The notes under the pieces: model-generated | Seen by the model: the letters and a program-made list of their open reading frames with translations, nothing else | The model's database searches: none | Told to the model about the DNA's origin: nothing | Program-made: the position numbers and the translations under genes | Virus record (IMG/VR): IMGVR_UViG_3300034019_000586 | Span: 1-64,000 of that record | Source of the DNA: a virus | Strand: one strand, 5' to 3' | DNA: 64,000 nt | In this document: positions 1 through 64,000 of the stretch, in pieces | Layout of the letters: every line of letters starts with the position of its first letter | Numbering within the stretch: the stretch's first letter is position 1

Positions 1-5
1 CCATA

Positions 6-764
6 ATGACTAATTTAGGACAGATATACAATTCGGTTTTATTCCGTTCAGGGATTGATTTAAGGGGTGGATGGTTCACCCCTGACTTTTTTAATGACGC
101 TATTTATAGTGTTAATTACGAAAAGATGAATCAGTTGATTGATGTGTTTGAAAAGAACATGGAGGTTACTTCTGACTTGCAGCCTTTTGTAAAGACGCTT
201 GGGAGCGCACAGTTTCCTCCGATTGAATTTACGGCAGTTACGGCTTCGGATTCAGGGCTTGGCGGGTATGCTGATATACCCGAAGATTTTTGGTATGAAG
301 CCCGTGCGAACTATACTAAATTCGTGAATACGGGTTGTGGAGTTTCGAGTTCACAATATGCGCCCGTTACTTTACTAAAGCAACATGAATTTGATGCGGT
401 AATGCGGGATTCAAACAGTTCGCCCGTACTTGACCCGATTAATAACTATCCCGTACTTGTAATTCAGAACAACCTGTTTTACGTTTACCCATTTGTAAGA
501 AGGGTTGCTTTTACCTATATCAGACAACCACTTGCGCCTAAATTCGACTACGACATTATTTCGGGAGTTCCTGTTTATTTACCACCGGGCGAGGTTCACG
601 TAAATTCATCGGTTTTACCTGTTGGAACTCCGAGCCAAAGTGTAGAATTTGAATATCCTGAAAGCTGTGTTGATTCTTTGATTGACATGATAAGAACCTA
701 CATGGCAAAAGGAAATCAGATGGCTTGGGATTTACAAACACAAGGAGTACCTAAGAACGCATGA
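6..764 (+). CDS. Putative head-tail connector (ring-like) protein
   Basis: A 252-residue protein, first of three short genes linked by 4-nt stop/start overlaps that lead into the large stabilization-type gene. It has no catalytic motif. The N-terminus (GQIYNSVLFRSGIDLRGGW) resembles that of the third gene of the trio (KYIVTSALFRLGKETRGKEY), so the two may be paralogous adaptors stacked under the portal. Position after the portal and capsid region and before the beta-rich tail protein is typical of ring or connector proteins in crAss-like and other podoviruses. The role rests on context and is not shown by a motif. Confidence 0.6.
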   Translation: MTNLGQIYNSVLFRSGIDLRGGWFTPDFFNDAIYSVNYEKMNQLIDVFEKNMEVTSDLQPFVKTLGSAQFPPIEFTAVTASDSGLGGYADIPEDFWYEARANYTKFVNTGCGVSSSQYAPVTLLKQHEFDAVMRDSNSSPVLDPINNYPVLVIQNNLFYVYPFVRRVAFTYIRQPLAPKFDYDIISGVPVYLPPGEVHVNSSVLPVGTPSQSVEFEYPESCVDSLIDMIRTYMAKGNQMAWDLQTQGVPKNA

Positions 765-1342
765 TAACAAAGAGAAACTATATTGATTTAATTCAGAACA
801 GGCTAAACGGAGGTGCTGCACCGAAGGACGTTCAGAAGGTTTACCCGCGAGGTGTTATAGCAAGGGTTCTTGATATGGCTTTTGCAGACGTTGTTATAAA
901 CAATTCAGACGCAGCAGCAGACATGAGCCTTGAATTTAGTTTTACGGCTTCTACTGACGCAAATGGGTACTACATTACTTTGAGTCCTCGTCCTATTTCG
1001 GGAACGCTTTCAATTTATGACATTTACGACGATAAGAATTCTTACAACATTCAAGATAAGGTAATGGCTCGCGGTATTCGGGATTTGCGTACTAACAACA
1101 AGTTTGGTGCTGTTTTGTTTGGTGACAAATTAAGGCTAAATACTACGCCTGTTGGCGAGGTTAAAGTGATTTATGTTCCTCGTGTTTCTGAAATGGCCGA
1201 CGACGACGCTTTGTATGCTGGTGAGGTAGGTGATAACGGTGAGGTTGTGTTGTTTACAAGGGTTATGACGGTATTGCAGGGCAACGCTTTTCAGGATGAA
1301 TTGAATAACAATGCGATTGACGCACAACAACAAGGCAGATGA
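761..1342 (+). CDS. Putative head-tail connector protein
   Basis: A 193-residue acidic protein in the connector trio. Its ATG overlaps the previous stop by 4 nt and its own stop overlaps the next ATG, so the three are probably translationally coupled. The middle is beta-rich (SLEFSFTASTDANGYYITLS). No family is recognised. Context supports a virion assembly role at the head-tail junction, possibly a ring component or completion protein. Confidence 0.6.
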   Translation: MITKRNYIDLIQNRLNGGAAPKDVQKVYPRGVIARVLDMAFADVVINNSDAAADMSLEFSFTASTDANGYYITLSPRPISGTLSIYDIYDDKNSYNIQDKVMARGIRDLRTNNKFGAVLFGDKLRLNTTPVGEVKVIYVPRVSEMADDDALYAGEVGDNGEVVLFTRVMTVLQGNAFQDELNNNAIDAQQQGR

Positions 1343-2088
1343 TTAAGACGGTAAAATACATAGTTACTTCGGCTTTATTCAGGCTTGGAAAGGAAACAAG
1401 GGGTAAGGAATACACTTGGCTTGAACAGGTGGCTATTGACTACCTAAGTGAACGCGCACCGCTTGATGGCAATGTGGGGTTGAAATGTATTCACCTTGAA
1501 TTAGGTACGACCGCCCGTGTTGCGCAGTTGCCGCCCGACTGCATGAGAATTTCAAAGATCGGAATAAAGTCAGGAAACAGGGTTTGGACATTGACCGTTG
1601 ATAATAATTTAGCGATACCCGAAAACTTGTTTACTTGTGAAACCGAGAGCGATTCTTCGTTAGGTTTTTCAACTTTTTTAGGTAATTGGGGTAATGGATA
1701 TTGGAATAATTCAGTGACTTCAAACTATTCTTTGGGTGGTGGAAGAAACGTGAATTACTACAAAATAGTAAACGACAACGGGAAGAAGTTAATCATATTC
1801 GATCACAACATTGGTGATGGCAAGGTGATTATTGAGTACCTTTCAAATGGTTCTGATATTGGTTCTGATACCATGATAGATGCGACTTATTCAGAACCCT
1901 TTAGGCTTTATTTAATGAGCCAATATGTAATGTTTAAGGGCAACAGAGAAGAAAAGGCGATGTACAAAGAATTGCAGTTGCAATACGAATGCGCCATTGA
2001 TGCTTCGCTTCTACTTGTTAATGCGCCTCGAATGGCAGAAATGATAGATGCGCTTGCACAGGCTTCTACACCGACTAATTACGGTTAA
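1339..2088 (+). CDS. Putative head-tail connector (ring-like) protein
   Basis: A 249-residue protein, third of the connector trio. The helical N-terminus resembles that of the gene at 6-764. The central part is rich in Gly, Asn and Ser (around residues 110-140), and a helical end (MSQYVMFKGNREEKAMYKEL) suits a ring-forming adaptor. It ends 7 nt before the stabilization-type gene. Structural function is inferred from position and from this weak similarity. Confidence 0.6.
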   Translation: MIKTVKYIVTSALFRLGKETRGKEYTWLEQVAIDYLSERAPLDGNVGLKCIHLELGTTARVAQLPPDCMRISKIGIKSGNRVWTLTVDNNLAIPENLFTCETESDSSLGFSTFLGNWGNGYWNNSVTSNYSLGGGRNVNYYKIVNDNGKKLIIFDHNIGDGKVIIEYLSNGSDIGSDTMIDATYSEPFRLYLMSQYVMFKGNREEKAMYKELQLQYECAIDASLLLVNAPRMAEMIDALAQASTPTNYG

Positions 2089-2095
2089 TTAATTT

Positions 2096-5000
2096 ATGGC
2101 AAAAGACGAGATCATATTTGGATTAAGTGGCGGTATAGATACCGATAGCGATGTAAGGAATGTTGCTAAAGGTGATTACCGTATGTTTGAATATTGTAGG
2201 CTTGGTCAGGTTGGTGGTGAGGGGTTTTCTGTAATTACTTCGTGGGGTACGGTAGAAGTTCCCAATGGTGGAATTAGTTCAGAGGACGTAATTGTTGGTG
2301 CTTGCGAGTGGACAAAGCAGTACGCCATAGTTTATTTGGTTTACCGTCCTTCGGCTGACGACCAAATTTGGATGTATGACATTTCACTTGGTACGCATAC
2401 CCTTGTTGCCGAGAGTTCAGAATTTAATTTTAACCCCGAATATCCTGTATTTCACTTAGACATTATTGAGGATTTGGCAAAGTGGGCGGGAGGAGTTTTT
2501 AACGAGGAATTATTTGACCCCACCGACGGTTCAATACTTTACAATTTCCCTTCTCAACTTAATTTAAGAAAGGCATTAGACGGGGAATACACAAGCATAG
2601 ATTGGAGTGTTGTAAGCGCGATCAAGTGGCCTCCACCTTCACCTTCGGTAGTTTATTTCACCGATCAGACAAGGGCAGACAATAAATTAAGAAGAAAACT
2701 ATACCGTTTTAGGGTTCAGTATATCTACGAAAACAATGAGGAAACCACTTGGTCAATGTGGTCTAACCTTGCCTTGCCTACACAAAGCGAGTTTATATCT
2801 GGAAATAATTGGCCTGATTCAAGTCAAGACAACGGTATAAGAATAACGCTTGCAACGGGAACGGAAGCGGTTAAGAGAATTAATTTAGCGGTTCAAACCT
2901 ACGACGACAACAACGGTGGTGTAGATGGTGGGTTTGGGATATTTATTCAGTTTAACAAGTCAGAACTTTCTATACCCAACAATAGCACGTTTACTTACGA
3001 CTTCTACGGAAACGTAAACCTAAAACCGATAAGTAATTTAGATGGCAACTACGATAGATTGCCGATATGGGCAAGATGTCAAAGCGTAGTTGACACTTCA
3101 AAGGTTGCATACACAAACTTGATTGAGGGCTATGACAAAGACGTGGAACTTGACGTAACCACAACACCAGTTTACAACGAAATAATTTGGAATCCGTTAA
3201 GTGGGGTTATTAATGTTTTGTCGGCAAATACATCACCATCTTGTTCTCTTTCATGGGTAACTGACGCTGTTTTTACTGTTGCACAAGGAAATACTTTTTC
3301 AGGAAGTTTTACCCTTACAAACGGGCAAGTATTACTTTTAACCTATACTATTAATCAAACCGATATTGAAGAAGCACTTTTAGAGGCAACGCCCGAACTT
3401 CAAATGGACGTTATTTTAGAAATAATTCTCAATAATTTTGCGGAACAGGCAGAGGCAATATTAGGTGTTTCAGTAAGTGTGTCAGGCAATTTAATTAATT
3501 TAAGTGGCGGGCCTGAATGGGCTGAAAATTCATTTCAAATGACGCCTCAAAGACAAACGCTTTCAACCCCGTCGTTTAAGGTTGGCGCAACGCACCCTTT
3601 TGGGATAGTTTATGGCGATGAGGCTTTTCGTGATTCTACGGTAATTACAGGCAGCGGATTAAATATGTTCGTGCCTTGGTATGCTGATCTTGATTTAAGT
3701 TCGTTTACCGACCCTCGAAATCCATTTACTGTATCTGCGCAAATGACAATTAATCACTTGCCTCCAATATGGGCTAAGTATTATTGGATAGTTTGGCGTA
3801 AAGCGACTGAAATAGCTGATTTTTCGCAATGGATAATTAATGCTTTTATACCTGCGGGAGATGCTGCGGGAACGGCTATTGTGTCCGAAAGTAATAGGTT
3901 CGTAATATCACTTGATAAATTTTACATTGAAAATTACAACGGAGCGAGTATTAATCATGTACCGCAGAAAGGGGATGTTGCGCGGTTTATACGTCAGCGG
4001 CTTAATTCAAGTAGTGGCAACATATCGGATTACGTGCCTACATTTTTTGAGTTAGAGGTAATGGAGTATCTTCCTTCGGCGGTTGGTTCAGATGGGCGGT
4101 CACAGATTATTGTTGAGATATTTGACAGGACTTTAGTTGACATTGATACTTGGACAGGTCAGTTGATTGAAATTTATACCCCACAGCCAACTTTGAACGA
4201 GGACGGAACTTTGTTTGTTGCTCCTTGGCGGGATGGAAGTGAAACACTTGAAATTATTAACCCACACACCAATAGCAGGGCGCATCAGGGTTCAGATGTT
4301 AGTGGTTTGGTTTCGTTTGATGGTGAAATTGGTGACGTTTCTTTTGTAACAACAACAGACCTTACAAACTATTTAGCAGACCCCTATAATGGATTAGTAA
4401 CACTAACCAACAATGACAACGAAACAGAAACCGTTGAAACAGGCGCAATCGTTGATTTAGGTGGTGGTGATTTTAAGATAAACATTAACGGCACTCTTAC
4501 TTTTGATTTTTCTTCGGCAAATGGTGGCTCTTTTGTTTTAACTACAAGCCAACAAGTTTCAGATGGCGTTTCTTTACTTGCTGCAAAACTTAATATTAGT
4601 TGGGGCGACGTTTATGTTCGTCAAAGAAACTATGCTACGGGTTACAATACGGGTTCATTTGGTATTGGAACTAATGCTTTTTGGTTTATTGAAGACCCAC
4701 ACTATTCAGATTATTGGTTGAGTAATATTCACCAATACGGAAGGTTAAACATTGAACTTGATAACGCTAAACAGCAACACAGGATAGCGACTTCAATTCA
4801 TTCTGATTCATATTTTACCGACACCGACATTAACGGAACTTCTTCTTTTTCATTGCTTAACGACAACATAATGGACATGAACCCGCTTTATGGCGAAGTT
4901 GTCAAAACAGTTGTTTCGGGAAGGGAAGAAAAAACGTTAAAATGTATTCAGGAACGGAAGGAGAACTCAATTTATATCAAGCACTATCCCGATGTTGCGC

Positions 5001-5872
5001 AAGTTCCTTCGGGTGATTTAAGAATAGATAGAGAAACCACGTTTTCAGCATGGTATCCGTTAAAAAGTATTTTTGGTTGTATTGATGCGGGAAGTGTTGT
5101 TTTATACCCTAACGGTGAAGTTTTCTACTACGATAGAATTAATGGCGTGTTTGTAAATTCAGGTGGTTCAGGTCAAGTAACTATATCCGAAAGGGATATG
5201 CTAACGGGCAGGGATTTTAAGTTCAGAACAAAGACAAAGGAGATAACGGCACGACTTAATTCAGCGGGAAGCGGAAGTTATGTAAGGAGTTACGTTGATG
5301 TTCTTAATCAAGAAGTTGCGTTTTGTTTTGCTTATGAGGAAGGCACTTCAAACTTTATTTATGAGATACTCACTTACGATGTATTAAGCAACAGATGGAG
5401 GAGCAGATATGACTATAACTTTGAATGGTTTGCTAACTTCGGACAAACACTTGTGGGTTGGGGTACTGACAGTCAAATGTATCTTCATAACCAATCCGAT
5501 TCATTTACCTTTCATGGGGATGAATTTACTCAAAAACTTATCATTGTAAGTAATGAAGACCCGTTAAGAATAAAGAGGTTTCAGAACTTAATTCAGAGGG
5601 CGAACAAAACATTTAACACAAAAGCCTATACCGATTCAAACCAAAGCTACGGGGCGATGGAAACCGAAATGGCCGATTATCTTTTCAAGGTTTATGAAGG
5701 GTACTCAATGGGTTACTTTAGACGTAATAAATTTAGCCCAAGATTTGCCACAGAAGAACTTGCAATGATGAACGGTGAAGAAATGAGGTCATACGGAATT
5801 ACAATGGAATTAACATATACCCCAACTGATAGCGGTGCAGAACTTAATTCAGTTGAGGTGATAACGACATAA
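2096..5872 (+). CDS. Stabilization-type tail protein (crAss-like), 1258 aa
   Basis: A very long, beta-rich protein with almost no Cys. The N-terminus carries GGIDTDSDVRNVAKGDYR, and near residue 200 comes a segment containing NKLRRKLYRFRVQYIYENN followed by TWSMWSNLALP. Both resemble the opening and the repeated segments of the stabilization protein of crAss-like phages, which lies against the portal and ring stack in the virion. Length and position after three connector genes agree. It could alternatively be a large tail tubular protein. A -7 promoter box follows its stop codon. Confidence 0.72.
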   Translation: MAKDEIIFGLSGGIDTDSDVRNVAKGDYRMFEYCRLGQVGGEGFSVITSWGTVEVPNGGISSEDVIVGACEWTKQYAIVYLVYRPSADDQIWMYDISLGTHTLVAESSEFNFNPEYPVFHLDIIEDLAKWAGGVFNEELFDPTDGSILYNFPSQLNLRKALDGEYTSIDWSVVSAIKWPPPSPSVVYFTDQTRADNKLRRKLYRFRVQYIYENNEETTWSMWSNLALPTQSEFISGNNWPDSSQDNGIRITLATGTEAVKRINLAVQTYDDNNGGVDGGFGIFIQFNKSELSIPNNSTFTYDFYGNVNLKPISNLDGNYDRLPIWARCQSVVDTSKVAYTNLIEGYDKDVELDVTTTPVYNEIIWNPLSGVINVLSANTSPSCSLSWVTDAVFTVAQGNTFSGSFTLTNGQVLLLTYTINQTDIEEALLEATPELQMDVILEIILNNFAEQAEAILGVSVSVSGNLINLSGGPEWAENSFQMTPQRQTLSTPSFKVGATHPFGIVYGDEAFRDSTVITGSGLNMFVPWYADLDLSSFTDPRNPFTVSAQMTINHLPPIWAKYYWIVWRKATEIADFSQWIINAFIPAGDAAGTAIVSESNRFVISLDKFYIENYNGASINHVPQKGDVARFIRQRLNSSSGNISDYVPTFFELEVMEYLPSAVGSDGRSQIIVEIFDRTLVDIDTWTGQLIEIYTPQPTLNEDGTLFVAPWRDGSETLEIINPHTNSRAHQGSDVSGLVSFDGEIGDVSFVTTTDLTNYLADPYNGLVTLTNNDNETETVETGAIVDLGGGDFKININGTLTFDFSSANGGSFVLTTSQQVSDGVSLLAAKLNISWGDVYVRQRNYATGYNTGSFGIGTNAFWFIEDPHYSDYWLSNIHQYGRLNIELDNAKQQHRIATSIHSDSYFTDTDINGTSSFSLLNDNIMDMNPLYGEVVKTVVSGREEKTLKCIQERKENSIYIKHYPDVAQVPSGDLRIDRETTFSAWYPLKSIFGCIDAGSVVLYPNGEVFYYDRINGVFVNSGGSGQVTISERDMLTGRDFKFRTKTKEITARLNSAGSGSYVRSYVDVLNQEVAFCFAYEEGTSNFIYEILTYDVLSNRWRSRYDYNFEWFANFGQTLVGWGTDSQMYLHNQSDSFTFHGDEFTQKLIIVSNEDPLRIKRFQNLIQRANKTFNTKAYTDSNQSYGAMETEMADYLFKVYEGYSMGYFRRNKFSPRFATEELAMMNGEEMRSYGITMELTYTPTDSGAELNSVEVITT

Positions 5873-5879
5873 AATTTTA

Positions 5880-5887
5880 TACTTTTG
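5880..5887 (+). promoter_or_regulatory. Candidate -7 promoter box TACTTTTG
   Basis: Exact match to the Bacteroidota TAnnTTTG box, in the 20-nt gap between the stabilization gene and the ATG at 5893. No good TTTG is seen 19-21 nt upstream. The ATG begins 5 nt after the box, so a transcript from here would have almost no leader. It may simply be a chance match. Confidence 0.35.
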
Positions 5888-5892
5888 CAGAT

Positions 5893-6675
5893 ATGGATCC
5901 GATTACAATAGCGATGTTAGGAGCGCAGCTTGTTGCGCCTACGATGCAATTTATTCAGGGTAGGAAGCAGGGTAAGCAAGCCGATGAATTAAGTAAGAAC
6001 TTAACCGATCCTGTTTACAACATTCCTTCGTCGGCTGAGGCGGCTTTAGCTAATGCGGAAGCAATGGCACGTTCGCGTTATATGCCCGGACAGACGGCCT
6101 TTCAAAACCGTATCGAGCAAAGTACAGCCAACGCAATGGGTGACGTAATGCGATTCTCCCGTAGCCCACAAGATGCTATGAGTGCTATTACGGCTATTGG
6201 GGCAAAGAACAACGATATGGAACTTGATTTAGCGTCAAGGGCTGCAATGAGTTATCAGAACAGACAAGGTGATTTAAGACAGCAACAAGGTATCATGGCT
6301 GGTTATGAGGATAAGAAATGGACAAATGATGTGTTGAATAAATTCCTTCGTGATAGTGCTGCTGCGAGTGCTTTGGAAAACGCTTCGATTCGCAATAAGT
6401 ACGAGGCTGTAAAGGGCGCGGCTAATGCTGCGGGTACGTTTATGGGTGGTTTGAAAACGGGTAATGTGGACAGAGAATCAATTTCAACGGGAGTAGAGCC
6501 AATTAATTCAGTTGGCACACAAAATTTACAAGTACCACAATCAAACTCAATGAATACGCAAGGACTGATGGGGAACACCACTTCGCCCGTTGCGGCAAAT
6601 GCAGCAGGGTTATCCCCTGAGCAACTGCAACAATTAATGCAAGCCCTTAATCAAGTAAACTTTAAAGCGTTTTAA
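5893..6675 (+). CDS. Putative internal virion / tail-associated protein
   Basis: A 260-residue protein beginning MDPITIAMLGAQLVAPTMQF, a hydrophobic N-terminal helix, followed by Ala- and Gln-rich helical sequence and a Gln/Asn-rich end. This is the usual look of small internal (ejection) proteins that precede the giant ones, comparable in place to T7 gp14. The next gene starts 1 nt after its stop. No enzymatic motif is present. The function is inferred from order and composition. Confidence 0.6.
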   Translation: MDPITIAMLGAQLVAPTMQFIQGRKQGKQADELSKNLTDPVYNIPSSAEAALANAEAMARSRYMPGQTAFQNRIEQSTANAMGDVMRFSRSPQDAMSAITAIGAKNNDMELDLASRAAMSYQNRQGDLRQQQGIMAGYEDKKWTNDVLNKFLRDSAAASALENASIRNKYEAVKGAANAAGTFMGGLKTGNVDRESISTGVEPINSVGTQNLQVPQSNSMNTQGLMGNTTSPVAANAAGLSPEQLQQLMQALNQVNFKAF

Positions 6676-6676
6676 T

Positions 6677-7987
6677 ATGGCAACTCCAAGTGCTGCACAG
6701 GTATTTACGGGTGTTTCGGGAGGCAGGGGTGATAATTCAGGCTCTGCTGCGGTTTTAGATACAGCCCAAGACTTTCAGCCCATTGCAGATGCTTTTTATC
6801 GAAAGAGGGAAGCCGAACAAGTAAGACGTGCTGCCGAGCAAAAAAAAGCAGATCAGGATTGGTTTAATCTTCAAAAAGGATTTAATCCCGAAGAAGTTGC
6901 ACTACGCGATCAGGATGAAATTATGAGTGGTGCAAACGAGTACAATGATATGCTTGTTGACTTAAAAATGTCGGGAGCAAATCCACAGGATTATTATTCA
7001 GACGCGGGAAAGAAAGCGCGGGAGAAGGAGTTTCAGATAAGAAATTTAACTAAGGCTTCTGGTGAAAATCAGAAGTACGATGGACTTGTTGCTGCTGCTA
7101 TTGAAAAGAAAGACCCTTCGATGGACAGGGCGTATGCAGTAGATTGGTTGAAGCGTTACCGTGCTTTACCAAGTATTGAAGCACAGGCAAAGATGAGGCA
7201 AGAGGAAAACCCGTTTAAGACGGTTTATTCATTTGACAACACGGTTGAAAGGGTTAAGCCTTTTACAAAAGACGTATTGGTAGAAAAAGGCAATAGAGCA
7301 GATCAGGTTTCGGGGTTGAACGAAGATGCTTACAGGGCTAAGGTAAGACTTGATTTACAGTCACCCGCAGGACAATCTGATTTTGAAATGTGGTCAAATA
7401 CAGCAGGGAATGAGGGCAAGACTGCAACTGATTATGAAAATGAAGTGGTTGAGTACGCCAAAGGAACTGTAAAAGAATCTGTAAAAACGACTTATGATGA
7501 ACCGAGAGTTGGTTCGTCGGGTTCGGGTTCAGATGGTGGCGGTAGCGGTGGATGGCAAAACAAACTATCAATCAACATAGAAAGCGGAAAAGACGATAGA
7601 CTGATTCAGGGAGTACCAAACAGCATAGATGTAAAAAGAAAAGGCACTAATGATGATTTGCCGCCCGTAGAAGTTATTGGTGAGGATGGCAAAACAACAA
7701 TTGCGTTTCAACCCATACGTTTTTTGAAAACTAAAAACGGGTGGAAAGTTTACGGCAAAAGATTTTCAAAGTCATCAGCAGGGTCGTATATGCCACAAGA
7801 AACAACAGAATCCTATGAAACAGTTGACTACGACTTAAATCATGGTACTTTCGTTTCTCAAATGAACGGGTTTGATATTTACAAGGACGTTGAAGGTGCT
7901 ACAAAAGAAAGTAAGTCGGGTGGAACGAAACAAAATTCAAGCAAGGGTAAAACAAAATTCACGGGAGTTCCCGAAGGAGGTTTTTAA
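6677..7987 (+). CDS. Putative internal virion protein, charged/helical
   Basis: A 436-residue protein. The N-terminal third is charged helical sequence (YRKREAEQVRRAAEQKKADQ). A Ser/Gly linker near residues 275-290 leads to a basic beta-rich C-terminal part. The stop overlaps the start of the 1986-residue gene by 1 nt, tying it to the ejection-protein set. No family is recognised. Confidence 0.6.
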   Translation: MATPSAAQVFTGVSGGRGDNSGSAAVLDTAQDFQPIADAFYRKREAEQVRRAAEQKKADQDWFNLQKGFNPEEVALRDQDEIMSGANEYNDMLVDLKMSGANPQDYYSDAGKKAREKEFQIRNLTKASGENQKYDGLVAAAIEKKDPSMDRAYAVDWLKRYRALPSIEAQAKMRQEENPFKTVYSFDNTVERVKPFTKDVLVEKGNRADQVSGLNEDAYRAKVRLDLQSPAGQSDFEMWSNTAGNEGKTATDYENEVVEYAKGTVKESVKTTYDEPRVGSSGSGSDGGGSGGWQNKLSINIESGKDDRLIQGVPNSIDVKRKGTNDDLPPVEVIGEDGKTTIAFQPIRFLKTKNGWKVYGKRFSKSSAGSYMPQETTESYETVDYDLNHGTFVSQMNGFDIYKDVEGATKESKSGGTKQNSSKGKTKFTGVPEGGF

Positions 7988-10900
7988 TGCCAAACAAGAT
8001 ATACGATTTCATGAAGTCAAACGGCCTCACCACTAAGGATGAGGCTACGTTTTTAAAGGAGTATTCTACTCCTGAAAAGTCGCGTGAACTGCATAGGTTT
8101 ATGACGGAAAATGAATTAACTACAAAGGATGAAAATTCATTTTATTCAGAGTATTTTGCACCAAAGGGGGCATCATCAGAGGTTGGCGCGGCTTCTGGGG
8201 TAGATTCAAACGCGCCACAACAGCCTTCTATTCCGAGTGGAGCAAGTCCTGAATACCTAAAACAACTTAGTGAAAAGAATTTTGTAAAGAGGATTAACAA
8301 CCCGTCTAAATTTATTAAAAATGCCGACGGTAGTAAATCAACTCACAAAATGGCAACAGCCGAAGTTGATGGCAAACAAATTGCCTTTCCTACTATTGTA
8401 GAGCAAAACGGCAAACTTGTAGAATTACCAATAAATGAGGCTATTGATTTCGCCTTAAAAAACAATGAATTTGCTGAATTTGCCAAAGCTGAGGATGCTC
8501 AGTGGTACGCAGAAGGAGGATATAAAAAAGGAACTCCGCTTGAAAATTTAGAAAAGTCGCCACAACAAGCGGATGGAAACACTTTATTGCCGAGTGGACT
8601 AACACTTGACGAGCAAAGACGGGCGGTATTAAGTCATGCTTCTAAAATTACTCCGCAACAGGATCGTAAATTAAGTTTTGTACAGGATAACGAAAAGATT
8701 CCTTTCAGCACAAGGCAAAAGGCATTAAAAGGAACGCAATTTGAATCAGTTGCGCCACTTTCGGAACAACCTATTGCGGGTGAAAGAAACAAGCAGTTAG
8801 AATCTCAGGTTAAACAAAACGAAAGGCAAAACGAAAAGAGTTCACTTGCGGTATTAGCAGAATCTCACAGAAACAACCTTTCAAAAGATGTTGACTATAA
8901 AACAACGCAAGAAAAGTTTAATTCAGCTTATGAGAATTGGCAAAACGGACAAGGTTCTCCCGAAGATGTAAAACTTGCGGAATCAGAACTTAACAGTCAG
9001 CTTGAATTACTTGATCGTGACTATATCGGTAACGAGGCAACTAAACGTGGTGCGCTTGCCTTTATGGAGAAAAAAGACAAGTACGACCAAATTACTTCTA
9101 AGGTAAAAGCGGGTGAATCAATTTCCGAAACAGAAAAGAAATTTCTTTACGACCTAAGAAAAGACGCACTTTCGGCAAAAGCGGCATCAGAAAGGGTTGC
9201 CTTGATGGATATTGAAGATAGTGTTGATATAGACACATTCAATAAAGAAATGGCAACACTTTCGGCTATGCAGGGAAGTATGACGGCAGATGAGTACAAC
9301 GCCAAAGTTCAAGAAATTACGCAAAGGACAGGTGTTAATCAGGATGTCATAAATTCACTTGATTTAGGGTATAAGGAGCTTGCTTCGACGGTTGAGTTAT
9401 CTAAGGTCACAGAGGCACAAAATAGAAACATAGAAACAGAACGCGGGTTAGACAAAATGCGTTCCGAACAAAGAAAAGAGGGTGCGTACATGATACCCGA
9501 AGCATTGCGCGGACTTGTAGGCGCAATGGGTACAATGACTTTGAGCGCAGCTAAACTACCAAAGTCGCTTATGGGCCTTGACGATGAAACAAAATACGAT
9601 TGGACAGATAAGTTATATGACTTTGCGGAAAACGAAGTAGATGAAAGTCAGGGAACTTGGGGCGCATTACAAGATGCTCCTGCATATTTGAAATATTCTT
9701 ATATGCTTGGTCAAGGCGTTGGTTCGGTTGCGATGTTTGCTGCGGGTGGTGGCGTTTCGGCTGCGGTTGGTATGCCTTCGACGGTTGGTACAATAGGCAC
9801 GGCTTTTATCATGTCGCAGCCTGACAACTACACAGAGGGTATAAATAGCGGAATGAGCGCACAAGAGGCAAGAATATACTCTAATGTGGTTAGTTCTGCG
9901 GAAGCATTTGCGGAAGGAATTATACCTGATTCAAACTACTTCAAAAACCAATTAAAAACAACAATACTTTCAGCATACAAAAAGACGGGCTCGGTAAAAG
10001 AAGCGTTAAAAGTTGTTCCAAAAGTAATTGAAGGAATGGCGGTTAGCGGAAGTAAAGAGGGTGCGGAAGAAGTTGTTCAGACTTTTGCGGGTGACGTAAC
10101 AAAAAGTTTTCTTGACACCGTTGCAGGTAGTGAGTATTACAATTCTACTTGGAATACAGAATCGTATAAGGACGCTATTTTGTCGGGCGCACTTACGGGT
10201 GGATTTATGAAGATGTTTGGTTCTTCAAGCCCTAAGAGTGAAGATACGCTTAATGTAATGCGGGATATGATTGATTCAAGGGAATCCATTGTTTCTAACA
10301 TTGCTAAGTTCAATCCTGAATTAAGTACGCAAGTTGACGAGGTTTTGTCTAAGGCAGAGGAAGCAAAGGCTGGATTGGAATCTCATTCAAAGTGGAATGA
10401 TTTAACAACGGCAGCACAGAACAAGGCACTTGATTTAGTGTGGCAGATGGAACTTGCGGAGGACGCTAAGAAAAGAGTTGAGCAGTTTGGTATTGTCGAT
10501 GAAAATAGAAACAAAGAATCCGAAAGGCTTGCGAAGGAATTGAACGATGTTTTTACTGATGATGCAAACACAAAACGGTACGCAGACACAGTTATAAGAC
10601 AACTTCAACAGGCCCGTGCTGAATTAGGTGTTGAATTTGACCCAATGGAAGATTTACCTGAATCGGTTGTAAAAACATTTGATCGGGTGGATGAAGGGTT
10701 GCCTACCGACCCCGTTGCGGTAAAAGAAGCAAGTGATTGGCTTTACTCAAAGTACAAGCAGTTGTCTGAAATGAAAAATGACGACAACCGTAAATTAACT
10801 ATTGAGCAAATTGAGGCAATTCAATTACAATTAGGAGAAGATATTGATAAACTTGAAAATTACAGAAATGAAAACGAGCAACAACAAAGAACAGAAGAAA

Positions 10901-13900
10901 AAACCCAACCTGAAACAGAGGCTACTGATGGCGCAATTACCGAAGCCGAAAAGCAACAAATCAGAGAAGAAATAATTACTCTTAAAGCACCTGAAATAAC
11001 GGTAGAATCCAACACAGCTGAAGTACTTGAAGAAGTAAAGCAGGGTGAAGATGGAATCGTTGAACCAAAAACAGAATTAATTGATGGTGAAAGAATGAAA
11101 GATGATTTTCAGGACGAACCATCACAAACACCAAAAACAGAATTAATTGATGGAGGTCAAACAGAAGAAATTAAGTCCACCGATAATGTTTCTGAAAGTA
11201 ATACAGGCGGAGGCGTTGACGGGGGAAGTGGTGTTGATGGAGTATTGGAGGGCGGGGAGGATGTCAAAGCGGGAACGGAAGCGAAAGGTGAACAACCCGA
11301 TGCAAGTGATGTAGAGACATTTGAATTAGTTGAAAACGAAGGCAAGTGGAAGGCAACAACTAAAACATATAAAGGTAGAGAAACGGGTAATTGGGTTTTT
11401 GACTTATTAGATAAAAAACAAAAAAGCGAATACGAAAAAATTAAAGATGAGGCAGATACCTATGGAACAAAAGAACAAGCGGAAGTAAACTTAAAAAAGT
11501 TGCAAGACTTTGAAAGTAAAAACAAAGAAGCCTTTGTAAAAGCAAAAGAACAAATTGACAATTTTAAACAAGCAGAACAAAAAGAAAATAAAGATAAAGC
11601 GGATAGGCAAAAAGTATATGACAAAACAGCTAATCAACTTTCTGAATTATCGGATTTGGAATTTGAAAAGTTAATAAATCTAATTGACAAAGATGTAAAA
11701 TCAACTTTAGAAAAAAGATTTGGAGACCGTATTGAAAAGAAGCAATTATTTAAAAATAGAATTTCCGAAGCCTACCACCAAGCCAAAGCAGACGGAAGCA
11801 ATCCCGAACTTGTAAAAGCAGTAGAATCCCTACTATCTAAAGAACCCTCGACAGAAAAGGAAAGCGAAGTTGTTTCCGAATCCGAGTTAAGCAAAGAAGG
11901 ATTTACAGAATCAAAAGTTCTCAATCAACTTTATTCAGACACAAAGAAAAAATATGGTGATAAAAAAGGCGCGGCTATTTATGACGCGGCTACAAGATTG
12001 GTCAATCCTAATAAAAATGAAATCGTTGAAATTAGGAGTAATGGTGTCGTGGTAAAGGAAGGTAACAAATTTATGTTGCTCCCATTTGGAAATACTGATG
12101 CCAATAGTAAGAAGTGGACTTTGTATAAAGGTATTGATGTTACCGATCAGTTTAACGTTTCGAAAGAACCCGCAAAAATCGACACGAAAACAGAACAGGT
12201 CGATCAGGTGGACGTGAACAAAATAGAAACAAAAGCAAAAGAACTTCTTACAGGGTTAAACGAAGGAAAAAAGCAAAAAGATCAGTATGAATTAAATGAA
12301 GACATTGAAAATGTAGAGGGTTACTATGTCATATCTGCAAAAAACAAAAAAGGCGAAGAAGTTTTCAACTTAGTTGATTCAGAAGGAAAAACTCCAAACG
12401 GAGCATCAGCCAATTGGAGAACATCAGAAATAGTGTCTCAAGATATAAGAGAGCTTACGGGAAAACAAGAACGGGTCGATCAGGTGGACACGAAGGTAGA
12501 AAACAGAGGAAATTCAAGCGAAATAAAGTTTACTTCTGAAAAGAAAGTACCAACAACGTATAGGCTTATTGAGGCAGATGAATTACAGCCGTCACACCTT
12601 TCAAGTGGTGAGAGAAACCCAATGCACCAAATAGCAAGTGCGCAGCCAAAGGAAAGAAACGACGCGGGAAGTAAAATGGCACAGGATAAAATTGCTAATG
12701 ACCCAAACATAGCGGAAGTTGGTGAGTCGCCTAATGCTTACTTCGGTGCGCCAATAGTAAACAAAAGAGGTGAGGTAATTCAGGGTAACAATCGAAGTAT
12801 CGGATTAAAAAAACATTACAGAGGGAACGGTAAAAAATACAAAGCAGACTTAGAGGCGACGGCTGAAAAGTTTGGATTTACCAAAGAGCAGGTTGCGGGA
12901 ATGAAAAACCCAATACTTGTTAGGGAAGTTGACGTAAACGACCGGGAAGCAATTGAATTAGGTCAATACGATGTAAAAGACCTTGAAACAGGTGGCAAAC
13001 AAAGAATAGACCCAATTGCTACAAGTCGCAAGATAAGCCCGTCAGACAAGGCTAAAATTGCGTCTATTGTTTTTTCGGGTGACTTCAAAACCATAAAAGA
13101 ATCTATACGGGCAAACTCTAAAAAAGTAGCAGAGGTATTAAAAGCATACTTGAATCCAGCACAAGGTAAAAACACATTTAATTCAGACGGAAGTTTTACT
13201 TCTCAGGGTATGGATGATGTTTCTGCTGTCATATCTAACTTCTTGTTTGACGGTGGAAAAGCAGTATTGCCCGAAGTGTTTGATAAATTACCATTTACGG
13301 CTAAAGAAGGTATTCAAAAGGCATTACCATACATTCTTTCGGTATCAGATAACAAGTCCTTAAAAAGCCATGTTCAAAACGCTATGCTTGCTTTCTATGA
13401 ATTTAATTCTTCGGGGCAAACAAATTTTGATGCGTGGTCAAATGAACTTGACTTATTTACGGGTGGAAGTCCCAAAGATGCTTTTTTACCAATTGAACTC
13501 GCTATTGCCAAAAAATTAATTGATGCAAAAAGCCAAAATGAAATAAAGGATATATTTCAAAAATACGAGGCACTTACTTCTGACAAGCCAGCGGATATGT
13601 TTAATGAGGCACAGGAAGGAATGAGCAAGGCAGACGCCATAAAACAACAATTTAACGTAGAATACAATGAAAACGAACAAAGAACAAACTCTAAACCACA
13701 GAGTGAAGTTAGCGGTGAAAGAGTTGATTCAGGAAAAAAAGCCGAAAAAACTCAATCAACAACAATCTTCACCGAACTTGACACAGCAGACAAAGGAAGA
13801 TCAGTAAAAGCCCGTACAGAGGCTAAAAAAGCACTCAAAGAAAAATACGGTGACATAATCGAAAAAGCCAAAGACATAAATAAAAACTTTGATTCATACG

Positions 13901-13947
13901 TCGAAAAGCTAAAGGCAAAAGGAATAATAACTAAAGTTGAATGTTAA
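7987..13947 (+). CDS. Giant ejection-type polyvalent protein with ParB-like domain, 1986 aa
   Basis: The N-terminus has two copies of a roughly 35-residue helical motif (FMKSNGLTTKDEATFLKEY, then FMTENELTTKDENSFYSEYF). Next comes a domain around residues 90-190 that is common in phage structural polyproteins (DGSKSTHKMATAEVDGK, then QIAFPTIVEQNGKLVELP). Gly/Ala-rich hydrophobic stretches occur around residues 505-620, then a long Glu/Lys-rich coil. Near residues 1520-1720 lies a ddrB-type ParB-superfamily domain with the GNNRSIGL motif. Size and place between small internal proteins and another 1560-residue protein suggest a virion-packaged protein delivered into the cell with the DNA. The ParB-like part may act on incoming DNA. 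Whether it is cleaved is unknown. Confidence 0.7.
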   Translation: MPNKIYDFMKSNGLTTKDEATFLKEYSTPEKSRELHRFMTENELTTKDENSFYSEYFAPKGASSEVGAASGVDSNAPQQPSIPSGASPEYLKQLSEKNFVKRINNPSKFIKNADGSKSTHKMATAEVDGKQIAFPTIVEQNGKLVELPINEAIDFALKNNEFAEFAKAEDAQWYAEGGYKKGTPLENLEKSPQQADGNTLLPSGLTLDEQRRAVLSHASKITPQQDRKLSFVQDNEKIPFSTRQKALKGTQFESVAPLSEQPIAGERNKQLESQVKQNERQNEKSSLAVLAESHRNNLSKDVDYKTTQEKFNSAYENWQNGQGSPEDVKLAESELNSQLELLDRDYIGNEATKRGALAFMEKKDKYDQITSKVKAGESISETEKKFLYDLRKDALSAKAASERVALMDIEDSVDIDTFNKEMATLSAMQGSMTADEYNAKVQEITQRTGVNQDVINSLDLGYKELASTVELSKVTEAQNRNIETERGLDKMRSEQRKEGAYMIPEALRGLVGAMGTMTLSAAKLPKSLMGLDDETKYDWTDKLYDFAENEVDESQGTWGALQDAPAYLKYSYMLGQGVGSVAMFAAGGGVSAAVGMPSTVGTIGTAFIMSQPDNYTEGINSGMSAQEARIYSNVVSSAEAFAEGIIPDSNYFKNQLKTTILSAYKKTGSVKEALKVVPKVIEGMAVSGSKEGAEEVVQTFAGDVTKSFLDTVAGSEYYNSTWNTESYKDAILSGALTGGFMKMFGSSSPKSEDTLNVMRDMIDSRESIVSNIAKFNPELSTQVDEVLSKAEEAKAGLESHSKWNDLTTAAQNKALDLVWQMELAEDAKKRVEQFGIVDENRNKESERLAKELNDVFTDDANTKRYADTVIRQLQQARAELGVEFDPMEDLPESVVKTFDRVDEGLPTDPVAVKEASDWLYSKYKQLSEMKNDDNRKLTIEQIEAIQLQLGEDIDKLENYRNENEQQQRTEEKTQPETEATDGAITEAEKQQIREEIITLKAPEITVESNTAEVLEEVKQGEDGIVEPKTELIDGERMKDDFQDEPSQTPKTELIDGGQTEEIKSTDNVSESNTGGGVDGGSGVDGVLEGGEDVKAGTEAKGEQPDASDVETFELVENEGKWKATTKTYKGRETGNWVFDLLDKKQKSEYEKIKDEADTYGTKEQAEVNLKKLQDFESKNKEAFVKAKEQIDNFKQAEQKENKDKADRQKVYDKTANQLSELSDLEFEKLINLIDKDVKSTLEKRFGDRIEKKQLFKNRISEAYHQAKADGSNPELVKAVESLLSKEPSTEKESEVVSESELSKEGFTESKVLNQLYSDTKKKYGDKKGAAIYDAATRLVNPNKNEIVEIRSNGVVVKEGNKFMLLPFGNTDANSKKWTLYKGIDVTDQFNVSKEPAKIDTKTEQVDQVDVNKIETKAKELLTGLNEGKKQKDQYELNEDIENVEGYYVISAKNKKGEEVFNLVDSEGKTPNGASANWRTSEIVSQDIRELTGKQERVDQVDTKVENRGNSSEIKFTSEKKVPTTYRLIEADELQPSHLSSGERNPMHQIASAQPKERNDAGSKMAQDKIANDPNIAEVGESPNAYFGAPIVNKRGEVIQGNNRSIGLKKHYRGNGKKYKADLEATAEKFGFTKEQVAGMKNPILVREVDVNDREAIELGQYDVKDLETGGKQRIDPIATSRKISPSDKAKIASIVFSGDFKTIKESIRANSKKVAEVLKAYLNPAQGKNTFNSDGSFTSQGMDDVSAVISNFLFDGGKAVLPEVFDKLPFTAKEGIQKALPYILSVSDNKSLKSHVQNAMLAFYEFNSSGQTNFDAWSNELDLFTGGSPKDAFLPIELAIAKKLIDAKSQNEIKDIFQKYEALTSDKPADMFNEAQEGMSKADAIKQQFNVEYNENEQRTNSKPQSEVSGERVDSGKKAEKTQSTTIFTELDTADKGRSVKARTEAKKALKEKYGDIIEKAKDINKNFDSYVEKLKAKGIITKVEC

Positions 13948-13951
13948 TACC

Positions 13952-14437
13952 ATGAAAAAGTCACTTCTTACAGCAGAGTATAAAAAGCAAATTAATGAGG
14001 CAGCAGCTCGTGAATTACTTGTTTCAAATACCTATAAACAATTCTCTAATTGCATGGAGGGTGTGGGGTACTTCGGTTCAGCTAAATTTTTTAAGTCTGA
14101 ATCAAGTGATGAACTTGAACACTATCAAATATGGGCTGACTATGCAAATGACAGAGGTGATATTCTGGACGTATTAGCAGTTCCCGCAATAACAACAAAA
14201 CCAAAGACTCTTAAAGAGGCTTTTACGGCCTACTGTGAACTTGAACTTAATTTAGGCAAGTTTTACAATGATTTATACGAAAACTGTGACGACGCCCCTA
14301 TGCTTCAACAGTTGCTTACCTTTGTAGAGATACAGAGAAAGAGTGTAGGTGAAGCATTAGACTTTCTTGCTACACTTGATTTATGTGGAGATGATCGTTC
14401 AGCATTACTTCTATTTGACAAAGAATTAAATGGCTAA
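13952..14437 (+). CDS. Ferritin-like diiron protein
   Basis: A 161-residue all-helical protein that aligns by eye with bacterial non-haem ferritin (FtnA) along its whole length, including the end LLLFDKEL against FtnA LYFIDKEL. The ferroxidase ligands appear kept: Glu21, Glu54 and His57 (SSDELEHY), a Glu at 96 or 98, and Gln128. The third-site Glu of FtnA seems lost. I start at ATG 13952 rather than TTG 13939, just after the previous stop. It overlaps the next gene by 8 nt, between two giant ejection-type proteins. Likely activity is iron oxidation or storage, or redox protection. A structural four-helix role is also possible. Confidence 0.75.
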   Translation: MKKSLLTAEYKKQINEAAARELLVSNTYKQFSNCMEGVGYFGSAKFFKSESSDELEHYQIWADYANDRGDILDVLAVPAITTKPKTLKEAFTAYCELELNLGKFYNDLYENCDDAPMLQQLLTFVEIQRKSVGEALDFLATLDLCGDDRSALLLFDKELNG

Positions 14438-17400
14438 AAATCCTTGTGTATATACTTTGAATGATGGTAGAACCTTGTCTTACGATGAGGTTCGTGCTTT
14501 TATGCTTGACAACTTCGACATGGTTTCGGAAGGAAAAACCGAGCCGACAGCCGAAGAAAAACCAATGTCAGCAGCCAGAAAGAAAGCCGAAGCCGCAAGA
14601 AAAAAAGCAGAGGAAATAAGAAAAGCAACGGGTGGAACTCTTATGTCCGCGCCTAAACTCGTCGCAGCAGCACTTGATTTGTATGCCACGCTTCTTGAAA
14701 AATACGACGATATTACTAAGGCACTCAATGAATTTAGAAAGTCAAAAGAGTACACCGACCTTTCAGACGAGGATAAGAAAATAGTCGATCAGGAAATAGG
14801 AGATGAGGAAACGGATGAAACTGAAATTGATTTTGAAAAAGCGGAAGGCGAAACAGAACTTGCAAGCAGAGGTAAAAGAATTTCAGAAGACGATAAATTT
14901 AGAGAAAAACTTAATGGGTTTAACAAGACCTATAAGTCAATAAATGTAGAAGCAGCAACAGCACTTGTTGATGCTTACTATTCTCAAAATGTATCAGGAC
15001 AAGAAAACGGTGGTAAAAAGGCATTAGAGTTTGCGAAATCACTTCTTATTCAAGATTTAGAAGATGGTATTGGTCAATCTGAATATGTTTTTTCAAAATC
15101 AGCATTTGGTGTGTTGCTTGCTCAAAAGGTGCTATCAGATGCGCAGTTGCTTGGTGACCTTGATTTGGCAACAGAGGCTAATAATTTCCTTGACCTCGTG
15201 GGTAGAAGTTCAGGTTTGAAAGTAGCGTTAATGCAAGCCAAAATAAGCCTTGACGCACTTGGTTCATACGCAACAGCCGAAGCAGCAAATCAAGAAAAGG
15301 TTGGTAACGAAACCGTATCTTCTGGTCGTAAGAAAAAAGACGTCGTAAAAGATATTAAGGAAGAATCCGACAAGGCAAAAGCAGAGGCCGCAGATGAGGT
15401 GTCAGAAAATTTAGACGTTACCGATATTATCGACAACTCAAAAGAGCCACCAAAACCACAGAGCAAAAAAGCAAGCGGTAAAAAGGCAGAACTTGAAAAG
15501 AAAAGAAAGGCTGCGATAGAAAGGGTAAAAAAGGCATTTGCCAATAAGGGTGCGGGTGTGCTTATGGCGGCAACTCCCGAAAATGCGGAGCGTGTGGCAG
15601 CACTTACCGAACTTGCAAAGGTTGAGATTGAATCAGGTTTATACACACTCAAAGAAGTAATTGCGAAACTTGCCAAAGACCTTAATGGCGTTCTTTCTAA
15701 AAAGCAAATCAGCAACGTATTGATTGGCGAATGGAATGAACTTGCTAAGATAGCAGAGGAGGCTAAACGTACTGAATCAATTGAACTACTCAAAGACGCA
15801 ATTGAGAACAAAGTAAGCGACAAGGCACTAAAAGCACTTGCGAAAGCATTGAAAATGGCTGACCCCGAATTTATCAAAACGATGAATAAGGGCAAGCGCA
15901 TGAGTGACGCTCAGATCGTGGAGGAAATACTTAAAGACCCACAGAAAGCGCAAGACTTACTTTATGCGGCACTTGGGGCTTTAATTGATGATGTTAATTC
16001 AGGAAACCACTTGGATTCAGTTGGTGTAAGTAAGCCAAAGAGCATGAGTGATGAGGAGTGGGATGCAGTAAGAAAGAAGTACGTAATTAATAAATTCAAA
16101 CAGTTTGTAGATACTCTTATCCCACTTGCAGATGAGAAGTCGGTATCAATGGCCGATCAAAAGCAAAAGCAGGAAGAAGAAAGTTTGGAACGGGCATGGT
16201 TGAAAGCAAAGGAAAGACGGGACAAAGCCAAAGCCAACGCAGAGAAGCGATATGAAGATCGTGAAAAAGAGAAACTTGCAGAAGCCCAATTAGAAGCACG
16301 GGAAAAAGAACTTGCGGAAGCAGAAAGACTTTGGAATAACTTTATTAATCAAAAGGTCAAAGAAGTAGTTTCTAAGTTTTACAAAAACCCAAATTCAAAT
16401 CAGACATTTGTTGAAGCACTTATAGAAGCCATTCCTTCGCTATCTGTACAACAGGCAATTCAAATTGCAGAAAAGGTTCAGACACAGATCAACAAAAAAC
16501 TTGACCAACGCGACAATAAGAGAATTAAAGAACTGATTAAAGAAATGACAGATGGCCGTGAAGATTCATCGGTTAATGAAGTCATGCAGAAAATCTTCTT
16601 TAATCGTGGCGCAATTAGTCAATTCGGATTTACCAATATGCTTTCAAAGTATCTTGGGTATAAGGGGCTACCCCAATACGCTATTGCTCAGATAACACAA
16701 CTTGCGCAACAGGCGGCAAGGATGAAAGCGGGTGCGCTAAGAACGCAAATTATGAATCAAGCCAACACTATTGCGGCAAGTTATAGCAATACTGCATGGC
16801 AAAATTTATATGAGATACTAACCGAAACACTTGTAAGAAACTTGCTTTCTAAAGTAAAGACTGCATTTACAGGTGGTTTCAGCGTTAGTTTCTTTGCTAT
16901 ACCCAACGCGATAAAAAAGACTTTAATTAATCGTCCTGCTAATACAATTAGGGCGTTAAAGTTTACGGGTAAGAATTTATACAATGGAAGATGGGGCGTT
17001 CGCAATGCCTTCATGGAATCAATGTATAGACACAACGACCCATTTGCGCAAGCAACCGAACGTGCTGACAACATTTATTCAAAAGACAGGGCTTGGCAAA
17101 GAGCAAGAAAAGCGACATTCTCAGAGATTAAAAAACTATGGGGTGTTGACAAAGGCAGGGCTGCTTCGATGATCGCAGGTAGGGCTTTAATTGAGGGTAC
17201 TTTTCAGGGTAAATTACCTATAACCAATATCATTCCTGATGCTATGGCGTTTATGAACTACATAGCATATAAATTCATGCAGGATATGAATTTAGCTTAT
17301 ATGGCGCAGGACAAGACCATAATGGAAGGTATTAAGCCGTCAGACCCTAAATTTAAAGATGAGTTCTTAAAGAAACTCTCAATGACACCTGCTCAGTTAA

Positions 17401-19112
17401 AGAGTATAGAAACGGCAGTTGACAATGAAATAGCGCAAGCGGTATCACAAGGCGTTCCTGTTCCAAAAGGATTCAGAAAAGATCGTATCCGTGAAATGAT
17501 TGCTCAGAACACAGACGAAATGTTGTTTCAACGAGCAATGGAACAATCGGTTTATGATATTGGTATGAACAATCCAAAAAGTGCGCTTGGTGCTTTTGCT
17601 TATGGTAATTTGAGAAAATTAAAGTTTAAACCACAGGTAGAAGGCCAACTAAGTTTCTTGGGAATGTCAATTAATTTACTTAGTACAACACTTGGACTTT
17701 TTAGCCGTCAGGCAATTGTTCTTGGTGAAAGGGCTGCTCAATATGCCCCAATTATCGGTACTGCTGCTTATTTGTATCCAAAAAGGTTTGATTACAAGGA
17801 CAATAAATTAGTTGTGCTGAAAGATGATAAAGATAAGGCATATAATATGTATAAATCAGACCCAAAAGAAGCCGCATATCGCATTAGTGTTTCTGTTGCG
17901 GTACTTGGTCTTGCTGCTTATATTTTGGCTAATTGGTGGGATGATGAAGAAATAATTGATCCCGCAACGGGCGAAAAAGTTGTTGACCCCGAAACAGGAA
18001 AGCCACTTACAAGACAAAGATATTTAATGAATGGTAAGGTTGACTTCTTTGGGAGTTCTCCAAAAATAAGAAGGGAAGACAGAGGTATAGACCCGACTAA
18101 TACCATGAGAATTTATTCAGACGACGGAACTTTTAGGGACGTTCCGTTTGAGGCAATGGGTCAAATGTATGCCTTTGTAATGGGGCTTGGTCAATTAAGA
18201 GATCAACAGAGATATGGTGTTGAAAAAGTTGTGTTGGACGCAGACAAATTAAAAGACCCAACAACAATAAAAGCCGAACTTCAACAATCGGCTGAAATAG
18301 ACTGGGCTTCACTTGCAACCGCTTCTGCTGCTAATGCTGCTAATACCGACTTTCAAACAGTATCGAAAATTGTAAAAGTGCTACAAGCAAGGGAAAAGGC
18401 CGATATACCCGCAGGACTATTTGACGTGCTTGTGATTAACCCCGCAAAAGGAACTGTGAATCCAGCCGTTGTAAGATCATTACAAGAGCAATATTACAAT
18501 ATGAGTGATAGGTATAAGACCTACATTAAACTTGAAAGCGACGTACAAAATTTAGGAACATATCTTGCAAAAGACGTATGGTTCTTAGACCCGTGGATTG
18601 AAAACAGGAAGGACTATGAAAGCGTAGATATTTTTGGAAATAAAATAGCATACCCACCTATTTATAATGATTTTCTTGGTTCATTTGGAAGCACAACTAA
18701 CTATGTAATGGCTAACCATGTGGAAAAAAACAAGGATATGTACAGTCTTTTCATGGTAGATGGTAAATACATTCCATATCCCGCAAGATACATTTATAGA
18801 CCATCTAAATTTGATATGGCAGGGATGGACAAATCAGTTAAGGTTGAGGATAATCTTCAACGCATGATTTCTGATAAAACCTATGAAAACTTTGGTGCTG
18901 TCGTTAAGCAGAATATGGACTTAATTAAATCAGTCACCGATTACGACCAAAGAAGGGAATTACTTGATAATATGTTTGATTTTGCAAGTTATCAAGCTGT
19001 TTTATTTGCTTTTCCTAATTCACAGCGTAAGCCGTCAGATACCGAAGTTAAAAAAACACCACAAGAAAAAGAGGCAATGAACTCATTTATAATATCAAAT
19101 TTACCGAAATAA
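14430..19112 (+). CDS. Giant ejection-type protein with membrane segments, 1560 aa
   Basis: Long Ala/Lys/Glu-rich helical N-terminal half (residues about 40-690), then a more hydrophobic C-terminal half. That half has amphipathic or membrane-like stretches, for example GGFSVSFFAIPNAIKK near 815 and a clear transmembrane segment RISVSVAVLGLAAYILANWW near 1150-1170. The layout fits an internal virion protein that crosses the envelope during DNA entry (compare T7 gp16) and the large polyvalent proteins of other phages. No peptidoglycan hydrolase motif was seen. The ATG overlaps the end of the ferritin-like gene. Confidence 0.65.
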   Translation: MAKNPCVYTLNDGRTLSYDEVRAFMLDNFDMVSEGKTEPTAEEKPMSAARKKAEAARKKAEEIRKATGGTLMSAPKLVAAALDLYATLLEKYDDITKALNEFRKSKEYTDLSDEDKKIVDQEIGDEETDETEIDFEKAEGETELASRGKRISEDDKFREKLNGFNKTYKSINVEAATALVDAYYSQNVSGQENGGKKALEFAKSLLIQDLEDGIGQSEYVFSKSAFGVLLAQKVLSDAQLLGDLDLATEANNFLDLVGRSSGLKVALMQAKISLDALGSYATAEAANQEKVGNETVSSGRKKKDVVKDIKEESDKAKAEAADEVSENLDVTDIIDNSKEPPKPQSKKASGKKAELEKKRKAAIERVKKAFANKGAGVLMAATPENAERVAALTELAKVEIESGLYTLKEVIAKLAKDLNGVLSKKQISNVLIGEWNELAKIAEEAKRTESIELLKDAIENKVSDKALKALAKALKMADPEFIKTMNKGKRMSDAQIVEEILKDPQKAQDLLYAALGALIDDVNSGNHLDSVGVSKPKSMSDEEWDAVRKKYVINKFKQFVDTLIPLADEKSVSMADQKQKQEEESLERAWLKAKERRDKAKANAEKRYEDREKEKLAEAQLEAREKELAEAERLWNNFINQKVKEVVSKFYKNPNSNQTFVEALIEAIPSLSVQQAIQIAEKVQTQINKKLDQRDNKRIKELIKEMTDGREDSSVNEVMQKIFFNRGAISQFGFTNMLSKYLGYKGLPQYAIAQITQLAQQAARMKAGALRTQIMNQANTIAASYSNTAWQNLYEILTETLVRNLLSKVKTAFTGGFSVSFFAIPNAIKKTLINRPANTIRALKFTGKNLYNGRWGVRNAFMESMYRHNDPFAQATERADNIYSKDRAWQRARKATFSEIKKLWGVDKGRAASMIAGRALIEGTFQGKLPITNIIPDAMAFMNYIAYKFMQDMNLAYMAQDKTIMEGIKPSDPKFKDEFLKKLSMTPAQLKSIETAVDNEIAQAVSQGVPVPKGFRKDRIREMIAQNTDEMLFQRAMEQSVYDIGMNNPKSALGAFAYGNLRKLKFKPQVEGQLSFLGMSINLLSTTLGLFSRQAIVLGERAAQYAPIIGTAAYLYPKRFDYKDNKLVVLKDDKDKAYNMYKSDPKEAAYRISVSVAVLGLAAYILANWWDDEEIIDPATGEKVVDPETGKPLTRQRYLMNGKVDFFGSSPKIRREDRGIDPTNTMRIYSDDGTFRDVPFEAMGQMYAFVMGLGQLRDQQRYGVEKVVLDADKLKDPTTIKAELQQSAEIDWASLATASAANAANTDFQTVSKIVKVLQAREKADIPAGLFDVLVINPAKGTVNPAVVRSLQEQYYNMSDRYKTYIKLESDVQNLGTYLAKDVWFLDPWIENRKDYESVDIFGNKIAYPPIYNDFLGSFGSTTNYVMANHVEKNKDMYSLFMVDGKYIPYPARYIYRPSKFDMAGMDKSVKVEDNLQRMISDKTYENFGAVVKQNMDLIKSVTDYDQRRELLDNMFDFASYQAVLFAFPNSQRKPSDTEVKKTPQEKEAMNSFIISNLPK

Positions 19113-19203
19113 ACTTTAATTAATATTCAACCTTTATTTATATTTAATTTCGCATTATGGCTAAAGTGAAAGAAATAATTTTTTAGGAAACAACGTTGCA
19201 ATT

Positions 19204-19575
19204 ATGAAAGAAAACCCCGACTTTTGGCTAATTGCCTATGAATCTTGGAAGTTACTTGTTAAGTGGTTTCCGACCATTGCGATAGGGATAATATCTTCAT
19301 GGATAAGTGTTCAATTCCAGATTCATAGAAAGAAGGTTGAAACCGTTAAACAGGCATGGGGAATAGGCGTTATGGCATTTCTTTTGTCGATGCTTGTAAA
19401 TTATGTTGCGTCATTAAGGTTTGAGCCTTTTATAGCAAATGCGATGGGTATAGGTACGGCAATTTATGGTCGTGATTTGCTTTTATGGATATTTTCAAAT
19501 TGGGATGGTGTTTTGCGCGGTATCTTTGGTGTATTCAAGGTTAAGATACCTAAGAAAGACGAGGAACAAGATTAA
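19204..19575 (+). CDS. Putative holin (LydA-like)
   Basis: A 123-residue membrane protein with about three hydrophobic segments: residues 20-38 (WFPTIAIGIISSWISVQF), 53-70 (GIGVMAFLLSMLVNYVA) and 78-95. It has a charged C-terminal tail (VKIPKKDEEQD). Size, topology and place two genes before an M15 endolysin fit a class III-type holin that opens the inner membrane at lysis. The family match is by general pattern only. Confidence 0.62.
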   Translation: MKENPDFWLIAYESWKLLVKWFPTIAIGIISSWISVQFQIHRKKVETVKQAWGIGVMAFLLSMLVNYVASLRFEPFIANAMGIGTAIYGRDLLLWIFSNWDGVLRGIFGVFKVKIPKKDEEQD

Positions 19576-19586
19576 TTTAGATCACA

Positions 19587-19796
19587 ATGAGTACAAGGGT
19601 AAAAACACCTAAAGAATTTTGGGACGTTAGAACGTCTAAAAAATTTAAGAAATTGGGAATAGTTCTTGGCGGTATGGGAACTGCTTTGATGGGTGCTTCG
19701 GCAGTTGGCTTGCCTAACATAGTTTCTGTTGCGGGGTTTGTGCTAATGGTTGGTGGCGGTGTTGTATCGAACATCTTTACCGACGAACCGAAGTAA
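19587..19796 (+). CDS. Small two-helix membrane protein
   Basis: A 69-residue protein: a basic N-terminus (VKTPKEFWDVRTSKKFKK) followed by two Gly-rich hydrophobic segments (GIVLGGMGTALMGASAVG and IVSVAGFVLMVGGGVVSNIF). It sits between the holin-like gene and the endolysin. It may be a second holin or antiholin. The product is not recognised beyond this. Confidence 0.6.
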   Translation: MSTRVKTPKEFWDVRTSKKFKKLGIVLGGMGTALMGASAVGLPNIVSVAGFVLMVGGGVVSNIFTDEPK

Positions 19797-19802
19797 AATG
19801 AA

Positions 19803-19838
19803 AACGCCACAGGGTGTTTTCAAGTTTCCTGTGGCGTT
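19803..19838 (+). terminator. Strong hairpin after holin genes
   Basis: An 11-bp perfect stem, AACGCCACAGG pairing with CCTGTGGCGTT, with a 14-nt loop, just after the stop at 19796. The downstream sequence is CTTCAATTC rather than a clean T run, so it may be a weak terminator or an RNA processing/stability hairpin separating the holin from the endolysin. Confidence 0.55.
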
Positions 19839-19931
19839 CTTCAATTCTCATCTCCCGATTGCCTAAAGATTTGATATTCAAGCGCGAATTGCGATGCAAA
19901 TATATACAAATAAACTAATTAAGCAAATAAA

Positions 19932-20312
19932 ATGCCATCAAGAAAAATCGAAGATTGCACCTACCTGCTTCAAAACGCATGGTGCGATACAAGGGAAAAG
20001 TTTATAGAAATGTACCCATACGCTCCCGAACCAATACTTACTTGTACATTCAGATCAAACGACGAGCAAGCTGATTTATATGCTCAGGGCAGAACAGAGC
20101 CGGGCAAGATCGTCACCAACATAAAAGCAAACGGAAAGCACAACCGTAAACCCGCAGAGGCTTTTGATATTGCGTTTAGAAAAAAAGGAGGTAGTCTTGA
20201 TTGGTCAGGTCAAAACTTTAGAAACTTTGCGGCTATAATGAGCGCAGAATATCCAATGGTGACTTGGGGTGGTAATTGGAAGATGAGAGATTTACCACAC
20301 TTTGAGGAATAA
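19932..20312 (+). CDS. Endolysin, M15-type peptidase
   Basis: A 126-residue protein with the zinc peptidase pattern of the D-Ala-D-Ala carboxypeptidase / L-Ala-D-Glu endopeptidase family (M15): Arg41 in TFRSNDEQADLY, His70 and Asp79 in GKHNRKPAEAFDIAF, and His123 in the terminal DLPHFE. The preceding TWGGNWK is typical of phage M15C enzymes such as the T5 endolysin. It cleaves peptidoglycan stem peptides. No signal peptide is present, so it needs the holin-like protein upstream to leave the cytoplasm. Confidence 0.85.
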   Translation: MPSRKIEDCTYLLQNAWCDTREKFIEMYPYAPEPILTCTFRSNDEQADLYAQGRTEPGKIVTNIKANGKHNRKPAEAFDIAFRKKGGSLDWSGQNFRNFAAIMSAEYPMVTWGGNWKMRDLPHFEE

Positions 20313-20330
20313 CAAATTAACAAACAAATA

Positions 20331-20825
20331 ATGTCGTTCCTACCCGAACAACCCATGCCGAACCCAATCCCCTACAATATTGACGGGGATAAAATTCTAC
20401 ACCTTAGAACGCCAAAACAGATTTTTAAGTACCTTAAATCACTTAAATACCCAATAGAACCACTTGAAATCTTAATTCATAATCACAGGCGAAAAAAAGA
20501 CCCCGTGACAAGGCAGTTCTTATCGGCAACTCCCGAAGCAATTAAGCAAATGATATTTAGTGCCGCTCCGATTCCGATAGACCAAATTCAAGGTACAAGG
20601 GCAAGTCAAAAACAAAAACAAAAGATTGAGGAAGATGAGGCAAGGAAAGAAAAACAAATTCAGAAAAATCGTAAGCCCATGAGAACGGGTATAAAGTGGG
20701 TAGAGGCTAAAAGGTTGTGGAAGGATAAATTTAACCCCGAATTATTTGAAAACAAGTATCCTACCCTTGATGAATTTGTTACCTTTGCTCACGACAACGA
20801 ACTAAATTTAGTCCCTCGTCAGTAA
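20331..20825 (+). CDS. Hypothetical protein in lysis/tail region
   Basis: A 164-residue basic protein, 18 nt after the endolysin and 8 nt before the tail fibre. It has Lys/Arg-rich helices (SQKQKQKIEEDEARKEKQIQ). No domain is recognised. It may be a fibre assembly or tail accessory protein, judged only from its neighbours. Confidence 0.6.
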   Translation: MSFLPEQPMPNPIPYNIDGDKILHLRTPKQIFKYLKSLKYPIEPLEILIHNHRRKKDPVTRQFLSATPEAIKQMIFSAAPIPIDQIQGTRASQKQKQKIEEDEARKEKQIQKNRKPMRTGIKWVEAKRLWKDKFNPELFENKYPTLDEFVTFAHDNELNLVPRQ

Positions 20826-20833
20826 AAAAAACA

Positions 20834-22876
20834 ATGGCTTCTATTTCGGTAACAAATATTCAGATCGGAAACAATGATACCGTACATTTTTACGACGGCT
20901 CAACCATTATTCAATCCGTTTCTCAAATTGTTCCCAATACGACACCATACATTTTAAGAGATGGACTAAACATTGTTATCATCAACCGAAATCCCGGCAA
21001 TGATGTTCAACTAAAAGACGGTTCACGAGCCAACGATCATCTTGTGTTCAACACGATGTATGTTCTTAATGTTGGTTCAAGGTCATACACGCCCGTAAAT
21101 CAAGCCTTACAAAATGCGGGTGACTTAAATCTACAACGGGCAAGACAAATTTATTCTGAATTAGTTCTAAATGTTTTCAAGGGTTGTTGCGACTGTTCTG
21201 AAAACGGTGAGTGCGCTATTCAGTATCAATATAGTTCTGACCTTGAAACAGGTCAATTCTATACCATAAGCGGTAAATTGCTTATGAGCATGGATAGTTT
21301 TAACGGAACTGATTTTTCGGGGCTACTCAATCAACTTGGAAATAATTCATGGCTTTGGTTCACAAAGGATTCAGACCCTAATTCGTTTTTTATATATGAG
21401 ATAAGCAATTACATTGTAATAAGCGGGCTTGCTGTATGGGATTACGTTTTAATTGATAGCAAGGGCGTTCTTTCCAATAGCGATATACTTTGTTTGGATA
21501 TTAAGCCCGCTATTGGGGGCGGTGGTGGCGGTTCGGGAACAGTTACTTCGGTAGGGTTAACAATGCCAAGTGCTTTTACGGTAACAAATAGTCCTATTAC
21601 ATCAAGTGGAGATATAGCTGTAACGGGTGCAGGATTAACATCTCAATACGTAAGAGGTGATGGCTCATTGGCTAACTTTCCTACATCAATAGGAGGGGGT
21701 GCATCGGTAAATTATTACCTTAATGGCTCTGTTAATCAAGGTGTTTTTGGGGGTAATACTTATTACGAAATGAATAGAGTGCCTGTTATTGGATTAGGCA
21801 CTAACTTTACAATAGCGACCAACGGATATATAGCTCAGTTCATAACAGACGCAAATGATCCTTCTCAACTTAATATACCAGCGGGTAATTGGAATTTTGA
21901 GATGTATTTTCAAGCATCAAGTCCGGGAGGAAGCCCTTCATTTTATGTAGAATTATACAAATGGGATGGTGCAACTTTTACTTTAATAGCATCAAGTTCT
22001 GCTAATCCCGAAGGAATTACTAATGGTACAGCAGTAGATTTATATCTTACTGCATTGAGTGTACCCGCAACTACTTTGGCTCTTACAGATAGATTAGCGG
22101 TAAGGGTGCGTGTAAATAATAGCGGTAGAACAATTACCCTACACACGGAAGACAACAATCTGTGTGAAGTTATAACCACTTTTACAACGGGTTTAACCGC
22201 ATTGAATGGACTTACTGCACAAGTACAGAATTTAGCAGTAGGAACATCGGGAACTGACTTTAATATTAGTTCTGTTACAGCAACGCATACATTTAATTTA
22301 CCAACAGCAAGTGCCGTTAATAGAGGTGCTTTAAGTTCATCTGATTGGACAGATTTTAATAACAAAGCTCCTTTAGCGTCCCCTGCTTTCACGGGCATAC
22401 CGACAGCTCCTACTGCGGCAATAGGAACTAATACAGCACAATTAGCAACTACTCAGTTTGTTCAAGCGGCAATTGCGGGTACAACAAAAATAACGGCATA
22501 CGGAGTAAAAATGCCGGGTGTAGGTCTTACTGCGGGAGCTACAAACTTTACGGATTTTTACGGTAGTTCAGCATATAGCGCGACAGAATCTACAAGGTTT
22601 TGTGTTGCGGGAGTGACAGGAACAATTCAAACTTTTGATATATACATTCAAGGCGCACAACCCGTAACGGGGTCGCTTACGGCTAATGTTCGTGTAAATG
22701 CCGTAACTTCTGGTTCTGCGCTAATAATAGCTGCGGGTTCTGCTGCGGGGGTATATTCTATAAGTGCGCTTGGCGTAGCTATTATTAGAACAGACGTTCT
22801 TAATTACAGGATTCAAAATTCTGCTCTTTCATCTTCGGCAGCAATTGTTTCAATAGCATCAACAATTACCACATAA
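20834..22876 (+). CDS. Tail fibre / receptor-binding protein
   Basis: A 680-residue fibre-like protein. The N-terminal part (about 1-230) contains a Cys cluster, GCCDCSENGEC, which may bind metal or form disulfides. A Gly-rich hinge (IGGGGGGSGTVTSV) near 230 leads to fibre repeat sequence (TSQYVRGDGSLANFP). A beta-sandwich domain lies around 290-450. Then comes the classical repeat LASPAFTGIPTAPTA, followed by TTQFVQAAIA, seen in many phage fibres, and a beta-rich tip (about 560-680). It likely recognises the host surface. Confidence 0.78.
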   Translation: MASISVTNIQIGNNDTVHFYDGSTIIQSVSQIVPNTTPYILRDGLNIVIINRNPGNDVQLKDGSRANDHLVFNTMYVLNVGSRSYTPVNQALQNAGDLNLQRARQIYSELVLNVFKGCCDCSENGECAIQYQYSSDLETGQFYTISGKLLMSMDSFNGTDFSGLLNQLGNNSWLWFTKDSDPNSFFIYEISNYIVISGLAVWDYVLIDSKGVLSNSDILCLDIKPAIGGGGGGSGTVTSVGLTMPSAFTVTNSPITSSGDIAVTGAGLTSQYVRGDGSLANFPTSIGGGASVNYYLNGSVNQGVFGGNTYYEMNRVPVIGLGTNFTIATNGYIAQFITDANDPSQLNIPAGNWNFEMYFQASSPGGSPSFYVELYKWDGATFTLIASSSANPEGITNGTAVDLYLTALSVPATTLALTDRLAVRVRVNNSGRTITLHTEDNNLCEVITTFTTGLTALNGLTAQVQNLAVGTSGTDFNISSVTATHTFNLPTASAVNRGALSSSDWTDFNNKAPLASPAFTGIPTAPTAAIGTNTAQLATTQFVQAAIAGTTKITAYGVKMPGVGLTAGATNFTDFYGSSAYSATESTRFCVAGVTGTIQTFDIYIQGAQPVTGSLTANVRVNAVTSGSALIIAAGSAAGVYSISALGVAIIRTDVLNYRIQNSALSSSAAIVSIASTITT

Positions 22877-22882
22877 AAAAAA

Positions 22883-23176
22883 ATGTACACAATAACATCA
22901 GAAATTGAAGAACAAACGGGTGAAACTATTTTGATTAAAATAGAATCTAATGGCGTTTTTATCATACTAAGTAATTTAATTGCTAACGCATATAGAAACG
23001 AACATTCTGCGATAATTAATTTGATAGAATCAAACAGAGTAAAGCTATTGCGTTTCTGTGATTTACTTGAATCAGACCCTAATACCGCGTTTGTAATATT
23101 CTGCGATGAGAATGATATTTACATTCACGATATTGACGGGGTTAATCCACCTGACGGATTGGTAAACGGAAATTAA
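22883..23176 (+). CDS. Small protein downstream of tail fibre
   Basis: A 97-residue acidic protein starting 6 nt after the fibre stop. It has no recognised domain. A fibre chaperone or tail accessory is possible from position, but nothing in the sequence proves it. Confidence 0.6.
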   Translation: MYTITSEIEEQTGETILIKIESNGVFIILSNLIANAYRNEHSAIINLIESNRVKLLRFCDLLESDPNTAFVIFCDENDIYIHDIDGVNPPDGLVNGN

Positions 23177-23196
23177 ATTAAACACCCTATATAAAA

Positions 23197-23967
23197 ATGA
23201 TTGAAGATTATTCAGACGAAAAAGTAGGTGTATTGCCTGAAAACGTACACCTAAAAGATCATGTGATGGTCGGCCTTGTCAGGTTCGGTCAACGCAGTGC
23301 TTCTGTACCCGTAAGAAAAGGTGACAGAACGATCAGAACAGAGAAAATTAATGTTGCCATTGCTGAGGACTACGGAGCGCAATCCCTTGTTGACGAGGAC
23401 TTGCTTATCCAAAGACAAATCAGATCGGGTATTGACTTTAATTCAATCCCTCACAAGGGCGGTCATATCCTTGACTTCGGTTCGGTTTGGTACTACACCC
23501 GTAAAGCAAAGCCATTTGAATTTCATTCGCTCAATGCTTACTTGTCACGGGAGGGCAACACGATTTACAACAATACCTTTGTTCAGCAGACATTCTACAA
23601 AGACTGGTTTGCGGCAAATCCTGTAAGTCAATGGAGAATGCCTTTCAGTCCTGAATCAGTTTCAAATTTTGCCGTAAGCTGGCAACTCATTGACGCTAAC
23701 GGAGGCAAATGGGAATGTGTCGCACCACAGCTTCAAAAGCCAAATTGGATTCCGCGACTTACTCATTTTTCGATAGCGAACCCAAAATCGGAATCGGTCA
23801 ATATCGTTGAGGGCGCAAATCCGGGTTACGATGAGGCCACTCATTCATTCATTGTTCAGCCGGGTTGCAAGATCAGGCTATTCTTCATTAACTCTCCAAT
23901 GGGACAAAAAGAGTTTTCTGATGAAGTTGAATTTGACTTGGATAGCAATAAAATAAATCTAATCTAA
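23197..23967 (+). CDS. Putative tail-associated structural protein
   Basis: A 256-residue protein, soluble, with mixed beta character and no signal peptide. It closes the fibre gene group. Its 3' end overlaps the 3' end of the convergent HNH endonuclease gene by 4 nt. No family is recognised; a virion or adsorption role is inferred from location. Confidence 0.6.
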   Translation: MIEDYSDEKVGVLPENVHLKDHVMVGLVRFGQRSASVPVRKGDRTIRTEKINVAIAEDYGAQSLVDEDLLIQRQIRSGIDFNSIPHKGGHILDFGSVWYYTRKAKPFEFHSLNAYLSREGNTIYNNTFVQQTFYKDWFAANPVSQWRMPFSPESVSNFAVSWQLIDANGGKWECVAPQLQKPNWIPRLTHFSIANPKSESVNIVEGANPGYDEATHSFIVQPGCKIRLFFINSPMGQKEFSDEVEFDLDSNKINLI

Positions 23968-24458
23968 TCGTTTAAATTATCAGACTTAGGGAGATTGTTG
24001 TGGGTTAGTCCTTGCTCCCTAAGTCTTTTTCTGTATTTTTTTAAGGATTCTGAATTTTTAAGCCTGCTTTCAATTGTCCATTTGGGCTTTTTCCATAAAT
24101 TGTTTTGATGAACATGATTGATGTTTTCTTGTCTTGTACACCACTCTAAATTGTCTTTATGGTTATTGGCCTTATTTGCATCTTTATGATTAACCTCTGG
24201 CTTTCTTTCTGTATTTTCAATGAAGTGCATACAAACAATACGGGAAAGCCTAAAAGAAGTTCCTTTATTGTTTTTTGACAGTTTTACAGCATAGTATCCT
24301 TTTTTACTGATTGATGGCTTTAAGATTGTTTTTGGCTTTTTTATTTTCATTCCGTTTTTACAAAGTACGGTTCGGTCTAAAGCCATTATTCTACCGTGAG
24401 AACTTACCATATAAAGCCCCTCATACCCAACAACGTCTTTCCAAATTTCTTCTTCCAT
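23964..24458 (-). CDS. Free-standing HNH homing endonuclease (NUMOD4-HNH)
   Basis: A 164-residue protein with an N-terminal NUMOD4 motif (EEIWKDVVGYEGLYMVSSHG) and an HNH core around residues 90-115 (EVNHKDANKANNHKDNLEWC). These are typical of phage homing endonucleases that cut a site in related genomes and copy themselves there. It is the only leftward gene in the late block between 0 and 25 kb, so it looks like an insertion between two rightward genes. No intron is evident around it. Confidence 0.85.
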   Translation of the reverse strand: MEEEIWKDVVGYEGLYMVSSHGRIMALDRTVLCKNGMKIKKPKTILKPSISKKGYYAVKLSKNNKGTSFRLSRIVCMHFIENTERKPEVNHKDANKANNHKDNLEWCTRQENINHVHQNNLWKKPKWTIESRLKNSESLKKYRKRLREQGLTHNNLPKSDNLND

Positions 24459-24472
24459 AATAAAAAAAATAA

Positions 24473-24539
24473 CCCCTACGGCAAGTGGCTTGTAGTCGTA
24501 CCAATAAGGAGACTCACTTACTTTCGGGGAAATAATATT
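24473..24539 (-). promoter_or_regulatory. Structured leader / terminator-like hairpin before the HNH gene
   Basis: Read on the minus strand, CCCC...GGGG closes an outer stem and AAGTG...CACTT an inner one. They are followed by TTATTTTTTTT and, directly, the endonuclease start. This could stop incoming leftward transcripts or hide the ribosome site of the homing endonuclease. It has the size of a tRNA but none of the tRNA signatures. Confidence 0.4.
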
Positions 24540-24588
24540 TTTTTAATAAAAGCACAACTACAAGCGGAACAAAAGTAGTAAATTCAAT

Positions 24589-24596
24589 TATCTTTG
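24589..24596 (+). promoter_or_regulatory. Candidate promoter box TATCTTTG
   Basis: Exact TAnnTTTG box 20 nt before the ATG at 24617. It would let this gene be transcribed on its own after the endonuclease insertion. No clear TTTG lies 19-21 nt upstream. Confidence 0.45.
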
Positions 24597-24616
24597 TCAA
24601 ATAAATTTAATTTAAG

Positions 24617-25078
24617 ATGATTACAGCAACACCAAACGGTAAAACGCTTTCTGTTCAGGTTGAACAAGGGGCGACAACATACATTGCAGCAGAAAATCCT
24701 GTATTGGACGGGGTATTTGTTGCTCAAATTCCTGAGAGCAGTATTCGTCAATCGTTTACGGTTACGGACTGTTTAGATGGAACTTCGGCAGACGAATATC
24801 TGAAATACGATGGCGACCACGTTATTTTGACTTCTCGTGTAGTTAATGGTAAAAATGAATTTGAGGGCTTGAAGATTGGCCTAACTAATTCAGAGAGTGG
24901 AGATCGTTTCACAGTAGGCGAATACTTGCCTCATGCCGAATGTATCAAGTTGAGGACGACGAAGGAAAACGGCATTGTGATTACGACTCGTTACTCTGAT
25001 TTAGCGAATGTGTCTAAGTCTGAGGAAACGCGGAGGGCTTATTTCGAGGCTATCCGTAAAGCAGTTATTTTTGAGTAG
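24617..25078 (+). CDS. Hypothetical protein, last rightward gene
   Basis: A 153-residue protein with beta-rich N-terminal and helical C-terminal halves, cut off from the fibre genes by the HNH insertion. It has its own candidate promoter and is followed by a strong terminator, so it may be expressed as a single gene. No family is recognised. Confidence 0.65.
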   Translation: MITATPNGKTLSVQVEQGATTYIAAENPVLDGVFVAQIPESSIRQSFTVTDCLDGTSADEYLKYDGDHVILTSRVVNGKNEFEGLKIGLTNSESGDRFTVGEYLPHAECIKLRTTKENGIVITTRYSDLANVSKSEETRRAYFEAIRKAVIFE

Positions 25079-25120
25079 GATTTTGATTTTTAGAAATAAA
25101 ATGTTTAGTGTGATTAAATG

Positions 25121-25149
25121 AAAAGCCCCTCAAACGTGAGGGGTTTTTT
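25121..25149. terminator. Bidirectional terminator between convergent blocks
   Basis: Stem CCCCTC / GTGAGGGG with a short AAAC loop, preceded by AAAAG and followed by TTTTTT. The A run on one side and T run on the other make it work on both strands. It sits where the rightward late block and the leftward early block meet. Confidence 0.85.
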
Positions 25150-25182
25150 CATCCATATCTAAAAGTATTAATTAATTCACGT

Positions 25183-25569
25183 TCAAAAAGGAAGATCATC
25201 GCTTTCATTTGGAACATTGGTGTTAAAACTCTCGTTGGGCTTCATCGCTGGCCGCTGATTCGTAGTGGCATCTTCTTTCGGCTTACACGTCCATCCCGTC
25301 AATTGAGTGAAGAACTTTCCTTGCCATTCTCTTCCAGTGACTTCGGCTTGAATTTCGACTTCCTGGCCGATTGTTGCTGCGTCGATTTCCCCGATTCTTT
25401 GGTTGCTGAACTGAATCTGGATAAGGTGTGTTTTCGACCTCCCGTTTGTCCATGATTCAAAGACGGATATTACTATGTCTTTGGCCGAGAAGTTGTCGGT
25501 GACTTGTTTTGTTTCGGACAGTTGGTGAACTTTGCCGATGATGGTTACTTTTCTGTTTGTGTTTGACAT
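25183..25569 (-). CDS. DUF3127-type single-stranded DNA-binding protein
   Basis: A 128-residue OB-fold-like protein with the DUF3127 pattern (IGKVHQLSETKQV, IQFSNQRIGEI, EWQGKFFTQLTGW) and an acidic SSB-type tail ending DDLPF. That tail normally docks partner replication and repair enzymes. It is the last gene of the leftward replication/recombination block, 13 nt after the NinG-like gene. A diverged paralogue lies at 51270-51668 on the other strand. Confidence 0.82.
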   Translation of the reverse strand: MSNTNRKVTIIGKVHQLSETKQVTDNFSAKDIVISVFESWTNGRSKTHLIQIQFSNQRIGEIDAATIGQEVEIQAEVTGREWQGKFFTQLTGWTCKPKEDATTNQRPAMKPNESFNTNVPNESDDLPF

Positions 25570-25581
25570 TTGATTTATTCA

Positions 25582-26205
25582 TTAAGTGTAAATACCTATT
25601 CTTTCTTGATATTCTTTCCGTAGTTCAATTCTTTCTTGCGTGGTGAATGTTTTCCCCGCCGCTGTTAATTCCTTCGCTATTTGCCTCGCTATTACAATCT
25701 TCTCCTTTAATTCAGGAATTGACAATTTGATAAATGGATACTGCCTGACAATGCCCTCGTTTATGTTCAGCCAAAATCCAAATCCGAACAGTTCTTTTAA
25801 TCCTTTGTCGTACCCCGACCTATTGGAAGATTGATACCCATTGCAATGTTCGTCTTGTAGCCAGATATTGAACAGGTGATAACGCAGTGAATTATTTGAG
25901 CCGACTGAATGGTAGTGACCTGCATTCTTTTTCTTTGGAGGTTTCTGACACGAAATGCAGTTGTGCCCCGCATCAATTAATCTTACAATAGTATTAATTT
26001 CAGTCTGCAATAAATTCTCATAATCACCATGCGTTCTATGCTTTTCTCTAACTTCCTTCTTCCATGAATTAAAGCTATCACGTTCAACTTTCTTAATTAA
26101 TTTAGGGTTGTCTTTCGCGTACTGAATAGCACAAACAGCACTACAACACGACTGCATCGGGTATCTTGCTTCAAACGGTATTTTACAGTTTTTACACTTG
26201 GGCAT
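25582..26205 (-). CDS. ninG: NinG-type recombination endonuclease
   Basis: A 207-residue protein with an N-terminal zinc-finger pattern (CKNCKIPFEARYPMQSCCSAVC in two pairs). A second Cys/His cluster includes NCISCQKPPKKKNAGHYHS and LQDEHCNGYQSS, which matches lambda NinG (Rap). NinG proteins bind or cut branched DNA and help phage recombination. It lies beside an SSB in a block that also encodes an annealing protein and exonuclease. Confidence 0.85.
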   Translation of the reverse strand: MPKCKNCKIPFEARYPMQSCCSAVCAIQYAKDNPKLIKKVERDSFNSWKKEVREKHRTHGDYENLLQTEINTIVRLIDAGHNCISCQKPPKKKNAGHYHSVGSNNSLRYHLFNIWLQDEHCNGYQSSNRSGYDKGLKELFGFGFWLNINEGIVRQYPFIKLSIPELKEKIVIARQIAKELTAAGKTFTTQERIELRKEYQERIGIYT

Positions 26206-26248
26206 TTAATTAATGTTTTGATTCATGGTGTTTCATTTTATCTATAAA

Positions 26249-27061
26249 TTAATCAGTACAAAAACCTGCTTGACAACCTGATCCTGTGCCAAAGAAAAAA
26301 TCTTGCTGTAATCCAATTTTCTTGATGTTGTCGTATGACATTTCTTTTTTGAATGTGCGCTTCATTTTGCGTTCCATTTCTGCAAACCATCGCATCTTTT
26401 GTGGCTCGTCTTCCCAATTCTTTCTAAGTTGCTGATACGGTTTCCAAAAACAGCCTACGCAATTACTATCAGGAGGGAATATAAGCCCTATTGAATTAGC
26501 CCATTTCTTAACTTCAAAATGTGTCTTTTTTGATTCAATAAGCGGAAATCGCCCTATCCTCCAATTAAAGTCTTGCCATTTGTTGTTTCCGTTTTCGTGC
26601 TTTCCAACTTTTATCTTGATGTCTGTTTTGAATCGGTCTGCGCGTTCCTTTTCATCGTATCTAAACCCGACTTGCATACATATTTTTTCACCAATGTTTT
26701 TATGCCACCATTCCGCAATTGGAAACATTTTTAATTCAGTTGTACAAAATCGCTGCATCAAGTTTGGAAGTGCTTTTCTTTTTTTAATAAGGGTTTCAAA
26801 CGTATCGCCCGTCACCCAAATTATTTCTTTCCCAATCAACTGTTCCAAATCACGCATGACGTAAAGCGTTTTATCACTTTCGGCAGTTGCGATAAAGTCC
26901 ATCCCTATCTTATCGCTTGCGTACTTTACAATACTTTCGTCTTTAGGCTTGCAGTAATCCGCTTCAATTCTAACCAATGCAAAAATATTGTAGTCCACAG
27001 GGTGATGAGCAGCCATGTAGGAAGACGTTTTACCGCCAGATAATGAATTTACTGTAATCAT
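26249..27061 (-). CDS. ATP-pyrophosphatase (PAPS reductase-like) protein
   Basis: A 270-residue protein with the N-type ATP-PPi loop SGGKTSSYMA at residues 8-17. It has further Cys motifs, CVGCFW near 205 and GSGCQAGFCTD at the C-terminus. The family includes PAPS reductases and DndC/thiolation enzymes that activate a substrate with ATP. The Cys pairs may hold a metal cluster. Its start overlaps the end of the next upstream gene by 4 nt. Nucleotide or nucleic-acid sulfur modification is possible; true sulfate assimilation is less likely in a phage. Confidence 0.75.
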   Translation of the reverse strand: MITVNSLSGGKTSSYMAAHHPVDYNIFALVRIEADYCKPKDESIVKYASDKIGMDFIATAESDKTLYVMRDLEQLIGKEIIWVTGDTFETLIKKRKALPNLMQRFCTTELKMFPIAEWWHKNIGEKICMQVGFRYDEKERADRFKTDIKIKVGKHENGNNKWQDFNWRIGRFPLIESKKTHFEVKKWANSIGLIFPPDSNCVGCFWKPYQQLRKNWEDEPQKMRWFAEMERKMKRTFKKEMSYDNIKKIGLQQDFFFGTGSGCQAGFCTD

Positions 27062-27459
27062 AGCGCAAATGATTTTAGGTAGCTAACACCACTTTCTAAA
27101 TCTTCAAAAACAATATCGGATACCTGAGTTATGAATGACAAGTATGCGTCTTTAATCGTTTCGTGGTTGGGTTCTAAAACAGTTATGACTGTTTTTCCCA
27201 ATCCTTTTGCATAACCCGCCTCGCAACACAAACCAATGCAACTTGTATTTGTTCTTTCGACGTACACAAAAACAATATCGCACTGCTTAATGAAATGCAA
27301 ATCCCATTTTCCGTATTCATTTACATTCATCACAATTCGTTCCCCGTTCTTAAATTCTTTATCTTTTGGGTTTATCCATTGGAAATTATCAGAACTCTTT
27401 TTCACTTCACTTGCCCAGTCGCTTTTAAAGCCGCCCGCTAAGTACACTTTTTGTTTCAT
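27058..27459 (-). CDS. Nucleoside 2-deoxyribosyltransferase-like protein
   Basis: A 133-residue protein with the small Rossmann-like fold of the family: MKQKVYLAGGF at the start, CDIVFVYVERTNTSCIGLCC in the middle, and then EAGYAKGLGK, where the Glu is the usual catalytic nucleophile. Such enzymes swap or hydrolyse bases on deoxynucleosides. Its stop overlaps the start of the ATP-pyrophosphatase, so the two are probably co-translated. A role in nucleotide salvage or base modification is inferred. Confidence 0.72.
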   Translation of the reverse strand: MKQKVYLAGGFKSDWASEVKKSSDNFQWINPKDKEFKNGERIVMNVNEYGKWDLHFIKQCDIVFVYVERTNTSCIGLCCEAGYAKGLGKTVITVLEPNHETIKDAYLSFITQVSDIVFEDLESGVSYLKSFAL

Positions 27460-27470
27460 GGTGTTTCATT

Positions 27471-27578
27471 TTATCTCGGCAGATCAGATTCAAGTTCTTC
27501 TTTCCATGCTTGCATTGCTTCTGTGAAAGTACCGTCAGTATTTGCTTCGAGGTACTTCATTATTGTTGTTTCTTCCAT
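27471..27578 (-). CDS. Small protein (35 aa)
   Basis: Reading MEETTIMKYLEANTDGTFTE and onward to LESDLPR, it fills the gap between two neighbours with 5 to 11 nt spacing. It is acidic and probably one helix. No function is suggested. Support is the tight packing and coding-like composition. Confidence 0.5.
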   Translation of the reverse strand: MEETTIMKYLEANTDGTFTEAMQAWKEELESDLPR

Positions 27579-27583
27579 CTGAA

Positions 27584-27769
27584 TTAAAAGTTATTGGTTG
27601 GTATGAATTGACTTGATTTAGTCCAGTGTTTTTGCCCGTCAGCAAGTACACAAACCTTGTCTTTATGCCATGACATAATTTGGTATATGTGTCCTTTTTT
27701 GAGCATTGGGTCGTGGTCTGAGTTGCAGATAGCGTGACCATACGCGGGTGTGTCGGAGGGTGTTATCAT
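27584..27769 (-). CDS. Small hypothetical protein (61 aa)
   Basis: The C-terminal part (KKGHIYQIMSWHKDKVCVLA) reads like a genuine small beta-rich phage protein. I prefer this frame to the overlapping one because it packs tightly between its neighbours and has no low-complexity content. No family is recognised. Confidence 0.55.
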   Translation of the reverse strand: MITPSDTPAYGHAICNSDHDPMLKKGHIYQIMSWHKDKVCVLADGQKHWTKSSQFIPTNNF

Positions 27770-27774
27770 CTTGT

Positions 27775-28113
27775 TTATGTGTTTTGTTTCTCAATAGTTA
27801 TCTCACCTGACTTGATTCCCTTAATCACTTCAATCGACATTAGCAACTCAGCCGTCGAAGATGAACCAAGAAGGGTAAATAGTTCTTCAAATATATTCAA
27901 AACTTCTGAATTTACTGCCTCACCACCCTCAACATTCCATAAAGTCGCAATATTCTTCCCGTGCTTCTTTACAATTAATTCAGACAGCCTATTTGATAGC
28001 ATCCTGACATCGTGCAATGGCGTTTTGGATTCAGTTAATTCATCTATGCTGAAAACCGTCATTTGAAGCAATGCGTAGGTCTTAAACAGTCTTATTTTTT
28101 CTTCGTGGGTCAT
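27775..28113 (-). CDS. Hypothetical protein
   Basis: A 112-residue, largely helical protein with no recognised motif. It belongs to the leftward operon and starts 1 nt after the stop of the small gene upstream. Confidence 0.65.
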   Translation of the reverse strand: MTHEEKIRLFKTYALLQMTVFSIDELTESKTPLHDVRMLSNRLSELIVKKHGKNIATLWNVEGGEAVNSEVLNIFEELFTLLGSSSTAELLMSIEVIKGIKSGEITIEKQNT

Positions 28114-28114
28114 A

Positions 28115-28285
28115 TTAAACTTTATAGATATTGTTTCCTGTCAATTCATAGAGTTGATTCATAACTTCCCTTGTCCTTCCGTTGTCTTCAATAGTTGGTT
28201 TAAGCGATCTTCTCCCGTTGAGCGCAATTAGTTCTTCTAAAAGTTGTGATTTTAGTTGTTTTTGTTCTGAATTAAGTTCGGTCAT
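28115..28285 (-). CDS. Small hypothetical protein (56 aa)
   Basis: Begins MTELNSEQKQLKSQLLEELI and ends ELTGNNIYKV, mostly helical. Its ATG overlaps the stop of the preceding gene (ATGA), which supports translation. Function unknown. Confidence 0.6.
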   Translation of the reverse strand: MTELNSEQKQLKSQLLEELIALNGRRSLKPTIEDNGRTREVMNQLYELTGNNIYKV

Positions 28286-28671
28286 AAGTAAAACAATGAT
28301 TTAACGTGCGATATGCAATTTGTAAAATGAGTAGAGCAACAATTTGTTTTATACCTCGTGTCGCTATATCCTTCTGATGAGAAATAATCCCATTGAAACC
28401 TTTTAGCCATATCTGTTATCTGTTTTAATTCCTGAGCAACGGAATACTGTTCTAAAAAATCAGAAACCAAAAGTTCCTCAAAAACGCAATTCATGGAAAA
28501 CTTAATTAATTCACAAAAAACTATGTTTTCCCCATCTGACTTGTAGCATATCTGAATCCGCTTGCCATCTTGCTTGCGAATACAGTCGGAAACAATAAAT
28601 CCTTTTTTAATGGCTAACGATGCCTTAATTGAAAATCCGACAAAGGCCGTTGGTATCTCAGAATATGTCAT
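28282..28671 (-). CDS. Hypothetical protein
   Basis: A 129-residue protein overlapping the 3' end of the DnaB gene by 14 nt and coupled to the next small gene by an ATGA overlap. The C-terminal part is Cys/His rich (TNCCSTHFTNCISHVKS), which may bind metal. No family is recognised. A replication-accessory role is possible from position only. Confidence 0.62.
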   Translation of the reverse strand: MTYSEIPTAFVGFSIKASLAIKKGFIVSDCIRKQDGKRIQICYKSDGENIVFCELIKFSMNCVFEELLVSDFLEQYSVAQELKQITDMAKRFQWDYFSSEGYSDTRYKTNCCSTHFTNCISHVKSLFYL

Positions 28672-30052
28672 TTTGTTGTGTTGGTGTTTGAACTCGTGTG
28701 TATAGGTGTGTGTTTAACAGGTCTGCATCCCTGTATTCAATTTTGCCTGACTCCCAATGAGCGAAGGCACTAATGTTTGGTGTTCCTGATCTGTTTTTAG
28801 CGAAAATAAATTCAATGATGCCGTCAAGCGGTTGTTTGTTAATGGGGTCTATAAATTCACTGTATTGCCCCCTAAACTTTTCAGCATAATATAGCAGTAC
28901 TACTGTATCAGCATCGGCTTCTATGTTTCCAGACTCCCTTAAATCACTTGCTGTTGGTCGTCCGAATGGTCTGCTATCGGCTGATTTGCCTACCTGCGCA
29001 AGAAGTATTATCGGTATATCTAATTCATTAGCAATAGCTTTAAGCGACCTTGTAATGAATCCAAGAGCTTGATCTCGTGTCTGATTTTTATTCTGTTCGG
29101 TTGACATTATCTGCAAGTAATCAACCATTGCCCATCCAATTGAAAATCTCTTTTTGTGGTACTTAATTTTGGCAATGATCTGATGGGCAGACATTCCCGC
29201 TGTGGGGTCAATGTATAGGTTCGATGCTTTAGCTTTTTGAGCAGCATTAAGAACGGTATTAAATTCACCATCACTAAGCTGTGATCTCTGCATTTTGCTG
29301 TACCTAATACCTGAATTAGTTGTTAATTGCCTATACGTTGTTTGGTCAGCCGACATTTCAAGCTGTGCTATGTAGCCTGCCGATTGTTTTTCCGCGTTTT
29401 GGGCTATAAACATACTGATTTCGCTTTTTCCTGTACCGGGTCGTCCCGCAAATACGTGAAGCCCTGTTTGTAAGCCGCCCATAACGTAATCTATTGAAGT
29501 TAGTCCCGTAGATATCCCTGAAACTCCGTCACTATTCAAACCTTTTGCAATTTTCGCCACTGCGTTATCAATTCTTTTTCCTGTGTCCATAATCATCATT
29601 CCTGACCTCGTAGAGCCTATTTCGATAAACTTCATGTGAAATTCATCCATGACGTCCGAAATATTGCCTGTATAGGCTTCTAATGCGTATTTCTGACATA
29701 AGTCAATAAATACTCTTGCATCACGTAGATTTTTTGCAAGCGAAACCCAGCTTTCAATATTTGGAAATTGTAGGCCTTTTGTAAGTTCAGAAAGTTTTAG
29801 CGCAATGTTCTGCGGCATATCCCTTTCGATTTGTGCCGTTCGCTGTCTTACGGAAATAATATCGGGTTCAATTCCTTCTTTGTGAAGTTCCTCAACCGCT
29901 ATCCAAACTGATTTATAGAAAGGGTGTGAAAAATATGAATCGTCTATGATAGACACGCAATACAACAGAATTTCATTGTTTATGATGCAGTGTCCAAGAA
30001 TTGTCTTTTCCAATTCATGGTCATAGGGTACTATTTTTTCGGGTTGCTTCAT
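28658..30052 (-). CDS. dnaB: Replicative DNA helicase, DnaB family
   Basis: A 464-residue hexameric helicase. The N-terminal helical domain (about 10-120) is typical of DnaB. The RecA-type motor has Walker A GRPGTGKS at 203-210, the Walker B strand WAMVDYLQIM with Asp311, and the later DLRESGNIEADAD motif. It unwinds DNA 5' to 3' at the phage fork and normally recruits primase. No phage primase or polymerase gene is visible here, so host enzymes are probably used. It follows the DUF4373 gene by 6 nt. Confidence 0.95.
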   Translation of the reverse strand: MKQPEKIVPYDHELEKTILGHCIINNEILLYCVSIIDDSYFSHPFYKSVWIAVEELHKEGIEPDIISVRQRTAQIERDMPQNIALKLSELTKGLQFPNIESWVSLAKNLRDARVFIDLCQKYALEAYTGNISDVMDEFHMKFIEIGSTRSGMMIMDTGKRIDNAVAKIAKGLNSDGVSGISTGLTSIDYVMGGLQTGLHVFAGRPGTGKSEISMFIAQNAEKQSAGYIAQLEMSADQTTYRQLTTNSGIRYSKMQRSQLSDGEFNTVLNAAQKAKASNLYIDPTAGMSAHQIIAKIKYHKKRFSIGWAMVDYLQIMSTEQNKNQTRDQALGFITRSLKAIANELDIPIILLAQVGKSADSRPFGRPTASDLRESGNIEADADTVVLLYYAEKFRGQYSEFIDPINKQPLDGIIEFIFAKNRSGTPNISAFAHWESGKIEYRDADLLNTHLYTRVQTPTQQNDIF

Positions 30053-30058
30053 AAACTC

Positions 30059-30907
30059 TTAGTCGTTGTCCATTCCTCTGCGGGTTGACATTGCTTTTAC
30101 GGCTTCATCGTATTCTCGTTGACTGTACGTTACACCTGCGGGAAGTTTTGAGCCTGAATTGGTTTTTGTAGTTTTTAATTTTTCAAGAAAAACGTCAATG
30201 TACATAATCCCGTCCTTGTTCTTTTGTCTTAATTTCAAAGGTGAAAGAAAGTTTTTTGTCCAAAATTCATCTTCTCTTGCCCATGTTACTGCATCTGTGA
30301 TCTGCTTTTTTTCCTTTTTGTCTATTCGGATTAATTTATCGTATTCCTGTCCCCATTTGTCAAGATCAGATTGACTTGGTTTTATGCTTTCGGGTTTCAT
30401 TTTTTCATTAAACCATTGAGCGAACTTTCTTCCGTCATCCGAAATTTCCAATTTTGGAGGAAAGGATTCTTTTTCATTTTCTTTACTTTCTTTTACTTTC
30501 CTTTCCTTTATAGCATTGCCTTCGGATTGCGTTGGCACTAATTTCGCATTAGATTCGCTATGCGTTCGCATACTTTCCCAACGTTTACGGGCACTTTCAC
30601 GAGCCTTGTCAGACTTAGCGTTTCGCTCATTTAACCTTCTTTCTACCGAACTGCTACCAAAAGTTTCACCATCAATGACGAATAAATCAAATTCAGTAAT
30701 AACAGACTCCACTATATTTTTATCTGAACGAATATCAAACGCAATGCTATCGTAATCCGTTGGCAATGCGTTCGCATTATTGTATAAGTCTTCAACTATT
30801 GCCCAAAAGATACCGTAACCAGCCATCCCGTGTTTGGAAATAAGCCTTTTGATTTTAATATCAGTACGAGCGTTGTAGTCGTGACTGAAATAATAAGTTT
30901 CTTTCAT
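30059..30907 (-). CDS. DUF4373 replication protein (initiator/loader-like)
   Basis: A 282-residue protein whose first 95 residues match the winged-helix DUF4373 / Lin1753-like domain (YYFSHDYNARTDIKIKRLIS, HGMAGYGIFWAIVEDLYNN). A charged linker and a helical C-terminal domain follow. Such proteins sit just before DnaB in many phages and act as replisome organiser or helicase loader. Its ATG is coupled (ATGA) to a 32-residue upstream ORF. A promoter with a palindromic spacer lies just beyond. Confidence 0.82.
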   Translation of the reverse strand: MKETYYFSHDYNARTDIKIKRLISKHGMAGYGIFWAIVEDLYNNANALPTDYDSIAFDIRSDKNIVESVITEFDLFVIDGETFGSSSVERRLNERNAKSDKARESARKRWESMRTHSESNAKLVPTQSEGNAIKERKVKESKENEKESFPPKLEISDDGRKFAQWFNEKMKPESIKPSQSDLDKWGQEYDKLIRIDKKEKKQITDAVTWAREDEFWTKNFLSPLKLRQKNKDGIMYIDVFLEKLKTTKTNSGSKLPAGVTYSQREYDEAVKAMSTRRGMDND

Positions 30908-31002
30908 TGAAAAATAAACCCATCATTACACGCAAGGGCTATCCGTCGCTCGGTTGAGCTTTTTGGCAATGCGGCAATGATGGGGTTTATAAAATTCTTC
31001 AT
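30904..31002 (-). CDS. 32-aa upstream ORF coupled to DUF4373 gene
   Basis: Reads MKNFINPIIAALPKSSTERR and ends CNDGFIFQ, with its TGA inside the ATGA that starts the replication gene. It is the first ORF behind the promoter at 31017-31047. Its RNA can fold so that sequence near its start (AAACCC-CATCATT) pairs with its end (AATGATG-GGTTT). It may be a leader peptide controlling replication gene translation. Confidence 0.55.
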   Translation of the reverse strand: MKNFINPIIAALPKSSTERRIALACNDGFIFQ

Positions 31003-31016
31003 AACAGATAGCGGTA

Positions 31017-31047
31017 CAATAATACGACTTCAATCATCAGAAGTCAA
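31017..31047 (-). promoter_or_regulatory. Promoter with operator-like palindrome before replication genes
   Basis: On the minus strand TTG and TATTATTG are separated by 20 nt, one mismatch from the Bacteroidota TAnnTTTG box. The spacer holds the perfect inverted repeat GACTTC-N8-GAAGTC (31026-31045), a likely operator. Confidence 0.6.
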
Positions 31048-31080
31048 GTAAGGCGAAAGGAGTTATTAACTAAATTCAGA

Positions 31081-31251
31081 TCATTCCTCCCCTTCGTGTC
31101 CTGTTGTAATAGCCGGATATTCTCTAAGGTTTCGGATAACGACGTTTTTGTATTTCAGATCGTGTTGCTTTTTCAGATAAAGACGGGTGAGTTTTGCTAC
31201 ATACTTGTAGAGAAAAACTTCTCTTTTTGATTGCGGTCGGTTACGGGTCAT
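31081..31251 (-). CDS. Small basic protein (56 aa)
   Basis: Begins MTRNRPQSKREVFLYKYVAK, rich in Lys and Arg, and fills the space between the replication promoter and the possible spanin gene 4 nt upstream. It could bind nucleic acid. No family is recognised. Confidence 0.6.
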   Translation of the reverse strand: MTRNRPQSKREVFLYKYVAKLTRLYLKKQHDLKYKNVVIRNLREYPAITTGHEGEE

Positions 31252-31255
31252 AACC

Positions 31256-31717
31256 TTAATTTAGTTTGTTAGCCACTATAAACCCTCCGACAAAAGCTGC
31301 GGGTACAAATACGGCAATTCCGAATTTCAATGCCTTGTTGCCCCTTGTTAGCTTCTTATTCTTGTGAATTGCCTGGTCTAATTCAAATTTGTATTGTTCT
31401 GCAACATCGTTCTTGATCTCAAACGCCTGAATTAAGTCCTGAGTACTTCTTGCTGCTATGCCTGTTTGGTTCTCATACTCTTTGATGATAGCCATGTTAA
31501 TCGAATCCCTTTCCTCACAGATTGAACGTAATTCATATTCGTAAAGCATCCGGCCAAATGAAACGGTGAATCTCCATTTTAAGGCATCGTTTGAATTACT
31601 TTGTGACAAAGAATCCTGACTGCCAAAGGGAGTCGAACTCATGAACTGACCGCTCATAGACTTGATTAAAAGTAGAGGTATCAGCAGGGCTGTTATTCGT
31701 AATATACTTCGTAACAT
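31256..31717 (-). CDS. Envelope protein with N-terminal signal and C-terminal membrane anchor (spanin-like?)
   Basis: A 153-residue protein. It has an N-terminal signal-like segment (MLRSILRITALLIPLLLIK), a helical middle, and a C-terminal transmembrane helix (FGIAVFVPAAFVGGFIVANK). No lipobox Cys is present. It starts inside the upstream coiled-coil membrane gene, in another frame, overlapping by 122 nt. This recalls Rz/Rz1 gene nesting, but the missing lipoprotein signal and the distance from the endolysin keep this open. Confidence 0.6.
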   Translation of the reverse strand: MLRSILRITALLIPLLLIKSMSGQFMSSTPFGSQDSLSQSNSNDALKWRFTVSFGRMLYEYELRSICEERDSINMAIIKEYENQTGIAARSTQDLIQAFEIKNDVAEQYKFELDQAIHKNKKLTRGNKALKFGIAVFVPAAFVGGFIVANKLN

Positions 31718-31982
31718 ATCGGTTAAAAATTTGGGGTTGTTTTTCGATTATTGTTTGTCTTTGCTCGGATAGTTCCTGAATCTTTAAGTTGCTTTCCTGA
31801 ATTAATTCACGGTATTTCTCCTGCATTTTAAGCAAGGAATCTGCCTTTTGATCGTACTTCTCCATGAAGTCAACCTTTATGTTGTCAGTCCTGACCGAAC
31901 TAATCACAAAGGCCACAATCATTATTACAAGCAGCGACCAAAAGGCTGAATTAATCCACTTTGTTGTTTTCTCTTTATTCAT
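31596..31982 (-). CDS. Inner-membrane coiled-coil protein (i-spanin-like?)
   Basis: A 128-residue protein with one N-terminal transmembrane helix (SAFWSLLVIMIVAFVISSV) and then a coiled-coil periplasmic part (QKADSLLKMQEKYRELIQES and on). This is the shape of an Rz-type inner-membrane spanin. I choose ATG 31982 over GTG 31988 because GGAGG lies just upstream. It overlaps the end of the exonuclease gene and contains the start of the next gene. A general membrane or defence-related role is also possible. Confidence 0.6.
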   Translation of the reverse strand: MNKEKTTKWINSAFWSLLVIMIVAFVISSVRTDNIKVDFMEKYDQKADSLLKMQEKYRELIQESNLKIQELSEQRQTIIEKQPQIFNRYVTKYITNNSPADTSTFNQVYERSVHEFDSLWQSGFFVTK

Positions 31983-33003
31983 CTTCACCTCCTGTTTCTA
32001 TTTCCTGACTTGACAACGACTTGATAAATTTCCTCGTTTCAAATTCGTCCTGAGCGTACTTGTGAAAATATCGGCTTACTTCGCAGCTTTCCTTAATCTT
32101 GTCCTCATCCCGCTCCACAACAAATTCATAGTATTTGTCCTCATCGGGTATCGGAATAAAGGAATGATAAACCGCTAAAACCTCGCTACCGTCGTTCTTT
32201 GGGTCGATATCCAATCCTGCTAAATAGGCATCAAAGTTCTGTTCCGTGTACACCATATCCTTTACAGCCATGACCTGCGCCCACTTCGGCATTTCGCCAT
32301 CCCAATCACCAAATGTTTGCTTCTTAATTTCGTCAAGTACCTGCATATATGGTGTATCGGTCAAACAAAAACAAATCTTGTGTCTTTCTGCTCCTGTCAA
32401 GTGCATATAGTCAACTCCCTGCCAATCGTAAACGGGCTTTAATTTAGCCGTTATGCTGTCATAAAAAGTGATAATATCCCATGAACATTTAACGTCCAAA
32501 GTTTCCTTGCATCCAATCAGTTTTTCACCAACGTACAAGTCAACTTCTCCTGTTGTCCTGTTCTCATGATCGTACAACCGTTCTTCGTTTTTCCTGAAAT
32601 AGGCGTCATTCATCAAAGAAACAAGCGTAATCCCCTTTTCCTCATTCAGCTTTCCTTTCTTCGTGTACTTGTTGCTGATTTCCTTGCTCCTGTCATACTT
32701 CCAACTTACCCACTGCCGACGTGCTGACTTCAAAGCCGTTGCAGATATGTGAGGCTCGTTTAATTTAAGCTCTAAGGTCTGCTTTTCTAAATTCATTTTC
32801 TGAATCCTCGCAAGAAGATTTTGGGCGGTTTTTGTTTCCTTGTTAGCCGTAGATGCGTAGGTTGAATTAGCGGTAACTAATTTAGACGCTACTTCATCGT
32901 ACTTCTCTTTAGGCGACTTCCCTCGTGGTTTCGTCAGTAGTTCAGACTTCGCGGAGGCTCGGAAATAGAGTCCTCCGTCTGATTGGTTTGTGATGTTGCT
33001 CAT
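31975..33003 (-). CDS. YqaJ/lambda-type exonuclease (PD-(D/E)XK)
   Basis: A 342-residue protein with the phage alkaline exonuclease pattern: KKGKLNEEKG with Glu122, then GEVDLYVGEKLIGCKETLDVK with Asp155 and the Asp170-x-Lys172 pair. A long helical N-terminal region precedes it. It would resect double-stranded ends to make single strands for the annealing protein encoded upstream (34346-35281). Confidence 0.82.
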   Translation of the reverse strand: MSNITNQSDGGLYFRASAKSELLTKPRGKSPKEKYDEVASKLVTANSTYASTANKETKTAQNLLARIQKMNLEKQTLELKLNEPHISATALKSARRQWVSWKYDRSKEISNKYTKKGKLNEEKGITLVSLMNDAYFRKNEERLYDHENRTTGEVDLYVGEKLIGCKETLDVKCSWDIITFYDSITAKLKPVYDWQGVDYMHLTGAERHKICFCLTDTPYMQVLDEIKKQTFGDWDGEMPKWAQVMAVKDMVYTEQNFDAYLAGLDIDPKNDGSEVLAVYHSFIPIPDEDKYYEFVVERDEDKIKESCEVSRYFHKYAQDEFETRKFIKSLSSQEIETGGEDE

Positions 33004-33233
33004 GGTTCAAGTGATTGAATTAGTTCTGTTTTGGTTCTGAACACCTTGTCTTCTGTAAGAATAATTAAGTCCGACGGTGAACCTTCTTTTGCAAGCTGAA
33101 ACCAATACTTAATGACACCACTGACTTTAGATATTTCCGTATCTATTCTGTAAACTAATTGGCGTCTTATCTTGCTGTTATTATCCAAGAAAAACAATGG
33201 TTCGTCTAAGTCGTATGCTGTTGTGATTGTCAT
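33000..33233 (-). CDS. Small hypothetical protein (77 aa)
   Basis: Mixed alpha/beta small protein lying between the exonuclease (4-nt overlap) and the coiled-coil recombination gene. No motif is recognised. Coupled expression suggests a recombination accessory. Confidence 0.62.
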   Translation of the reverse strand: MTITTAYDLDEPLFFLDNNSKIRRQLVYRIDTEISKVSGVIKYWFQLAKEGSPSDLIILTEDKVFRTKTELIQSLEP

Positions 33234-33239
33234 TTTGTT

Positions 33240-34316
33240 TTACTTTTTAGAATTAGCGTGTTCAATTGTCTTTTGAAGCAATGTTTCAACGTCTGATTTA
33301 GCCTTTTTAAATTTAGCTGATTTAAACTCATATTTTCCGATAAGTGCCTGAATGTCGGAAATAAGCGCGTCGAACTTTTCAGCGTCACCACGAGATAGCA
33401 ATGCTTCTTTTTCTGCTTCAAGACGTGCTGTTTCGGCAATCTTAGCTTCTTCTCTTGCTTTTAATTCGTCTGCAATTCGTTTCCGTTCAGCTTCTAATTC
33501 AGCTTGTGCCTCACGAGCAATGCGTTCTACTTCTTCGCGTTCTCTTTTCGCCTTTTCATCTGCCTTGCGCTGCTCTTCTGCAATACGTTTGCGCTCTGCC
33601 TCCGCTTCGGCTTCTTTTGCCCTTAATTCAGCCTCATGCTTTTCGCGCAATTCTCTTTCCTTTCGTTCCTGTTCGGCACGTTCGGCGGCAAGTTCTCTTT
33701 CCCTTTGTTCCGCTTCTGCCTTCAATCTTTCATTCTCTATACGGATTCTTTCACGTTCCTCTGCCTCAGCCTTTTCTTTAGCAATATGGGCCTCATAAGC
33801 CTCTCTTTCAGCCTTTTCCCTCGCTTCTTTTGCCAACTTCAATCCCTCAACAAGATTCTGAAACGCATCTTCTGTCAATGTTTCTGAATTATAGTTTTCC
33901 GGCATTTCCACAATTTCAGAAAGTACCGCAATTCGATCTGCTTTCAGTTTTGCAAGTCGTTCGCGCTCGATGTTCTCAAAGTGTTTTTCGATTGATTCAA
34001 GTTTTGTTTCAATACCTTCTGAGGCGAATAGTTGCGCGTTCTTCCACCCGTCAATGTACCGTCCTGCCGCAAGGTAAAAAGCCTTTTGTTGCTTGTGAAT
34101 TTCGGCTGTACCCGTACGAACTTTAACGTACTTCAACCTGAGTGCCTTTGCTTTTGTGCAGGTTTCTTTATCAACTGGAAGTTGAACAATTTCATTGTAT
34201 TCGTTTTCAAGTTCAACCATTTTTTCCAGCATTGGTTTGAACTGTTCTGCAATTTGTGTTGCTTTTGATTCCTCAATTCCGAATTGAGAAGGATCAAGTT
34301 TTACGATTTCTGTCAT
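33240..34316 (-). CDS. Coiled-coil recombination-module protein
   Basis: A 358-residue protein. The N-terminal 130 residues are globular and helical. A very long Glu/Lys/Arg/Ala coiled coil follows (about 160-310), then a short helical end. Similar proteins sit between annealing protein and exonuclease genes in many phages, but the activity is not known to me. Composition also allows a structural bridge between the two partners. The apparent long ORFs on the opposite strand here are shadows of its repeats. Confidence 0.7.
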   Translation of the reverse strand: MTEIVKLDPSQFGIEESKATQIAEQFKPMLEKMVELENEYNEIVQLPVDKETCTKAKALRLKYVKVRTGTAEIHKQQKAFYLAAGRYIDGWKNAQLFASEGIETKLESIEKHFENIERERLAKLKADRIAVLSEIVEMPENYNSETLTEDAFQNLVEGLKLAKEAREKAEREAYEAHIAKEKAEAEERERIRIENERLKAEAEQRERELAAERAEQERKERELREKHEAELRAKEAEAEAERKRIAEEQRKADEKAKREREEVERIAREAQAELEAERKRIADELKAREEAKIAETARLEAEKEALLSRGDAEKFDALISDIQALIGKYEFKSAKFKKAKSDVETLLQKTIEHANSKK

Positions 34317-34345
34317 TTTGTTTTTCTTATTTGATTTATGTGTTA

Positions 34346-35281
34346 TTACTCCTTTACAAACGATTCACGTTTAGCGTTGATCTGATCGGCATACTTCTGT
34401 TTCAAGTCGTCATTAAAGGATTCAACCCTTTTGTTAAGTGATGCAAGTGATTTAGATTCCTCGATTAATTTTAAGATGCGGGATTCTTCTTCTTCGGCTG
34501 TTGACGGAGTTTGATTTACGTTGTCAGTTGTCTTATTTCGTCTGAAAGCTGATTCAACCGTTGTATCACCGTCTTTTAAGGCCGTTCCGATACCGATCAA
34601 TGTCGCAATATCGTCTGCATCAACAAAGTCAATTGAAGCCTTTCCTATTGCACTCAACACTTCTTCTTCGGTCACGTTGAACGTTCCCATTAATTTGTCC
34701 ACCACCTGACGGGCTTTTTTCTTGCGCTTTTCGTCGTCTGAAACATCACCCGTTAAAACGTTCAATGCAGCAGTATAGACGCTATCCACAATCGGACGCG
34801 GTATAACGGAAAGTATTGCGTTTCTTAGCGCAATAGCGTTGGCCGCATTGCCCGTGACAACAATCATATCTTCTTTGTACCGCTTGCCGTACTTGTCAAG
34901 TATGGATTTTTTTACCTGAGTCTTAATCGCAATGTTGGCTTCAAGATCAAAGCAAACCGCCTCGCTTGTAATCTGTGTTGCAGATACATCAACCACTTTT
35001 GCCTCAATCCTTAAATTTCCCCAAGTCTGAGCAAGGATTTTAGCAAGGTGAACCGATGGCCCTGTAATTGATTTACCACCACGAGGAACGGAATAAGTGC
35101 AGGTTTGAGCAGTTTGTTGGTCAATTGTGACAATATCGGTCGCGTTTTTCTTTGCTCGTTGAATATTCCGAGGGAAGGATTTTGCAGTCGCGATCTGGAC
35201 GTCAATTGCTGCCTTGTCTTGTTGATAAACAAGTTCTGTTGCTGTTGTGATGATTACTTCATCGTTTGTTTCTTCTGACAT
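34346..35281 (-). CDS. Putative ssDNA-annealing recombinase (RecT/ERF-like group)
   Basis: A 311-residue protein. The core TYSVPRGGKSITGPSVHLAK, followed by WGNLRIEAKVVD, and later VVTGNAANAIALRNAI, recurs in siphophage and podophage proteins encoded beside YqaJ-type exonucleases. They are believed to anneal or pair single strands. The C-terminal 70 residues are acidic and low-complexity. Exact superfamily is uncertain, but the exonuclease, coiled-coil protein, SSB and NinG genes nearby make recombination the likely role. Confidence 0.68.
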   Translation of the reverse strand: MSEETNDEVIITTATELVYQQDKAAIDVQIATAKSFPRNIQRAKKNATDIVTIDQQTAQTCTYSVPRGGKSITGPSVHLAKILAQTWGNLRIEAKVVDVSATQITSEAVCFDLEANIAIKTQVKKSILDKYGKRYKEDMIVVTGNAANAIALRNAILSVIPRPIVDSVYTAALNVLTGDVSDDEKRKKKARQVVDKLMGTFNVTEEEVLSAIGKASIDFVDADDIATLIGIGTALKDGDTTVESAFRRNKTTDNVNQTPSTAEEEESRILKLIEESKSLASLNKRVESFNDDLKQKYADQINAKRESFVKE

Positions 35282-35335
35282 AATGTTTATTGTTTTGAAT
35301 TAATTTATGTTTTATTGATTTGGTTCTCCGTTAGG

Positions 35336-35803
35336 TTATGTGTTTTGTCCTAAGATTTCTTTTTTATAGTCAACAAATTCTACGCCTGTGATCTTTTCTA
35401 AAATTGCGTTTTTCTGTAAACGCAATTCTTCAATTTGTTCATCAATTTTAGCCGCTTCAATTTTATGCTTTTCGTTTTTTTCATCGTAAAGAATGTAGTC
35501 TTTTTCCTTATGTTCAGGTAACTGTATCTTTTCGCCTTTCGAGTTTTCATAAACAAAACTTCCATCTTTTCTGATGCCGATAAGCTTAATCATTTTTTCT
35601 CCGTATGATTTCGGTTTAGATTCAACCCAAATAGGTTTAAAAACCTCATTCTCTTTTATGAAATCGTCAATCCACTTTTTTGTTGAAGCAAATGATTTTT
35701 TAGATTCATTTCTATCCCATTGTTCAGAATGGCAGTAAAATGTTTCTTTTTTGGTGTCAAATGATATTGACCAACCTCTGTAAACTTGAATTTCTATTTT
35801 CAT
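35336..35803 (-). CDS. Hypothetical protein
   Basis: A 155-residue protein with a beta-rich N-terminal half (IQVYRGWSISFDTKKETFYC) and a charged helical end (KIEAAKIDEQIEELRLQKNA). It precedes the annealing protein in the leftward operon. No family is recognised. Confidence 0.65.
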   Translation of the reverse strand: MKIEIQVYRGWSISFDTKKETFYCHSEQWDRNESKKSFASTKKWIDDFIKENEVFKPIWVESKPKSYGEKMIKLIGIRKDGSFVYENSKGEKIQLPEHKEKDYILYDEKNEKHKIEAAKIDEQIEELRLQKNAILEKITGVEFVDYKKEILGQNT

Positions 35804-35818
35804 TTTGTTGTAATTAAT

Positions 35819-36070
35819 TTATATTCTACCTTGACTTTTATAGAACTGCCTGAGAGCCATTTTAACGGCTATTCCTTCGGTGCATCCAAAGTCGTTTGAA
35901 TCTTGTTTAATGCAGTTTCCTACATCTTCGGGTATATCGCTTACCCTTACGTCGTATCTTCCTTCGGGAAGTGTTTTTTCTGTCTTTCTCATCGCTTTTC
36001 GTTTCAATCTGACTTGATCTAAATTTTGTCTGTTTTCTTTGTTTCTCATATCGTCCGCAATTTTACGCAA
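35819..36070 (-). CDS. Small basic protein, possible DNA-binding
   Basis: An 83-residue protein with a Lys/Arg-rich N-terminus and a C-terminal helix pair (CTEGIAVKMALRQFYKSQ). The pattern is reminiscent of ribbon-helix-helix regulators but not decisive. An internal ATG eight codons in is an alternative start. Confidence 0.58.
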   Translation of the reverse strand: MRKIADDMRNKENRQNLDQVRLKRKAMRKTEKTLPEGRYDVRVSDIPEDVGNCIKQDSNDFGCTEGIAVKMALRQFYKSQGRI

Positions 36071-36111
36071 TTTAACACGATTAATGCAAGTTTATTTCAA
36101 AATAAATTTAT

Positions 36112-36546
36112 TCACAAAGTGGTTTTTGCATGAATTTTCAATTCACCCATCTTGTAATTCCCTGACTTCTCCTTCTGTTTCTTCAAGGTTATCAGCTTTG
36201 AATAGTCACCCGAACCAACCGTTTCGATTAGCCCTCCTGACCTACTGAAATAACCCAAGACAAACATCGGTGAAATGTTTCCCGCAACTTCTAATAAATC
36301 AAGTTTCTCCGACAACTGTCCTGACTTCCATAGACAAAATTTAGAACTGTCAGCAACCCTGAAAATCTTCTTCGTAGTCGGGTACAAATCCCATTTACCG
36401 TTAATCCGAAAGTGATAATCAGTCACCTTCTCAACCCTGAATTTTGATTGATTAAGAGCCATGATTTCATTAGTTGCGCTCATCATTTTATCCGATTTTC
36501 TCTCCTTAGAAAGCCTTGTAAATTCTTTGTAGTCTTCTGAATCCAT
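36112..36546 (-). CDS. Hypothetical protein next to the cassette array
   Basis: A 144-residue protein with a beta-rich centre (FRVEKVTDYHFRINGKWDLY) that recurs in phage early genes without known function. It is the first phage gene past the left end of the cassette array and would be read after the last cassette. Confidence 0.62.
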   Translation of the reverse strand: MDSEDYKEFTRLSKERKSDKMMSATNEIMALNQSKFRVEKVTDYHFRINGKWDLYPTTKKIFRVADSSKFCLWKSGQLSEKLDLLEVAGNISPMFVLGYFSRSGGLIETVGSGDYSKLITLKKQKEKSGNYKMGELKIHAKTTL

Positions 36547-36625
36547 TGTTATTGTTTTTTCGTTAATTAATCCATATCCGCGAACACTTGTTGAATATGT
36601 GCAGTAAAATCATCCATAGCTGGTA

Positions 36626-36632
36626 GTTAGGT
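36626..36632 (-). repeat. Left half-site of the cassette array (R'' core only)
   Basis: Minus strand ACCTAAC containing the stop codon of the last cassette ORF. No matching GTTRRRY partner follows within the next 80 nt, so the final attC is truncated or joined to phage DNA here. Confidence 0.6.
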
Positions 36633-36863
36633 GCAAGGCTCGTACAACGGACAAGCTGCATCCTTACATTTAATCTTTAGCAAACCATTATCAGTTCGGT
36701 TGCTTTTCCGAACTCCGCAATATTGAAAAACCTTGCTGTTACATTCCCACCGTTGGCGATGCTCACAAGAATTACAAGTAAGCCCAGCACCTAACAATGG
36801 TTTTGCGTCAGGCAGGCTGAACAGCGTTGGTTGAACATTTGTGGTTAAATCATCTTTATTCAT
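36627..36863 (-). CDS. Cassette 7: Cys-rich small protein
   Basis: A 78-residue protein with eight Cys in its C-terminal 50 residues (CNSCEHRQRWECNSKVFQYC, then CKDAACPLYEPC), a likely zinc or iron-sulfur fold. Its first about 28 residues are encoded by attC-A, since the ATG lies in the loop of that site. The stop TAA sits in the R'' core at the left edge of the array. Function unknown. Confidence 0.72.
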   Translation of the reverse strand: MNKDDLTTNVQPTLFSLPDAKPLLGAGLTCNSCEHRQRWECNSKVFQYCGVRKSNRTDNGLLKIKCKDAACPLYEPCT

Positions 36864-36922
36864 TCTATTGAAATTTAGTGGTTAAAATCCTGCCCGAACG
36901 CAAAGCCATCGGACGTTAGCTG
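36788..36922 (-). repeat. attC-A
   Basis: About 135 bp. ACCTAAC at 36789-36795 and GTTAGCT at 36915-36921 bound arms sharing TTTGCGT...GGCAGG with CCTGCCCGAACGCAAA, with unpaired bases between. The loop contains the ATG of cassette 7. Minus orientation is taken from ORF direction. Confidence 0.75.
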
Positions 36923-37125
36923 CCATTGTAATGTGACACCACACAAGGGCATCTTTTACCATAATCAGGCATAATAACTTTATCGCATAGATTTACACTT
37001 ACACCACATAAGCAAGTTTGTTTTACCTTGCTGTAATCTACCTCCGATTGAGGAGGAATAACGGCAGCTAACAAGCGGTTAGCGTCATTGCCGTTTTCGT
37101 GTTTTATTAAATTTTCTGTTTTCAT
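36916..37125 (-). CDS. Cassette 6: small Cys-rich protein
   Basis: A 69-residue protein. Residues 1-22 (MKTENLIKHENGNDANRLLA plus two) are encoded by attC-B. The cassette proper gives a Cys-containing domain (CLCGVSVNLC and KRCPC) that may bind zinc. The TAA lies in the AGCTAAC core of attC-A. I start at 37125, because the longer frame would read through the whole palindrome. Confidence 0.68.
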   Translation of the reverse strand: MKTENLIKHENGNDANRLLAAVIPPQSEVDYSKVKQTCLCGVSVNLCDKVIMPDYGKRCPCVVSHYNGS

Positions 37126-37199
37126 ATCAAATTTATTTTTAAAGTTAAAGTTTTGTGTTCCAAAGTCGGCAACGAACGCCAACCGCCAAAACGTTAGGC
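37066..37199 (-). repeat. attC-B
   Basis: About 134 bp. AGCTAAC at 37066-37072 and GTTAGGC at 37193-37199. The arms share GCGGTT, GCGT and TTGCCG with mismatched bases between. The loop carries the cassette 6 ATG. Its inner arm is identical over about 31 nt to the right half-site at 39723-39753. Confidence 0.76.
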
Positions 37200-37217
37200 G
37201 ATATGCCAACAGACACC

Positions 37218-37652
37218 CTACAACGGTTGAGTGATTTGATTACGAAGTATATCATAAAATACATTTCGTGACAAAGCACCCAAACAAATAAAATCGGGCT
37301 TCATTTCATTTAAAGCTAATATTTCAGGAATAGCAATAAATAAATCTTCATCAGTAAGTTTTTTAATTAAATCACAATCCATTTCTATAACAGTACCTTT
37401 TGTTTTGAAATATCTTTGTTGTAAGTATTTTGTATATGCTTGTGTAGCATCTGCAATTACACCATACGTTTCGTTTGGGTTTTGCCTTGTAGCCCAACAA
37501 ACGAAAGCACCTTTAAAATCATTTATCATTAAATGAAATTTATCATTCAAATAATTTGCCGAAATGTCAGCGTTTGTCAATTTGTGAACTGACTTGTCTT
37601 TAATTTGTTTTGGAGTTAAGTCAATAACTTCTTTTTGATTTTCTGTACTCAT
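37218..37652 (-). CDS. Cassette 5: hypothetical protein
   Basis: A 144-residue soluble protein (for example HLMINDFKGAFVCWATRQ), no recognised family. Unlike four of its companions its ATG lies 44 nt outside the upstream attC-C, the classical arrangement. The stop is about 20 nt before the attC-B core. Confidence 0.7.
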   Translation of the reverse strand: MSTENQKEVIDLTPKQIKDKSVHKLTNADISANYLNDKFHLMINDFKGAFVCWATRQNPNETYGVIADATQAYTKYLQQRYFKTKGTVIEMDCDLIKKLTDEDLFIAIPEILALNEMKPDFICLGALSRNVFYDILRNQITQPL

Positions 37653-37695
37653 TTTATATTTATTTAAAGTTTAAAATTTTAATAAAGGCACAATC

Positions 37696-37827
37696 GCCTA
37701 ACATCGGTTTTGTGCAAGTGGGGCTGAATTGCTAAATTCAACAGCGGTAATTCTAATCGGCTTTTGTGCTGAATTGAAACTTTCGTGTTCCAAATCCCCA
37801 CCTGCACAAAGCCGCAACACGTTATAG
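37696..37827 (-). repeat. attC-C
   Basis: About 132 bp. GCCTAAC at 37696-37702 and GTTATAG at 37821-37827. Arms GGTTTTGTGCAAGTGGGG and CCCCACCTGCACAAAGCC pair with one or two mismatches. It is the clearest palindrome of the array. The loop shares TTTGGAACAC with attC-B. Confidence 0.8.
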
Positions 37828-38211
37828 GGCATTTAACCGAGCCACCACATCAGCAGACGTATGACCGTCAAACTCAAATAATGCTCTATCCTTTGCAGGT
37901 ATTTTGAATAAATCCCAATCTTTCAATTCATAGTGGTTTGATATTTGACCTGTTGGCAATACTGCAACAACGATAAACCAACCACCACCAAAGCAATATT
38001 CTCCATCGTGATGCCTAATTGATTTGTGAACATTGTATTGTGGTATATCAAACTTTGCCCACTCATTGAATAGTGCAGCATTGTAAGTTTTCCTAAACTC
38101 ATACAATTCATTAAATGTCTGATAACCGTCAGAGTAGTTTCCCCTAACATCAGCAGGTGTATTATCAATACCCTTTTGAACTGATAAAATAATTCCGTTT
38201 TGTCCTTGCAT
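37822..38211 (-). CDS. Cassette 4: conserved phage-type protein ending DGHTSADVVARL
   Basis: A 129-residue protein (start MQGQNGIILSV; the longer frame only translates attC-D). It has YSDGYQTFNELYEFRKTYNA, HHDGEYCFGGGWFIVVAVLP and WDLFKIPAKDRALFEFDGHT. This protein type recurs in many phages as a small early gene of unknown role. Finding it here as a cassette suggests traffic between phages and integrons. Its TAA lies in the CTATAAC core of attC-C. Confidence 0.78.
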   Translation of the reverse strand: MQGQNGIILSVQKGIDNTPADVRGNYSDGYQTFNELYEFRKTYNAALFNEWAKFDIPQYNVHKSIRHHDGEYCFGGGWFIVVAVLPTGQISNHYELKDWDLFKIPAKDRALFEFDGHTSADVVARLNAL

Positions 38212-38231
38212 TTTTGTGTAAAATAAACGCC

Positions 38232-38361
38232 CTATAACATACGCTATACAAAAGCAGGGGCGAACTGCTAATACAAGCGGTGTGCATCTATTTTTCATTT
38301 GTGGTAGGCTGAAAGGGAGTGCATCTTAACCCCTGCCTTCGTATAGCGTCAGCCGTTAGCC
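38232..38361 (-). repeat. attC-D
   Basis: About 130 bp. CTATAAC at 38232-38238 and GTTAGCC at 38355-38361. Arms ACGCTATAC...GCAGGGG and CCCCTGC...GTATAGCGT pair well with unpaired bases near the cores. Confidence 0.8.
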
Positions 38362-39153
38362 GCAATACGCAGACACCCGACTGACGGCAATTTCAAAATA
38401 CTTTTCATCTTTTTCTATTCCGATAAAGTGGCGACCTGTTTTTTTACAAGCGACACCTGTTGTTCCAGAACCCATGCAATTATCTAAAACAGTTTCGCCT
38501 TCGTTTGTATAAGTATTAACTAAGTAATCAAATAAAGCTATTGGTTTTTGGGTTGGATGAAATTTTCCATCAAATTCAGCAGTCGTAAAATACTGTACAC
38601 TTCTCGGCAATCTCATGCCATCCTCTGATTTTCTTATGTGGCTATGGTAGTTCGGTATGTTATTTGAAACTTCGGGGTTATCGTGTTTCTCTTTTACACC
38701 ACCTCTGTAATATGGTTTCCCTTGTGTTTTTTGTGGATAATAATTGGGAGTTCCGTTAGCAAATACAAGTACATTTTCGTGTGCTTTCAATGGCTGTTTT
38801 TTAGCCAGCAAAAAATTACTTGCTTTGCTTTTTTCCCAAATCCATTCGTATTTAAACATCTTTGGATTACTCATTACTAAGGCACTTGTAAAAGGCTGCG
38901 AAGCCGTTAAAACTATTGCACCATTATCTTTTATAACTCTTTCGTAATGTTTCCAAAGTGGTTCAAAAGGTATTACACTATCCCACTTGCAAGCAGTAGT
39001 TCCATAAGGCAAATCACACAAAATCATATCCACACTTTTATCTTCAATCTTATCCATTTCTACAAGGCAATCACCCTGATAGAATGTACTGCGGCTAACA
39101 TTGCATTGCTGAACATTGCCAGCTTCATCGGTAATTTGAACTTTGTATTCCAT
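38356..39153 (-). CDS. Cassette 3: DNA methyltransferase (beta-type N6A/N4C)
   Basis: A 265-residue enzyme with catalytic DLPYG at 47-51 before the SAM-binding LDNCMGSGTTG at 223-233, the order of beta-class amino-methyltransferases. The target-recognition part lies between them. About the first 20 residues (MEYKVQITDEAGNVQQCNV) are encoded by attC-E, and the TAA lies in the GGCTAAC core of attC-D. No partner endonuclease is nearby, so shielding phage DNA from host restriction is the likely use. Target sequence is unknown. Confidence 0.88.
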   Translation of the reverse strand: MEYKVQITDEAGNVQQCNVSRSTFYQGDCLVEMDKIEDKSVDMILCDLPYGTTACKWDSVIPFEPLWKHYERVIKDNGAIVLTASQPFTSALVMSNPKMFKYEWIWEKSKASNFLLAKKQPLKAHENVLVFANGTPNYYPQKTQGKPYYRGGVKEKHDNPEVSNNIPNYHSHIRKSEDGMRLPRSVQYFTTAEFDGKFHPTQKPIALFDYLVNTYTNEGETVLDNCMGSGTTGVACKKTGRHFIGIEKDEKYFEIAVSRVSAYCG

Positions 39154-39226
39154 ATCAACTTTTTATTTTAAATTAAACATTTTTGCTTCTAAATTGGCAA
39201 CGTCAGCAATACGCAAACCGTTATGT
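39093..39226 (-). repeat. attC-E
   Basis: About 134 bp. GGCTAAC at 39093-39099 and GTTATGT at 39220-39226. Arms TTGCATTGCTGAACATTGCC and GGCAACGTCAGCAATACGCAA pair with scattered mismatches. It contains the methyltransferase start codon. Confidence 0.77.
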
Positions 39227-39231
39227 GCCAT

Positions 39232-39396
39232 TTAATCGACACGCTCCTCAACTATCTTTGTTAATGCCCCACCAACTCTCATCTCATTAAGTTGCTTTTC
39301 ACTTTCAATCGCTTTCTCCATTGTGGAATTTACACTCCAAATAACATCTTTTGGGGGTGCTTCACAATCAAGAACAATATAAACGGCACATAACAC
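39232..39396 (-). CDS. Cassette 2: small protein (up to 54 aa)
   Basis: An open frame ending MRVGGALTKIVEERVD. The first possible start is GTG at 39396, inside the R' arm of attC-F. The first ATG is downstream and would give about 29 residues. Coding-like composition (VYIVLDCEAPPKDVIWSVNS) supports the longer form. It may be a fragment. Function unknown. Confidence 0.5.
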   Translation of the reverse strand: MLCAVYIVLDCEAPPKDVIWSVNSTMEKAIESEKQLNEMRVGGALTKIVEERVD

Positions 39397-39483
39397 GTGC
39401 TATAAGCAAGTTTGCCAATAACATTTGTGCTAAATTTGAACATTTCTGCAAGGCAAACCTGCTCATAGCACCATACGTTAGCG
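39388..39483 (-). repeat. attC-F
   Basis: About 96 bp, the shortest site. ACATAAC at 39388-39394 and GTTAGCG at 39477-39483. Arms GTGCTATAAGCAAGTTTGCC and GGCAAACCTGCTCATAGCAC pair with two mismatches. Confidence 0.8.
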
Positions 39484-39487
39484 GCAA

Positions 39488-39766
39488 TTAAAAAAACCAC
39501 CGCACCAAATCCATTCCGCTTGACTTATAATTTTGTTTTTCCATTAAATCAAATGGTATTTTTTTAACCATTGCATCAGGCAATCTTAAATTGGTGTATT
39601 GAGTGTATCTTTCTAATTTAAGTGTTCTTCCATCGCCTGAACAAAATTGATAACAAGCTCCATTATAGAGAATGTAATCTCCTTTTTTCACTGTGTATTC
39701 TTTTCGCCCAATCTTAACTGCCGCTAACAAGCGGTTAGCGTCATTGCCGTTTTGTGTTTCGTTCAT
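39488..39766 (-). CDS. Cassette 1: small protein coupled to the phage operon
   Basis: A 92-residue protein. Its first 17 residues include NGNDANRLLAAV, also found in cassette 6 because both come from attC sequence. The rest (EYTVKKGDYILYNGACYQFC and on) looks like a small beta-barrel. Its ATG overlaps the stop of the phage gene upstream (ATGA), so the array is fused into the phage operon at translation level. Function unknown. Confidence 0.72.
   Translation of the reverse strand: MNETQNGNDANRLLAAVKIGRKEYTVKKGDYILYNGACYQFCSGDGRTLKLERYTQYTNLRLPDAMVKKIPFDLMEKQNYKSSGMDLVRWFF
39722..39750 (-). repeat. Right half-site of the cassette array
   Basis: CGCTAAC followed by GCGGTTAGCGTCATTGCCG, nearly identical to the inner arm of attC-B. 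The outer arm is absent, and phage coding sequence begins instead, within about 15 nt. Confidence 0.7.
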
Positions 39767-40032
39767 ACTCTACTCAATTTATCGTTCAACTCTTTTCTTA
39801 TTTCATCCGTTCCTTCGATGTTCTCATCGCTGTCGGGCATAGTCAGTTCAAACACATCAAGGCTGCATTGATACATATCAGTGTATTCATCGTAACCAAA
39901 CACGGTTAATTCCATGTAGATGTTAACGCCTTCAAACGTGCTTTCAATAGTGAACGATTCGTTGTCGTTAACGGTGTCAAGGTTTTTGCAGATCAGCGAC
40001 CAGGAGTAGTCTGTCATTGTTTCGGTGTTCAT
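39763..40032 (-). CDS. Small acidic phage protein, upstream of array
   Basis: An 89-residue acidic protein (start MNTETMTDYSWSL). ATG 40032 is chosen because a rare clear Shine-Dalgarno, GGGAGGAAGT, precedes it. Its stop is shared with the start of cassette 1. No family is recognised. Confidence 0.65.
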   Translation of the reverse strand: MNTETMTDYSWSLICKNLDTVNDNESFTIESTFEGVNIYMELTVFGYDEYTDMYQCSLDVFELTMPDSDENIEGTDEIRKELNDKLSRV

Positions 40033-40045
40033 ACTTCCTCCCATG

Positions 40046-40285
40046 TTATTGTTCTGTTTTAGTTTCGAGTTCTTTGAGTAGTGCGTCGGTATGTGAAATT
40101 GCACATTTTACAATATCTTCCATTTTCATCATAAAATCTCTGTCTCCCGCCAACAACCCTTGCATCGCCATCGCCGCAAAATATTCGCGTTTTGTAAGGC
40201 CGATGTAACTAATATCAGGATAGCTATCAAGCCTGTATTTGTCATCCTCGTTAATTGGGTAAATTGGTTGGTCTGAATTTTTCAT
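40046..40285 (-). CDS. Small conserved phage protein (GLTKREYFAAMAMQG type)
   Basis: A 79-residue protein with ISYIGLTKREYFAAMAMQGL, a motif seen in many small phage early proteins of unknown function, followed by a helical end. It lies between two other small early genes. Confidence 0.72.
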   Translation of the reverse strand: MKNSDQPIYPINEDDKYRLDSYPDISYIGLTKREYFAAMAMQGLLAGDRDFMMKMEDIVKCAISHTDALLKELETKTEQ

Positions 40286-40303
40286 GTTATTAAGTTTTGA
40301 TCG

Positions 40304-40603
40304 TTAAACAAAATTCACTTGTTCTTTTTTCAGATTAGCCAAAACGGTTTCTTCGATGGTTGAGGCCATTCTGCTAATTTCCTGATTTGCTTTCTGCCTT
40401 AATTCATCCGTGTCGGCTAAGTCGTATTCAATTTCCTGTTTGATTTGATTTAGGTCAGCTTCAACCTCATCTTTTGTTTCTCCGTTTACTGATCGCATGA
40501 GGATAAAATTCCATTCGGTGTTATCAATGCCGGGAAAACAGATCGTTGCCTTTCCCTTGAAAAAATCCGTCTTTTTGTATGCTTTTGCATCAATTCTTAT
40601 CAT
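40304..40603 (-). CDS. Hypothetical early protein
   Basis: A 99-residue acidic, helical protein (KDEVEADLNQIKQEIEYDLA). No motif is recognised. It is part of the leftward run of small genes that follows the early promoter. Confidence 0.62.
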   Translation of the reverse strand: MIRIDAKAYKKTDFFKGKATICFPGIDNTEWNFILMRSVNGETKDEVEADLNQIKQEIEYDLADTDELRQKANQEISRMASTIEETVLANLKKEQVNFV

Positions 40604-40640
40604 GTTGGTTCATTTTATATGCTTTCGCATTGGTTTGAAT

Positions 40641-40859
40641 TTATTTGTTTTTGAATTTGATATAAAAACTACTCTGTTTAGTTGGCTTTTCTTCCGTTAT
40701 TTCGATGTCCCCCAGCTTAGTCATCACTTCCATCTTCCATTGAACAAAGACTGAAAGATTGGCGGCAAAACAGTTTTTTGAGCCTGTTTTAGGATTCGGC
40801 TCAACCCTTTGCAGCAGATACCCCCTGCACTCGTCGAATGTCAATTCAGATACTTTCAT
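40641..40859 (-). CDS. Hypothetical early protein
   Basis: A 72-residue protein (start MKVSELTFDECRGYLLQ), overlapping the 3' end of the preceding gene by 14 nt. No motif recognised. Confidence 0.6.
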   Translation of the reverse strand: MKVSELTFDECRGYLLQRVEPNPKTGSKNCFAANLSVFVQWKMEVMTKLGDIEITEEKPTKQSSFYIKFKNK

Positions 40860-41064
40860 TTGCTTTAATTTTTGACTTAATTAATTTATTCCTGTGCCTT
40901 ACCATTTTTAAGTAAAGCCGTTGCAGTTCGTTAATCCTGTGGTGGTTTATTACCGAACCGTTTTTTTTTGATTCAGCGACTTCAATGGAAAGTTCTTTGA
41001 ACAGTAGCCCGCAAAGAAATTCAGTATCTTCGGGCATTAGGTAAGTTAAGTGTGGGTTGGTCAT
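40846..41064 (-). CDS. Hypothetical early protein
   Basis: A 72-residue, helical, basic protein (HHRINELQRLYLKMVRHRNK). It lies just after the hairpin at 41085-41131. No motif recognised. Confidence 0.6.
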   Translation of the reverse strand: MTNPHLTYLMPEDTEFLCGLLFKELSIEVAESKKNGSVINHHRINELQRLYLKMVRHRNKLIKSKIKANESI

Positions 41065-41084
41065 CGTCCTGTTTATTTGTTTGC

Positions 41085-41131
41085 ACCTTCAAACCCCGTG
41101 TCGGGTTTCATTCCAATCACGGGGAGAAGGT
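41085..41131 (-). terminator. Long intergenic hairpin
   Basis: ACCTTC-aaa-CCCCGTG pairs with CACGGGG-a-GAAGGT, a 13-bp interrupted stem with a 17-nt loop. No T run follows on the minus strand, so it may be an RNA stability or processing element rather than a full terminator. A similar CCCCG hairpin occurs at 43115. Confidence 0.5.
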
Positions 41132-41156
41132 TTAATCAAACCAACTTAACACAAAA

Positions 41157-41258
41157 TTACACAGAATTTTTTAGCATTAAAATAAATACAGCAGCACAGA
41201 TAATTAAGAATATATCTACCTCTGTGATGCTTATGGGGTTTATTCGTTTGTCTTTCAT
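41157..41258 (-). CDS. Small membrane protein (33 aa)
   Basis: Reads MKDKRINPISITEVDIFLII, then CAAVFILMLKNSV: one short transmembrane helix after a basic start. It fills the gap between the interrupted gene and the hairpin. Supported only by composition and packing. Confidence 0.42.
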   Translation of the reverse strand: MKDKRINPISITEVDIFLIICAAVFILMLKNSV

Positions 41259-41268
41259 AGCTTCTAAA

Positions 41269-41514
41269 TTAATTTAGTTCGTCCGTGTCCGTTTCTTCCA
41301 AATCAACAATTTCAGGTGATTCAGGGCAGTCCTCGAAATCTTCATCGTCAGGCCAAAATTTACCCCAGTCATAATCATGTCGGGAATGTTCGCCTGTTAT
41401 CGTTCGTCGCTCTCCTGTTTGATCTTCTGTATCAATAGTTCCGAAGAAGGTTTGATCTCCTGTGAACGCTCCCGAAATTCAGACAACTCGTTCAACGTGC
41501 TTGTGTGTGGTCAT
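41269..41514 (-). pseudogene. Interrupted small gene with in-frame TGA
   Basis: Starting at ATG 41514, MTTHKHVERVV is followed by TGA (41481-41479). The same frame then continues through 69 coding-like residues (ISGAFTGDQTFFGTIDTEDQ and on, DYDWGKFWPDDEDFEDCPES) to a TAA at 41269. A second frame at 41495-41397 also reads like protein (LNELSEFRERSQEIKPSSEL). The locus is therefore either a nonsense-broken gene, two overlapping genes or a frameshifted one. TGA is an ordinary stop elsewhere in this genome. Confidence 0.5.
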
Positions 41515-41524
41515 GTGGTGGGGG

Positions 41525-41749
41525 TTATTTGTTTATGAATTGTTCAAAGTCAAAATTAGCCGTTAGCTGTTCCATCATGTATCGCCCCAATATTTCAGGG
41601 TTAATGCTCAACCAATCTTCAAAAGTTAGAATGTCTTTTCGTGTTTCATACGTGGCAATAATTTCTTTACCGTAGTCGTGGTCTATTTTTTCTAAAACTT
41701 GCTCAACATTCCATTGAAACAAGTCCTCCTGTGTTATTACTTTGTTCAT
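41525..41749 (-). CDS. Hypothetical early protein
   Basis: A 74-residue acidic helical protein (TQEDLFQWNVEQVLEKIDHD). Packed 10 nt before the interrupted gene. No motif recognised. Confidence 0.62.
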   Translation of the reverse strand: MNKVITQEDLFQWNVEQVLEKIDHDYGKEIIATYETRKDILTFEDWLSINPEILGRYMMEQLTANFDFEQFINK

Positions 41750-41759
41750 GTGTCGGGGT

Positions 41760-41972
41760 TTATTTGTTTGTAAATTTCAATGCTTTTCTAAAGCCTAATA
41801 AAAAATGGTTAGCTTCTGTGTAGTCCATAACGGGGCTAATTGTTGCAACACCTTTCTGAATAAAAAATCGCGCAACTGTTTTTCGTTTGTCATCCGATTG
41901 TTTTTGATGTACTTCTACACCAAGACCTTCTGCCATGTTTTTAAGTGCTTCGTGTTCTGTTATCGTGTTCAT
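41760..41972 (-). CDS. Hypothetical early protein
   Basis: A 70-residue protein (HEALKNMAEGLGVEVHQKQS), followed 10 nt later by the next small gene. No motif recognised. Confidence 0.62.
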   Translation of the reverse strand: MNTITEHEALKNMAEGLGVEVHQKQSDDKRKTVARFFIQKGVATISPVMDYTEANHFLLGFRKALKFTNK

Positions 41973-41982
41973 GTGTCAAAAT

Positions 41983-42192
41983 TTATTTGTTTAAAATATT
42001 GTGCTGCTCTACAATGTCGCTACCTTCATTGCAAACGATCAAAACTACTCCTCCTGCATAATCGGGAAAATAAGATTCGTTTGTTCCGTTGTGTCTTTGT
42101 ATGTAGCTTTGGCAATACTCCAGCGATTCAGAAAAACCCTTTCTATTGCTGCTTTGGCTGTCGTGAAAAACTACGTCAAATGTTTTTTCCAT
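41983..42192 (-). CDS. Hypothetical early protein
   Basis: A 69-residue protein (MEKTFDVVFHDSQSSNRKGF, ending VEQHNILNK) with a beta-alpha-beta look. No motif recognised. Confidence 0.62.
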   Translation of the reverse strand: MEKTFDVVFHDSQSSNRKGFSESLEYCQSYIQRHNGTNESYFPDYAGGVVLIVCNEGSDIVEQHNILNK

Positions 42193-42207
42193 GTTATTAA
42201 GATTTAT

Positions 42208-42429
42208 TTATTTGTTTGATTTAAAAAATGCTTTGATTTTGTCCGTGTAGGTTATGTCTTTGAACGGATTCCCATCCAGATCGAAACCGTATAACTGCAT
42301 AACGTGGCAAATGTCTGCATCGGTTCGCTCCGTGTGCTGAACTGCTTGTTTTGCCGCCATGTAATTTATATGGCTGAATATGCTGACCGCTATCCAGGCG
42401 GCTGCAATGATGGTTAGAATTGATTTCAT
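42208..42429 (-). CDS. Small membrane-anchored protein
   Basis: A 73-residue protein with one N-terminal hydrophobic helix (LTIIAAAWIAVSIFSHINYM) that could be a membrane anchor or signal peptide, then a polar domain. A host-envelope role early in infection is possible. No family recognised. Confidence 0.62.
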   Translation of the reverse strand: MKSILTIIAAAWIAVSIFSHINYMAAKQAVQHTERTDADICHVMQLYGFDLDGNPFKDITYTDKIKAFFKSNK

Positions 42430-42452
42430 GTTGTTTGTGTTATTTGTTAGAA

Positions 42453-42851
42453 TTAATTCAGAGCCTTGTGCATATTTACTGAACGTGGCAAGTTGTGTTC
42501 TTTGGCCTTCATTTTCATAAATTCATCATTGGTCACAACTTCAAATGAGTAGCCAGACAGTGAGATATAAGTGTCGCCATTTCTACCAACAATATTTCTT
42601 CCGTTTCCAGCTCTACCAACTCCGTTATCAGCATGAAAATAGATTGTTGAATTGTTTGTTTCAAAAGAGTATTGCCAACTTCCTTCGCCCGAATCTGCAA
42701 GCATCTTCGCTTCTCTAAAAAGAAGTTTTTTTGCTGCTGCCAAAGTCAAATTTTCAAAAACTCTTCCTATTTCAAAGTAAGATGTTCCGTTGTCGATCTG
42801 TTGTGAGGTGCCAGTATGTGACTTCTCTACTACGGTGAATGTGTTGTTCAT
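42453..42851 (-). CDS. Hypothetical early protein
   Basis: A 132-residue protein with Gly/Asn-rich turns (GVGRAGNGRNIVGRNGDTYI) between beta-rich segments. No motif recognised. Soluble, probably cytoplasmic. Confidence 0.62.
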   Translation of the reverse strand: MNNTFTVVEKSHTGTSQQIDNGTSYFEIGRVFENLTLAAAKKLLFREAKMLADSGEGSWQYSFETNNSTIYFHADNGVGRAGNGRNIVGRNGDTYISLSGYSFEVVTNDEFMKMKAKEHNLPRSVNMHKALN

Positions 42852-42882
42852 GTTGTTGTTGTTTTAAAATTGTTTGATTAAA

Positions 42883-43068
42883 TTAATGATTTCGTTTACA
42901 CTTCATATACTTGCCGCGTTCATTGTTTCGTTTATAGGTCGCGTTTCGCTTCTGGTGGGCTTTGTAATTGTAACCGCTTTTGGCTTTTTTAGGCTTAGGC
43001 CCGTCGAATGATGCAGAAGCATTGAAGCACAGCGAGAAGGCAAGGATGATAAGAAGTAGATTTTTCAT
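42883..43068 (-). CDS. Small secreted, strongly basic protein
   Basis: A 61-residue protein with a clean signal peptide (MKNLLLIILAFSLCFNASAS) and a mature part of about 40 residues rich in Lys, Arg and Asn (KPKKAKSGYNYKAHQKRNAT). ATG 43068 is chosen because it begins the signal. An early gene exporting a basic peptide may act on the envelope, for example in exclusion of other phages. Confidence 0.62.
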   Translation of the reverse strand: MKNLLLIILAFSLCFNASASFDGPKPKKAKSGYNYKAHQKRNATYKRNNERGKYMKCKRNH

Positions 43069-43114
43069 GTTATTGAATTTGATTAATTTATAAATTGATT
43101 TTTGCACCCCGAAA

Positions 43115-43146
43115 CCCCGCTAAACCTGTCACAGTTAATAGCGGGG
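43115..43146 (-). terminator. Intergenic CCCCG hairpin
   Basis: Perfect 8-bp stem CCCCGCTA / TAGCGGGG with a 16-nt loop between the genes at 43167 and 42883. Without a T run it is at best a weak terminator. It resembles the hairpin at 41085-41131. Confidence 0.5.
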
Positions 43147-43166
43147 CGGGAGGGAGTTATTGAGGC

Positions 43167-43370
43167 CTAAACAATTATTTCAGCCCTTTCAACTTCTGCC
43201 ATGAGATCAAACGGGCCACAACCAACGTTAAACACTTTTCCCGCAGCGAAATATTCCAGCATTTCTTCGTCTGTCAAATTCGCCGCCATGTTTACGGCTT
43301 GGCAAAAAGGGCCGTTATCCTTGCCTCCATTTTTATAGTAAACGCATATTTCGCGCAATTGTGTTTTCAT
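43167..43370 (-). CDS. Hypothetical early protein
   Basis: A 67-residue protein with three Cys (ICVYYKNGGKDNGPFCQAVN and NVGCGPFDLM). Second small gene after the DUF3560 gene. No motif recognised. Confidence 0.62.
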   Translation of the reverse strand: MKTQLREICVYYKNGGKDNGPFCQAVNMAANLTDEEMLEYFAAGKVFNVGCGPFDLMAEVERAEIIV

Positions 43371-43397
43371 TTTCTTGTGTGTTATGGGTTATGCTGA

Positions 43398-44435
43398 TTA
43401 TTTCGACTCGTTAAACTGTCTGATGTCCGCAAGAAGTTTTACCGCGCTTACTTGTCCTACGTTATCTGCCGCCCATCCTGAATGATATTTAGTTGGCAGG
43501 GGCTGAACCGTTTTTATGTAGTAACATTTGCGCGTTCCCTGACCAAAAGCGGAAACAAATTTCACCACGTCGATATTGAAACGATCTTTAAAATACTTCT
43601 TAACCTCTTTTTTGCTCAGTTCGTTTTTTACGTCCGTATGTGTTATTTGGCCCGATTCAGTACGTTGAATAGTTAATTCATTCAAAGCATCTTGAAAAAA
43701 TTCCAACTTTTCAAAGGCGGTTTCATAGTAATTCATACGAGCCATTAACCAGACTTTAAACTCTTGGTTTTGCGCGTCAATGTTTTCAAGTTCGGAGGCA
43801 TACCGCACAACGAATTTATCAAACATTCGCACCGCTTTTTCACCTTCCTTTACTCGATTAATTAAGTATGATTCGTTTTTCAATTCCGATTCAGAAGCTG
43901 AGCGGCGCAACTCTTCTGCGCGTTGTTTGTGTGCTTCAGCTTTTTGAAGTGATTCAAACCCGCGTTCATATCTGTTATACACTTTTTCGCGTTGACGACT
44001 AAATGCGCGGCCACCGCTTGTATTTACGTTGGGTTGAGTTAGCCAGCTCCAATCTTGGCGCAGTTTGTTAAATTCAGACTGTAAACTTTTCGCCTCTTGT
44101 TCACGGCTTGCGGCGTAATTGTCGTACCTGTCCGCCTTGTGTTCGGCGCGTTCTATTTTCTGTTCACGGGCTTCTGTGTATTCTTTACGCTCCTGTGCTT
44201 CTCTAAATTCAATACCGTATTCCTTAACCCTGTAAGGGATGCCGCAATCCTTTGAACGGCTAACCCATGCGCCACGCTGACGCCCCCAGATAAACGCGCT
44301 TTTTATGTCGGCCTTAACTGATTCAGGGAGTGACGAGTATGCGTCCCTGCCGTCTAAATGCAGCTCAATTTTATTGTCTGAATTTAGGATAAAAAAGGCA
44401 TTTTGCAGCCCCTTGATTGTTTCTACTGTGTTCAT
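43398..44435 (-). CDS. DUF3560 domain protein
   Basis: A 345-residue protein. The segment around residues 85-125 (YTEAREQKIERAEHKADRYD, then NYAASREQEAKSL) is the mark of DUF3560, found in phage and plasmid early proteins, often with anti-defence or DNA-metabolism neighbours. The C-terminal 70 residues form a separate domain (VKKYFKDRFNIDVVKFVSAF). It is the second gene after the main leftward promoter, so it is expressed very early. Molecular activity unknown. Confidence 0.8.
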   Translation of the reverse strand: MNTVETIKGLQNAFFILNSDNKIELHLDGRDAYSSLPESVKADIKSAFIWGRQRGAWVSRSKDCGIPYRVKEYGIEFREAQERKEYTEAREQKIERAEHKADRYDNYAASREQEAKSLQSEFNKLRQDWSWLTQPNVNTSGGRAFSRQREKVYNRYERGFESLQKAEAHKQRAEELRRSASESELKNESYLINRVKEGEKAVRMFDKFVVRYASELENIDAQNQEFKVWLMARMNYYETAFEKLEFFQDALNELTIQRTESGQITHTDVKNELSKKEVKKYFKDRFNIDVVKFVSAFGQGTRKCYYIKTVQPLPTKYHSGWAADNVGQVSAVKLLADIRQFNESK

Positions 44436-44478
44436 TGTCTTATGTATTTAAGTTGTTATTGATTGATTACTGAGTGAA

Positions 44479-44694
44479 TTAAAATTCGTCTTGCAAAAAC
44501 TGGTTAGCCATTCTTAATGCAACTTGTTCAGAATTTATCTCGGTTTTTTGTTTGTAGTTTTCGTTCAAAACCCAGTTACCGAATAAATCTAACGTAAGAA
44601 CTAACAGAAAATATTCGTGCCCTTTTTTTGTTGGGTTTTTTTGACGATAAATATGAACTTTTCTGCGTTTATTTTCAATTTTTTTGTGTAGCAT
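44479..44694 (-). CDS. First leftward early gene, small basic protein
   Basis: A 71-residue basic protein (start MLHKKIENKRRKVHIYRQ). I use ATG 44694, about 35-40 nt after the expected transcription start; the longer frame would run back through the promoter. As the first gene of the early operon it may target host functions. No family recognised. Confidence 0.65.
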   Translation of the reverse strand: MLHKKIENKRRKVHIYRQKNPTKKGHEYFLLVLTLDLFGNWVLNENYKQKTEINSEQVALRMANQFLQDEF

Positions 44695-44733
44695 TTTTTT
44701 TGTTTTTTTAAGTGTTGTTATTGATTGACAGGG

Positions 44734-44763
44734 CAAATATACGCACCTTACCACAATTGTCAA
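44734..44763 (-). promoter_or_regulatory. Main leftward (early) promoter
   Basis: On the minus strand TTGACA and TATATTTG, with exactly 19 nt between TTG and the -7 box. It matches both the Bacteroidota TTTG/TAnnTTTG rule and a sigma-70 -35 box, the best promoter in the window. It faces the long leftward operon. Confidence 0.8.
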
Positions 44764-46118
44764 GTATTTTCTATAAATTTTTTTGTTAAAATTTATATTG
44801 CGCTGTGAATTAATTAGTTACTAATGAATAAAATTTAAGATTTAACATTTAAACCGTGAAATAATGAGCGGAAAAATGGATTTAGAGAATGACTTATAGA
44901 GTATCTGACTAACAAAATTTAGAGGGTAGGAATAAGTGAAAAGACAACACGCTGCACTGGTGCGCGGAGCGCAAAAAAAAAACTATCTGAACTCGTTTAG
45001 ATAAAATTCATACAAATCAAACGATCAAAAGTCCGCACGCGCGAAAGATAAACCGAAATAAAGACCACAGAACGCATTGAAACAAATTCAGGGTGTAAAC
45101 TATCATCAGATGAGATAAACTTAATTTAAAGACCATAGAAACTCTAATACAACAAACAACAACCCACCGCACCGGCACGGGCGTAGCCCGTAACAAACAA
45201 CCCCAAAAAAAAACAACCTCAAAACAATTTTAACCAAAAATTCAATCAATTCGCTAAAATTCAACAACTTACACAGGCTAACAGGATAATTGATAAAGGG
45301 AAAAATGAGGCGTTCCAAACCCTTTCTCCTCATTATCAGCTCTTTACGTTTATTATCTGAACTTGTTGTTTAACCATATTGTGTTAACTTGCTGAATTGT
45401 AACGGATTGGTAAAAGTTAGTGAACCGTCGAAGCCTGTGTAGTTGTTGTGTTGCGTTGGTTTATTATTGGATTTCAGACGAAGCAGTGGTGCGAAATGTT
45501 CCCGATTGGAGACAGTTTTTTATGGGTTTTTTTTTGGTTATGTTTTATGGTTATCAGTTAGTTAAGGTTTGGGGTTATTATTGGATTCTTATGGCGTGTA
45601 TATTGGTGGTGGTGGTGGTTGCTCCGCTTCGGTGGTTGGCTCAGTTGCGTGCATTGGTTTACGTTGTATGTGTTAAGTTATTGTTTATCATTACATTACC
45701 TTGCCTTACTTCAATCATTGGTCCACTTCGATTGTTGGCTATACTCTACTCAATACACTGTTATTCAATTAATTATATTCTTTAACCTGAACAAAAGGAT
45801 TAAAATACAGGGTTAATACATTAAAAATTAATTAGATAGGCTGAGAAAACAAGCCCACCCCATTCGCAAAAACGGGTTCGGGGAATGATGCAGGGGCGGT
45901 GGGTGATAGGGGGTGACCCCATCCCTTTGTGGTTATTGGATTATCTGATTTCGGGTTGTATAGTGGTTGTGCTATACGTTTCTGTATAGTGCTATACGTT
46001 TTGTAGGTAATTTGTTGGTATTTGTATAGCACCTGTATAGTGGTGTGTATAGTGGTGTATAGTACTTTTGTATAGCAGATGGTAATGTTGCTGTTTGTGT
46101 AAAAATAAGATTAATGTT
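44764..46118. other. Gene-poor divergent control region, candidate origin
   Basis: About 1.35 kb between the two divergent blocks with no convincing gene. The left part (45130-45300) is strongly A/C-rich on the plus strand. From 45420 onward it is G/T-rich, so strand bias flips near 45.35 kb. It contains a perfect ACGGGC-GTA-GCCCGT hairpin (45177-45191), a G-run cluster with GGGGGTGACCCC near 45910, and the GTATAG array. Replication origin and regulatory roles are inferred. Confidence 0.5.
45958..46075 (+). repeat. GTATAG operator/iteron array (9 copies)
   Basis: Nine GTATAG or CTATAC hexamers at 45958, 45972, 45984, 45992, 46024, 46035, 46047, 46057 and 46070. The last five are direct and 10-13 bp apart, about one helical turn. 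They flank a TACTTTTG -7 box (46063-46070) in front of the ribbon-helix-helix gene, so autoregulation is likely. A copy-control or partition site is an alternative. Confidence 0.72.
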
Positions 46119-46586
46119 ATGGCACAGGTAAATTTCAGGGTTGATGATTCATTTTTGGTTGAGGTTAAGGGTTATGCTGATTTGAGGAAGATTAGTTCTT
46201 CGGATGTTTTCAGGGATGGAGCGAGGTTGTTGATGGATGGTGGAGTTGGTGATGGTATAAGTGATGGTATAAGTGAGGGAGTAAAGTTGCCTACGGTGGT
46301 TGAGTCGGTGGTTAAACCGAGGGTTGGTGTAAATCCATTGGTTGAGGAGTTGCGTGCGAAGATGGGAGGTATGTTGATTAGGGCGAGTGAGTTGGGTGAT
46401 GTTGGGATTGTGAATAAGCCATTTGGGGATGTTGGTTCTTCGGTTGTTGGCTCGTCGGAGTTTATTGGTGAGAAGGGTGTTTTGCTTGAACGGTTTAAGG
46501 GGTTGTTGCGAGTGAGTGCCGATGGTGGGTTAAAGGAGATTAAGGCGTTGTTATCAGGATTGGAGGACAGGATAGATAGTTTGTAA
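46119..46586 (+). CDS. Ribbon-helix-helix DNA-binding regulator
   Basis: A 155-residue protein whose first 40 residues (MAQVNFRVDDSFLVEVKGYA, SSSDVFRDGARLLMDG) show the strand-helix-helix pattern of MetJ/Arc-type regulators. The C-terminal part is flexible and Gly/Val rich, ending in a helix that may oligomerise. ATG 46119 follows the operator array. The gene is strikingly poor in C and rich in G and T, unlike its neighbours. Likely it represses its own promoter and perhaps controls the divergent region or replication. Confidence 0.75.
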   Translation: MAQVNFRVDDSFLVEVKGYADLRKISSSDVFRDGARLLMDGGVGDGISDGISEGVKLPTVVESVVKPRVGVNPLVEELRAKMGGMLIRASELGDVGIVNKPFGDVGSSVVGSSEFIGEKGVLLERFKGLLRVSADGGLKEIKALLSGLEDRIDSL

Positions 46587-46599
46587 ATAAATAAATGAA

Positions 46600-46803
46600 A
46601 TGAAAGCGATCTTAGAATTTGATTTACCAGAGGATCAGGATTTGTTGAAATGGTCGATGAGGGGTTCGGAGTATCATTCGGCTTTGCTTGCTATTAAGGA
46701 AAATTTACGGAGGCGGGTTAAAGATTCTCCGAGGAGAAACCGGGAGTTGATGGATGCCTATGAATTTGTTTGCGAACTTACTTCGGAGGTTGGGGTTGAC
46801 TAA
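46600..46803 (+). CDS. Small conserved phage protein
   Basis: A 67-residue protein (MKAILEFDLPEDQDLLKWSM, then helices with RRRVKDS). The EFDLPEDQ start recurs in small phage proteins of unknown role. It lies 13 nt after the regulator, probably in the same transcript. Confidence 0.72.
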   Translation: MKAILEFDLPEDQDLLKWSMRGSEYHSALLAIKENLRRRVKDSPRRNRELMDAYEFVCELTSEVGVD

Positions 46804-46878
46804 TAGCTAAATTGCTTATAGATTGGTTTTTAAGCCAATTCGCTTATTGTCTTAAAGTTAATTTATTTCTGTATAAAT

Positions 46879-46908
46879 TTTGCTAATTGGTTGGAGTTCT
46901 TATTTTTG
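46879..46908 (+). promoter_or_regulatory. Promoter TTTG-N18-TATTTTTG
   Basis: Exact -7 box and a TTTG 18 nt upstream, about 20 nt before the ATG at 46928. It would start a transcript for the small protein and metallophosphoesterase. Confidence 0.62.
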
Positions 46909-46927
46909 TCAAAACAAAACACTTAAT

Positions 46928-47221
46928 ATGGCTGCACCGAGAAAAAAACCTGTTGGGATTGAATTACTTCCTGAGGATATACAGTTTGATGTATTGGTAC
47001 ATGGGAAGGATAAGCCTGAGTTTTTAATTCATTTTGTGTGGGCGCATAACATTTACAGAATATCGGAGAGTATTGAGCATCGCAATATGGCCTGTGTTTG
47101 GGTGACTGGTGAAAATCCTGAATTTCCTCTTATTGTAAACTGTAATGTAGTCGACTTGTATCAGATATGGGTTGAGGTTAGAAAGAACATTTATCAAAAC
47201 CAAATAACGTTAAACCAATGA
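46928..47221 (+). CDS. Hypothetical protein before phosphoesterase
   Basis: A 97-residue protein (MAAPRKKPVGIELLPEDIQF). ATG 46928 is chosen because the longer frame runs through the promoter. Its stop overlaps the start of the phosphoesterase by 4 nt, suggesting paired function. No family recognised. Confidence 0.68.
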   Translation: MAAPRKKPVGIELLPEDIQFDVLVHGKDKPEFLIHFVWAHNIYRISESIEHRNMACVWVTGENPEFPLIVNCNVVDLYQIWVEVRKNIYQNQITLNQ

Positions 47222-48195
47222 AACCAATTGATGTCTGCGCTACGTATAGGCGAAAGTTTCCAAACACTCCGACGCTTACGTTGGCTAAAAAGATTTGCAA
47301 AGAAAATCCCGCGCTGTATGTGAATGTTGAGAGTTGCAGAACCGCACTTCGTGGTTTAGAAGGAAAAGGAAGCACTGTAAGGGCTGAATTAATTAAAGAG
47401 TTTAAACGCGAGGCGCGGCCACACAACCCGTTCGAGGACATTCCTAAATCAAGTGCAAAAGATCGCAACCACGTCACGGTAGAAGGAAATAGAATCCTGT
47501 TTTTAACCGACATTCACTTCCCATACCACAACGAAAAAGCATTAAACATTGCGCTGAATTACGGAAAAGATCATGATGCAGATTGTATCTATCTCAATGG
47601 CGATATCATAGACTGCTATCAGTTGTCATCGTTTGAGAAAGACCCCAAGAAAAGAAGGTTCAGCCAAGAACTTGCACAAGTCCACAAGTTTTTTGAGATA
47701 CTTCGCAGGGAATTTCCAAAAGCAAATATCTACTTCAAAGAAGGAAACCACGAGGAGAGGTATTGGAGGTTTATGCGAATCAAAGCCCCTGAATTACTTG
47801 ACATCGAAGCGTTCACTCTTTCATCACTACTAAACTTGCCAAAATTTAATATTCAATACATAAGCGGAAGAACAAAAGCAAACATAGCTAAGCTATCAGC
47901 GTTTCACGGTCACGAATTTGGATCATCTACCTTTTCCCCTGTCAACGTCGCCCGTGGCCTTTACATGAGGGCAAAGGCGACATCTATCTGCGGACACAGC
48001 CATCAGACATCAGAACACACAGAACGCGACGTTAATGACAAAATGATTACGACATGGAGCGTGGGGTGCTTGTCTGAATTGTCCCCTGATTACGCGCCCT
48101 ATAACAAGTGGAATCACGGTTTTGCGTTTATTGTTCGCGAAGGCTCTGACTTCCACGTTAAGAACATGAGAATTTACAAAGGACGAATTGTTTAA
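47218..48195 (+). CDS. Calcineurin-type metallophosphoesterase
   Basis: A 325-residue protein with all metal-ligand motifs in order: TDIHFP (Asp98, His100), NGDIID (Asp129), GNHEE (Asn177, His178), FHGHEF (about 230) and GHSHQ (about 260). An N-terminal helical extension of about 80 residues may bind DNA. Related phage enzymes hydrolyse nucleotides, RNA ends or DNA. Substrate cannot be told from sequence. It is coupled to the small gene before it. Confidence 0.88.
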   Translation: MKPIDVCATYRRKFPNTPTLTLAKKICKENPALYVNVESCRTALRGLEGKGSTVRAELIKEFKREARPHNPFEDIPKSSAKDRNHVTVEGNRILFLTDIHFPYHNEKALNIALNYGKDHDADCIYLNGDIIDCYQLSSFEKDPKKRRFSQELAQVHKFFEILRREFPKANIYFKEGNHEERYWRFMRIKAPELLDIEAFTLSSLLNLPKFNIQYISGRTKANIAKLSAFHGHEFGSSTFSPVNVARGLYMRAKATSICGHSHQTSEHTERDVNDKMITTWSVGCLSELSPDYAPYNKWNHGFAFIVREGSDFHVKNMRIYKGRIV

Positions 48196-48217
48196 TATAG
48201 ATTTTCATTTATGTTTG
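48188..48217 (+). promoter_or_regulatory. Promoter TTG-N19-TATGTTTG
   Basis: Exact TAnnTTTG box at 48210-48217 with TTG 19 nt upstream, overlapping the 3' end of the phosphoesterase gene and about 33 nt before the ATG at 48251. Confidence 0.65.
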
Positions 48218-48250
48218 TATCCTAAATTCACCCAATAAAAAATTAAAAAA

Positions 48251-48634
48251 ATGGCAGAAACAATTGTAAATTTTGGAACAGGCGTAGGAACATTGAAGTC
48301 CCGCGCATTTTTTTTGACTCCCGTAGATGGAACAGGAGCAGAAGCACCTTTTGAAGCAGGAACAGCGGTTTTGAACATTCTCACACCGGGTACTGTAAAC
48401 GGTATTATTGAATCAGTTGAAAACAACACAATAAAAGTTGTTTTTGAAAAAGGCGATCTTGGAGGTCTTCCTGCATCAACTACTGAAATCGAAGTAACTG
48501 CTGACGCAGATCAGACAAGCGGGATAAAGACTATCAGTCAGAAGTTTATTCTGAATCACGTCGCTGCTGAGGCCGTTGGTTTCGGTGTTAAAGAAGGTGA
48601 GTCAACTTTTGAAGAAGAAGTACCTGCTGTTTAA
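48251..48634 (+). CDS. Hypothetical beta-rich protein
   Basis: A 127-residue, Cys-free, acidic protein made of alternating beta segments (NGIIESVENNTIKVVFEKGD, STTEIEVTADADQ), resembling an Ig-like domain. It has its own promoter and precedes a similar-sized beta-rich gene that ends in a terminator, so it may be abundantly made, for example as a decoration protein. This is inference. Confidence 0.62.
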   Translation: MAETIVNFGTGVGTLKSRAFFLTPVDGTGAEAPFEAGTAVLNILTPGTVNGIIESVENNTIKVVFEKGDLGGLPASTTEIEVTADADQTSGIKTISQKFILNHVAAEAVGFGVKEGESTFEEEVPAV

Positions 48635-48645
48635 TTCATTGATTG

Positions 48646-49014
48646 ATGAATAACAGAACATCTAAAATCCCACCACGAACATCGCCCGTAAGAGGAGAAA
48701 TATATCTCTACTTACGTGGTGGTTACGTGATTAAGATTTCAAGGGAGTTTACTATGCCTGTTGGGGTAATAGTTGACCTTGAATTAAGTGAGGCCGAATC
48801 GGTTGTTAAGTCCGATTGGTATTTCAACAACGATGAGGTTTTAGATTTTCGGGTATCTGAAAACGGTAAAAAGGTTTCGATAAAGTCATTAAGTCTTGGA
48901 GAATGTAAGGTTTTGATACGCTCAATTAATTTAGAGCTTATTATTACTGTAACGGGTTCTGAGGCTGTTGGATTTGAAATTAACTCAGACCCATTAGATG
49001 ATAGGTTTGAGTAG
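48646..49014 (+). CDS. Hypothetical beta-rich protein
   Basis: A 122-residue protein (start MNNRTSKIPPRTSPVRGEIY) with Ig-like strands toward the end (LELIITVTGSEAVGFEI), a motif echoed by AAEAVGFGV in the gene before it. I use ATG 48646 rather than the TTG one codon earlier. A terminator follows. No family recognised. Confidence 0.62.
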   Translation: MNNRTSKIPPRTSPVRGEIYLYLRGGYVIKISREFTMPVGVIVDLELSEAESVVKSDWYFNNDEVLDFRVSENGKKVSIKSLSLGECKVLIRSINLELIITVTGSEAVGFEINSDPLDDRFE

Positions 49015-49041
49015 TCTTGGTTTTAAGGTTTATTGTTATTG

Positions 49042-49076
49042 AAAAACCCGCAGGAAACGTCTTACGGGTTTTTTTT
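49042..49076 (+). terminator. Rho-independent terminator
   Basis: ACCCG...CGGGT stem, extended by partly paired CAGGA/TCTTA around an AACG loop, followed by eight T. It ends the 48251-49014 transcript. The A run before the stem could let it act on the leftward gene as well. Confidence 0.82.
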
Positions 49077-49085
49077 ATGAATTAA

Positions 49086-49403
49086 TCACCAATGATTTGT
49101 GATAAAAAAGTCGTAAAGCTGCTTTTCAGATTTTATTTTCTTGGTTTCTCCATTTGGCATCGTGGCTTCAAGTCCTTTTTTGCCAAAGTCGTTTTCAAAG
49201 ACGTACCATGCAATCCAATTTTCTCTATCCCCGACCGATTCTTCAAGTAATTTGATGTAATCGTCTATAAATTTATTCCCGAACTCACAAACACTTGTAC
49301 CGCTTGGGGAAATAATTTTTAAAGCCGCATCAAGTTTATCCTGTTCTTCCATGAACTTTTTCAAAGCCTGAATTGCGTCGTAGAATTTTTCGTATTTCAG
49401 CAT
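49086..49403 (-). CDS. Hypothetical protein, lone leftward gene
   Basis: A 105-residue helical acidic protein (YEKFYDAIQALKKFMEEQDK, then ENDFGKKGLEATMPNGETKK). It stands alone on the minus strand between a terminator and a non-coding stretch, which suggests a moron or recent insertion. Similar small proteins occur in Bacteroidota genomes, but no function is known to me. Confidence 0.68.
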   Translation of the reverse strand: MLKYEKFYDAIQALKKFMEEQDKLDAALKIISPSGTSVCEFGNKFIDDYIKLLEESVGDRENWIAWYVFENDFGKKGLEATMPNGETKKIKSEKQLYDFFITNHW

Positions 49404-49827
49404 TTTTTTTTAATTTTTATGTTTAATCTATTTGTAATATTTATTCTTTTTAGACAAATGAGTTGTGGGTTGTGGTCACAGCTTTCCCATCCTCGCTTGT
49501 TAAACGAGGTGAGCGGAAAACAATCCTTTTTAGCGCAAATTGAGCGTTGGGAGTGTTCACGCGAAACGTATGCAGCCGTTCGCTTAAGGGCTTCTTTGAA
49601 GTCTTTTCTCTGCCTCGACCTCTGACTTGCGACATCCCTTTTGCCTATCGCCATAGCTTCGTCAATCCAACAGTGCTATGTTATTTGCTCTCTACTGCTG
49701 CCGTTAACCAAACCAGCCTCACCTGTCTTACGTGACAGTTTATTGTTAGAGTAGCTTTATTTGTTATCTGAAAAATTATCCGTGTTCTAAGTGCTCAGAG
49801 AATGCGCGGAAATTTTACCCAACAAAA

Positions 49828-49939
49828 AAGCCACTTGTTGCGGGCAAGTGGCTTAATTGATTATCGTGTAGGAGAAGTGTTTTAACTCTCCTCCACTTAT
49901 TCATGCCCGCAACATCAATAAGTGGTGGTTAATTAACCA
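49828..49939. ncRNA. Candidate structured RNA with complementary loops
   Basis: Hairpin 1 is AAGCCACTTG / CAAGTGGCTT with loop TTGCGGG. Hairpin 2 is AGGAGA / TCTCCT. Hairpin 3 is CCACTTATT / AATAAGTGG with TGCCCGCAAC in its loop. GTTGCGGGCA of hairpin 1 (49837-49846) is the exact 10-nt complement of the loop of hairpin 3 (49904-49913), so loops can kiss or an alternative long helix can form. The palindrome TGGTTAATTAACCA (49926-49939) follows. Strand and role are unknown. Confidence 0.45.
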
Positions 49940-50193
49940 TACGAAGGTACATTACAAAGAACACCTTCCGTTGAAGGATCGCAGCAAAAGTAAAACACCC
50001 GAAAGTGAAAATCCAAATTTATTTTGAATTATTTTTATAAAACCAAACGGCCACCCGTTAGAATGGCCGCTGGACAAATAAATAAAACAAAACCTGTGTG
50101 AGCCTAAAAACAGAAAAAAGAACTCACCGCTACATAGAACAAGGCAAAGGTAAATCTTCAATTTTCGTGAATGTGAAAAAATCTTTGAATTAA

Positions 50194-50226
50194 TTTGTTT
50201 TGTATTAAAATAAATTTATATCTTTG
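50194..50226 (+). promoter_or_regulatory. Promoter TTTG-N21-TATCTTTG
   Basis: Both Bacteroidota boxes match exactly with 21-nt spacing. The ATG at 50245 follows 18 nt after the -7 box. It drives the four-gene set ending with the second SSB. Confidence 0.75.
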
Positions 50227-50244
50227 TCGGGTAAATAAAAACCA

Positions 50245-50499
50245 ATGCAGAAACCAAAGCATAAATACGAATTTAAGGTTTACAACGGAAGGGTAAAAGT
50301 GTGCGTGGACGGATATGTTTTATTCTGTTTTAACCAAATTGATTTTGTCGGATATTATTTTTTTAAGGACGACACGACCCTGTACGGCATGACATTACAT
50401 TTTTTAAGAGAAGGTGCAGGAGCAAGTCAATGGGACGTTTACTTTAAGAGCAAAGCTACGTGGTTGGCCATTAACCGACTGCTTGATGAGAATATGTAA
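50245..50499 (+). CDS. Hypothetical protein
   Basis: An 84-residue beta-rich protein (HKYEFKVYNGRVKVCVDGYV) and first gene after a strong promoter. The next gene follows in 18 nt. No family recognised. Confidence 0.66.
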   Translation: MQKPKHKYEFKVYNGRVKVCVDGYVLFCFNQIDFVGYYFFKDDTTLYGMTLHFLREGAGASQWDVYFKSKATWLAINRLLDENM

Positions 50500-50517
50500 A
50501 TTAAACGAACAAAACCT

Positions 50518-50859
50518 ATGGAATACAGACTTAAAATACCAAAACTAACAGATCAAGATTTTCATTGCCCGTGCAGCAAATTTGTTTGTGAAATCGGAGC
50601 GTGTGCCTGTCATAATTTAAAAAGCGCAAGGAACTATGATTTAAGAAGTTGTGATATTTACGTGGATTCAAGAATGAAACTTGTTTTACCCGAAATAAAA
50701 GGAGAACAAATGTATGTCTATACTTACAGAGGGGGCAGTAAACCGAAGTCGTTAGATGAATTAAAGTTAGATCATCCAGCGAGTTATTACGCTTCTAATG
50801 GAGGTGACGTGGTAAAAAGCCTTAAAGAGCAATACGCTGAATTAAAACAAAACAAATAA
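50518..50859 (+). CDS. Cys-rich hypothetical protein
   Basis: A 113-residue protein with five Cys near residues 18-31 (CPCSKFVCEIGACACHN), a probable metal site, and a helical end. It sits in the operon with a coiled-coil protein and an SSB, so a DNA-related role is possible. No family recognised. Confidence 0.66.
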   Translation: MEYRLKIPKLTDQDFHCPCSKFVCEIGACACHNLKSARNYDLRSCDIYVDSRMKLVLPEIKGEQMYVYTYRGGSKPKSLDELKLDHPASYYASNGGDVVKSLKEQYAELKQNK

Positions 50860-50870
50860 ACCGCAAAACA

Positions 50871-51266
50871 ATGGCAATTAAAAAACACATCATTAGGGTT
50901 GTTTCAGACCTTGAATTTCTTTCCGATTTCAACGGGGATGAACAAAGACAATGGATTGACAAAATGCTGAATTTAGGCACAGAAGTATTTGACCTAAATC
51001 AGAAAAACCTAAAACTTGAAGAAGGAATAGCGCAACTACAATCCGCGTGTAATCAATTCACAAGTGAAAACAAGCAACTAAGAGAGCAGCTTTCAACTCA
51101 CGTTCAAGTAATGGCCGAAAACGTCACCCTGCACAAACGGATTGAGGAACTTAATTCAAAGGTTGAATCCGAAATCAGAAAACAGTCACCCGCGACCGAT
51201 ACTTTTACGGCAAAGTTTTCGGGAGGTGCGGAAATCAATTTAGTAATACCACAAAAACAGCAGTAA
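50871..51266 (+). CDS. Coiled-coil protein
   Basis: A 131-residue protein with a long helical heptad region (about 35-105: LNQKNLKLEEGIAQLQSACN and on) and a short beta end. It is 3 nt before the SSB-like gene, so the two are probably co-translated and may interact. Confidence 0.66.
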   Translation: MAIKKHIIRVVSDLEFLSDFNGDEQRQWIDKMLNLGTEVFDLNQKNLKLEEGIAQLQSACNQFTSENKQLREQLSTHVQVMAENVTLHKRIEELNSKVESEIRKQSPATDTFTAKFSGGAEINLVIPQKQQ

Positions 51267-51269
51267 TTC

Positions 51270-51668
51270 ATGGAAGCAGTAACAATTAAAGGAACGGTCT
51301 ATAAAATCCTTGAAAAGAAACAGATCAGCAATAACTTTACAGCGCAAGATATTGTGATTATGGTCAAGGAAACATACCGAAACGGAAACACGAAAGACCA
51401 CTACATCCCGATTCAATTTAGTAACCAACGTTGCGACGAAATTGAGAAGGTTACAGAAGGTCAGGAAGTCGAGGTCAAGTTTAATTTACAAGGCAATGAA
51501 TGGCAGGGTAAATTCTTTTTGAAGGCAAGCGGATGGGTAATTAATCCTTCGTCGGTTGGTTCAAGTTTGCCACAGCCGCAAAAAAGTAATTGGCCGAATA
51601 ACCAGGGGACAAGCAATCAAAATCAAGTGGTAACTACTCAAAGCAACGATCAAGATTTACCATTTTAA
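51270..51668 (+). CDS. Second DUF3127-type SSB
   Basis: A 132-residue protein aligning along its length with the SSB at 25183-25569 (shared IQFSNQR, EWQGKFF, GW). It has a Gln/Asn-rich linker and the acidic tail DQDLPF. It lies in the rightward block under its own promoter, so the phage has two SSBs under different control. Confidence 0.82.
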   Translation: MEAVTIKGTVYKILEKKQISNNFTAQDIVIMVKETYRNGNTKDHYIPIQFSNQRCDEIEKVTEGQEVEVKFNLQGNEWQGKFFLKASGWVINPSSVGSSLPQPQKSNWPNNQGTSNQNQVVTTQSNDQDLPF

Positions 51669-51752
51669 TCTACATCTGCAAACAAAGAAAAAGGGTAAAG
51701 CCGCCCCGTCAAAAGGCTAAGGATAGGTTTTGGTTTTTAAGTTAAGGTGAAA

Positions 51753-51777
51753 GCCCTCGAAACGTCGGGGGTTTTTA
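51753..51777 (+). terminator. Terminator after second SSB
   Basis: GCCC-t-CG-AAA-CG-tc-GGGG imperfect stem followed by TTTTTATTTTTG, 85 nt after the SSB stop. Confidence 0.7.
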
Positions 51778-51840
51778 TTTTTGTTAAAAACCCGTTAGAA
51801 ACCGATAATGAACATTTTTATACATAAAATAAAATAGGCT

Positions 51841-51848
51841 TAAATTTG
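51841..51848 (+). promoter_or_regulatory. Promoter box TAAATTTG
   Basis: Exact TAnnTTTG box after the terminator and 24 nt before the ATG at 51873. No clear TTTG is seen upstream. It would start transcription toward the GroES-like genes, the decoration island and terminase. Confidence 0.5.
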
Positions 51849-51872
51849 TAGTGAAATAAAAACAAAATTAAA

Positions 51873-52016
51873 ATGGGAAGAAAACCAGTTGATTCAGAAC
51901 TAAAGAAAAAAACAGTAACTCTTGGGGTTCAGACAAAACACATTGATGCTTGGGGCGGTGAACAGAACTTGAAAGAAAAGATCATGGAATTTATTGAGGC
52001 AGGAGTTAAAGCATGA
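51873..52016 (+). CDS. Small protein (47 aa), ribbon-helix-helix-like
   Basis: Reads MGRKPVDSELKKKTVTLGVQ, then KIMEFIEAGVKA. The basic start, short strand and helix resemble very small phage DNA-binding proteins. Its stop overlaps the GroES-like ATG (ATGA). Too short for firm assignment. Confidence 0.58.
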   Translation: MGRKPVDSELKKKTVTLGVQTKHIDAWGGEQNLKEKIMEFIEAGVKA

Positions 52017-52294
52017 TTAGGCCACACGACTACTCCATTGTTGTTCGCCCCGAAACACAAAGCGAAACAACGGAATCGGGATTAATTTATATCCCTGACG
52101 TTTCAAAATCACCCATGTTATATGGCGAAGTTTTGATGATTGGTGATGAGATTAATTCAGATGAAACGGTTTTGGTTGGGGAAACGGTTTATTTCCTAAA
52201 GGGTAAATATGTTTCAGACGACGACGGAAACGTTATTATTTCGGTATCTGCGGTAATTGATTTTAGCGGAAAGAAGATAGTTGTAACTGACTAA
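52013..52294 (+). CDS. GroES-like co-chaperonin
   Basis: A 93-residue protein aligning with Cpn10/GroES: opening MIRPHDYSIVVRPETQSETT, the mobile-loop region SGLIYIPDVSKSPMLYGEV, then VLMIGDEI, LVGETVYFLKGKYV and a closing strand pair. Phage co-chaperonins (compare T4 gp31) cap host GroEL to help fold capsid proteins. Its place ahead of the morphogenesis genes fits that role. Confidence 0.8.
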   Translation: MIRPHDYSIVVRPETQSETTESGLIYIPDVSKSPMLYGEVLMIGDEINSDETVLVGETVYFLKGKYVSDDDGNVIISVSAVIDFSGKKIVVTD

Positions 52295-52509
52295 TGGCTA
52301 CAAAGGTTGAAATTTACCGAAGGTGCATAGAGTTGGTGGAGAGATTAATTTTGGAAGAAATACCACTAACAGCCATGATGAAAACGGTTGACCCCGTTGG
52401 GCAGGTATCTTCGAGGAAGTTAATTAATACCGATACCGAAATTACAATGGCGGATTTGGATAGGATTGACAAGGCGATTGATAAAGTATGCTTACAAAAG
52501 CGAACATAA
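52294..52509 (+). CDS. Small hypothetical protein
   Basis: A 71-residue helical protein (EIYRRCIELVERLILEEIPL). Its ATG overlaps the last base of the GroES-like stop. No family recognised. Confidence 0.66.
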   Translation: MATKVEIYRRCIELVERLILEEIPLTAMMKTVDPVGQVSSRKLINTDTEITMADLDRIDKAIDKVCLQKRT

Positions 52510-52775
52510 ATTTATATCTTGGCATTATGGCGGTTTATGACTTCTATATTGAACAACATAAAGTGCCAAAGGTCAATCATGCAGAGTTAATTAATCACCC
52601 CAAAAGCATTGAGGCATATCCATTAATTAGGTCAAGGGATATTCAATGCCGGAGATTTAACCATAAGCGTAAGATAACAAAAACAGTTCTAAATAAATAT
52701 AAATTAATTCTACAAGCAGCACATGAATGCAGAGCAGCAAAAATTGGTGAGCCAAAGGGTTCAAAGAGATCGTGA
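52488..52775 (+). CDS. Small basic protein
   Basis: A 95-residue basic protein (RCRRF-type cluster CRRFNHKRKITKTVLNKYKL), overlapping the preceding gene by 22 nt. ATG 52527 is an alternative start that removes the overlap. Possibly nucleic-acid binding. No family recognised. Confidence 0.6.
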   Translation: MLTKANINLYLGIMAVYDFYIEQHKVPKVNHAELINHPKSIEAYPLIRSRDIQCRRFNHKRKITKTVLNKYKLILQAAHECRAAKIGEPKGSKRS

Positions 52776-52986
52776 CTTCGCCAACATCTTTATGGGCGAG
52801 GTTATGGCTAAACGCAAAATGAGAATGGACGCCATTGAAACATCTATTCGAGTAGCGCAAAACGCAAAAGAAACGCCCGACACGGACAAGATGTTGACGG
52901 ACGCTGAAAAGATTTACCAATACCTGATTAAAGACGGTCAGCTTTCAGACCTTGCCGAAGGCGGCAGCAACCTTAGACTTTCTTAA
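52723..52986 (+). CDS. Small helical protein
   Basis: An 87-residue protein (MNAEQQKLVSQRVQRDRDFA, MAKRKMRMDAIETSIR) overlapping the previous gene by 53 nt. Size and helical make-up would suit a small terminase-like or regulatory protein, but terminase lies 5.6 kb away. Unassigned. Confidence 0.62.
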   Translation: MNAEQQKLVSQRVQRDRDFANIFMGEVMAKRKMRMDAIETSIRVAQNAKETPDTDKMLTDAEKIYQYLIKDGQLSDLAEGGSNLRLS

Positions 52987-52999
52987 TTAATTTAGCAGC

Positions 53000-53860
53000 A
53001 TGAAGCTAACGAAAGATGAGTTTGAAAAGGTAAGATTTATTCGTGAGTGCGTGGTGGAAATACCATCGCTACAAACCAACATTGTAAAAGTCGGTGACAC
53101 CGAAATTGAGATTGTCACCGACTATACTTTGTCGGAAGAAACTAAATCTATTGAGCGTAAAAAATGGTTTGAACTTGGGGCTAAACTTGCGTCCATGCCG
53201 CGAGAAACAGAAGAAAAGAAAGCACTTCGCAAGGAATACATTGAGATAAAAAACAGACTGAGGCAGAAAGGTGAGGAAAGAGAAACAGAACAGGTTTCCA
53301 AAAACAGAAATGCCACAAGAAAAGGAAAGTTAATTAAGTTGCCCCTAAGCACAAACATTGTTGACGGCAACATATTTAGCTGTGAACTTGACTGCAAAGA
53401 AGGTGACGAGGTTTACTTTGATGCCTTTTGGACGCAGCAGGAAATCGCAAAAAAGTTTGACGCCAAAACGGGCGACGACTACATAATTCATGTTGAGGAC
53501 AAAATTTATTTGAGAGTTCCTGCGGTGTCCTTGTTTTGTAGTGTGGATGCAGAAGGTAATTACAAGGGACTAAACGGGTTTTTGGTTGCCGAGCCACTTG
53601 ACGCAGACAACACCATGATTACGGAAGGTGGCATTATAATTAATTCAGAGCCTAAAAACTTACCGAGAGCGAGGGTTGTTGGCGTATCTTCTTACTTGCC
53701 TAAATTCAGAAACGCTTCGGTATTTATGAATACAAAGGTTAAGAAAGGAGATATTGTGTACACCGAGCCGAGATACCAAACGTGGCTTGACAAAACAAGC
53801 GGAGGTAAAAACTCACTTGTGAGAATACCAAACTTTAAGATTTTGAAAATTGAAGATTGA
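53000..53860 (+). CDS. Second, double-domain GroES-like protein
   Basis: A 286-residue protein. After a charged helical N-terminus of about 105 residues, the segment from 111 to 285 looks like two Cpn10-like barrels in tandem. One carries KLIKLPLSTNIVDGNIF...EGDEVYFDAF. The other carries LNGFLVAEPL...GGIIINSEP...VVGVSSYLP...VKKGDIVYTEP. This could form a larger cap for GroEL or a structural ring. The assignment is by pattern and moderate. Confidence 0.58.
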   Translation: MKLTKDEFEKVRFIRECVVEIPSLQTNIVKVGDTEIEIVTDYTLSEETKSIERKKWFELGAKLASMPRETEEKKALRKEYIEIKNRLRQKGEERETEQVSKNRNATRKGKLIKLPLSTNIVDGNIFSCELDCKEGDEVYFDAFWTQQEIAKKFDAKTGDDYIIHVEDKIYLRVPAVSLFCSVDAEGNYKGLNGFLVAEPLDADNTMITEGGIIINSEPKNLPRARVVGVSSYLPKFRNASVFMNTKVKKGDIVYTEPRYQTWLDKTSGGKNSLVRIPNFKILKIED

Positions 53861-54497
53861 GGGCATCATAACGTCTTACAACAGGCACGACCTACTTTAT
53901 CAAACGCTAAAGTCGATTAAGGAATTTATGTTTGACGAAATTTCGACACTGTACGTTGTCGAAGATAGCGAACACACCAATTCTTTTTTATCCGTTTGTT
54001 CGGAATTTTCAGAATTTGTTCAGCCGTTGCCGCTTGATATGCACACAGGTCACGTTTACGCCATAGACTATGCAATGCAAAAAGTCACTACGAAATACTA
54101 TTTTCATGGCGAAGATGATTTTCAATGTATAAAGTCAGGTTTTACAAGTTTTACAGGGCTTCTTGAATACGGAAACGGTGTTTTAGAGGTAAACGGCAGG
54201 GGGAGGGATAGAAAGGCGGTTAATCATCATCCAATTAATTCAGAAGGTATTTTGTCAACGGACTATCACGGGTGGACGGGCAAGATGTGGTCGCCATGTA
54301 TATGCAGATTAAGTGAGTACAAGAAACTTGGGCGTTATTCAGATCATGTTACTTTTGATGCGACAAGGCCGTTTATGGCAGAAAAGGAAATAGGAAAAAA
54401 AATGATGAAGGAATTTAACGGGTGCTACGTCACGGAATCACCTTATTTTGAACATATAGGCGAAAATAGATCAACTTCTAAATTTATTAAGCAATGA
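53850..54497 (+). CDS. Family 2-like glycosyltransferase
   Basis: A 215-residue GT-A-type enzyme starting at TTG 53850, inside the end of the previous gene. KIEGIITSYNRHDLLYQTLK is the classical GT2 nucleotide-binding start, and YFHGEDDFQC holds the metal-binding acidic motif. It would transfer a sugar from an NDP donor. First of six coupled decoration genes. Confidence 0.8.
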   Translation: MKIEGIITSYNRHDLLYQTLKSIKEFMFDEISTLYVVEDSEHTNSFLSVCSEFSEFVQPLPLDMHTGHVYAIDYAMQKVTTKYYFHGEDDFQCIKSGFTSFTGLLEYGNGVLEVNGRGRDRKAVNHHPINSEGILSTDYHGWTGKMWSPCICRLSEYKKLGRYSDHVTFDATRPFMAEKEIGKKMMKEFNGCYVTESPYFEHIGENRSTSKFIKQ

Positions 54498-55105
54498 AGA
54501 TACCACACATTATGCCGTTTCAGTTAGAACCGTTTAACGGGGATAAATTTATTGAAGCGGAATTTATATTGCTAAAAAACAAGTTCGGGCTTAATACAGC
54601 TTTTGAAACAGGTACTTGTTTTGGTAGCAGCACATTGTTCCTTTCGGATAACTTTGATAGGGTTGTGACAATAGAAAACAATATTGAATATCTAAATATT
54701 GCTCACCAAAGACTAAAGGAAGGAGAGCGCACAAACGTCAAAACCGTTTTTGGAGATAGCGGGGAAGTCACATACGACGCAATAGTTGATAACCTTGTTG
54801 ATGACAAAACAATGTTTTTTCTTGATGCGCATTTTAATTCATATTGCCCGCTTCGGGACGAGTTAAAAGCAATTGCACTTGCGGGAATTAAACCCGTGAT
54901 AGCAATACACGATTTCAAAGTTCCTGAGCAAAGCGGGCTTGGATTTGATTCATATAACGGGCAAGACTTTGAATTGGCTTGGATATTTTCAGACCTAAAC
55001 GAAATTTATGGTCAGGGCGAATGGGAGTATCATTACAACACAGAAGAAAATTCAGCGGGTGCAAAACGAGGAATAATTTATATCTATGGTAAGGTTACTG
55101 ATTAA
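54494..55105 (+). CDS. SAM-dependent methyltransferase
   Basis: A 203-residue class I methyltransferase: FETGTCFGSSTLFLSDNFDR forms the SAM-binding strand-loop-helix, VVTIENN follows as the acidic second strand, and MFFLDAHFNSYCP is the active-site region. The fold suggests small-molecule or sugar O-methylation. ATG overlaps the previous stop by 4 nt. Confidence 0.78.
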   Translation: MKIPHIMPFQLEPFNGDKFIEAEFILLKNKFGLNTAFETGTCFGSSTLFLSDNFDRVVTIENNIEYLNIAHQRLKEGERTNVKTVFGDSGEVTYDAIVDNLVDDKTMFFLDAHFNSYCPLRDELKAIALAGIKPVIAIHDFKVPEQSGLGFDSYNGQDFELAWIFSDLNEIYGQGEWEYHYNTEENSAGAKRGIIYIYGKVTD

Positions 55106-55730
55106 TTACTACGTTGACCCCGATTTTGAAAGGAACGAGGAGTTGTTGATTTGCCTTGCCAATAACTGTCAAAATTCAGAGATAGACGAGGTTTGTTGTT
55201 TTACGGAAGTAGAGCCGCCCGACTTTGGTTCGGTTGAAAAAGTGAACTTTGGTGGTCGGCCAACTTTTGAGGACTTCTTTCACTACATAAACAGGGTTGC
55301 AGAACCTAATGATATTTCGATTATCTGCAATTCGGATATATTCTTTAACTCAAAAGACGTGAAGATGATTAAGGCCAATCTTCAAACACACGAATGTTAT
55401 ACCTTATCAAGATATGATTTAGATGAAAAGGGAAACGCGGTATTGTTTGACCGAGCAGATAGTCAAGACGCTTGGGTATTTCGCGGAAGGGTAAAAACCC
55501 CGAAGTCATGTAGGTATCACATGGGAAAACCCGGCATTGATAACGCAATAGCAGAAAGACTTCAAACCGCAGGGTACACGGTAAAAAACCCCTCAAAGTC
55601 AATCAAGTCATATCATGTTCACGTAACTAATTTAAGGCGGTATAACAGGGTAGAAACGATTGAAAAGCCGTATCTATTAATTACACCGCATCTTATCGGA
55701 GAAACACCACAATATAGAACAATACAATGA
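55086..55730 (+). CDS. Glycosyltransferase-like protein
   Basis: A 214-residue protein with a GT-A-like layout: an NDP-binding start (LLINYYVDPDFERNEELLIC), an acidic ISIICNSDIFFN motif of the DXD type, and later DAWVFRG and MGKPGIDNAIAERL, common in glycan-building enzymes. Overlaps the methyltransferase by 20 nt. Confidence 0.7.
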   Translation: MVRLLINYYVDPDFERNEELLICLANNCQNSEIDEVCCFTEVEPPDFGSVEKVNFGGRPTFEDFFHYINRVAEPNDISIICNSDIFFNSKDVKMIKANLQTHECYTLSRYDLDEKGNAVLFDRADSQDAWVFRGRVKTPKSCRYHMGKPGIDNAIAERLQTAGYTVKNPSKSIKSYHVHVTNLRRYNRVETIEKPYLLITPHLIGETPQYRTIQ

Positions 55731-56386
55731 GTTGGATTAAGGAAATTAAAGACATAAGAAAAAAGGGCGGTTCGGGTCAGTTTGAGGAATCCGAAATCAT
55801 TGCTTTTATTTTTGAAAACATAGGAACTATCAATAAATTCTTAGTTGATTTAGGTTGTGGGGCTTACGGTGACGCAACCATGAGCAACACCCGCGACATG
55901 ATGAATAGTGGTTGGAAGGGATTTGGCGTTGACATGAATCTGGTGGCAGATGAGTGGGTGGTTCAAAGTTTTATCCAACCACAAACTATTGTCACCTTAT
56001 TAAACGGAAAGGAAACACCAAAAGAATTTGACTTTCTGAATTTAGATATTGATTCATCAGACTTTTGGGTTCTTAAAAACATTCTTGAAGCAGGATTTAA
56101 GCCGCGACTAATTTGTGCGGAGTACAACGGAACATTAGACCCCAATAAATCACTTGTGCTTGAATACGAAGAAGTATATACGTGGGACGGAACTAACAAG
56201 TACGGTTTTTCTCTTGGTGCGGGAAAAAAGCTATTAAAAAAACACGGCTACACCATAATTTACTGTCAGCACGACACCAATCTATTTGCTATACCGACAG
56301 AACTTGTAAATGAACAAGTCGAACTTAATGCGAAACAAAATTTATATCATCCAATCAATCCAAACGCGGTTTGGGTAAATTACTAA
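55727..56386 (+). CDS. FkbM-like methyltransferase
   Basis: A 219-residue protein with KFLVDLGCGAYGDATMSNT (SAM motif I), GWKGFGVDMN (second acidic strand) and FDFLNLDIDSSDFWVL, as in FkbM-type enzymes that methylate sugar hydroxyls. ATG overlaps the previous stop by 4 nt. Confidence 0.75.
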   Translation: MSWIKEIKDIRKKGGSGQFEESEIIAFIFENIGTINKFLVDLGCGAYGDATMSNTRDMMNSGWKGFGVDMNLVADEWVVQSFIQPQTIVTLLNGKETPKEFDFLNLDIDSSDFWVLKNILEAGFKPRLICAEYNGTLDPNKSLVLEYEEVYTWDGTNKYGFSLGAGKKLLKKHGYTIIYCQHDTNLFAIPTELVNEQVELNAKQNLYHPINPNAVWVNY

Positions 56387-56390
56387 TACT

Positions 56391-57317
56391 ATGCGCCTAC
56401 TTAATATTGGAATGTTTAACCGTCACGAGGGTCAGGAATCCATGCGGATGGCTCTTGAAAGCATAAGCACTTACTACGAGGAATACAGTTTTGAGAACAA
56501 CCTTGCTTCGGCAGTTGACGCATATCGAAAGGCTGCGGGAAAGTTTGATGTAATATTTCTCCATGTTCAAAGAGATGGCGTAATACCGCTTGACAGAACA
56601 AAGTTCTTACATTCACAAGGTGTTAAAATTTACAACTTTACAGGCGACGTAAGACAACCTATACCGAGGTGGTATCACGAACTTGCGCCATACGTCACTA
56701 CACTATTTTCTAACCTAACAGACGCGGAGGTATTTAATTCATTGGGGTTTAAGGCACATTATTTTCAAGTGGGTTACAACGAGCATTACTACAATAAAGA
56801 CGTTGCAGCCAATCCAAAATCACCCGAAATTGTGTTTATGGGGAATAACTACAACAACACATTTCCTCTTGGTGGATTAAGAAAAGAAATGGTTGAGAAC
56901 CTAAGAAAAAGATACGGAAACAGGTTTGAAGTATTTGGTTGTGGATGGGGCAAATCACAAAATCTTAATCAACTTCAACTTGAAGAAGCCCGTATTTATC
57001 GTGGTTGCAAGATTGCAATTAATTTATCGCACTTCAACCTAAAGCGGTATTCGAGCGATAGACTTTTTAGAATACTGGCTTGCGGAACTTTCTGCCTTAC
57101 TCATAGGTACAAACAGATTGAAACCGAATTTACAGATGGGGAAGACCTTGTTTGCTTTGATAGTCTTAATCACCTTTATGAATTGATTGATAAATACTTG
57201 GAGTTGCCCGAAGAAAGACACAGAATTGCAATGAACGGAAACAGAAAGTGTGAATCCGAATTTACTTGGGGCGCAAGGATGCAGCAACTTGTTTCCATAA
57301 TTAATTCAAATGGATAG
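56391..57317 (+). CDS. GT-B glycosyltransferase (GT4/CgeB-like)
   Basis: A 308-residue protein of two Rossmann halves. The C-terminal half has PEIVFMGNNY, FGCGWG, and SSDRLFRILACGTFCLTHRY followed by an acidic run ETEFTDGEDLVCF. This is the donor-binding pattern of group 1 and CgeB-like transferases. It lies between a methyltransferase and the GT7-like gene. Confidence 0.78.
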   Translation: MRLLNIGMFNRHEGQESMRMALESISTYYEEYSFENNLASAVDAYRKAAGKFDVIFLHVQRDGVIPLDRTKFLHSQGVKIYNFTGDVRQPIPRWYHELAPYVTTLFSNLTDAEVFNSLGFKAHYFQVGYNEHYYNKDVAANPKSPEIVFMGNNYNNTFPLGGLRKEMVENLRKRYGNRFEVFGCGWGKSQNLNQLQLEEARIYRGCKIAINLSHFNLKRYSSDRLFRILACGTFCLTHRYKQIETEFTDGEDLVCFDSLNHLYELIDKYLELPEERHRIAMNGNRKCESEFTWGARMQQLVSIINSNG

Positions 57318-57954
57318 TTGTTTTATAGTACCATATCGAAAACGTGAAGAACACTTAAAAAAGTTTGTTTCGCATTATTCCAAAATAATGCCTGACACTC
57401 CTATTTATGTAATTGAACAAGCAGACGACAACCCATTTAACAGGGCTAAATTATTCAACGTTGGGTTTGATCTTTTACGGCAGAACTATGGTAACTTCAT
57501 ATTCCATGATGTTGACCAATTGATTGATGTCAAACGTTGTGACCCAATCACAGCCTATGCAAGTACCGATAACGTAGTTCATTTGGGTACAAAATTAGAA
57601 CAGTTTGGATATAAATTACCTGACAAAGAGTTTTTTGGAGGCATCACCATATTTTCAAGGTCAGCAATGGAAAAAATTAATGGATGGAGTAATTTGATAT
57701 GGGGATGGGGCAGTGAGGCCGAAATGGTTCGTGACGACTTAATTAAGAAGGGAGTGCCGATTGAATCAAGGGAGGCTTACTACAAATCACTACCGCACGA
57801 AAGGAGTTACATATCACATGAATTAATCAAGGCGGGGTGCGCCATAAGACAAGCGGGAAAGAACGATGATGTTGACGGACTTTCACACCTTCAATACAAA
57901 GTGAATGGTGCGAAACTTAATGTTAAGCACACCGTAATAAAAGTAGAACTGTAA
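57310..57954 (+). CDS. GT7 beta-1,4-galactosyltransferase-like enzyme
   Basis: A 214-residue protein matching animal-type beta-1,4-galactosyltransferase motifs: CFIVPYRKREEHL, FNRAKLFNVGFD, the DVD metal motif in FHDVDQLI (residues 65-72), FGGITIFSRSAMEKINGWSN and WGWGSEAE. It should transfer galactose or GalNAc to a terminal sugar. Overlaps the previous gene by 8 nt and closes the island. Confidence 0.85.
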   Translation: MDSCFIVPYRKREEHLKKFVSHYSKIMPDTPIYVIEQADDNPFNRAKLFNVGFDLLRQNYGNFIFHDVDQLIDVKRCDPITAYASTDNVVHLGTKLEQFGYKLPDKEFFGGITIFSRSAMEKINGWSNLIWGWGSEAEMVRDDLIKKGVPIESREAYYKSLPHERSYISHELIKAGCAIRQAGKNDDVDGLSHLQYKVNGAKLNVKHTVIKVEL

Positions 57955-57965
57955 AATAAAGACAG

Positions 57966-58613
57966 ATGGAGTACGAAAAAATGCAATATTTTATAGAAAA
58001 CGTTCCCGACAACGAAAGTGTTATTGAGCGTTTTCCCGACCTACTTGCACAGGCGCACGTCTTTATGAGTGAATCAGACCTTCCATCAGATGTTTCGGCT
58101 GACAAGGTTATGAGGTACTTAATTTATATGTACGACCCCAACACACCACTAAGACGCGAAATACCCGACATAAAGAAAAGAAAGCAGTTTACCCTGACTA
58201 AATTAAACATAGTCAAGTTGGGCGACACCGAAGTTCCCGAAGGTTATTCCGAAATGTGCGGGATGAATAAGGATTGGATAGTGACACGATTTATAGCCTT
58301 TACTAAATTTTTTAAGTCAATGGCGTATGAGAAACTTCTTGTGGCAGAGGAACGATACGCGCAGATGAACAACCTTATTTTGACTTCTGTAATTGACAAG
58401 GCTACGGATGACAAAAACCTACAAACAGGTAGAAAGGCTTGGTATGACGACATTAAGGAAGCCTTGCAAGAAATAATGGATGGCGAAAGTTCCAAAAGAC
58501 TTGAAGAAAGCATTGTGTTTACGGTGAAGATGGAAAGCATGGGGTTAAGACCCGAAGAATACAGCAGACAATACAGGGAAACAGGAAATTTATTTAGCGA
58601 CATTGTGCCATGA
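57966..58613 (+). CDS. Protein next to terminase, possible small subunit
   Basis: A 215-residue helical acidic protein whose stop overlaps the terminase ATG by 4 nt. No helix-turn-helix is obvious, but the position directly before TerL is that of terminase small subunits. Assignment is by place only. Confidence 0.6.
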   Translation: MEYEKMQYFIENVPDNESVIERFPDLLAQAHVFMSESDLPSDVSADKVMRYLIYMYDPNTPLRREIPDIKKRKQFTLTKLNIVKLGDTEVPEGYSEMCGMNKDWIVTRFIAFTKFFKSMAYEKLLVAEERYAQMNNLILTSVIDKATDDKNLQTGRKAWYDDIKEALQEIMDGESSKRLEESIVFTVKMESMGLRPEEYSRQYRETGNLFSDIVP

Positions 58614-61090
58614 GTAGTGTAGTTGATTTATATGAGAAGGAAGATGAATACGTTATCCTCAATGATAGGGATGAGGACTTGTTTCCAATACCCATAAAAC
58701 TTCCATCACTAACGGAGTGGTATAGCAAGTATCTTGGTAGAGAAGTGTCTTGGGGCGAGGCCATAACCTATGTGGACGGATACGGCCTACACCCAAACGA
58801 TCAGGTTTTTAAGCACCAGCAAGTTCCCGAAAGAATCAAGTTAATTTATGAAACCACTTTCAATAAATTAAAGATAAAAAAGAAGTACAAGGAAATTACA
58901 GAAGTTTCGCAAGAAGACTTGTACGATGAAATAGAATCAAACCCGATATACTACAAAGAAGAGATTAAGTGGATGAAAACCCAAATTAAGCGGGTTATCT
59001 ACACGGGATATTGGTGTTTTATCAAGGGTAAACCGACATACCTTAATCCACCATTTTACTTCTTTCTCAACTTTTGGAAACTAAAAAACAAGAACAGAAA
59101 AGATAGTTTGCCCGACTACCGAAACTATCAAAGAGAAATGTTTACGGGGCTTTACTACGCCCATACCACAGATGATTTATTCTATAAGCACAGAGTGGTT
59201 TGGAGAGGCGACGACTTGGCACAACAGGAAACGCTTTTTAACGAATTTCAGTCAATGATTGACTTTGAGCGTGAATTAAAGCAGAAAGGAATTGCTTGTT
59301 TTCATCAGGCAGAAGTCACGGGAGGTATATGGCGTAAAAATCCAAACGGAAGAACTTGTAATGGAATTAATTTAATATCAGGTCGTCGTATTGCTAAAAC
59401 AGATAGCGCGTGTTGTTTTGGCTATTGGGCTACAATTAGAATACCCGAACAATTATTTGTGATTCAGGGATTGAACAAGGAGCAAGCCGTTGACAAGGTT
59501 TTCATTCAGAAAATTCAAGTTCCTGTAAGTAAGTTGCCATTCTTTTTTAGACCGCATATCAGAGGTAGAGAAGACGCAAAAGCGGGTATGACGTTTTTAT
59601 ACGATGGAGAAACACTTGCATCATATCGTGCAGGTGTTATTCCTGAACCGCACGGTGGCAGGATATTACCGCTTTCAAGTAACGAAAGGGCGGCAGACGG
59701 AGAGGAGGCCAATATTGTTTACATTGATGAACCCGGTAAGCGACTTGATAAAAAAGCACAAGAAAGGGATATACCTTCTTTGTGGTACGAGGTATTGAAA
59801 CCCGCAACCGAAATTGGTTCGGAGATCGTTGGAACTTGCATCATGCCTACGACGGTTGGCGAAATGGAATCAGGTGGTGGAGATCAGTTTTTGCGAATTG
59901 TAAACGATTCGCACTTTGACGACAGAACCGATAACGGCACTACGGTGTCAGGGCTTTTGAATATATTTTTAAGTGGTTACTACGCCATACCCGGATTTAT
60001 AGACAAGTGGGGATTTACGGTAATGGAAACACCTAAATTTCCCGTAATATCCAACACAGGTAAGTCAATAACAATGGGTGCAAGAGAGTGGCACGAAAAC
60101 CAAATTAGGCACTTTGAAAAGAACAAACAATGGGAGAAGCTGAACACGCACAACCGAAACTTCCCACCATCATTTAAGGCAGCGTTTCAATTAAACATGA
60201 AGGGTATGGGCATGACTGAAATCACCCTTCAAAAGATGAAAAACAGGGTAAGTGATTTAAGGTTTAGCAAGTCAGCACCGCCATATTCACGAATAGACTT
60301 TACGTTTATACCTAATTCTGAAAACGTAATGACCGAAATACATGATTTAGGTCGTTGGGTGTATTCATACTTGCCGCCAAAGCAAATGTGGAATCAGAAA
60401 ACAGTCGTAACCGAAGACGAAGGATACACAAGGCTTGGAACAAAAGGGCAGATTTACGCACCACACACTTCGGTAGCTAACAAATTCGTTATATGTTTTG
60501 ACCCCGTTAAATTTGATAAAATGAACCGTAGGGGAAGCGGCAGTTCAACTCCTGCTGCTGCGGTTTACTACAAAAGAGATATGACCGTTGATCCCGACAC
60601 AAAACCGAGAGATGAATGGGTTAGCGAGGACTATGTTGCTTTGATAGCACATAAAACAGACTTTAAGGAGGAAATTTATGAGGAGGTATTAAAGGCTGCA
60701 ATACTTTATGGCGCATATATTTATCCCGAAGCCAATGACGCCAATGACTTTATGCAGTGGATTCGCAAAAAGGGATATGATGGGTATTTACTAAGAGATA
60801 TTGATGAGAAAGGAAAACTTGCAGCCGTTCCCGGTGTTTGGGCAGACGCAAATACCATTGGTGACATGGTAACGAAAATGGTTGACTATTTCGCTCATAA
60901 TGTGTCTTACATGAAGATACCGCACATAATTGAGGATTGGTTAAAGATGAAGGGTGTTGATGATTTGACAAACCGAGATATTGCGGCTGCAACGGGATGG
61001 TGTCAGAGAGCGTCAGCACAAAGAACGGGTGAAGTTTATAAAGATTGGTATGGTGAAGTAGAGATAGATGATGAACCCGATATGTTTTAA
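58610..61090 (+). CDS. terL: Terminase large subunit
   Basis: An 826-residue DNA-packaging motor. The ATPase has the phage Walker A variant SGRRIAKT near residue 257 and the Walker B strand NIVYIDEPG near 370. The C-terminal RNase H-like nuclease shows its acids in ICFDPVKFD (about 627), YPEANDAND (about 705) and DANTIGDM (about 745). The length is close to crAss-like terminases. It cuts and pumps DNA into the prohead through the portal encoded next. Confidence 0.9.
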   Translation: MSSVVDLYEKEDEYVILNDRDEDLFPIPIKLPSLTEWYSKYLGREVSWGEAITYVDGYGLHPNDQVFKHQQVPERIKLIYETTFNKLKIKKKYKEITEVSQEDLYDEIESNPIYYKEEIKWMKTQIKRVIYTGYWCFIKGKPTYLNPPFYFFLNFWKLKNKNRKDSLPDYRNYQREMFTGLYYAHTTDDLFYKHRVVWRGDDLAQQETLFNEFQSMIDFERELKQKGIACFHQAEVTGGIWRKNPNGRTCNGINLISGRRIAKTDSACCFGYWATIRIPEQLFVIQGLNKEQAVDKVFIQKIQVPVSKLPFFFRPHIRGREDAKAGMTFLYDGETLASYRAGVIPEPHGGRILPLSSNERAADGEEANIVYIDEPGKRLDKKAQERDIPSLWYEVLKPATEIGSEIVGTCIMPTTVGEMESGGGDQFLRIVNDSHFDDRTDNGTTVSGLLNIFLSGYYAIPGFIDKWGFTVMETPKFPVISNTGKSITMGAREWHENQIRHFEKNKQWEKLNTHNRNFPPSFKAAFQLNMKGMGMTEITLQKMKNRVSDLRFSKSAPPYSRIDFTFIPNSENVMTEIHDLGRWVYSYLPPKQMWNQKTVVTEDEGYTRLGTKGQIYAPHTSVANKFVICFDPVKFDKMNRRGSGSSTPAAAVYYKRDMTVDPDTKPRDEWVSEDYVALIAHKTDFKEEIYEEVLKAAILYGAYIYPEANDANDFMQWIRKKGYDGYLLRDIDEKGKLAAVPGVWADANTIGDMVTKMVDYFAHNVSYMKIPHIIEDWLKMKGVDDLTNRDIAAATGWCQRASAQRTGEVYKDWYGEVEIDDEPDMF

Positions 61091-61123
61091 GATAAAAGAA
61101 AAATAAATTTTAATGCTAAAACA

Positions 61124-61156
61124 TTTGTTTTTAGTTAATTAAATAACATAGTTTTG
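61124..61156 (+). promoter_or_regulatory. Promoter TTTG-N21-TAGTTTTG before portal
   Basis: Both boxes match exactly with 21-nt spacing. The portal ATG (61164) begins 7 nt after the -7 box, so the expected transcript has little or no 5' leader. Confidence 0.75.
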
Positions 61157-61163
61157 CGTTTCG

Positions 61164-63572
61164 ATGTATCTAATCCCATTAAGTTCAGGATTTGCGTTTC
61201 CCGACGATAGTGTTTCGGAAAAGGAAAAGGCAGATGTTAAATTTGGCTCAAAAGTCGCTCGTGCTTTGTGGGCTAAATTTTGTCTTGGAGGCACTTATGG
61301 TTGGGGCTATAACGATTTACAGAACATAAAACTTATTCGTGATTACGGTGACGGTGTTCAGGATGAGAGAATTTATAGGGATTGGCACACCAATGGATCA
61401 CCGATAGGCGGTGGAAGGATTAATCAAGGAAACGGCAATCAGGGTGGAAGACACGCGAGGCTTGCAGCAACACAGATGCGCGGGGCAATGGTTAATATTT
61501 CTTACAAGCCATTTAGCCCAATACCTAAATTTAGTTCAACGGTAATTTCAATGCTTTCTGGCAACGATTACTTTGTTGAATTTACTTCGGTAAATAAAAA
61601 CGCCATTGATGAAAAGACGAGGAAAAAACTAAAACTGTTTTATGCCTCAACAATGGTAAACCCACTTGTTAAAGAACTTGGGCTTCCTGAAATACCGATT
61701 CCGTTTCAGCCAAAGGATGAGAGAGAACTTGAAATGCTCGAAAAACAGGGCGCGTTTAAGTCAGATATAGAGAGATCGTTGGAGCAGGTAGCGGAAACAG
61801 GATTTAAGTTGTCTAATTGGCCGTATAAAATTCGTAGAAAGTGCAATAAGGACGCTATTGACTTTAATTTAAGATGCGCTAAACTTTACACGGAAGCAAG
61901 CGGAGCGGTTAAATGGAGATACGTTGATGTGACAAGAATGATTGTTCTTTGGAACGACAATGACGATGAACCCGTTGGTATTGGTGACGTAAGGCTTGTA
62001 GATATTCAGTCTATTTACAAAGATTTAGTTGATTCAGGATATACCGAAGACGAAATTAAGGGCATTGCTAAAACGTATCAGGGTCAACAAATTGCGCAAT
62101 GGGCAAATGATTCAGTAATTTTTGAAAGGAAAGACCCACTAACAAACCGTTGGATGTGGCTTGACTTCAAAGTTCCTGTAATGGATTTTGATTACCTATC
62201 AACTGACTATCATCAGTTTGTAAAAGGAAAAGACAAAAAAGGAAAGACTTTTTACGAAAGAAACGAAAAGGTTGTTTCCGATAAGGAAAAAAGCAAGGAC
62301 AGAGAATACGATGATTACCAATGTAATTTTTGGTATGAGGGAAGTTATATTGTCGGAACGGACAAAACATTTAATTGGAGAAAGAAGCCAAATCAGGTTC
62401 AAGGTTCTAAATTAAACCCATGTAGTTCATACGTTTTTGACAGAGCATCGGATAACGGACAAGCACTTACACAAAGGGCTATTCCTATTGAAGATGAATT
62501 AATGTTTTCTGTTATTAAGAAACGTGCTGCGGTTGCCGCTTCTGCGCCAAAGGGCTACATTGTTGACGTAGGTGATAGCGGCAGAATAATGATTGGAGGT
62601 TCAGAGTATAGCGTTTTTGACTTAATTCATATGCACCGTCAAAACGGTATCATGTTGAAGAAAACAAGCGTAAACGCAGCAACGGGAAAGCAGACATCGA
62701 CACCAATTATAGAACTTGAAAACGGTCTTGGGAAGCAAGGGGATGAATGGCTAAGAGAAATTGCGGCTAATGTTTTCAACCTTGCAAGCACGTTTGGAAT
62801 TACCGACGCCACAGCCGCCCAAATGGAAACAAGTGGTGAAAAAGCCGTAGGGGTCTGGGAGGGTGAAATCCAATCAACTAACCACGCAATTTACCCGCTA
62901 AAGGTGTCTGAAATGGCTTTTAAGGAAAAACTTGCAGCGAGATATGCTTTGCAGGTACGGGTGAATATAAAGTACGATGATAGGTGTCGTGAATTTTATG
63001 AGAACCAACTTGGTAAGCACGTCATTGGTGTACTTGATTCAATAGATGAGATTTGCCTTGAAGACATAGGTGTAGTGGCAAAAGCACTTCCAAATGAGAA
63101 GAAGAAAGATCAAATCTTGATGAGGGCGGTTGAAATGAGTAAAATCGCAACCCGTGATGGAAGCACTTATTTAACACCCGCAGACGTTGAAAGGGTTAGT
63201 GAATTTCTTGAAAACGATGATATTGAGGGCGCACGTCAGTATATGTACGACCGTGAAAGGTTTAACAGGGAGAACGCGGAAAGGGTGGCGCAGGAAAGTA
63301 TGCAAATGACTATTAAAGGTCAACAAGAATCTGCAATGATCGCGGAACAAGCCAAACAGCAAACTATTCAAGTTGAACTTCAATCACAACTTGCAAAAAT
63401 CGAAGCTGAAAAGCAAAAAGAAATTGAGGTAATGAATTTGAAGTACGAACTTGAAAACAGAAACAAGGTAACAGAAATCAGAGAAAAAGGCAGCGAGGAC
63501 ATGAATCAGTTGCTTGTGGAGATCGAAGGTGAAAAACAAACAGGAACAAATATTAGAAACGATAAAACATAA
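61164..63572 (+). CDS. Portal protein
   Basis: An 802-residue protein directly after terminase, in the portal position. It has a mixed N-terminal part, a long clip/stem-like helical region, and a C-terminal coiled coil rich in Gln and Glu (about 680-795: MTIKGQQESAMIAEQAKQQT and on). This resembles crAss-like portals in size and layout. Twelve copies would form the DNA gate. It has its own promoter. Confidence 0.8.
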   Translation: MYLIPLSSGFAFPDDSVSEKEKADVKFGSKVARALWAKFCLGGTYGWGYNDLQNIKLIRDYGDGVQDERIYRDWHTNGSPIGGGRINQGNGNQGGRHARLAATQMRGAMVNISYKPFSPIPKFSSTVISMLSGNDYFVEFTSVNKNAIDEKTRKKLKLFYASTMVNPLVKELGLPEIPIPFQPKDERELEMLEKQGAFKSDIERSLEQVAETGFKLSNWPYKIRRKCNKDAIDFNLRCAKLYTEASGAVKWRYVDVTRMIVLWNDNDDEPVGIGDVRLVDIQSIYKDLVDSGYTEDEIKGIAKTYQGQQIAQWANDSVIFERKDPLTNRWMWLDFKVPVMDFDYLSTDYHQFVKGKDKKGKTFYERNEKVVSDKEKSKDREYDDYQCNFWYEGSYIVGTDKTFNWRKKPNQVQGSKLNPCSSYVFDRASDNGQALTQRAIPIEDELMFSVIKKRAAVAASAPKGYIVDVGDSGRIMIGGSEYSVFDLIHMHRQNGIMLKKTSVNAATGKQTSTPIIELENGLGKQGDEWLREIAANVFNLASTFGITDATAAQMETSGEKAVGVWEGEIQSTNHAIYPLKVSEMAFKEKLAARYALQVRVNIKYDDRCREFYENQLGKHVIGVLDSIDEICLEDIGVVAKALPNEKKKDQILMRAVEMSKIATRDGSTYLTPADVERVSEFLENDDIEGARQYMYDRERFNRENAERVAQESMQMTIKGQQESAMIAEQAKQQTIQVELQSQLAKIEAEKQKEIEVMNLKYELENRNKVTEIREKGSEDMNQLLVEIEGEKQTGTNIRNDKT

Positions 63573-63577
63573 ACAAA

Positions 63578-64000
63578 ATGGCAGAGGAAAACGGAAAAGT
63601 ACAGACGGATGAAGTTGTAACAACAGAAACTACAACCACCGAAACAACACAAACACAAGATCAACCTTATTATTCACAGTTTGGTGAATTTAGTTCAGAG
63701 GATGAATTTAAGTCATGGGTTGATGAGGCAAAAACGGTAGTTAATTCAAAGAGTGAGATTGAAAGGGTTAAATCGGAGTACGAAAACCAACTTCGGTTTT
63801 TGGGTGAGGCAGAGGTAGATATTGACCCCGAAATTTCCACGCTTAATGAATTTAAGAAAAAAGGAATAAGCATTGATATTGCGACAAGAGTTACTTCATT
63901 TGACGCAGAAAAGTCTAATGACAACCCACTTGCAACACTTATTCTTGCGGAGGCTGTGTCAAACCCAAACAAGTTCAACAAACTTGGTCACGCAGGTATT
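63578..64000 (+). CDS. Partial gene, scaffold-like protein
   Basis: ATG 63578, open to the window edge (141 codons seen). Thr/Glu-rich start (MAEENGKVQTDEVVTTETTT) and acidic helical sequence follow. Acidic, low-complexity proteins between portal and major capsid are usually scaffolds. The rest, and the capsid gene, lie outside. Confidence 0.62.
   Translation, partial: MAEENGKVQTDEVVTTETTTTETTQTQDQPYYSQFGEFSSEDEFKSWVDEAKTVVNSKSEIERVKSEYENQLRFLGEAEVDIDPEISTLNEFKKKGISIDIATRVTSFDAEKSNDNPLATLILAEAVSNPNKFNKLGHAGI

What the first reader, a model, noticed from the sequence alone, without database searches (positions are those of the whole stretch)
13952..14437. Ferritin-like enzyme between two giant ejection proteins
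The protein keeps ferroxidase-type residues and overlaps the gene for a 1560-residue internal protein. Iron in virions or an injected iron-oxidising protein could protect DNA from peroxide at entry, or help exploit host iron uptake. Being coupled to virion genes, it may itself be packaged.
Basis: partly seen in the sequence, partly recalled or inferred. Interest (0 to 1): 0.7.

Follow-up and report, generated by a model that had tools for sequence, protein, structure and literature searches.

The report
Phage ferritin inside the ejection-protein operon
A virus of bacteria carries a real ferritin (an iron-oxidising protein), with its iron site intact, wedged between the genes for two giant proteins it probably injects into its host; a distantly related virus has the same arrangement, so the pairing is not an accident, but whether the ferritin travels in the virus particle is still untested.

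Summary
ORF 13952-14437 (+, 161 aa) is a genuine five-helix maxi-ferritin: Pfam Ferritin E=8e-17, AlphaFold pLDDT 93, Z 23 to EcFtnA and human H-ferritin. It keeps the two-iron ferroxidase ligands (E21, Y28, E54, H57, E98, Q128). It has lost residues that every bacterial ferritin compared keeps: E126, E129 and E130 (EcFtnA numbering). It is coupled to both neighbours: 4 bp after a 1986-aa protein with a DdrB-type ParB domain, 8 bp overlap with the 1560-aa protein. I found an independent case: IMG/VR contigs L238/L239 carry 1222 aa-ferritin-1418 aa at the same place in a colinear head module; the portal is only 23% identical to the window's, and this ferritin has lost the same motif. Ferritin-free relatives have a single 3.7-3.9-kaa protein there. 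Other phages carry ferritins beside portal, terminase or capsid genes; Dps in gut phages and a ferritin-like protein in a Vi01-like phage are prior art. Best reading: a late-made ferroxidase belonging to the virion/ejection module, plausibly packaged. An assembled 12-nm cage could not pass a ~3-nm tail channel, so 'injected as a cage' is unlikely. Packaging, iron binding and function remain untested.

The parts
13952..14437 (+). ferritin, 161 aa; di-iron ligands E21, E54, H57, E98, Q128 (+Y28); third-site residues changed (D53, I127, K130) and S131 in place of E130
7987..13947 (+). giant protein 1, 1986 aa, DdrB-like ParB domain at residues 1518-1648; residues 1507-1901 match the 5391-aa giant of Bacteroides phage BS-TP4 (31% identity)
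14430..19112 (+). giant protein 2, 1560 aa, starts 8 bp before the end of the ferritin ORF; N-terminus MAKNPC..YTLNDGRT matches MANPCGFTYTDKDGVT of the giant downstream of the ferritin in L239
6677..7987 (+). 436-aa ORF immediately upstream of giant 1, in the place of the 450-549-aa structural or unnamed proteins of relatives
   Evidence: position only
5893..6675 (+). 260-aa ORF of the same operon
   Evidence: position only
2096..5872 (+). 1258-aa virion structural protein (phrog_14478), homologue of phi38:1 gp97 and the elemo/Calle structural proteins
6..2088 (+). three head-module ORFs (252, 193, 249 aa); the first and third match elemo structural proteins in the same order
61164..63572 (+). 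portal protein (phrog_6547)
58610..61090 (+). terminase large subunit (phrog_6681)

Best explanation
A phage-borne maxi-ferritin subunit (FtnA/H-type) that has become part of the ejection-protein (internal virion protein) operon. Shown: fold, ferroxidase ligands, gene coupling, conserved order giant-ferritin-giant in a second distant phage, and shared loss of the bacterial third-site/E130 motif there. Inferred: it is translated late, together with the giants, by coupled initiation; it oxidises and sequesters Fe(II) at its two-iron site, consuming O2 or H2O2 and so suppressing Fenton damage; and it does so in association with the virion (loaded with the internal proteins as head cargo, protecting packaged DNA, or delivered as unfolded subunits with the giants) rather than as a general iron store. 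The packaging step is the weakest link.
For: Fold and family. Core ligands intact while the protein is otherwise only about 26% identical to bacterial ferritins, which implies selection on the site. Overlap or near-abutment with both giants. Same architecture in L238/L239: the 1222-aa gene ends 7 bp inside the ferritin, the 1418-aa ORF continues right after its stop. That record is colinear with the structural modules of Manatee, elemo and phi38:1 phages, its portal is 23% identical to the window's, and in Manatee and elemo one giant of 3694-3859 aa fills the place (homology of the 1418-aa protein to residues 2731-3335 of the elemo giant, E=7e-8). Only these two of the 21 viral ferritins tabulated lack EQ.EEE. 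Ferritins also sit between portal and scaffold/capsid (L221, L229, L230, L232, L235) and between terminase and portal or directly before the portal (L225, L227, L237, L240, L241, L242). P1 DdrB is packaged in the head, and DdrB-ParB proteins are predicted to be injected (PMC5512222). A ferritin-like protein of Vi01-like phage Sajous1 was found by mass spectrometry (10 peptides; PMC10892097). Encapsulins, HK97-fold shells described as virus-derived, load ferritin-like ferroxidases (PMC8346489).
Against: No proteomics for this phage. Ferritin is accessory: of 44 records searched with a ferritin profile only the two nearly identical L238/L239 records have one (many of the others are fragments), so it cannot be an essential virion part of the family. 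Three phage ferritins lie among DNA-replication or nucleotide-metabolism genes instead (L217, L218, L220). No cargo-targeting motif was identified. Operon position alone can be explained by timing of expression.
Confidence: 0.45

Rival explanations
1. It acts only in the infected cell: a late-expressed iron and peroxide sink that keeps the host cytoplasm safe during assembly. The virion operon merely supplies the timing. This is the reading given to Dps and Mn-catalase of Gratiaviridae.
For: Gut Bacteroidetes phages already carry Dps and Mn-catalase for which this role was proposed (PMC8008677). Some phage ferritins lie outside virion modules. Assembled 24-mer ferritin-type cages are 12 nm wide (PMC8346489), whereas the T7 nozzle opens only to 30 A (PMC8954989). 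Ferritin is dispensable in relatives.
Against: Does not by itself explain why two distant phages place the gene at the same junction inside the giant pair, nor why both lost the third-site/E130 residues that ordinary ferritins keep.
Confidence: 0.38
2. Structural exaptation: the helical subunit or its oligomer serves as a building block of the internal core or ejectosome, and iron chemistry is vestigial.
For: Long branch and loss of E126/E129/E130. The T7 internal core shows four-fold gp16 subunits (PMC8954989), a symmetry that ferritin cages also contain (own knowledge).
Against: All five direct di-iron ligands and the site tyrosine are kept in both P0001 and L239 although the two are only about 26% identical, which a purely structural role would not require.
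Confidence: 0.1
3. A passenger gene (moron) captured by chance in an intergenic seam, without a role linked to virion proteins.
For: Rare in the family. P0001 cannot be placed in a tree.
Against: Tight coupling on both sides, intact ligands, and the same arrangement in a second distant phage with related giant N-termini (0 of 775 background ORF starts as similar).
Confidence: 0.05

Closest known systems
Bacterial non-heme ferritin FtnA (EcFtnA, TmFtn, Vibrio ferritin)
   Same: five-helix subunit, helix E present, ligands E17, E50, H53, E94, Q127 and Y24 all kept; Z 23, rmsd 1.2-1.6 A
   Different: about 26% identity; lost E126, E129, E130 and E49->D, so no FtnA-type third iron site; C-D turn three residues shorter; phage operon
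Eukaryotic H/M-type and mitochondrial ferritin
   Same: same set of direct ligands, with a glutamine at site B and a small residue where FtnA has E130 (own knowledge of H-ferritin; Z 23 to human H, mitochondrial and frog M ferritin)
   Different: best phmmer hits are invertebrate ferritins only by a small margin; no evidence of eukaryotic origin
Dps and Mn-catalase of Gratiaviridae/Flandersviridae phages (PMC8008677)
   Same: ferritin-superfamily enzyme in Bacteroidetes phages, likely against oxidative damage
   Different: those are Dps mini-ferritins or catalases, not maxi-ferritins, and are not described as lying between ejection-protein genes
Sajous1 gp217 'ferritin' of Vi01-like phages (PMC10892097)
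   Same: ferritin-like protein proposed to belong to a tail operon and detected by mass spectrometry
   Different: assignment by Phyre2 at 22% identity; unrelated phage family; no iron data; tonB/feoB independence reported
L238/L239 phage ferritin (IMG/VR 3300037189_015940 and 3300032307_000539), found here
   Same: giant-ferritin-giant order, same loss of the EQ.EEE motif, same module order
   Different: 26% identity; tree places it with phage ferritin L224 (99/94) and neither joins it to nor rejects it from P0001 (AU p=0.09)
Encapsulin-loaded ferritin-like proteins (PMC8346489)
   Same: ferroxidase inside an HK97-fold shell
   Different: decameric or dimeric Flp/IMEF cargo with targeting peptides; no such peptide identified here

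Membership tests
Ferritin family PF00210 | profile score above the curated cut-off and four-helix bundle | tested here: met
   61.9 bits vs 24.5; model pLDDT 93 and Z 23
Maxi-ferritin (FtnA/H-type) | fifth helix E after the four-helix bundle | tested here: met
   helix 149-159 in the model; alignment covers residues 1-161 with maxi-ferritins
Maxi-ferritin (FtnA/H-type) | ferroxidase ligands E17, E50, H53, E94, Q127 | tested here: met
   E21, E54, H57, E98, Q128
Bacterial FtnA subtype | E130 at site B and third-site E49/E126/E129 | tested here: not met
   S131; D53, I127, K130; all 52 compared rows (about 44 distinct) keep E at all four positions. NCBIfam non-heme ferritin equivalog 33 bits vs cut-off 178
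Maxi-ferritin (FtnA/H-type) | 24-subunit cage | not testable with these tools
   no multimer prediction on hand
Maxi-ferritin (FtnA/H-type) | Fe(II) oxidation | not testable with these tools
   needs purified protein
Dps | no helix E, ferroxidase site shared between subunits | tested here: not met
   helix E present and intrasubunit ligand set complete
Bacterioferritin | site-B E127 and H130 | tested here: not met
   Q128 and S131 at those positions
Phage polyvalent/ejection proteins (neighbours) | large multidomain protein in the late virion operon with DdrB-ParB or similar domains | tested here: met
   1986-aa protein: PF18763 E=1.6e-27, place after the head genes; no domain found in the 1560-aa protein
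Virion (ejected) protein | physical presence in the virion | not testable with these tools
   needs proteomics

The most novel reading that the evidence does not exclude
A ferroxidase ferritin is a bona fide internal virion protein of a group of Bacteroidetes-type podoviruses, loaded with split giant ejection proteins and delivered at entry or acting inside the capsid: a natural encapsulin-like use of a phage head.
Probability: 0.3. Interest if true: 0.85.

Novelty: new variant of a known kind. Interest (0 to 1): 0.62.

Why it matters
Phage Dps and catalase genes are known, but a maxi-ferritin conserved in place between two giant ejection proteins ties iron chemistry to virion assembly or entry. 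It gives concrete, testable phage families (portal phrog_6547 type and portal-MuF type) for asking whether virions carry iron, a point raised by the Ferrojan Horse idea but with little molecular evidence. It also offers a natural parallel to encapsulins.

Tried and rejected
Close relatives of P0001: none in viral contigs or genome contigs; phages tblastn gave only under-33% hits to unverified contigs or tape measures. Giant 1 has no relatives in viral contigs. Close contigs of the window's phage stop short of the ferritin (L002 begins in giant 2, L008 ends upstream), so dN/dS could not be computed. Single-sequence AlphaFold was useless (pLDDT 50) until aligned with bacterial homologues. Ferritin as a domain fused inside the single giants of elemo, Manatee or phi38:1: no hit. 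Direct homology of the two first giants (1986 vs 1222 aa): not detected; their similar C-terminal ends (K.G.I....C) beat the background only over 12 residues and are not relied on. Grouping P0001 with L239 in a tree: neither supported nor rejected. Bacteroidetes-type promoter scan: no site near the ferritin, and matches not above chance. Search for the DdrB-ParB domain in other ferritin-bearing phage records: nothing, but nothing rang in the controls either. Iron-uptake ('Ferrojan') role: no evidence here.

Full report
WHAT IS THERE. The window is bases 1-64000 of a 66,722-base IMG/VR virus record. ORF 13952-14437 (+) encodes 161 aa. It scores 61.9 bits against Pfam Ferritin (cut-off 24.5; E=8.4e-17), matches PHROG 16594 (no assigned function; 5e-7) and hits solved ferritins at 1e-9 by sequence. 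With 33 Bacteroidota ferritins as alignment, AlphaFold gives mean pLDDT 93.2, pTM 0.87 and five helices including helix E (149-159). Foldseek TM-scores are 0.91-0.92 to EcFtnA and the Vibrio cholerae ferritin, and VIA-align Z is 23 over 156-161 residues to T. maritima, E. coli, human H, mitochondrial and frog M ferritins. It is a maxi-ferritin subunit, not Dps.

ACTIVE SITE. In EcFtnA numbering the direct ligands E17, E50, H53, E94, Q127 and the site tyrosine Y24 are E21, E54, H57, E98, Q128 and Y28. E130 is S131, and the third-site residues E49, E126, E129 are D53, I127, K130. All 52 compared ferritin rows (about 44 distinct, nearly all bacterial) have E at each of those four positions. The remaining set (E, E, H, E, Q plus a small residue) resembles the eukaryotic H/mitochondrial type (own knowledge). 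This favours a ferroxidase over a mineral store (inference).

NEIGHBOURHOOD. The upstream 1986-aa ORF ends at 13947, 4 bp before the ferritin ATG; the 1560-aa ORF starts at 14430 within the ferritin's last codons. All genes from base 6 to 19112 run the same way with hardly a gap. The 1986-aa protein has a DdrB-like ParB domain (1.6e-27) and matches the 5391-aa giant of Bacteroides phage BS-TP4 over about 400 residues; the homologue in BKO1-TP3 is annotated 'DarB-like antirestriction'. DdrB of P1 is packaged in the head, and such proteins are thought to be injected (PMC5512222). TerL (58610-61090) and portal (61164-63572) belong to phrog_6681 and phrog_6547 and are 21-26% identical to those of Cellulophaga and Flavobacterium podoviruses. 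The head-module order agrees with theirs. In elemo and in the Manatee Spring phage the place of '1986-ferritin-1560' is taken by one giant of 3694 or 3859 aa. None of seven such isolate or complete records has a ferritin.

A SECOND, INDEPENDENT CASE. Scanning IMG/VR with phage ferritins found contigs L238 and L239 (nearly identical to each other): 1222 aa - ferritin (163 aa) - 1418-aa ORF (likely real start at MANPC, 1369 aa). The first gene overlaps the ferritin by 7 bp and the next ATG follows its stop after one base. The record reads GroES-TerL-portal-348-MCP-257-228-294-1540-...-507-1222-ferritin-1418, colinear with Manatee (portal 1e-263), elemo and phi38:1. Its portal is 23% identical to the window's. 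Its second giant is homologous to residues 2731-3335 of the elemo giant (E=7e-8), so the ferritin lies at a break inside what is one protein elsewhere. The second giants of the two phages begin alike (MAKNPC..YTLNDGRT / MANPCGFTYTDKDGVT); none of 775 background ORF starts scores as high. The L239 ferritin keeps E, Y, E, H, E, Q but has A, D, A for E126, E129, E130: the same loss as in the window. Of 21 viral ferritins tabulated only these two lack EQ.EEE. The scans used that motif as one of two patterns, so this count is biased towards keepers. The tree puts L239 with phage ferritin L224 (99/94) and leaves P0001 open on a long branch; holding the two together is not rejected (p-AU 0.09). Common descent and convergence both remain possible.

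PHAGE FERRITINS AND VIRION GENES. Two IMG/VR scans gave some two dozen ferritin loci, near-duplicates included. In one group the ferritin lies between a portal of the window's own family and the scaffold-like/capsid genes (L221, L229, L230, L232, L235; L231 and L233 break off after the ferritin). In a second it lies between TerL and portal or directly upstream of a portal (L225, L227, L237, L240, L241, L242). In a third it is near portal and capsid genes (L222, L226, the latter a fusion), and one is in a tail module (L223). L219 and L224 carry it 5-6 kb upstream of a TerL of the window's family. Three lie among replication or nucleotide-metabolism genes (L217, L218, L220). The tendency is real but not universal, and IMG/VR favours contigs with head genes, so the frequencies are not unbiased.

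HOW IT MOST LIKELY WORKS. Shown: fold, ligands, coupling, recurrence. Inferred: late synthesis with the internal proteins; Fe(II) oxidation using O2 or H2O2, limiting Fenton chemistry around packaged or entering DNA; association with the particle. A 24-mer is 12 nm across (PMC8346489), whereas the T7 nozzle opens to 30 A (PMC8954989). If the protein is ejected it must therefore go as subunits that refold, as T7 gp16 does; otherwise it acts inside the head or only in the producing cell. The purely intracellular role, as proposed for phage Dps and Mn-catalase (PMC8008677), is the main rival and nearly as likely. Use of host iron uptake has no support here; in Vi01-like phages, where a Phyre2-predicted ferritin was seen by mass spectrometry, tonB and feoB mutants remained susceptible (PMC10892097).

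NOVELTY. Ferritins, phage Dps and even phage ferritin annotations exist (BFVD hits). I found no description of a ferritin held between giant ejection proteins, nor of the shared loss of the third-site motif there, within the open-access papers searched. I file it as a new variant of a known kind.

Noticed in passing
window 53000-58613: A GroES-like C-terminal domain protein (53000-53860) is followed by several ORFs, at least three with glycosyltransferase domains (PF00535, PF13524, PF13733/PF02709 galactosyltransferase family 7), before TerL; in relatives GroES lies directly or nearly directly before TerL, so this looks like an inserted glycosylation cassette.
   Followed up: partly
L226:9638-10480 and L223:9542-10441: Phage ferritins fused behind N-terminal extensions of about 110-140 residues, in head or tail modules.
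   Followed up: no
L225, L227, L237, L240, L241, L242: A second phage group with a ferritin directly upstream of the portal (portal-MuF type in L225), where EE of the helix-B motif has become GE.
   Followed up: partly
window 7987-8170: Giant 1 begins with two imperfect repeats (IYDFMKSNGLTTKDEATFLKEY / LHRFMTENELTTKDENSFYSEY); the Manatee giant also begins with two repeats (HSLFEAQGYTKGLDAF / HSLFEERGYTKGIDAF). Possibly a packaging or sorting signal.
   Followed up: no
window 23964-24458 (-): ORF that by eye resembles an HNH/NUMOD-type endonuclease (not tested), on the opposite strand at the end of the tail module.
   Followed up: no

What the first reader, a model, noticed from the sequence alone, without database searches (positions are those of the whole stretch)
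39722..39770. Array joins the phage operon at a half attC and by an ATGA overlap
The right end has only the inner arm of an attC, then phage sequence. The first cassette ATG overlaps the TGA of the upstream phage gene. The arm is identical over about 31 nt to attC-B (37067-37097), and the left end likewise stops at a lone R'' core in a stop codon. The array is thus inserted at two half-sites and fused to phage translation. It may be a secondary-site insertion, or an exchange by homologous recombination between like arms.
Basis: partly seen in the sequence, partly recalled or inferred. Interest (0 to 1): 0.7.

Follow-up and report, generated by a model that had tools for sequence, protein, structure and literature searches.

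The report
Reversed integron cassettes in a phage
A bacterial virus carries a row of swappable genes built like an integron but with every gene turned round, and the odd junction seen is the fixed end of that row, joined to the virus's own genes so that both can probably be translated together.

Summary
The junction is real. At 39723-39753 lies half of an attC, identical over 31 nt to part of another attC (37067-37097), followed by an ATG that overlaps the TGA of the upstream phage gene. Seven cassettes lie between 36627 and 39766; each begins with the complement of its own last 9-10 nt. Comparison with fetched relatives changes the reading. (1) The left end is not a half-site but an attI-like flank, conserved in four distinct phages and followed by a different cassette in each. 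(2) The right end is the truncated attC of the attI-distal cassette; two relatives without the array show that the module ends lie outside both 'half-sites'. (3) In these phages genes are reversed relative to attC, unlike in Flavobacterium chromosomes: attC polarity is 147:2 in phages and 0:147 in Flavobacterium isolates. (4) Twelve isolated Flavobacterium phages share one attI flank with nine different cassettes behind it, and in one pair a 439-nt cassette has moved cleanly from inside the array to attI, although neither phage encodes a detectable tyrosine recombinase. Other viral contigs carry a XerA-like recombinase next to attI. Translation of the fusion and the recombinase acting on this array are inferred, not shown.

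The parts
36565..36626 (+). attI-like flank; crossover between 36626 and 36627 (..GGTAG|TTAGG..)
   Evidence: 94-97% identical over 66-67 nt in L003 and L005, also in L008; a different cassette follows in each of four phages
36627..36915 (+). cassette c7 with its attC; gene reversed (ORF 36627-36863, -), start codon in the attC
   Evidence: own-end complementarity 9 nt; homologue in L151/L161, 83%; upstream attC shared with L151 at score 94
36916..37193 (+). cassette c6 with attC-B; gene reversed (ORF 36916-37125, -), start codon in the attC
   Evidence: own-end complementarity 10 nt; gene 96% in L033 and 100% in L164; attC-B shared with L033
37194..37821 (+). cassette c5 with attC; ORF 37218-37652 (-), weak match to Tad5 (Thoeris inhibitor), below Pfam's cut-off
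37822..38355 (+). cassette c4 with attC; ORF 37822-38298 (-), WDGH domain
38356..39220 (+). cassette c3 with attC; ORF 38356-39153 (-), N6/N4 DNA methyltransferase, start codon in the attC
   Evidence: homologous cassettes in L021 and Baltic phages end at the same boxes
39221..39477 (+). cassette c2 with attC; no convincing gene
   Evidence: own-end complementarity 10 nt; longest ORF found 37 aa
39478..39766 (+). cassette c1, attI-distal, with truncated attC; gene reversed (ORF 39488-39766, -)
   Evidence: own-end complementarity 10 nt; first ATG inside the gene module only 156 nt after the crossover box
39720..39766 (-). half attC (core box and inner arm, 39720-39753) and leader with the start codon of c1 (39764-39766)
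   Evidence: no partner arm upstream
39763..40032 (-). upstream phage gene whose TGA overlaps the c1 ATG (ATGA)
   Evidence: relatives in six IMG/VR loci, with the same overlap in empty L007 and L012

Best explanation
The array is a phage-borne, integrase-less integron: an attI-like site at 36565-36626 followed, on the + strand, by seven cassettes. Each cassette is excised and inserted at G|TT boxes beside an attC hairpin, as in integrons. The genes are written backwards within the cassettes, so on the coding (-) strand each attC precedes its gene and often supplies the start codon, and the array reads from the phage operon towards attI. The half attC at 39722-39770 is the truncated attC of the attI-distal cassette c1. 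It has lost the arm with the crossover box, so c1 should be unable to leave by site-specific recombination, and its ATG takes the place of the next phage gene's ATG in an ATGA overlap that is also present in relatives without the array. New cassettes enter at the other end. Shown by comparison: the attI flank, the cassette units, reversed polarity, the truncation in four of four occupied relatives, and movement of a cassette in a pair of other phage isolates. Inferred: the recombinase comes in trans from a XerA-like enzyme of another phage or of the host; c1 is translated through the ATGA overlap; the truncation arose by recombination at ATGA.
For: Own-end complementarity of 9-10 nt in 7 of 7 cassettes; in the attC-arm scans 65 of 186 loci hold chains of 3 or more such units against 1 of 186 shuffled. 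attI flank kept with other cassettes behind it: 4 phages of the window's kind, 12 Baltic isolates with 9 different cassettes. Clean move of a 439-nt cassette to attI between lillamy9-2 and lillamy9-7, old site closed at G|TTA. Reversed genes: the attC before the gene is the shared one in 17 of 28 phage comparisons (10 more at 50-80), the one after it in 0 of 24; in genomes 0 of 7 and 5 of 11. attC asymmetry 147 to 2 in phages, 0 to 147 in Flavobacterium isolates. No PF00589 match in the window record or in 12 of 12 Baltic isolates. XerA-like recombinase genes beside attI of reversed arrays in G012, L133, L214 and L180.
Against: The four occupied relatives have four different distal cassettes, although a cassette with a truncated attC should be fixed; exchange between phages must be assumed. 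Only 65 of 167 phage cassettes have the start in the attC. Boxes fit GTTRRRY strictly in only 20 of 249 phage modules. No recombinase is tied to the window's array by experiment. Many compared phages are close kin, so the pair counts are not independent. The record may lack 5' or 3' sequence: G000 is classed linear (one search lists no end repeats).
Confidence: 0.82

Rival explanations
1. The array entered by secondary-site insertion at two half-sites in the phage.
For: Each end shows only one core box.
Against: Empty relatives L007 and L012 hold neither half-site; the junctions lie at ATGA. The left box is followed, in other phages, by other cassettes.
Confidence: 0.05
2. The right end arose by homologous recombination between like attC arms (c1 leader and attC-B share 31 nt), or array ends are swapped between phages by homologous recombination.
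For: 31-nt identity; L003's leader arm equals an arm of an attC in L033; four different first cassettes at one fusion point; the phage encodes an exonuclease of a recombination type (phrog_5715).
Against: attC-B recurs with c6 in L033, so the arm belongs to an attC type and the identity needs no local exchange. It does not explain attI or the reversed genes; it could act together with the best explanation.
Confidence: 0.25
3. Genes are not reversed; instead a different recombinase cuts the opposite box of an ordinary attC.
For: It would also make the attC travel with the gene after it.
Against: Phage and Flavobacterium attCs that resemble each other do so on opposite strands, 16 of 16 with isolate genomes, and in both the crossover box lies beside the long-spacer arm.
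Confidence: 0.08
4. Not an integron at all: a gene-dense phage region with stem-loops between genes.
For: All six hairpins fold well, as terminators might.
Against: End complementarity, exact exchange of units and movement to attI.
Confidence: 0.01

Closest known systems
Clusters of attC lacking integrase (CALINs) in phages, Qi et al. 2023, PMC9892861 (abstract, passages and section 3.4 read)
   Same: tandem cassettes with attC in virulent phages, methyltransferase genes, no integrase in the phage; their tests showed that IntI1 recombines five of six phage attCs
   Different: the read parts describe no reversed genes, no turnover at an attI of a virulent phage and no start codon in attC; my own detector gives the phage-type polarity for two attC bodies of P12002L, one of their phages
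Cassette arrays of Flavobacterium chromosomes (found here)
   Same: same kind of attC, same G|TT boxes, related recombinase beside attI in L300, L303 and L304
   Different: genes run in the ordinary direction, attC follows its gene, no gene module in common
Class 1 integron of R388 (IntI1; layout recalled)
   Same: attI, cassettes, attC, tyrosine recombinase; with the array read from attI the phage recombinase gene points away from it, as intI1 does
   Different: phage and Flavobacterium recombinases lack the roughly 30-residue insertion of IntI1; phage genes are reversed
Spirochaetota integrons with intI in reverse orientation (named in PMC9668308, passage read)
   Same: an orientation that departs from the textbook layout
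   Different: there the integrase gene is reversed; here the cassette genes are

Membership tests
Integron cassette array | unit ends complementary to each other (core boxes of one cassette) | tested here: met
   7 of 7 units in the window, 9-10 nt
Integron cassette array | attC hairpin, with one strand folding better | tested here: met
   6 of 6 complete attCs; the same strand is the more stable one each time
Integron cassette array | exchange of whole cassettes at G|TT | tested here: met
   not in the window itself but in sister arrays: lillamy9-2/9-7, snork/sniff
Integron cassette array | core box fits GTTRRRY (consensus recalled and quoted in PMC9892861) | tested here: inconclusive
   strictly 20 of 249 phage and 6 of 203 genome modules; GTTA in 235 of 249 and 177 of 203
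Integron cassette array | gene runs towards its attC | tested here: not met
   reversed in phages
Complete integron | attI site | tested here: met
   by conservation of the flank with changing cassettes; not by assay
Complete integron | integrase gene next to attI | tested here: not met
   no PF00589 match in the 66,722-base record; met in other viral contigs such as G012 and L133
IntI family | IntI-specific insertion | tested here: not met
   absent from 7 viral and 9 genomic recombinases aligned with IntI1 of R388
Integron cassette array | recombinase activity on these sites | not testable with these tools
   needs an assay

The most novel reading that the evidence does not exclude
Phages of Bacteroidota own a separate class of integron. 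It has its own pool of reversed cassettes, its own attI and a XerA-like recombinase that some phages carry and others borrow, and it shuffles counter-defence genes between virulent phages. Because the more stable attC strand is also the message, each mRNA would show a hairpin with the stop codon of one gene near its base and the start codon of the next in its loop, so that recombination site and translation signal are one object.
Probability: 0.5. Interest if true: 0.88.

Novelty: new variant of a known kind. Interest (0 to 1): 0.78.

Why it matters
It points to isolated virulent phages in which cassette capture could be followed in the laboratory. It shows that gene direction within cassettes is not fixed in integron-like systems. 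And it offers a mechanism for quick turnover of phage methyltransferases: the Baltic phages' plating efficiency was linked by their authors to one methyltransferase (PMC7077304, passages read), and their arrays are rich in such genes. Whether that one gene lies in a cassette was not checked.

Tried and rejected
Rfam search of the window and tRNA scan: nothing. Exact half-attC pattern in genome contigs: no match. Terminase_6N and phrog_2 searches were uninformative, because the window's own phage scored nothing; its terminase and portal match phrog_6681 and phrog_6547. I first supposed that G024, which carries a recombinase and matches the same two families, was a close relative; direct comparison of 15 window proteins with the parts of it that I held found one weak match. 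A model in which the attC belongs to the gene before it was my starting view; it fits genomes, not phages. The idea that the array end folds with the leader into one split attC was looked at by eye and dropped. A tree of recombinases does not settle whether the phage enzymes are one group (2 changes, IntI1 on a long branch). Literature: ten searches, in PMC open-licence papers only. None of the listings or passages that I read describes reversed phage cassettes. Most subscription papers and all preprints are outside that library.

Left out before counting: L001 and L002 (copies of the window) in the array counts; arrays with fewer than 60% GTTA/GTTG boxes; attC bodies outside 50-165 nt and those with weak pairing (11 phage, 5 genome). 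Near-copies of one phage remain in the pair counts, though identical rows were merged. In one search nine copies of loci were skipped. The ten genome attCs with phage polarity all lie in six metagenome-assembled bins, not in isolates.

Full report
WHAT IS THERE. The window is 64,000 of 66,722 bases of a viral record. Its terminase, portal and tail proteins match phage families. On the minus strand, downstream of a small phage gene (39763-40032), lies an array of seven units. The first and last 9-10 nt of each unit are complementary. Six complete attC-like hairpins lie between them; each folds more stably on the coding strand than on the other. At the right end only one core box and inner arm remain, then an ATG overlapping the TGA of the phage gene. 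That arm matches the attC of the sixth cassette over 31 nt. At the left end the last gene's stop codon TAA lies in a core box, and phage sequence follows.

RELATIVES OF THE JUNCTION. The upstream gene was found in six IMG/VR loci. L003 and L004 are near-identical, as are L005 and L006. Occupied loci: window, L003, L005 and L008, with 7, 1, 3 and 1 cassettes. Empty: L007, and L012, found through the next gene. In the empty ones the TGA of the upstream gene overlaps the ATG of a hexapeptide-transferase-like gene (my reading of its repeats) in ATATGAG. In L003 the whole module sits between two copies of ATATGA. So the ends of the module are at ATGA, not at the half-sites. In all four occupied phages the first cassette differs, its attC is cut in the same way, and the ATGA overlap is kept.

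THE LEFT END IS AN attI. Read on the plus strand, the flank ...CAGTAAAATCATCCATAGCYGGTAG| is shared by the four phages, with small differences in the last bases, and each has another cassette after it. The same layout occurs in isolated Flavobacterium phages from the Baltic. Twelve isolates have the identical flank ...ATCATGTAATATTGTAG| followed by nine different cassettes, while at the other end six of six checked are alike. Between lillamy9-2 and lillamy9-7 a 439-nt cassette sits inside the array in one and at attI in the other, and the old site is closed at G|TTA. None of the 12 isolates nor the window record has a tyrosine recombinase by PF00589. The authors of the Baltic phages found no lysogeny genes in them and link lower plating efficiency on one host to a missing methyltransferase; their main text has no mention of integron or cassette (PMC7077304, passages).

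GENES ARE REVERSED. In pairs of homologous phage cassettes with different neighbours, the attC before the gene is the shared one (17 of 28 at 80 or more, 10 of 28 at 50-80, 1 below), and the attC after it never is (0 of 24). In genome arrays it is the other way round (0 of 7 before, 5 of 11 after). A plain case: snork has G9-a-G10, sniff has G9-new attC-new gene-a-G10, with 'a' identical over 119 nt. attC sites are asymmetric: one arm has a longer outer spacer. It lies on the 5' side of the coding strand in 147 of 165 distinct phage attCs (2 opposite, 5 even, 11 weak). In Flavobacterium isolates it lies on the 3' side in 147, with none opposite; 10 opposite cases come from six metagenome-assembled bins. 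Phage and Flavobacterium-isolate attCs that resemble each other do so on opposite strands, 16 of 16. The crossover box is next to the long spacer in both, so the chemistry looks the same and only the gene direction differs. One consequence: the longest ATG-initiated ORF starts in the attC for 65 of 167 phage cassettes with such an ORF, against 9 of 155 in genomes. This is common, not universal. No gene module is shared between the 249 phage and 203 genome modules at score 50 or more.

THE RECOMBINASE. Viral contig G012 (169,658 bases) has a long array, 28 units in the automatic chain of which the first two or so are doubtful. Right after the last cassette comes a recombinase of 289 aa. Similar genes sit at the attI end of reversed arrays in L133, L214 and L180, and beside weaker ones in L163 and L114. 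The G012 enzyme is XerA-like. Flavobacterium genomes have a related gene before the array in L300, L303 and L304. All 16 aligned lack the insertion that sets IntI1 apart. Which enzyme serves the window's array is unknown.

WHAT THE HALF attC IS. With the array read from attI, c1 is the last cassette and its attC should end in a crossover box. It does not: it is cut in the loop, at an ATG that now serves as the start of c1 and overlaps the phage stop codon. The first ATG inside the c1 gene module that opens its longest internal ORF lies 156 nt after the crossover, so the full protein needs this leader. The most likely origin is recombination at ATGA that kept an existing operon overlap and fixed c1 as an anchor. 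That four phages have four different anchors means that the anchor has been replaced, probably by exchange between phages; this step is the weakest. The 31-nt identity with the c6 attC fits a common attC type, since c6 with that attC recurs in L033; it does not by itself show exchange inside this genome.

KNOWN OR NEW. Phage arrays of attC sites without integrase are known (PMC9892861). New here, as far as ten searches of open papers show (listed under Tried and rejected), are the reversed cassettes, the phage attI with visible turnover, and the start codons in attC. It works like an integron. It fails two textbook features (gene direction, IntI insertion) and fits the box consensus only loosely, so I call it a variant.

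Noticed in passing
window 37218-37652: Cassette c5 protein has a sub-threshold match to Tad5, an inhibitor of the Thoeris defence; with the methyltransferase next door the array may carry counter-defence genes.
   Followed up: no
L322/L323, L327/L328 (lillamy9-2, lillamy9-7): One cassette moved from inside the array to attI between two isolates of one phage species.
   Followed up: yes
L005 4266-4650: The attI-like tail occurs twice, once inside an internal attC, as if an attI copy had become part of a cassette.
   Followed up: partly
L300, L303, L304: Flavobacterium chromosomes have long arrays with a XerA-like recombinase reading towards the array from upstream; IntI-specific insertion absent.
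   Followed up: partly
L311/L312 (G012, 93-117 kb): A viral contig of 170 kb holds an array of more than 25 cassettes with its own recombinase, several encoding proteins with methyltransferase-like starts.
   Followed up: partly
L230, L258, L280, L283, L288, L289: Metagenome-assembled bacterial bins with attCs of phage polarity, possibly phage contigs binned as bacteria.
   Followed up: no
L100-L105, L321-L326: Published Baltic phages carry unannotated cassette arrays rich in methyltransferases; the host-range methyltransferase named by their authors could be one of these cassettes.
   Followed up: no
window 43398-44435: 345-aa gene upstream of the array on the same strand with a weak DUF3560 match, below Pfam's cut-off.
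   Followed up: no

What the first reader, a model, noticed from the sequence alone, without database searches (positions are those of the whole stretch)
53850..57954. Six-gene glycosylation/methylation island before terminase
Four glycosyltransferase-like genes (GT2, GT-A-like, GT-B, GT7) and two sugar-type methyltransferases are packed with stop/start overlaps, starting from a TTG inside the previous gene. No lipopolysaccharide precursor genes accompany them. Placed among morphogenesis genes, the set may build an O-methylated glycan on a virion protein, or modify the host surface against superinfection.
Basis: partly seen in the sequence, partly recalled or inferred. Interest (0 to 1): 0.8.

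Follow-up and report, generated by a model that had tools for sequence, protein, structure and literature searches.

The report
Portable phage sugar-chain gene cassette
A virus of Bacteroidota-type bacteria carries six genes, slotted in just before its DNA-packaging genes, for building and methylating a short sugar chain; the same gene set recurs in the particle-building regions of many unrelated phages, so it is probably a swappable kit for sugar-coating virus particles, though the target has not been shown.

Summary
In detail: 53850-57954 carries six tightly packed genes, GT2, O-methyltransferase (MT1), GT-A (GTx), FkbM-like methyltransferase (MT2), GT-B and GT7, with no sugar-precursor or membrane genes. 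The phage is a ~69 kb podovirus-like relative of Flavobacterium Elemovirus and Maribacter Panino. In all 15 close relatives (TerL ~50% identical) that span the site, the upstream co-chaperonin gene and the downstream pre-terminase gene overlap (ATGA): an empty site. The island is therefore an insertion. It is not unique. The core MT1+GTx+GTB+MT2 recurs in 18 viral loci (at least 9 distinct contexts), GTx+GTB in 23 more; GT2+GT7 are neighbours in 9, mostly as one fused ORF. These cassettes often sit beside terminases, portals or head proteases of unrelated families, and a GTx cluster lies inside a phage-tail-derived eCIS locus. I read it as two portable modules building an O-methylated oligosaccharide on a virion protein (confidence 0.5). 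Host-surface modification is the main rival; a DNA glycan is less likely (no TET or thymidylate-synthase homologue). This phage's GT7 lacks the proposed catalytic Asp kept by all 43 scorable relatives, so it may be inactive or altered. The substrate is not shown.

The parts
53000..53860 (+). Upstream gene: GroES-like co-chaperonin, left border of the insertion
   Evidence: phrog_3188 co-chaperonin GroES 5.5e-7 at residues 189-257; homologues abut the pre-terminase gene in 15 relatives
53850..54497 (+). GT2: GT-A glycosyltransferase, TTG start
   Evidence: PF00535 2.5e-5; homologue 31% in the L093 cassette; neighbour of or fused to GT7 in 9 other phage loci
54494..55105 (+). MT1: class I SAM O-methyltransferase
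   Evidence: Profile A5 vs PDB: best 3ntv 6.5e-8, many catechol O-methyltransferases; 129 viral relatives
55086..55730 (+). GTx: GT-A-fold glycosyltransferase without a Pfam family
   Evidence: AF2 pLDDT 96.1; Foldseek K4CP 4.8e-6, TarS, WrtF, GalNAc-T; invariant N82, D84, R109, Q127, D128, W130, D152, N153, H177, H179 in 31 sequences
55727..56386 (+). MT2: FkbM-like sugar O-methyltransferase
   Evidence: AF2 pLDDT 86.6; Foldseek MtmC 3.5e-5, MycE, SpnK; homologue L146 matches PF05050 at 5e-4
56391..57317 (+). GTB: GT-B glycosyltransferase
   Evidence: PF13524 1.2e-26; paired with GTx in 23 further loci; fused to GTx in L100 and L277
57310..57954 (+). GT7: beta-1,4-galactosyltransferase-like, with the catalytic Asp replaced by Ala
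   Evidence: PF13733 4e-16, PF02709 2.2e-15; PDB B4GALT1 2.2e-26; WGWGSEAEM vs WGWG[AG]ED in 43/43 scorable relatives
57966..58613 (+). Gene before TerL (terminase-small-subunit position), right border of the insertion
   Evidence: 43-45% homologues immediately after the GroES-like gene in relatives; no domain match
58610..61090 (+). Terminase large subunit
   Evidence: phrog_6681 1.5e-33
61164..63572 (+). Portal protein
   Evidence: phrog_6547 4.8e-47

Best explanation
The island is an inserted accessory cassette made of two portable modules, a core (MT1, GTx, GTB, MT2) bracketed by a GT2/GT7 pair. It sits between the co-chaperonin gene and the pre-terminase gene, so it is probably transcribed with the morphogenesis genes. 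Its soluble enzymes take nucleotide sugars and SAM from the host, assemble a short oligosaccharide by sequential transfer in the cytoplasm, and O-methylate one or two sugars. The acceptor is most likely a virion protein (capsid, head decoration or fibre). Likely benefits are altered adsorption, protection from glycan-binding or proteolytic attack, or changed surface properties. Shown by computation: enzyme folds and families, gene order, empty site in relatives, recurrence of both modules, fusions. Inferred: co-transcription, activity, product chemistry, virion as acceptor, benefit.
For: (1) Empty site: all 15 relatives spanning the junction have an ATGA overlap of the two flanking genes, and records G001-G010 have no GT2-family, GTB-family or GTx hit. 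(2) MT1+GTx+GTB+MT2 co-occur in 18 viral loci, GTx+GTB in 23 more, with GTx-GTB fused in L100 and L277. (3) GT2 and GT7, the island's two ends, are neighbours in 9 other loci, mostly as one ~440-aa ORF. (4) Recurrence beside packaging and head genes of unrelated families: TerL phrog_9 + major head protein (L129), phrog_2/3717 (L146, L152), phrog_15 (L144), TerL of the window's family + portal (L098, L118), portal phrog_7376 (L093), head protease + portal phrog_11226 (L103), TerL phrog_3717/6672 (L256); GT7 loci L198 and L218 likewise. (5) A GTx cluster lies between sheath/tube/Pvc16 genes and an eCIS_core gene in a Bacteroidetes genome (L176), a virion-derived particle without DNA. (6) No membrane segment, and no GT-chain export or precursor genes seen. 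(7) Precedent: mycobacteriophage Che8 capsids carry glycans (PMC11256854, citing Freeman 2023), and chlorovirus PBCV-1 capsid glycans include dimethylated rhamnose made by virus enzymes in the cytoplasm (PMC7019647).
Against: No acceptor is identified. Several cassettes are not near head genes (L161, L166, L277 and L324 lie among small ORFs or replication genes), and structural context was checked in selected loci, not counted systematically. Cellular GTx homologues L177, L178, L180 and L182 sit in polysaccharide-type gene clusters, which fits surface-glycan chemistry. The window GT7 lacks the Asp kept in all 43 scorable relatives. Late timing is inferred from position only.
Confidence: 0.5

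Rival explanations
1. Host-surface modification: the enzymes alter capsule or lipopolysaccharide of the infected cell late in infection, blocking superinfection or re-adsorption of progeny to debris.
For: Cellular GTx homologues lie in GT-rich polysaccharide clusters (L177, L178, L180, L182). Benler et al. (PMC8008677) interpret a glycosyltransferase between portal and MCP genes of 'Gratiaviridae' this way. Surface glycans are the commonest substrates of these GT families (general knowledge).
Against: No membrane GT, flippase, lipid-carrier enzyme or precursor gene. The cassette recurs beside head genes of unrelated phages and inside an eCIS locus. A late lytic change would have little time to remodel an existing surface.
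Confidence: 0.25
2. DNA hypermodification: the glycosyltransferases build a glycan on modified bases of the phage genome before packaging.
For: Phage GTs that build glycans on DNA are known (Pyle 2024, cited in PMC12619734). One GTx-GTB phage (G016, locus L103) carries a TET/JBP dioxygenase next to its terminase. The window phage has a nucleoside 2-deoxyribosyltransferase-like gene.
Against: No thymidylate-synthase/hydroxymethylase-like gene in 19 records and no TET/JBP in 18 of them, including the window phage. The cassette is far from the replication module in the window. The GTx cluster in an eCIS locus has no DNA to modify.
Confidence: 0.1
3. The genes are real but the cassette is partly decayed or makes a soluble or storage product in this phage, for example because GT7 is inactive.
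For: GT7 motif WGWGSEAEM in place of WGWG[AG]ED (43/43 scorable relatives have D).
Against: All six ORFs are intact and overlapping or nearly so. GT7 keeps DVD, W, E136 and the metal-binding His. The other five align over their length with their families' conserved residues. Composition equals the rest of the genome (38.9 vs 39.1% GC), as expected for a resident, maintained insert.
Confidence: 0.15

Closest known systems
Mycobacteriophage virion glycosylation (Che8, Rita; Freeman et al. 2023, via PMC11256854)
   Same: Phage-encoded glycosyltransferases; glycan on capsid or tail proteins there, proposed here
   Different: Different hosts; in the F1 phage Maravista the GTs are near the genome's 3' end; here a six-gene unit with two methyltransferases just before the packaging genes; no glycan shown here
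Chlorovirus PBCV-1 capsid glycan pathway (PMC7019647)
   Same: Several virus-encoded soluble cytoplasmic GTs; the glycan carries methylated sugars
   Different: Eukaryotic NCLDV; no claim of homology; acceptor known there, not here
Sugar gene clusters of cyanophages S-SKS1 and S-SM2 (HQ633071, NC_015279)
   Same: Each shares one island family (GTx 34%, MT2 31%)
   Different: Those clusters include epimerases, heptose and pyrophosphorylase genes; the island has none
'Gratiaviridae' GT-AAA-HipA set (PMC8008677)
   Same: Glycosyltransferase inside the head-gene block of gut phages
   Different: One GT with a kinase and ATPase, no methyltransferases; read there as capsule modification

Membership tests
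Phage virion-glycosylation systems (Che8 type) | Phage-encoded glycosyltransferases | tested here: met
   Four GTs
Phage virion-glycosylation systems (Che8 type) | Covalent glycan on capsid or tail protein | not testable with these tools
   Needs virions and MS
Phage virion-glycosylation systems (Che8 type) | Glycan lost when the GT genes are removed | not testable with these tools
   No cultured phage
Gtr-type seroconversion (GtrA/GtrB/GtrC) | Membrane flippase, bactoprenol GT and integral-membrane GT | tested here: not met
   No island protein has a TM-like segment, max 19-residue KD 1.34; no such Pfam match
Phage DNA glucosylation/hypermodification | Enzyme making the hydroxylated base (thymidylate-synthase-like hydroxymethylase or TET/JBP) | tested here: not met
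   PF00303 and PF12851 absent from G000; TET present in one GTx-GTB phage, G016. G000 lacks about 2.4 kb of the circle
GT7 beta-1,4-galactosyltransferase family | Pfam GT7 N and C domains above cut-off | tested here: met
   59.3 vs 27 and 56.5 vs 23 bits
GT7 beta-1,4-galactosyltransferase family | WGWG-x-E-D motif with the proposed catalytic Asp | tested here: not met
   WGWGSEAEM; 43/43 scorable viral relatives keep D. A homologue by sequence, activity uncertain
FkbM methyltransferases (PF05050) | Score above Pfam cut-off | tested here: not met
   12.7 vs 22.7 bits in the window; 20.7 vs 22.7 in L146; the fold resembles sugar O-MTases
Glycosyltransferase family 2 (PF00535) | Score above Pfam cut-off | tested here: met
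   24.7 vs 23.3 bits, marginal
GT-A fold glycosyltransferases (GTx) | GT-A fold with a DxD-like acidic motif | tested here: met
   Foldseek E 4.8e-6 to K4CP; invariant N82-x-D84 in 31 sequences, an NxD rather than DxD motif

The most novel reading that the evidence does not exclude
A family of exchangeable virion-glycan cassettes (core MT1-GTx-GTB-MT2 plus a GT2-GT7 module) circulates among unrelated tailed phages and tail-derived injection particles, each copy inserting into the morphogenesis block and coating a structural protein with an O-methylated oligosaccharide. If so, phages have a modular, swappable particle glycocalyx.
Probability: 0.35. Interest if true: 0.78.

Novelty: new variant of a known kind. 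Interest (0 to 1): 0.58.

Why it matters
Phage particle glycosylation has been demonstrated in few phages. A recurrent, defined gene set, with clean empty-site relatives as natural controls and with fused versions, gives a small system to test what phages glycosylate and why. It also names two virus-rich enzyme families without good annotation (GTx and MT1) that can be searched for in other viromes.

Tried and rejected
Single-sequence scans of viral contigs with GT7 and GT2 found nothing; a degenerate GT7 motif scan then found 59 relatives, so the early 'absent' results were a sensitivity limit. Rejected: recent import by composition (island GC 38.9% vs 39.1%). Rejected: island unique to this phage. 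Rejected as an explanation for the window: Gtr-type seroconversion (no membrane proteins). GT7 as a host-derived Bacteroidota gene was not supported: 0 of 395 sampled genomes of the phylum above the Pfam cut-off. PDB sequence profiles for GTx and MT2 gave no match, so folds were used. The close relatives L001-L003 do not span the site, so the island's age within the species could not be tested. The Freeman 2023 paper itself is not held; it is cited through PMC11256854 and PMC12619734.
Full report
OBSERVATION. The first starts at a TTG inside the GroES-like gene; its GT2 domain match begins at residue 6, before any in-frame ATG, so the TTG is plausible. Chance cannot make six such ORFs (longest stop-free run in 200 shuffles 143 codons), and each has homologues.

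ENZYMES. GT2 is a marginal PF00535 member, GTB a clear PF13524 GT-B, and GT7 a clear PF13733/PF02709 protein matching vertebrate B4GALT1 at 2.2e-26. GTx has no Pfam or PDB sequence match, but a 31-sequence alignment gave an AF2 model at pLDDT 96.1 whose best solved neighbours are K4 chondroitin polymerase, TarS, WrtF fucosyltransferase and polypeptide GalNAc-transferases. The MT1 profile matches COMT-like O-methyltransferases. The MT2 model resembles MtmC, MycE and SpnK, the last two being sugar O-methyltransferases by general knowledge. No island protein has a membrane-spanning stretch.

PHAGE. The window is 64.0 of 66.7 kb of an IMG/VR record. Contig L003 overlaps both ends, giving a circular map of about 69 kb. 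TerL's nearest named relatives are Elemovirus, Maribacter phage Panino and Cellulophaga phages, at only about 24% identity, so a Bacteroidota host is likely but not shown. Virion genes recognised: TerL, portal, a capsid-like protein (phrog_13704), a large structural protein (phrog_14478) and a tail fibre.

EMPTY SITE. A TerL alignment scan brought about 20 relatives at 47-51% identity. In all 15 that span the junction, the GroES-like and pre-terminase genes overlap as ATGA. In Panino and Elemovirus a GroES gene abuts TerL directly. No GT2-family, GTB-family or GTx match occurs in the ten relatives searched whole. So the 4.1 kb is best read as an insertion in the window's lineage. Its composition equals the genome's, so it is not a fresh import from a host of different GC.

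RECURRENCE. Searching with GTx gave 83 relatives, with MT1 129, and with a GT7 motif 59, all 59 of which encode a GT7 homologue. Per-locus co-occurrence (several loci are near-identical or overlapping contigs): 18 with MT1, GTx, GTB and MT2; 23 with GTx and GTB; 9 with GT2 and GT7. By eye the 18 four-gene loci fall into at least nine distinct contexts (the L093 group, L118, L144, L146, L152, L255, L256, L277, L326). GTx-GTB is one ORF in L100 and L277. GT2-GT7 is one ORF of about 440 aa in L198, L200, L227 and L239. In the window GT2 is the first gene and GT7 the last, so the island looks like the core module placed inside, or joined with, a GT2/GT7 module. Only the L093 group also has GT2 with the core; GT7 with the full core was seen only in the window.

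CONTEXT. Neighbours of the cassettes include terminases, portals and head proteases from unrelated families. In L129 the cassette lies between the TerL block and the major head protein. In L105 it lies just upstream of two co-chaperonin-like genes, a pre-terminase homologue and TerL. In a Bacteroidetes genome a GTx cluster lies within an eCIS locus (sheath, T4 gp19 tube, Pvc16, eCIS_core). Counter-examples exist (L161, L166, L277, L324). Only nine GTx loci were found in 84,980 bacterial and archaeal species genomes, at least one of them (L181) the same contig size as an IMG/VR record; scan patterns differed, so the ratio to viral loci is not a measured enrichment.

INTERPRETATION. A soluble set of four GTs and two sugar-type methyltransferases, without precursor, carrier or export genes, repeatedly attached to particle-assembly genes, is best explained as making a short methylated glycan on a particle protein. 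Host-surface change is the main rival and has been argued for a comparable position in Gratiaviridae (PMC8008677). DNA glycosylation is possible in principle, and one GTx-GTB phage has a TET enzyme, but the window phage has neither TET nor a thymidylate-synthase homologue.

CAVEAT ON GT7. The window's motif is WGWGSEAEM. Every viral relative with that column aligned (43 of 43) has E-D. From general knowledge the Asp is the proposed catalytic base of beta-4-galactosyltransferase. The last step may thus be absent or altered in this phage.

NOVELTY. Glycosylated phage capsids and methylated viral capsid glycans are known (PMC11256854, PMC12619734, PMC7019647). I did not find a report of this recurrent cassette in the held library, which is not exhaustive. 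I call it a new variant of a known kind.

Noticed in passing
L176 (Bacteroidetes MAG JACZWC010000020.1): A cluster of GTx, two GT2 and two nucleotide-diphospho-sugar transferase genes (L176:4575-9276) sits between eCIS sheath/tube/Pvc16 genes and an eCIS_core gene, suggesting glycosylated tail-like particles.
   Followed up: partly
window 57310-57954: GT7 has Ala in place of the Asp conserved in 43/43 scorable viral relatives, and Phe where most have Tyr at the donor-selectivity position.
   Followed up: partly
G016:C1:2941-3366 (phage of locus L103): TET/JBP dioxygenase beside the terminase in a phage that carries the GTx-GTB pair about 15 kb away.
   Followed up: no
L162:5293-8035: Four GTx domains in tandem, three of them in one 678-aa ORF.
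   Followed up: no
window ends and L003: L003 overlaps both ends of the record, closing the map at about 69.15 kb.
   Followed up: yes
window 37218-37652: Weak, below-cut-off match to Tad5, a Thoeris inhibitor family (PF25190, 1.4e-4): possible counter-defence gene.
   Followed up: no
window 58610-61090 vs L001: TerL is 826 aa in the window and 820 aa in the 99% identical L001, a small in-frame indel.
   Followed up: no
L093:2046-2750 (-): A GT25 gene (PF01755, 6.7e-23) lies among head genes of the phage with the closest cassette.
   Followed up: no
window 27058-27459: Nucleoside 2-deoxyribosyltransferase-like gene next to replication genes (PF15891, 2.3e-10).
   Followed up: no
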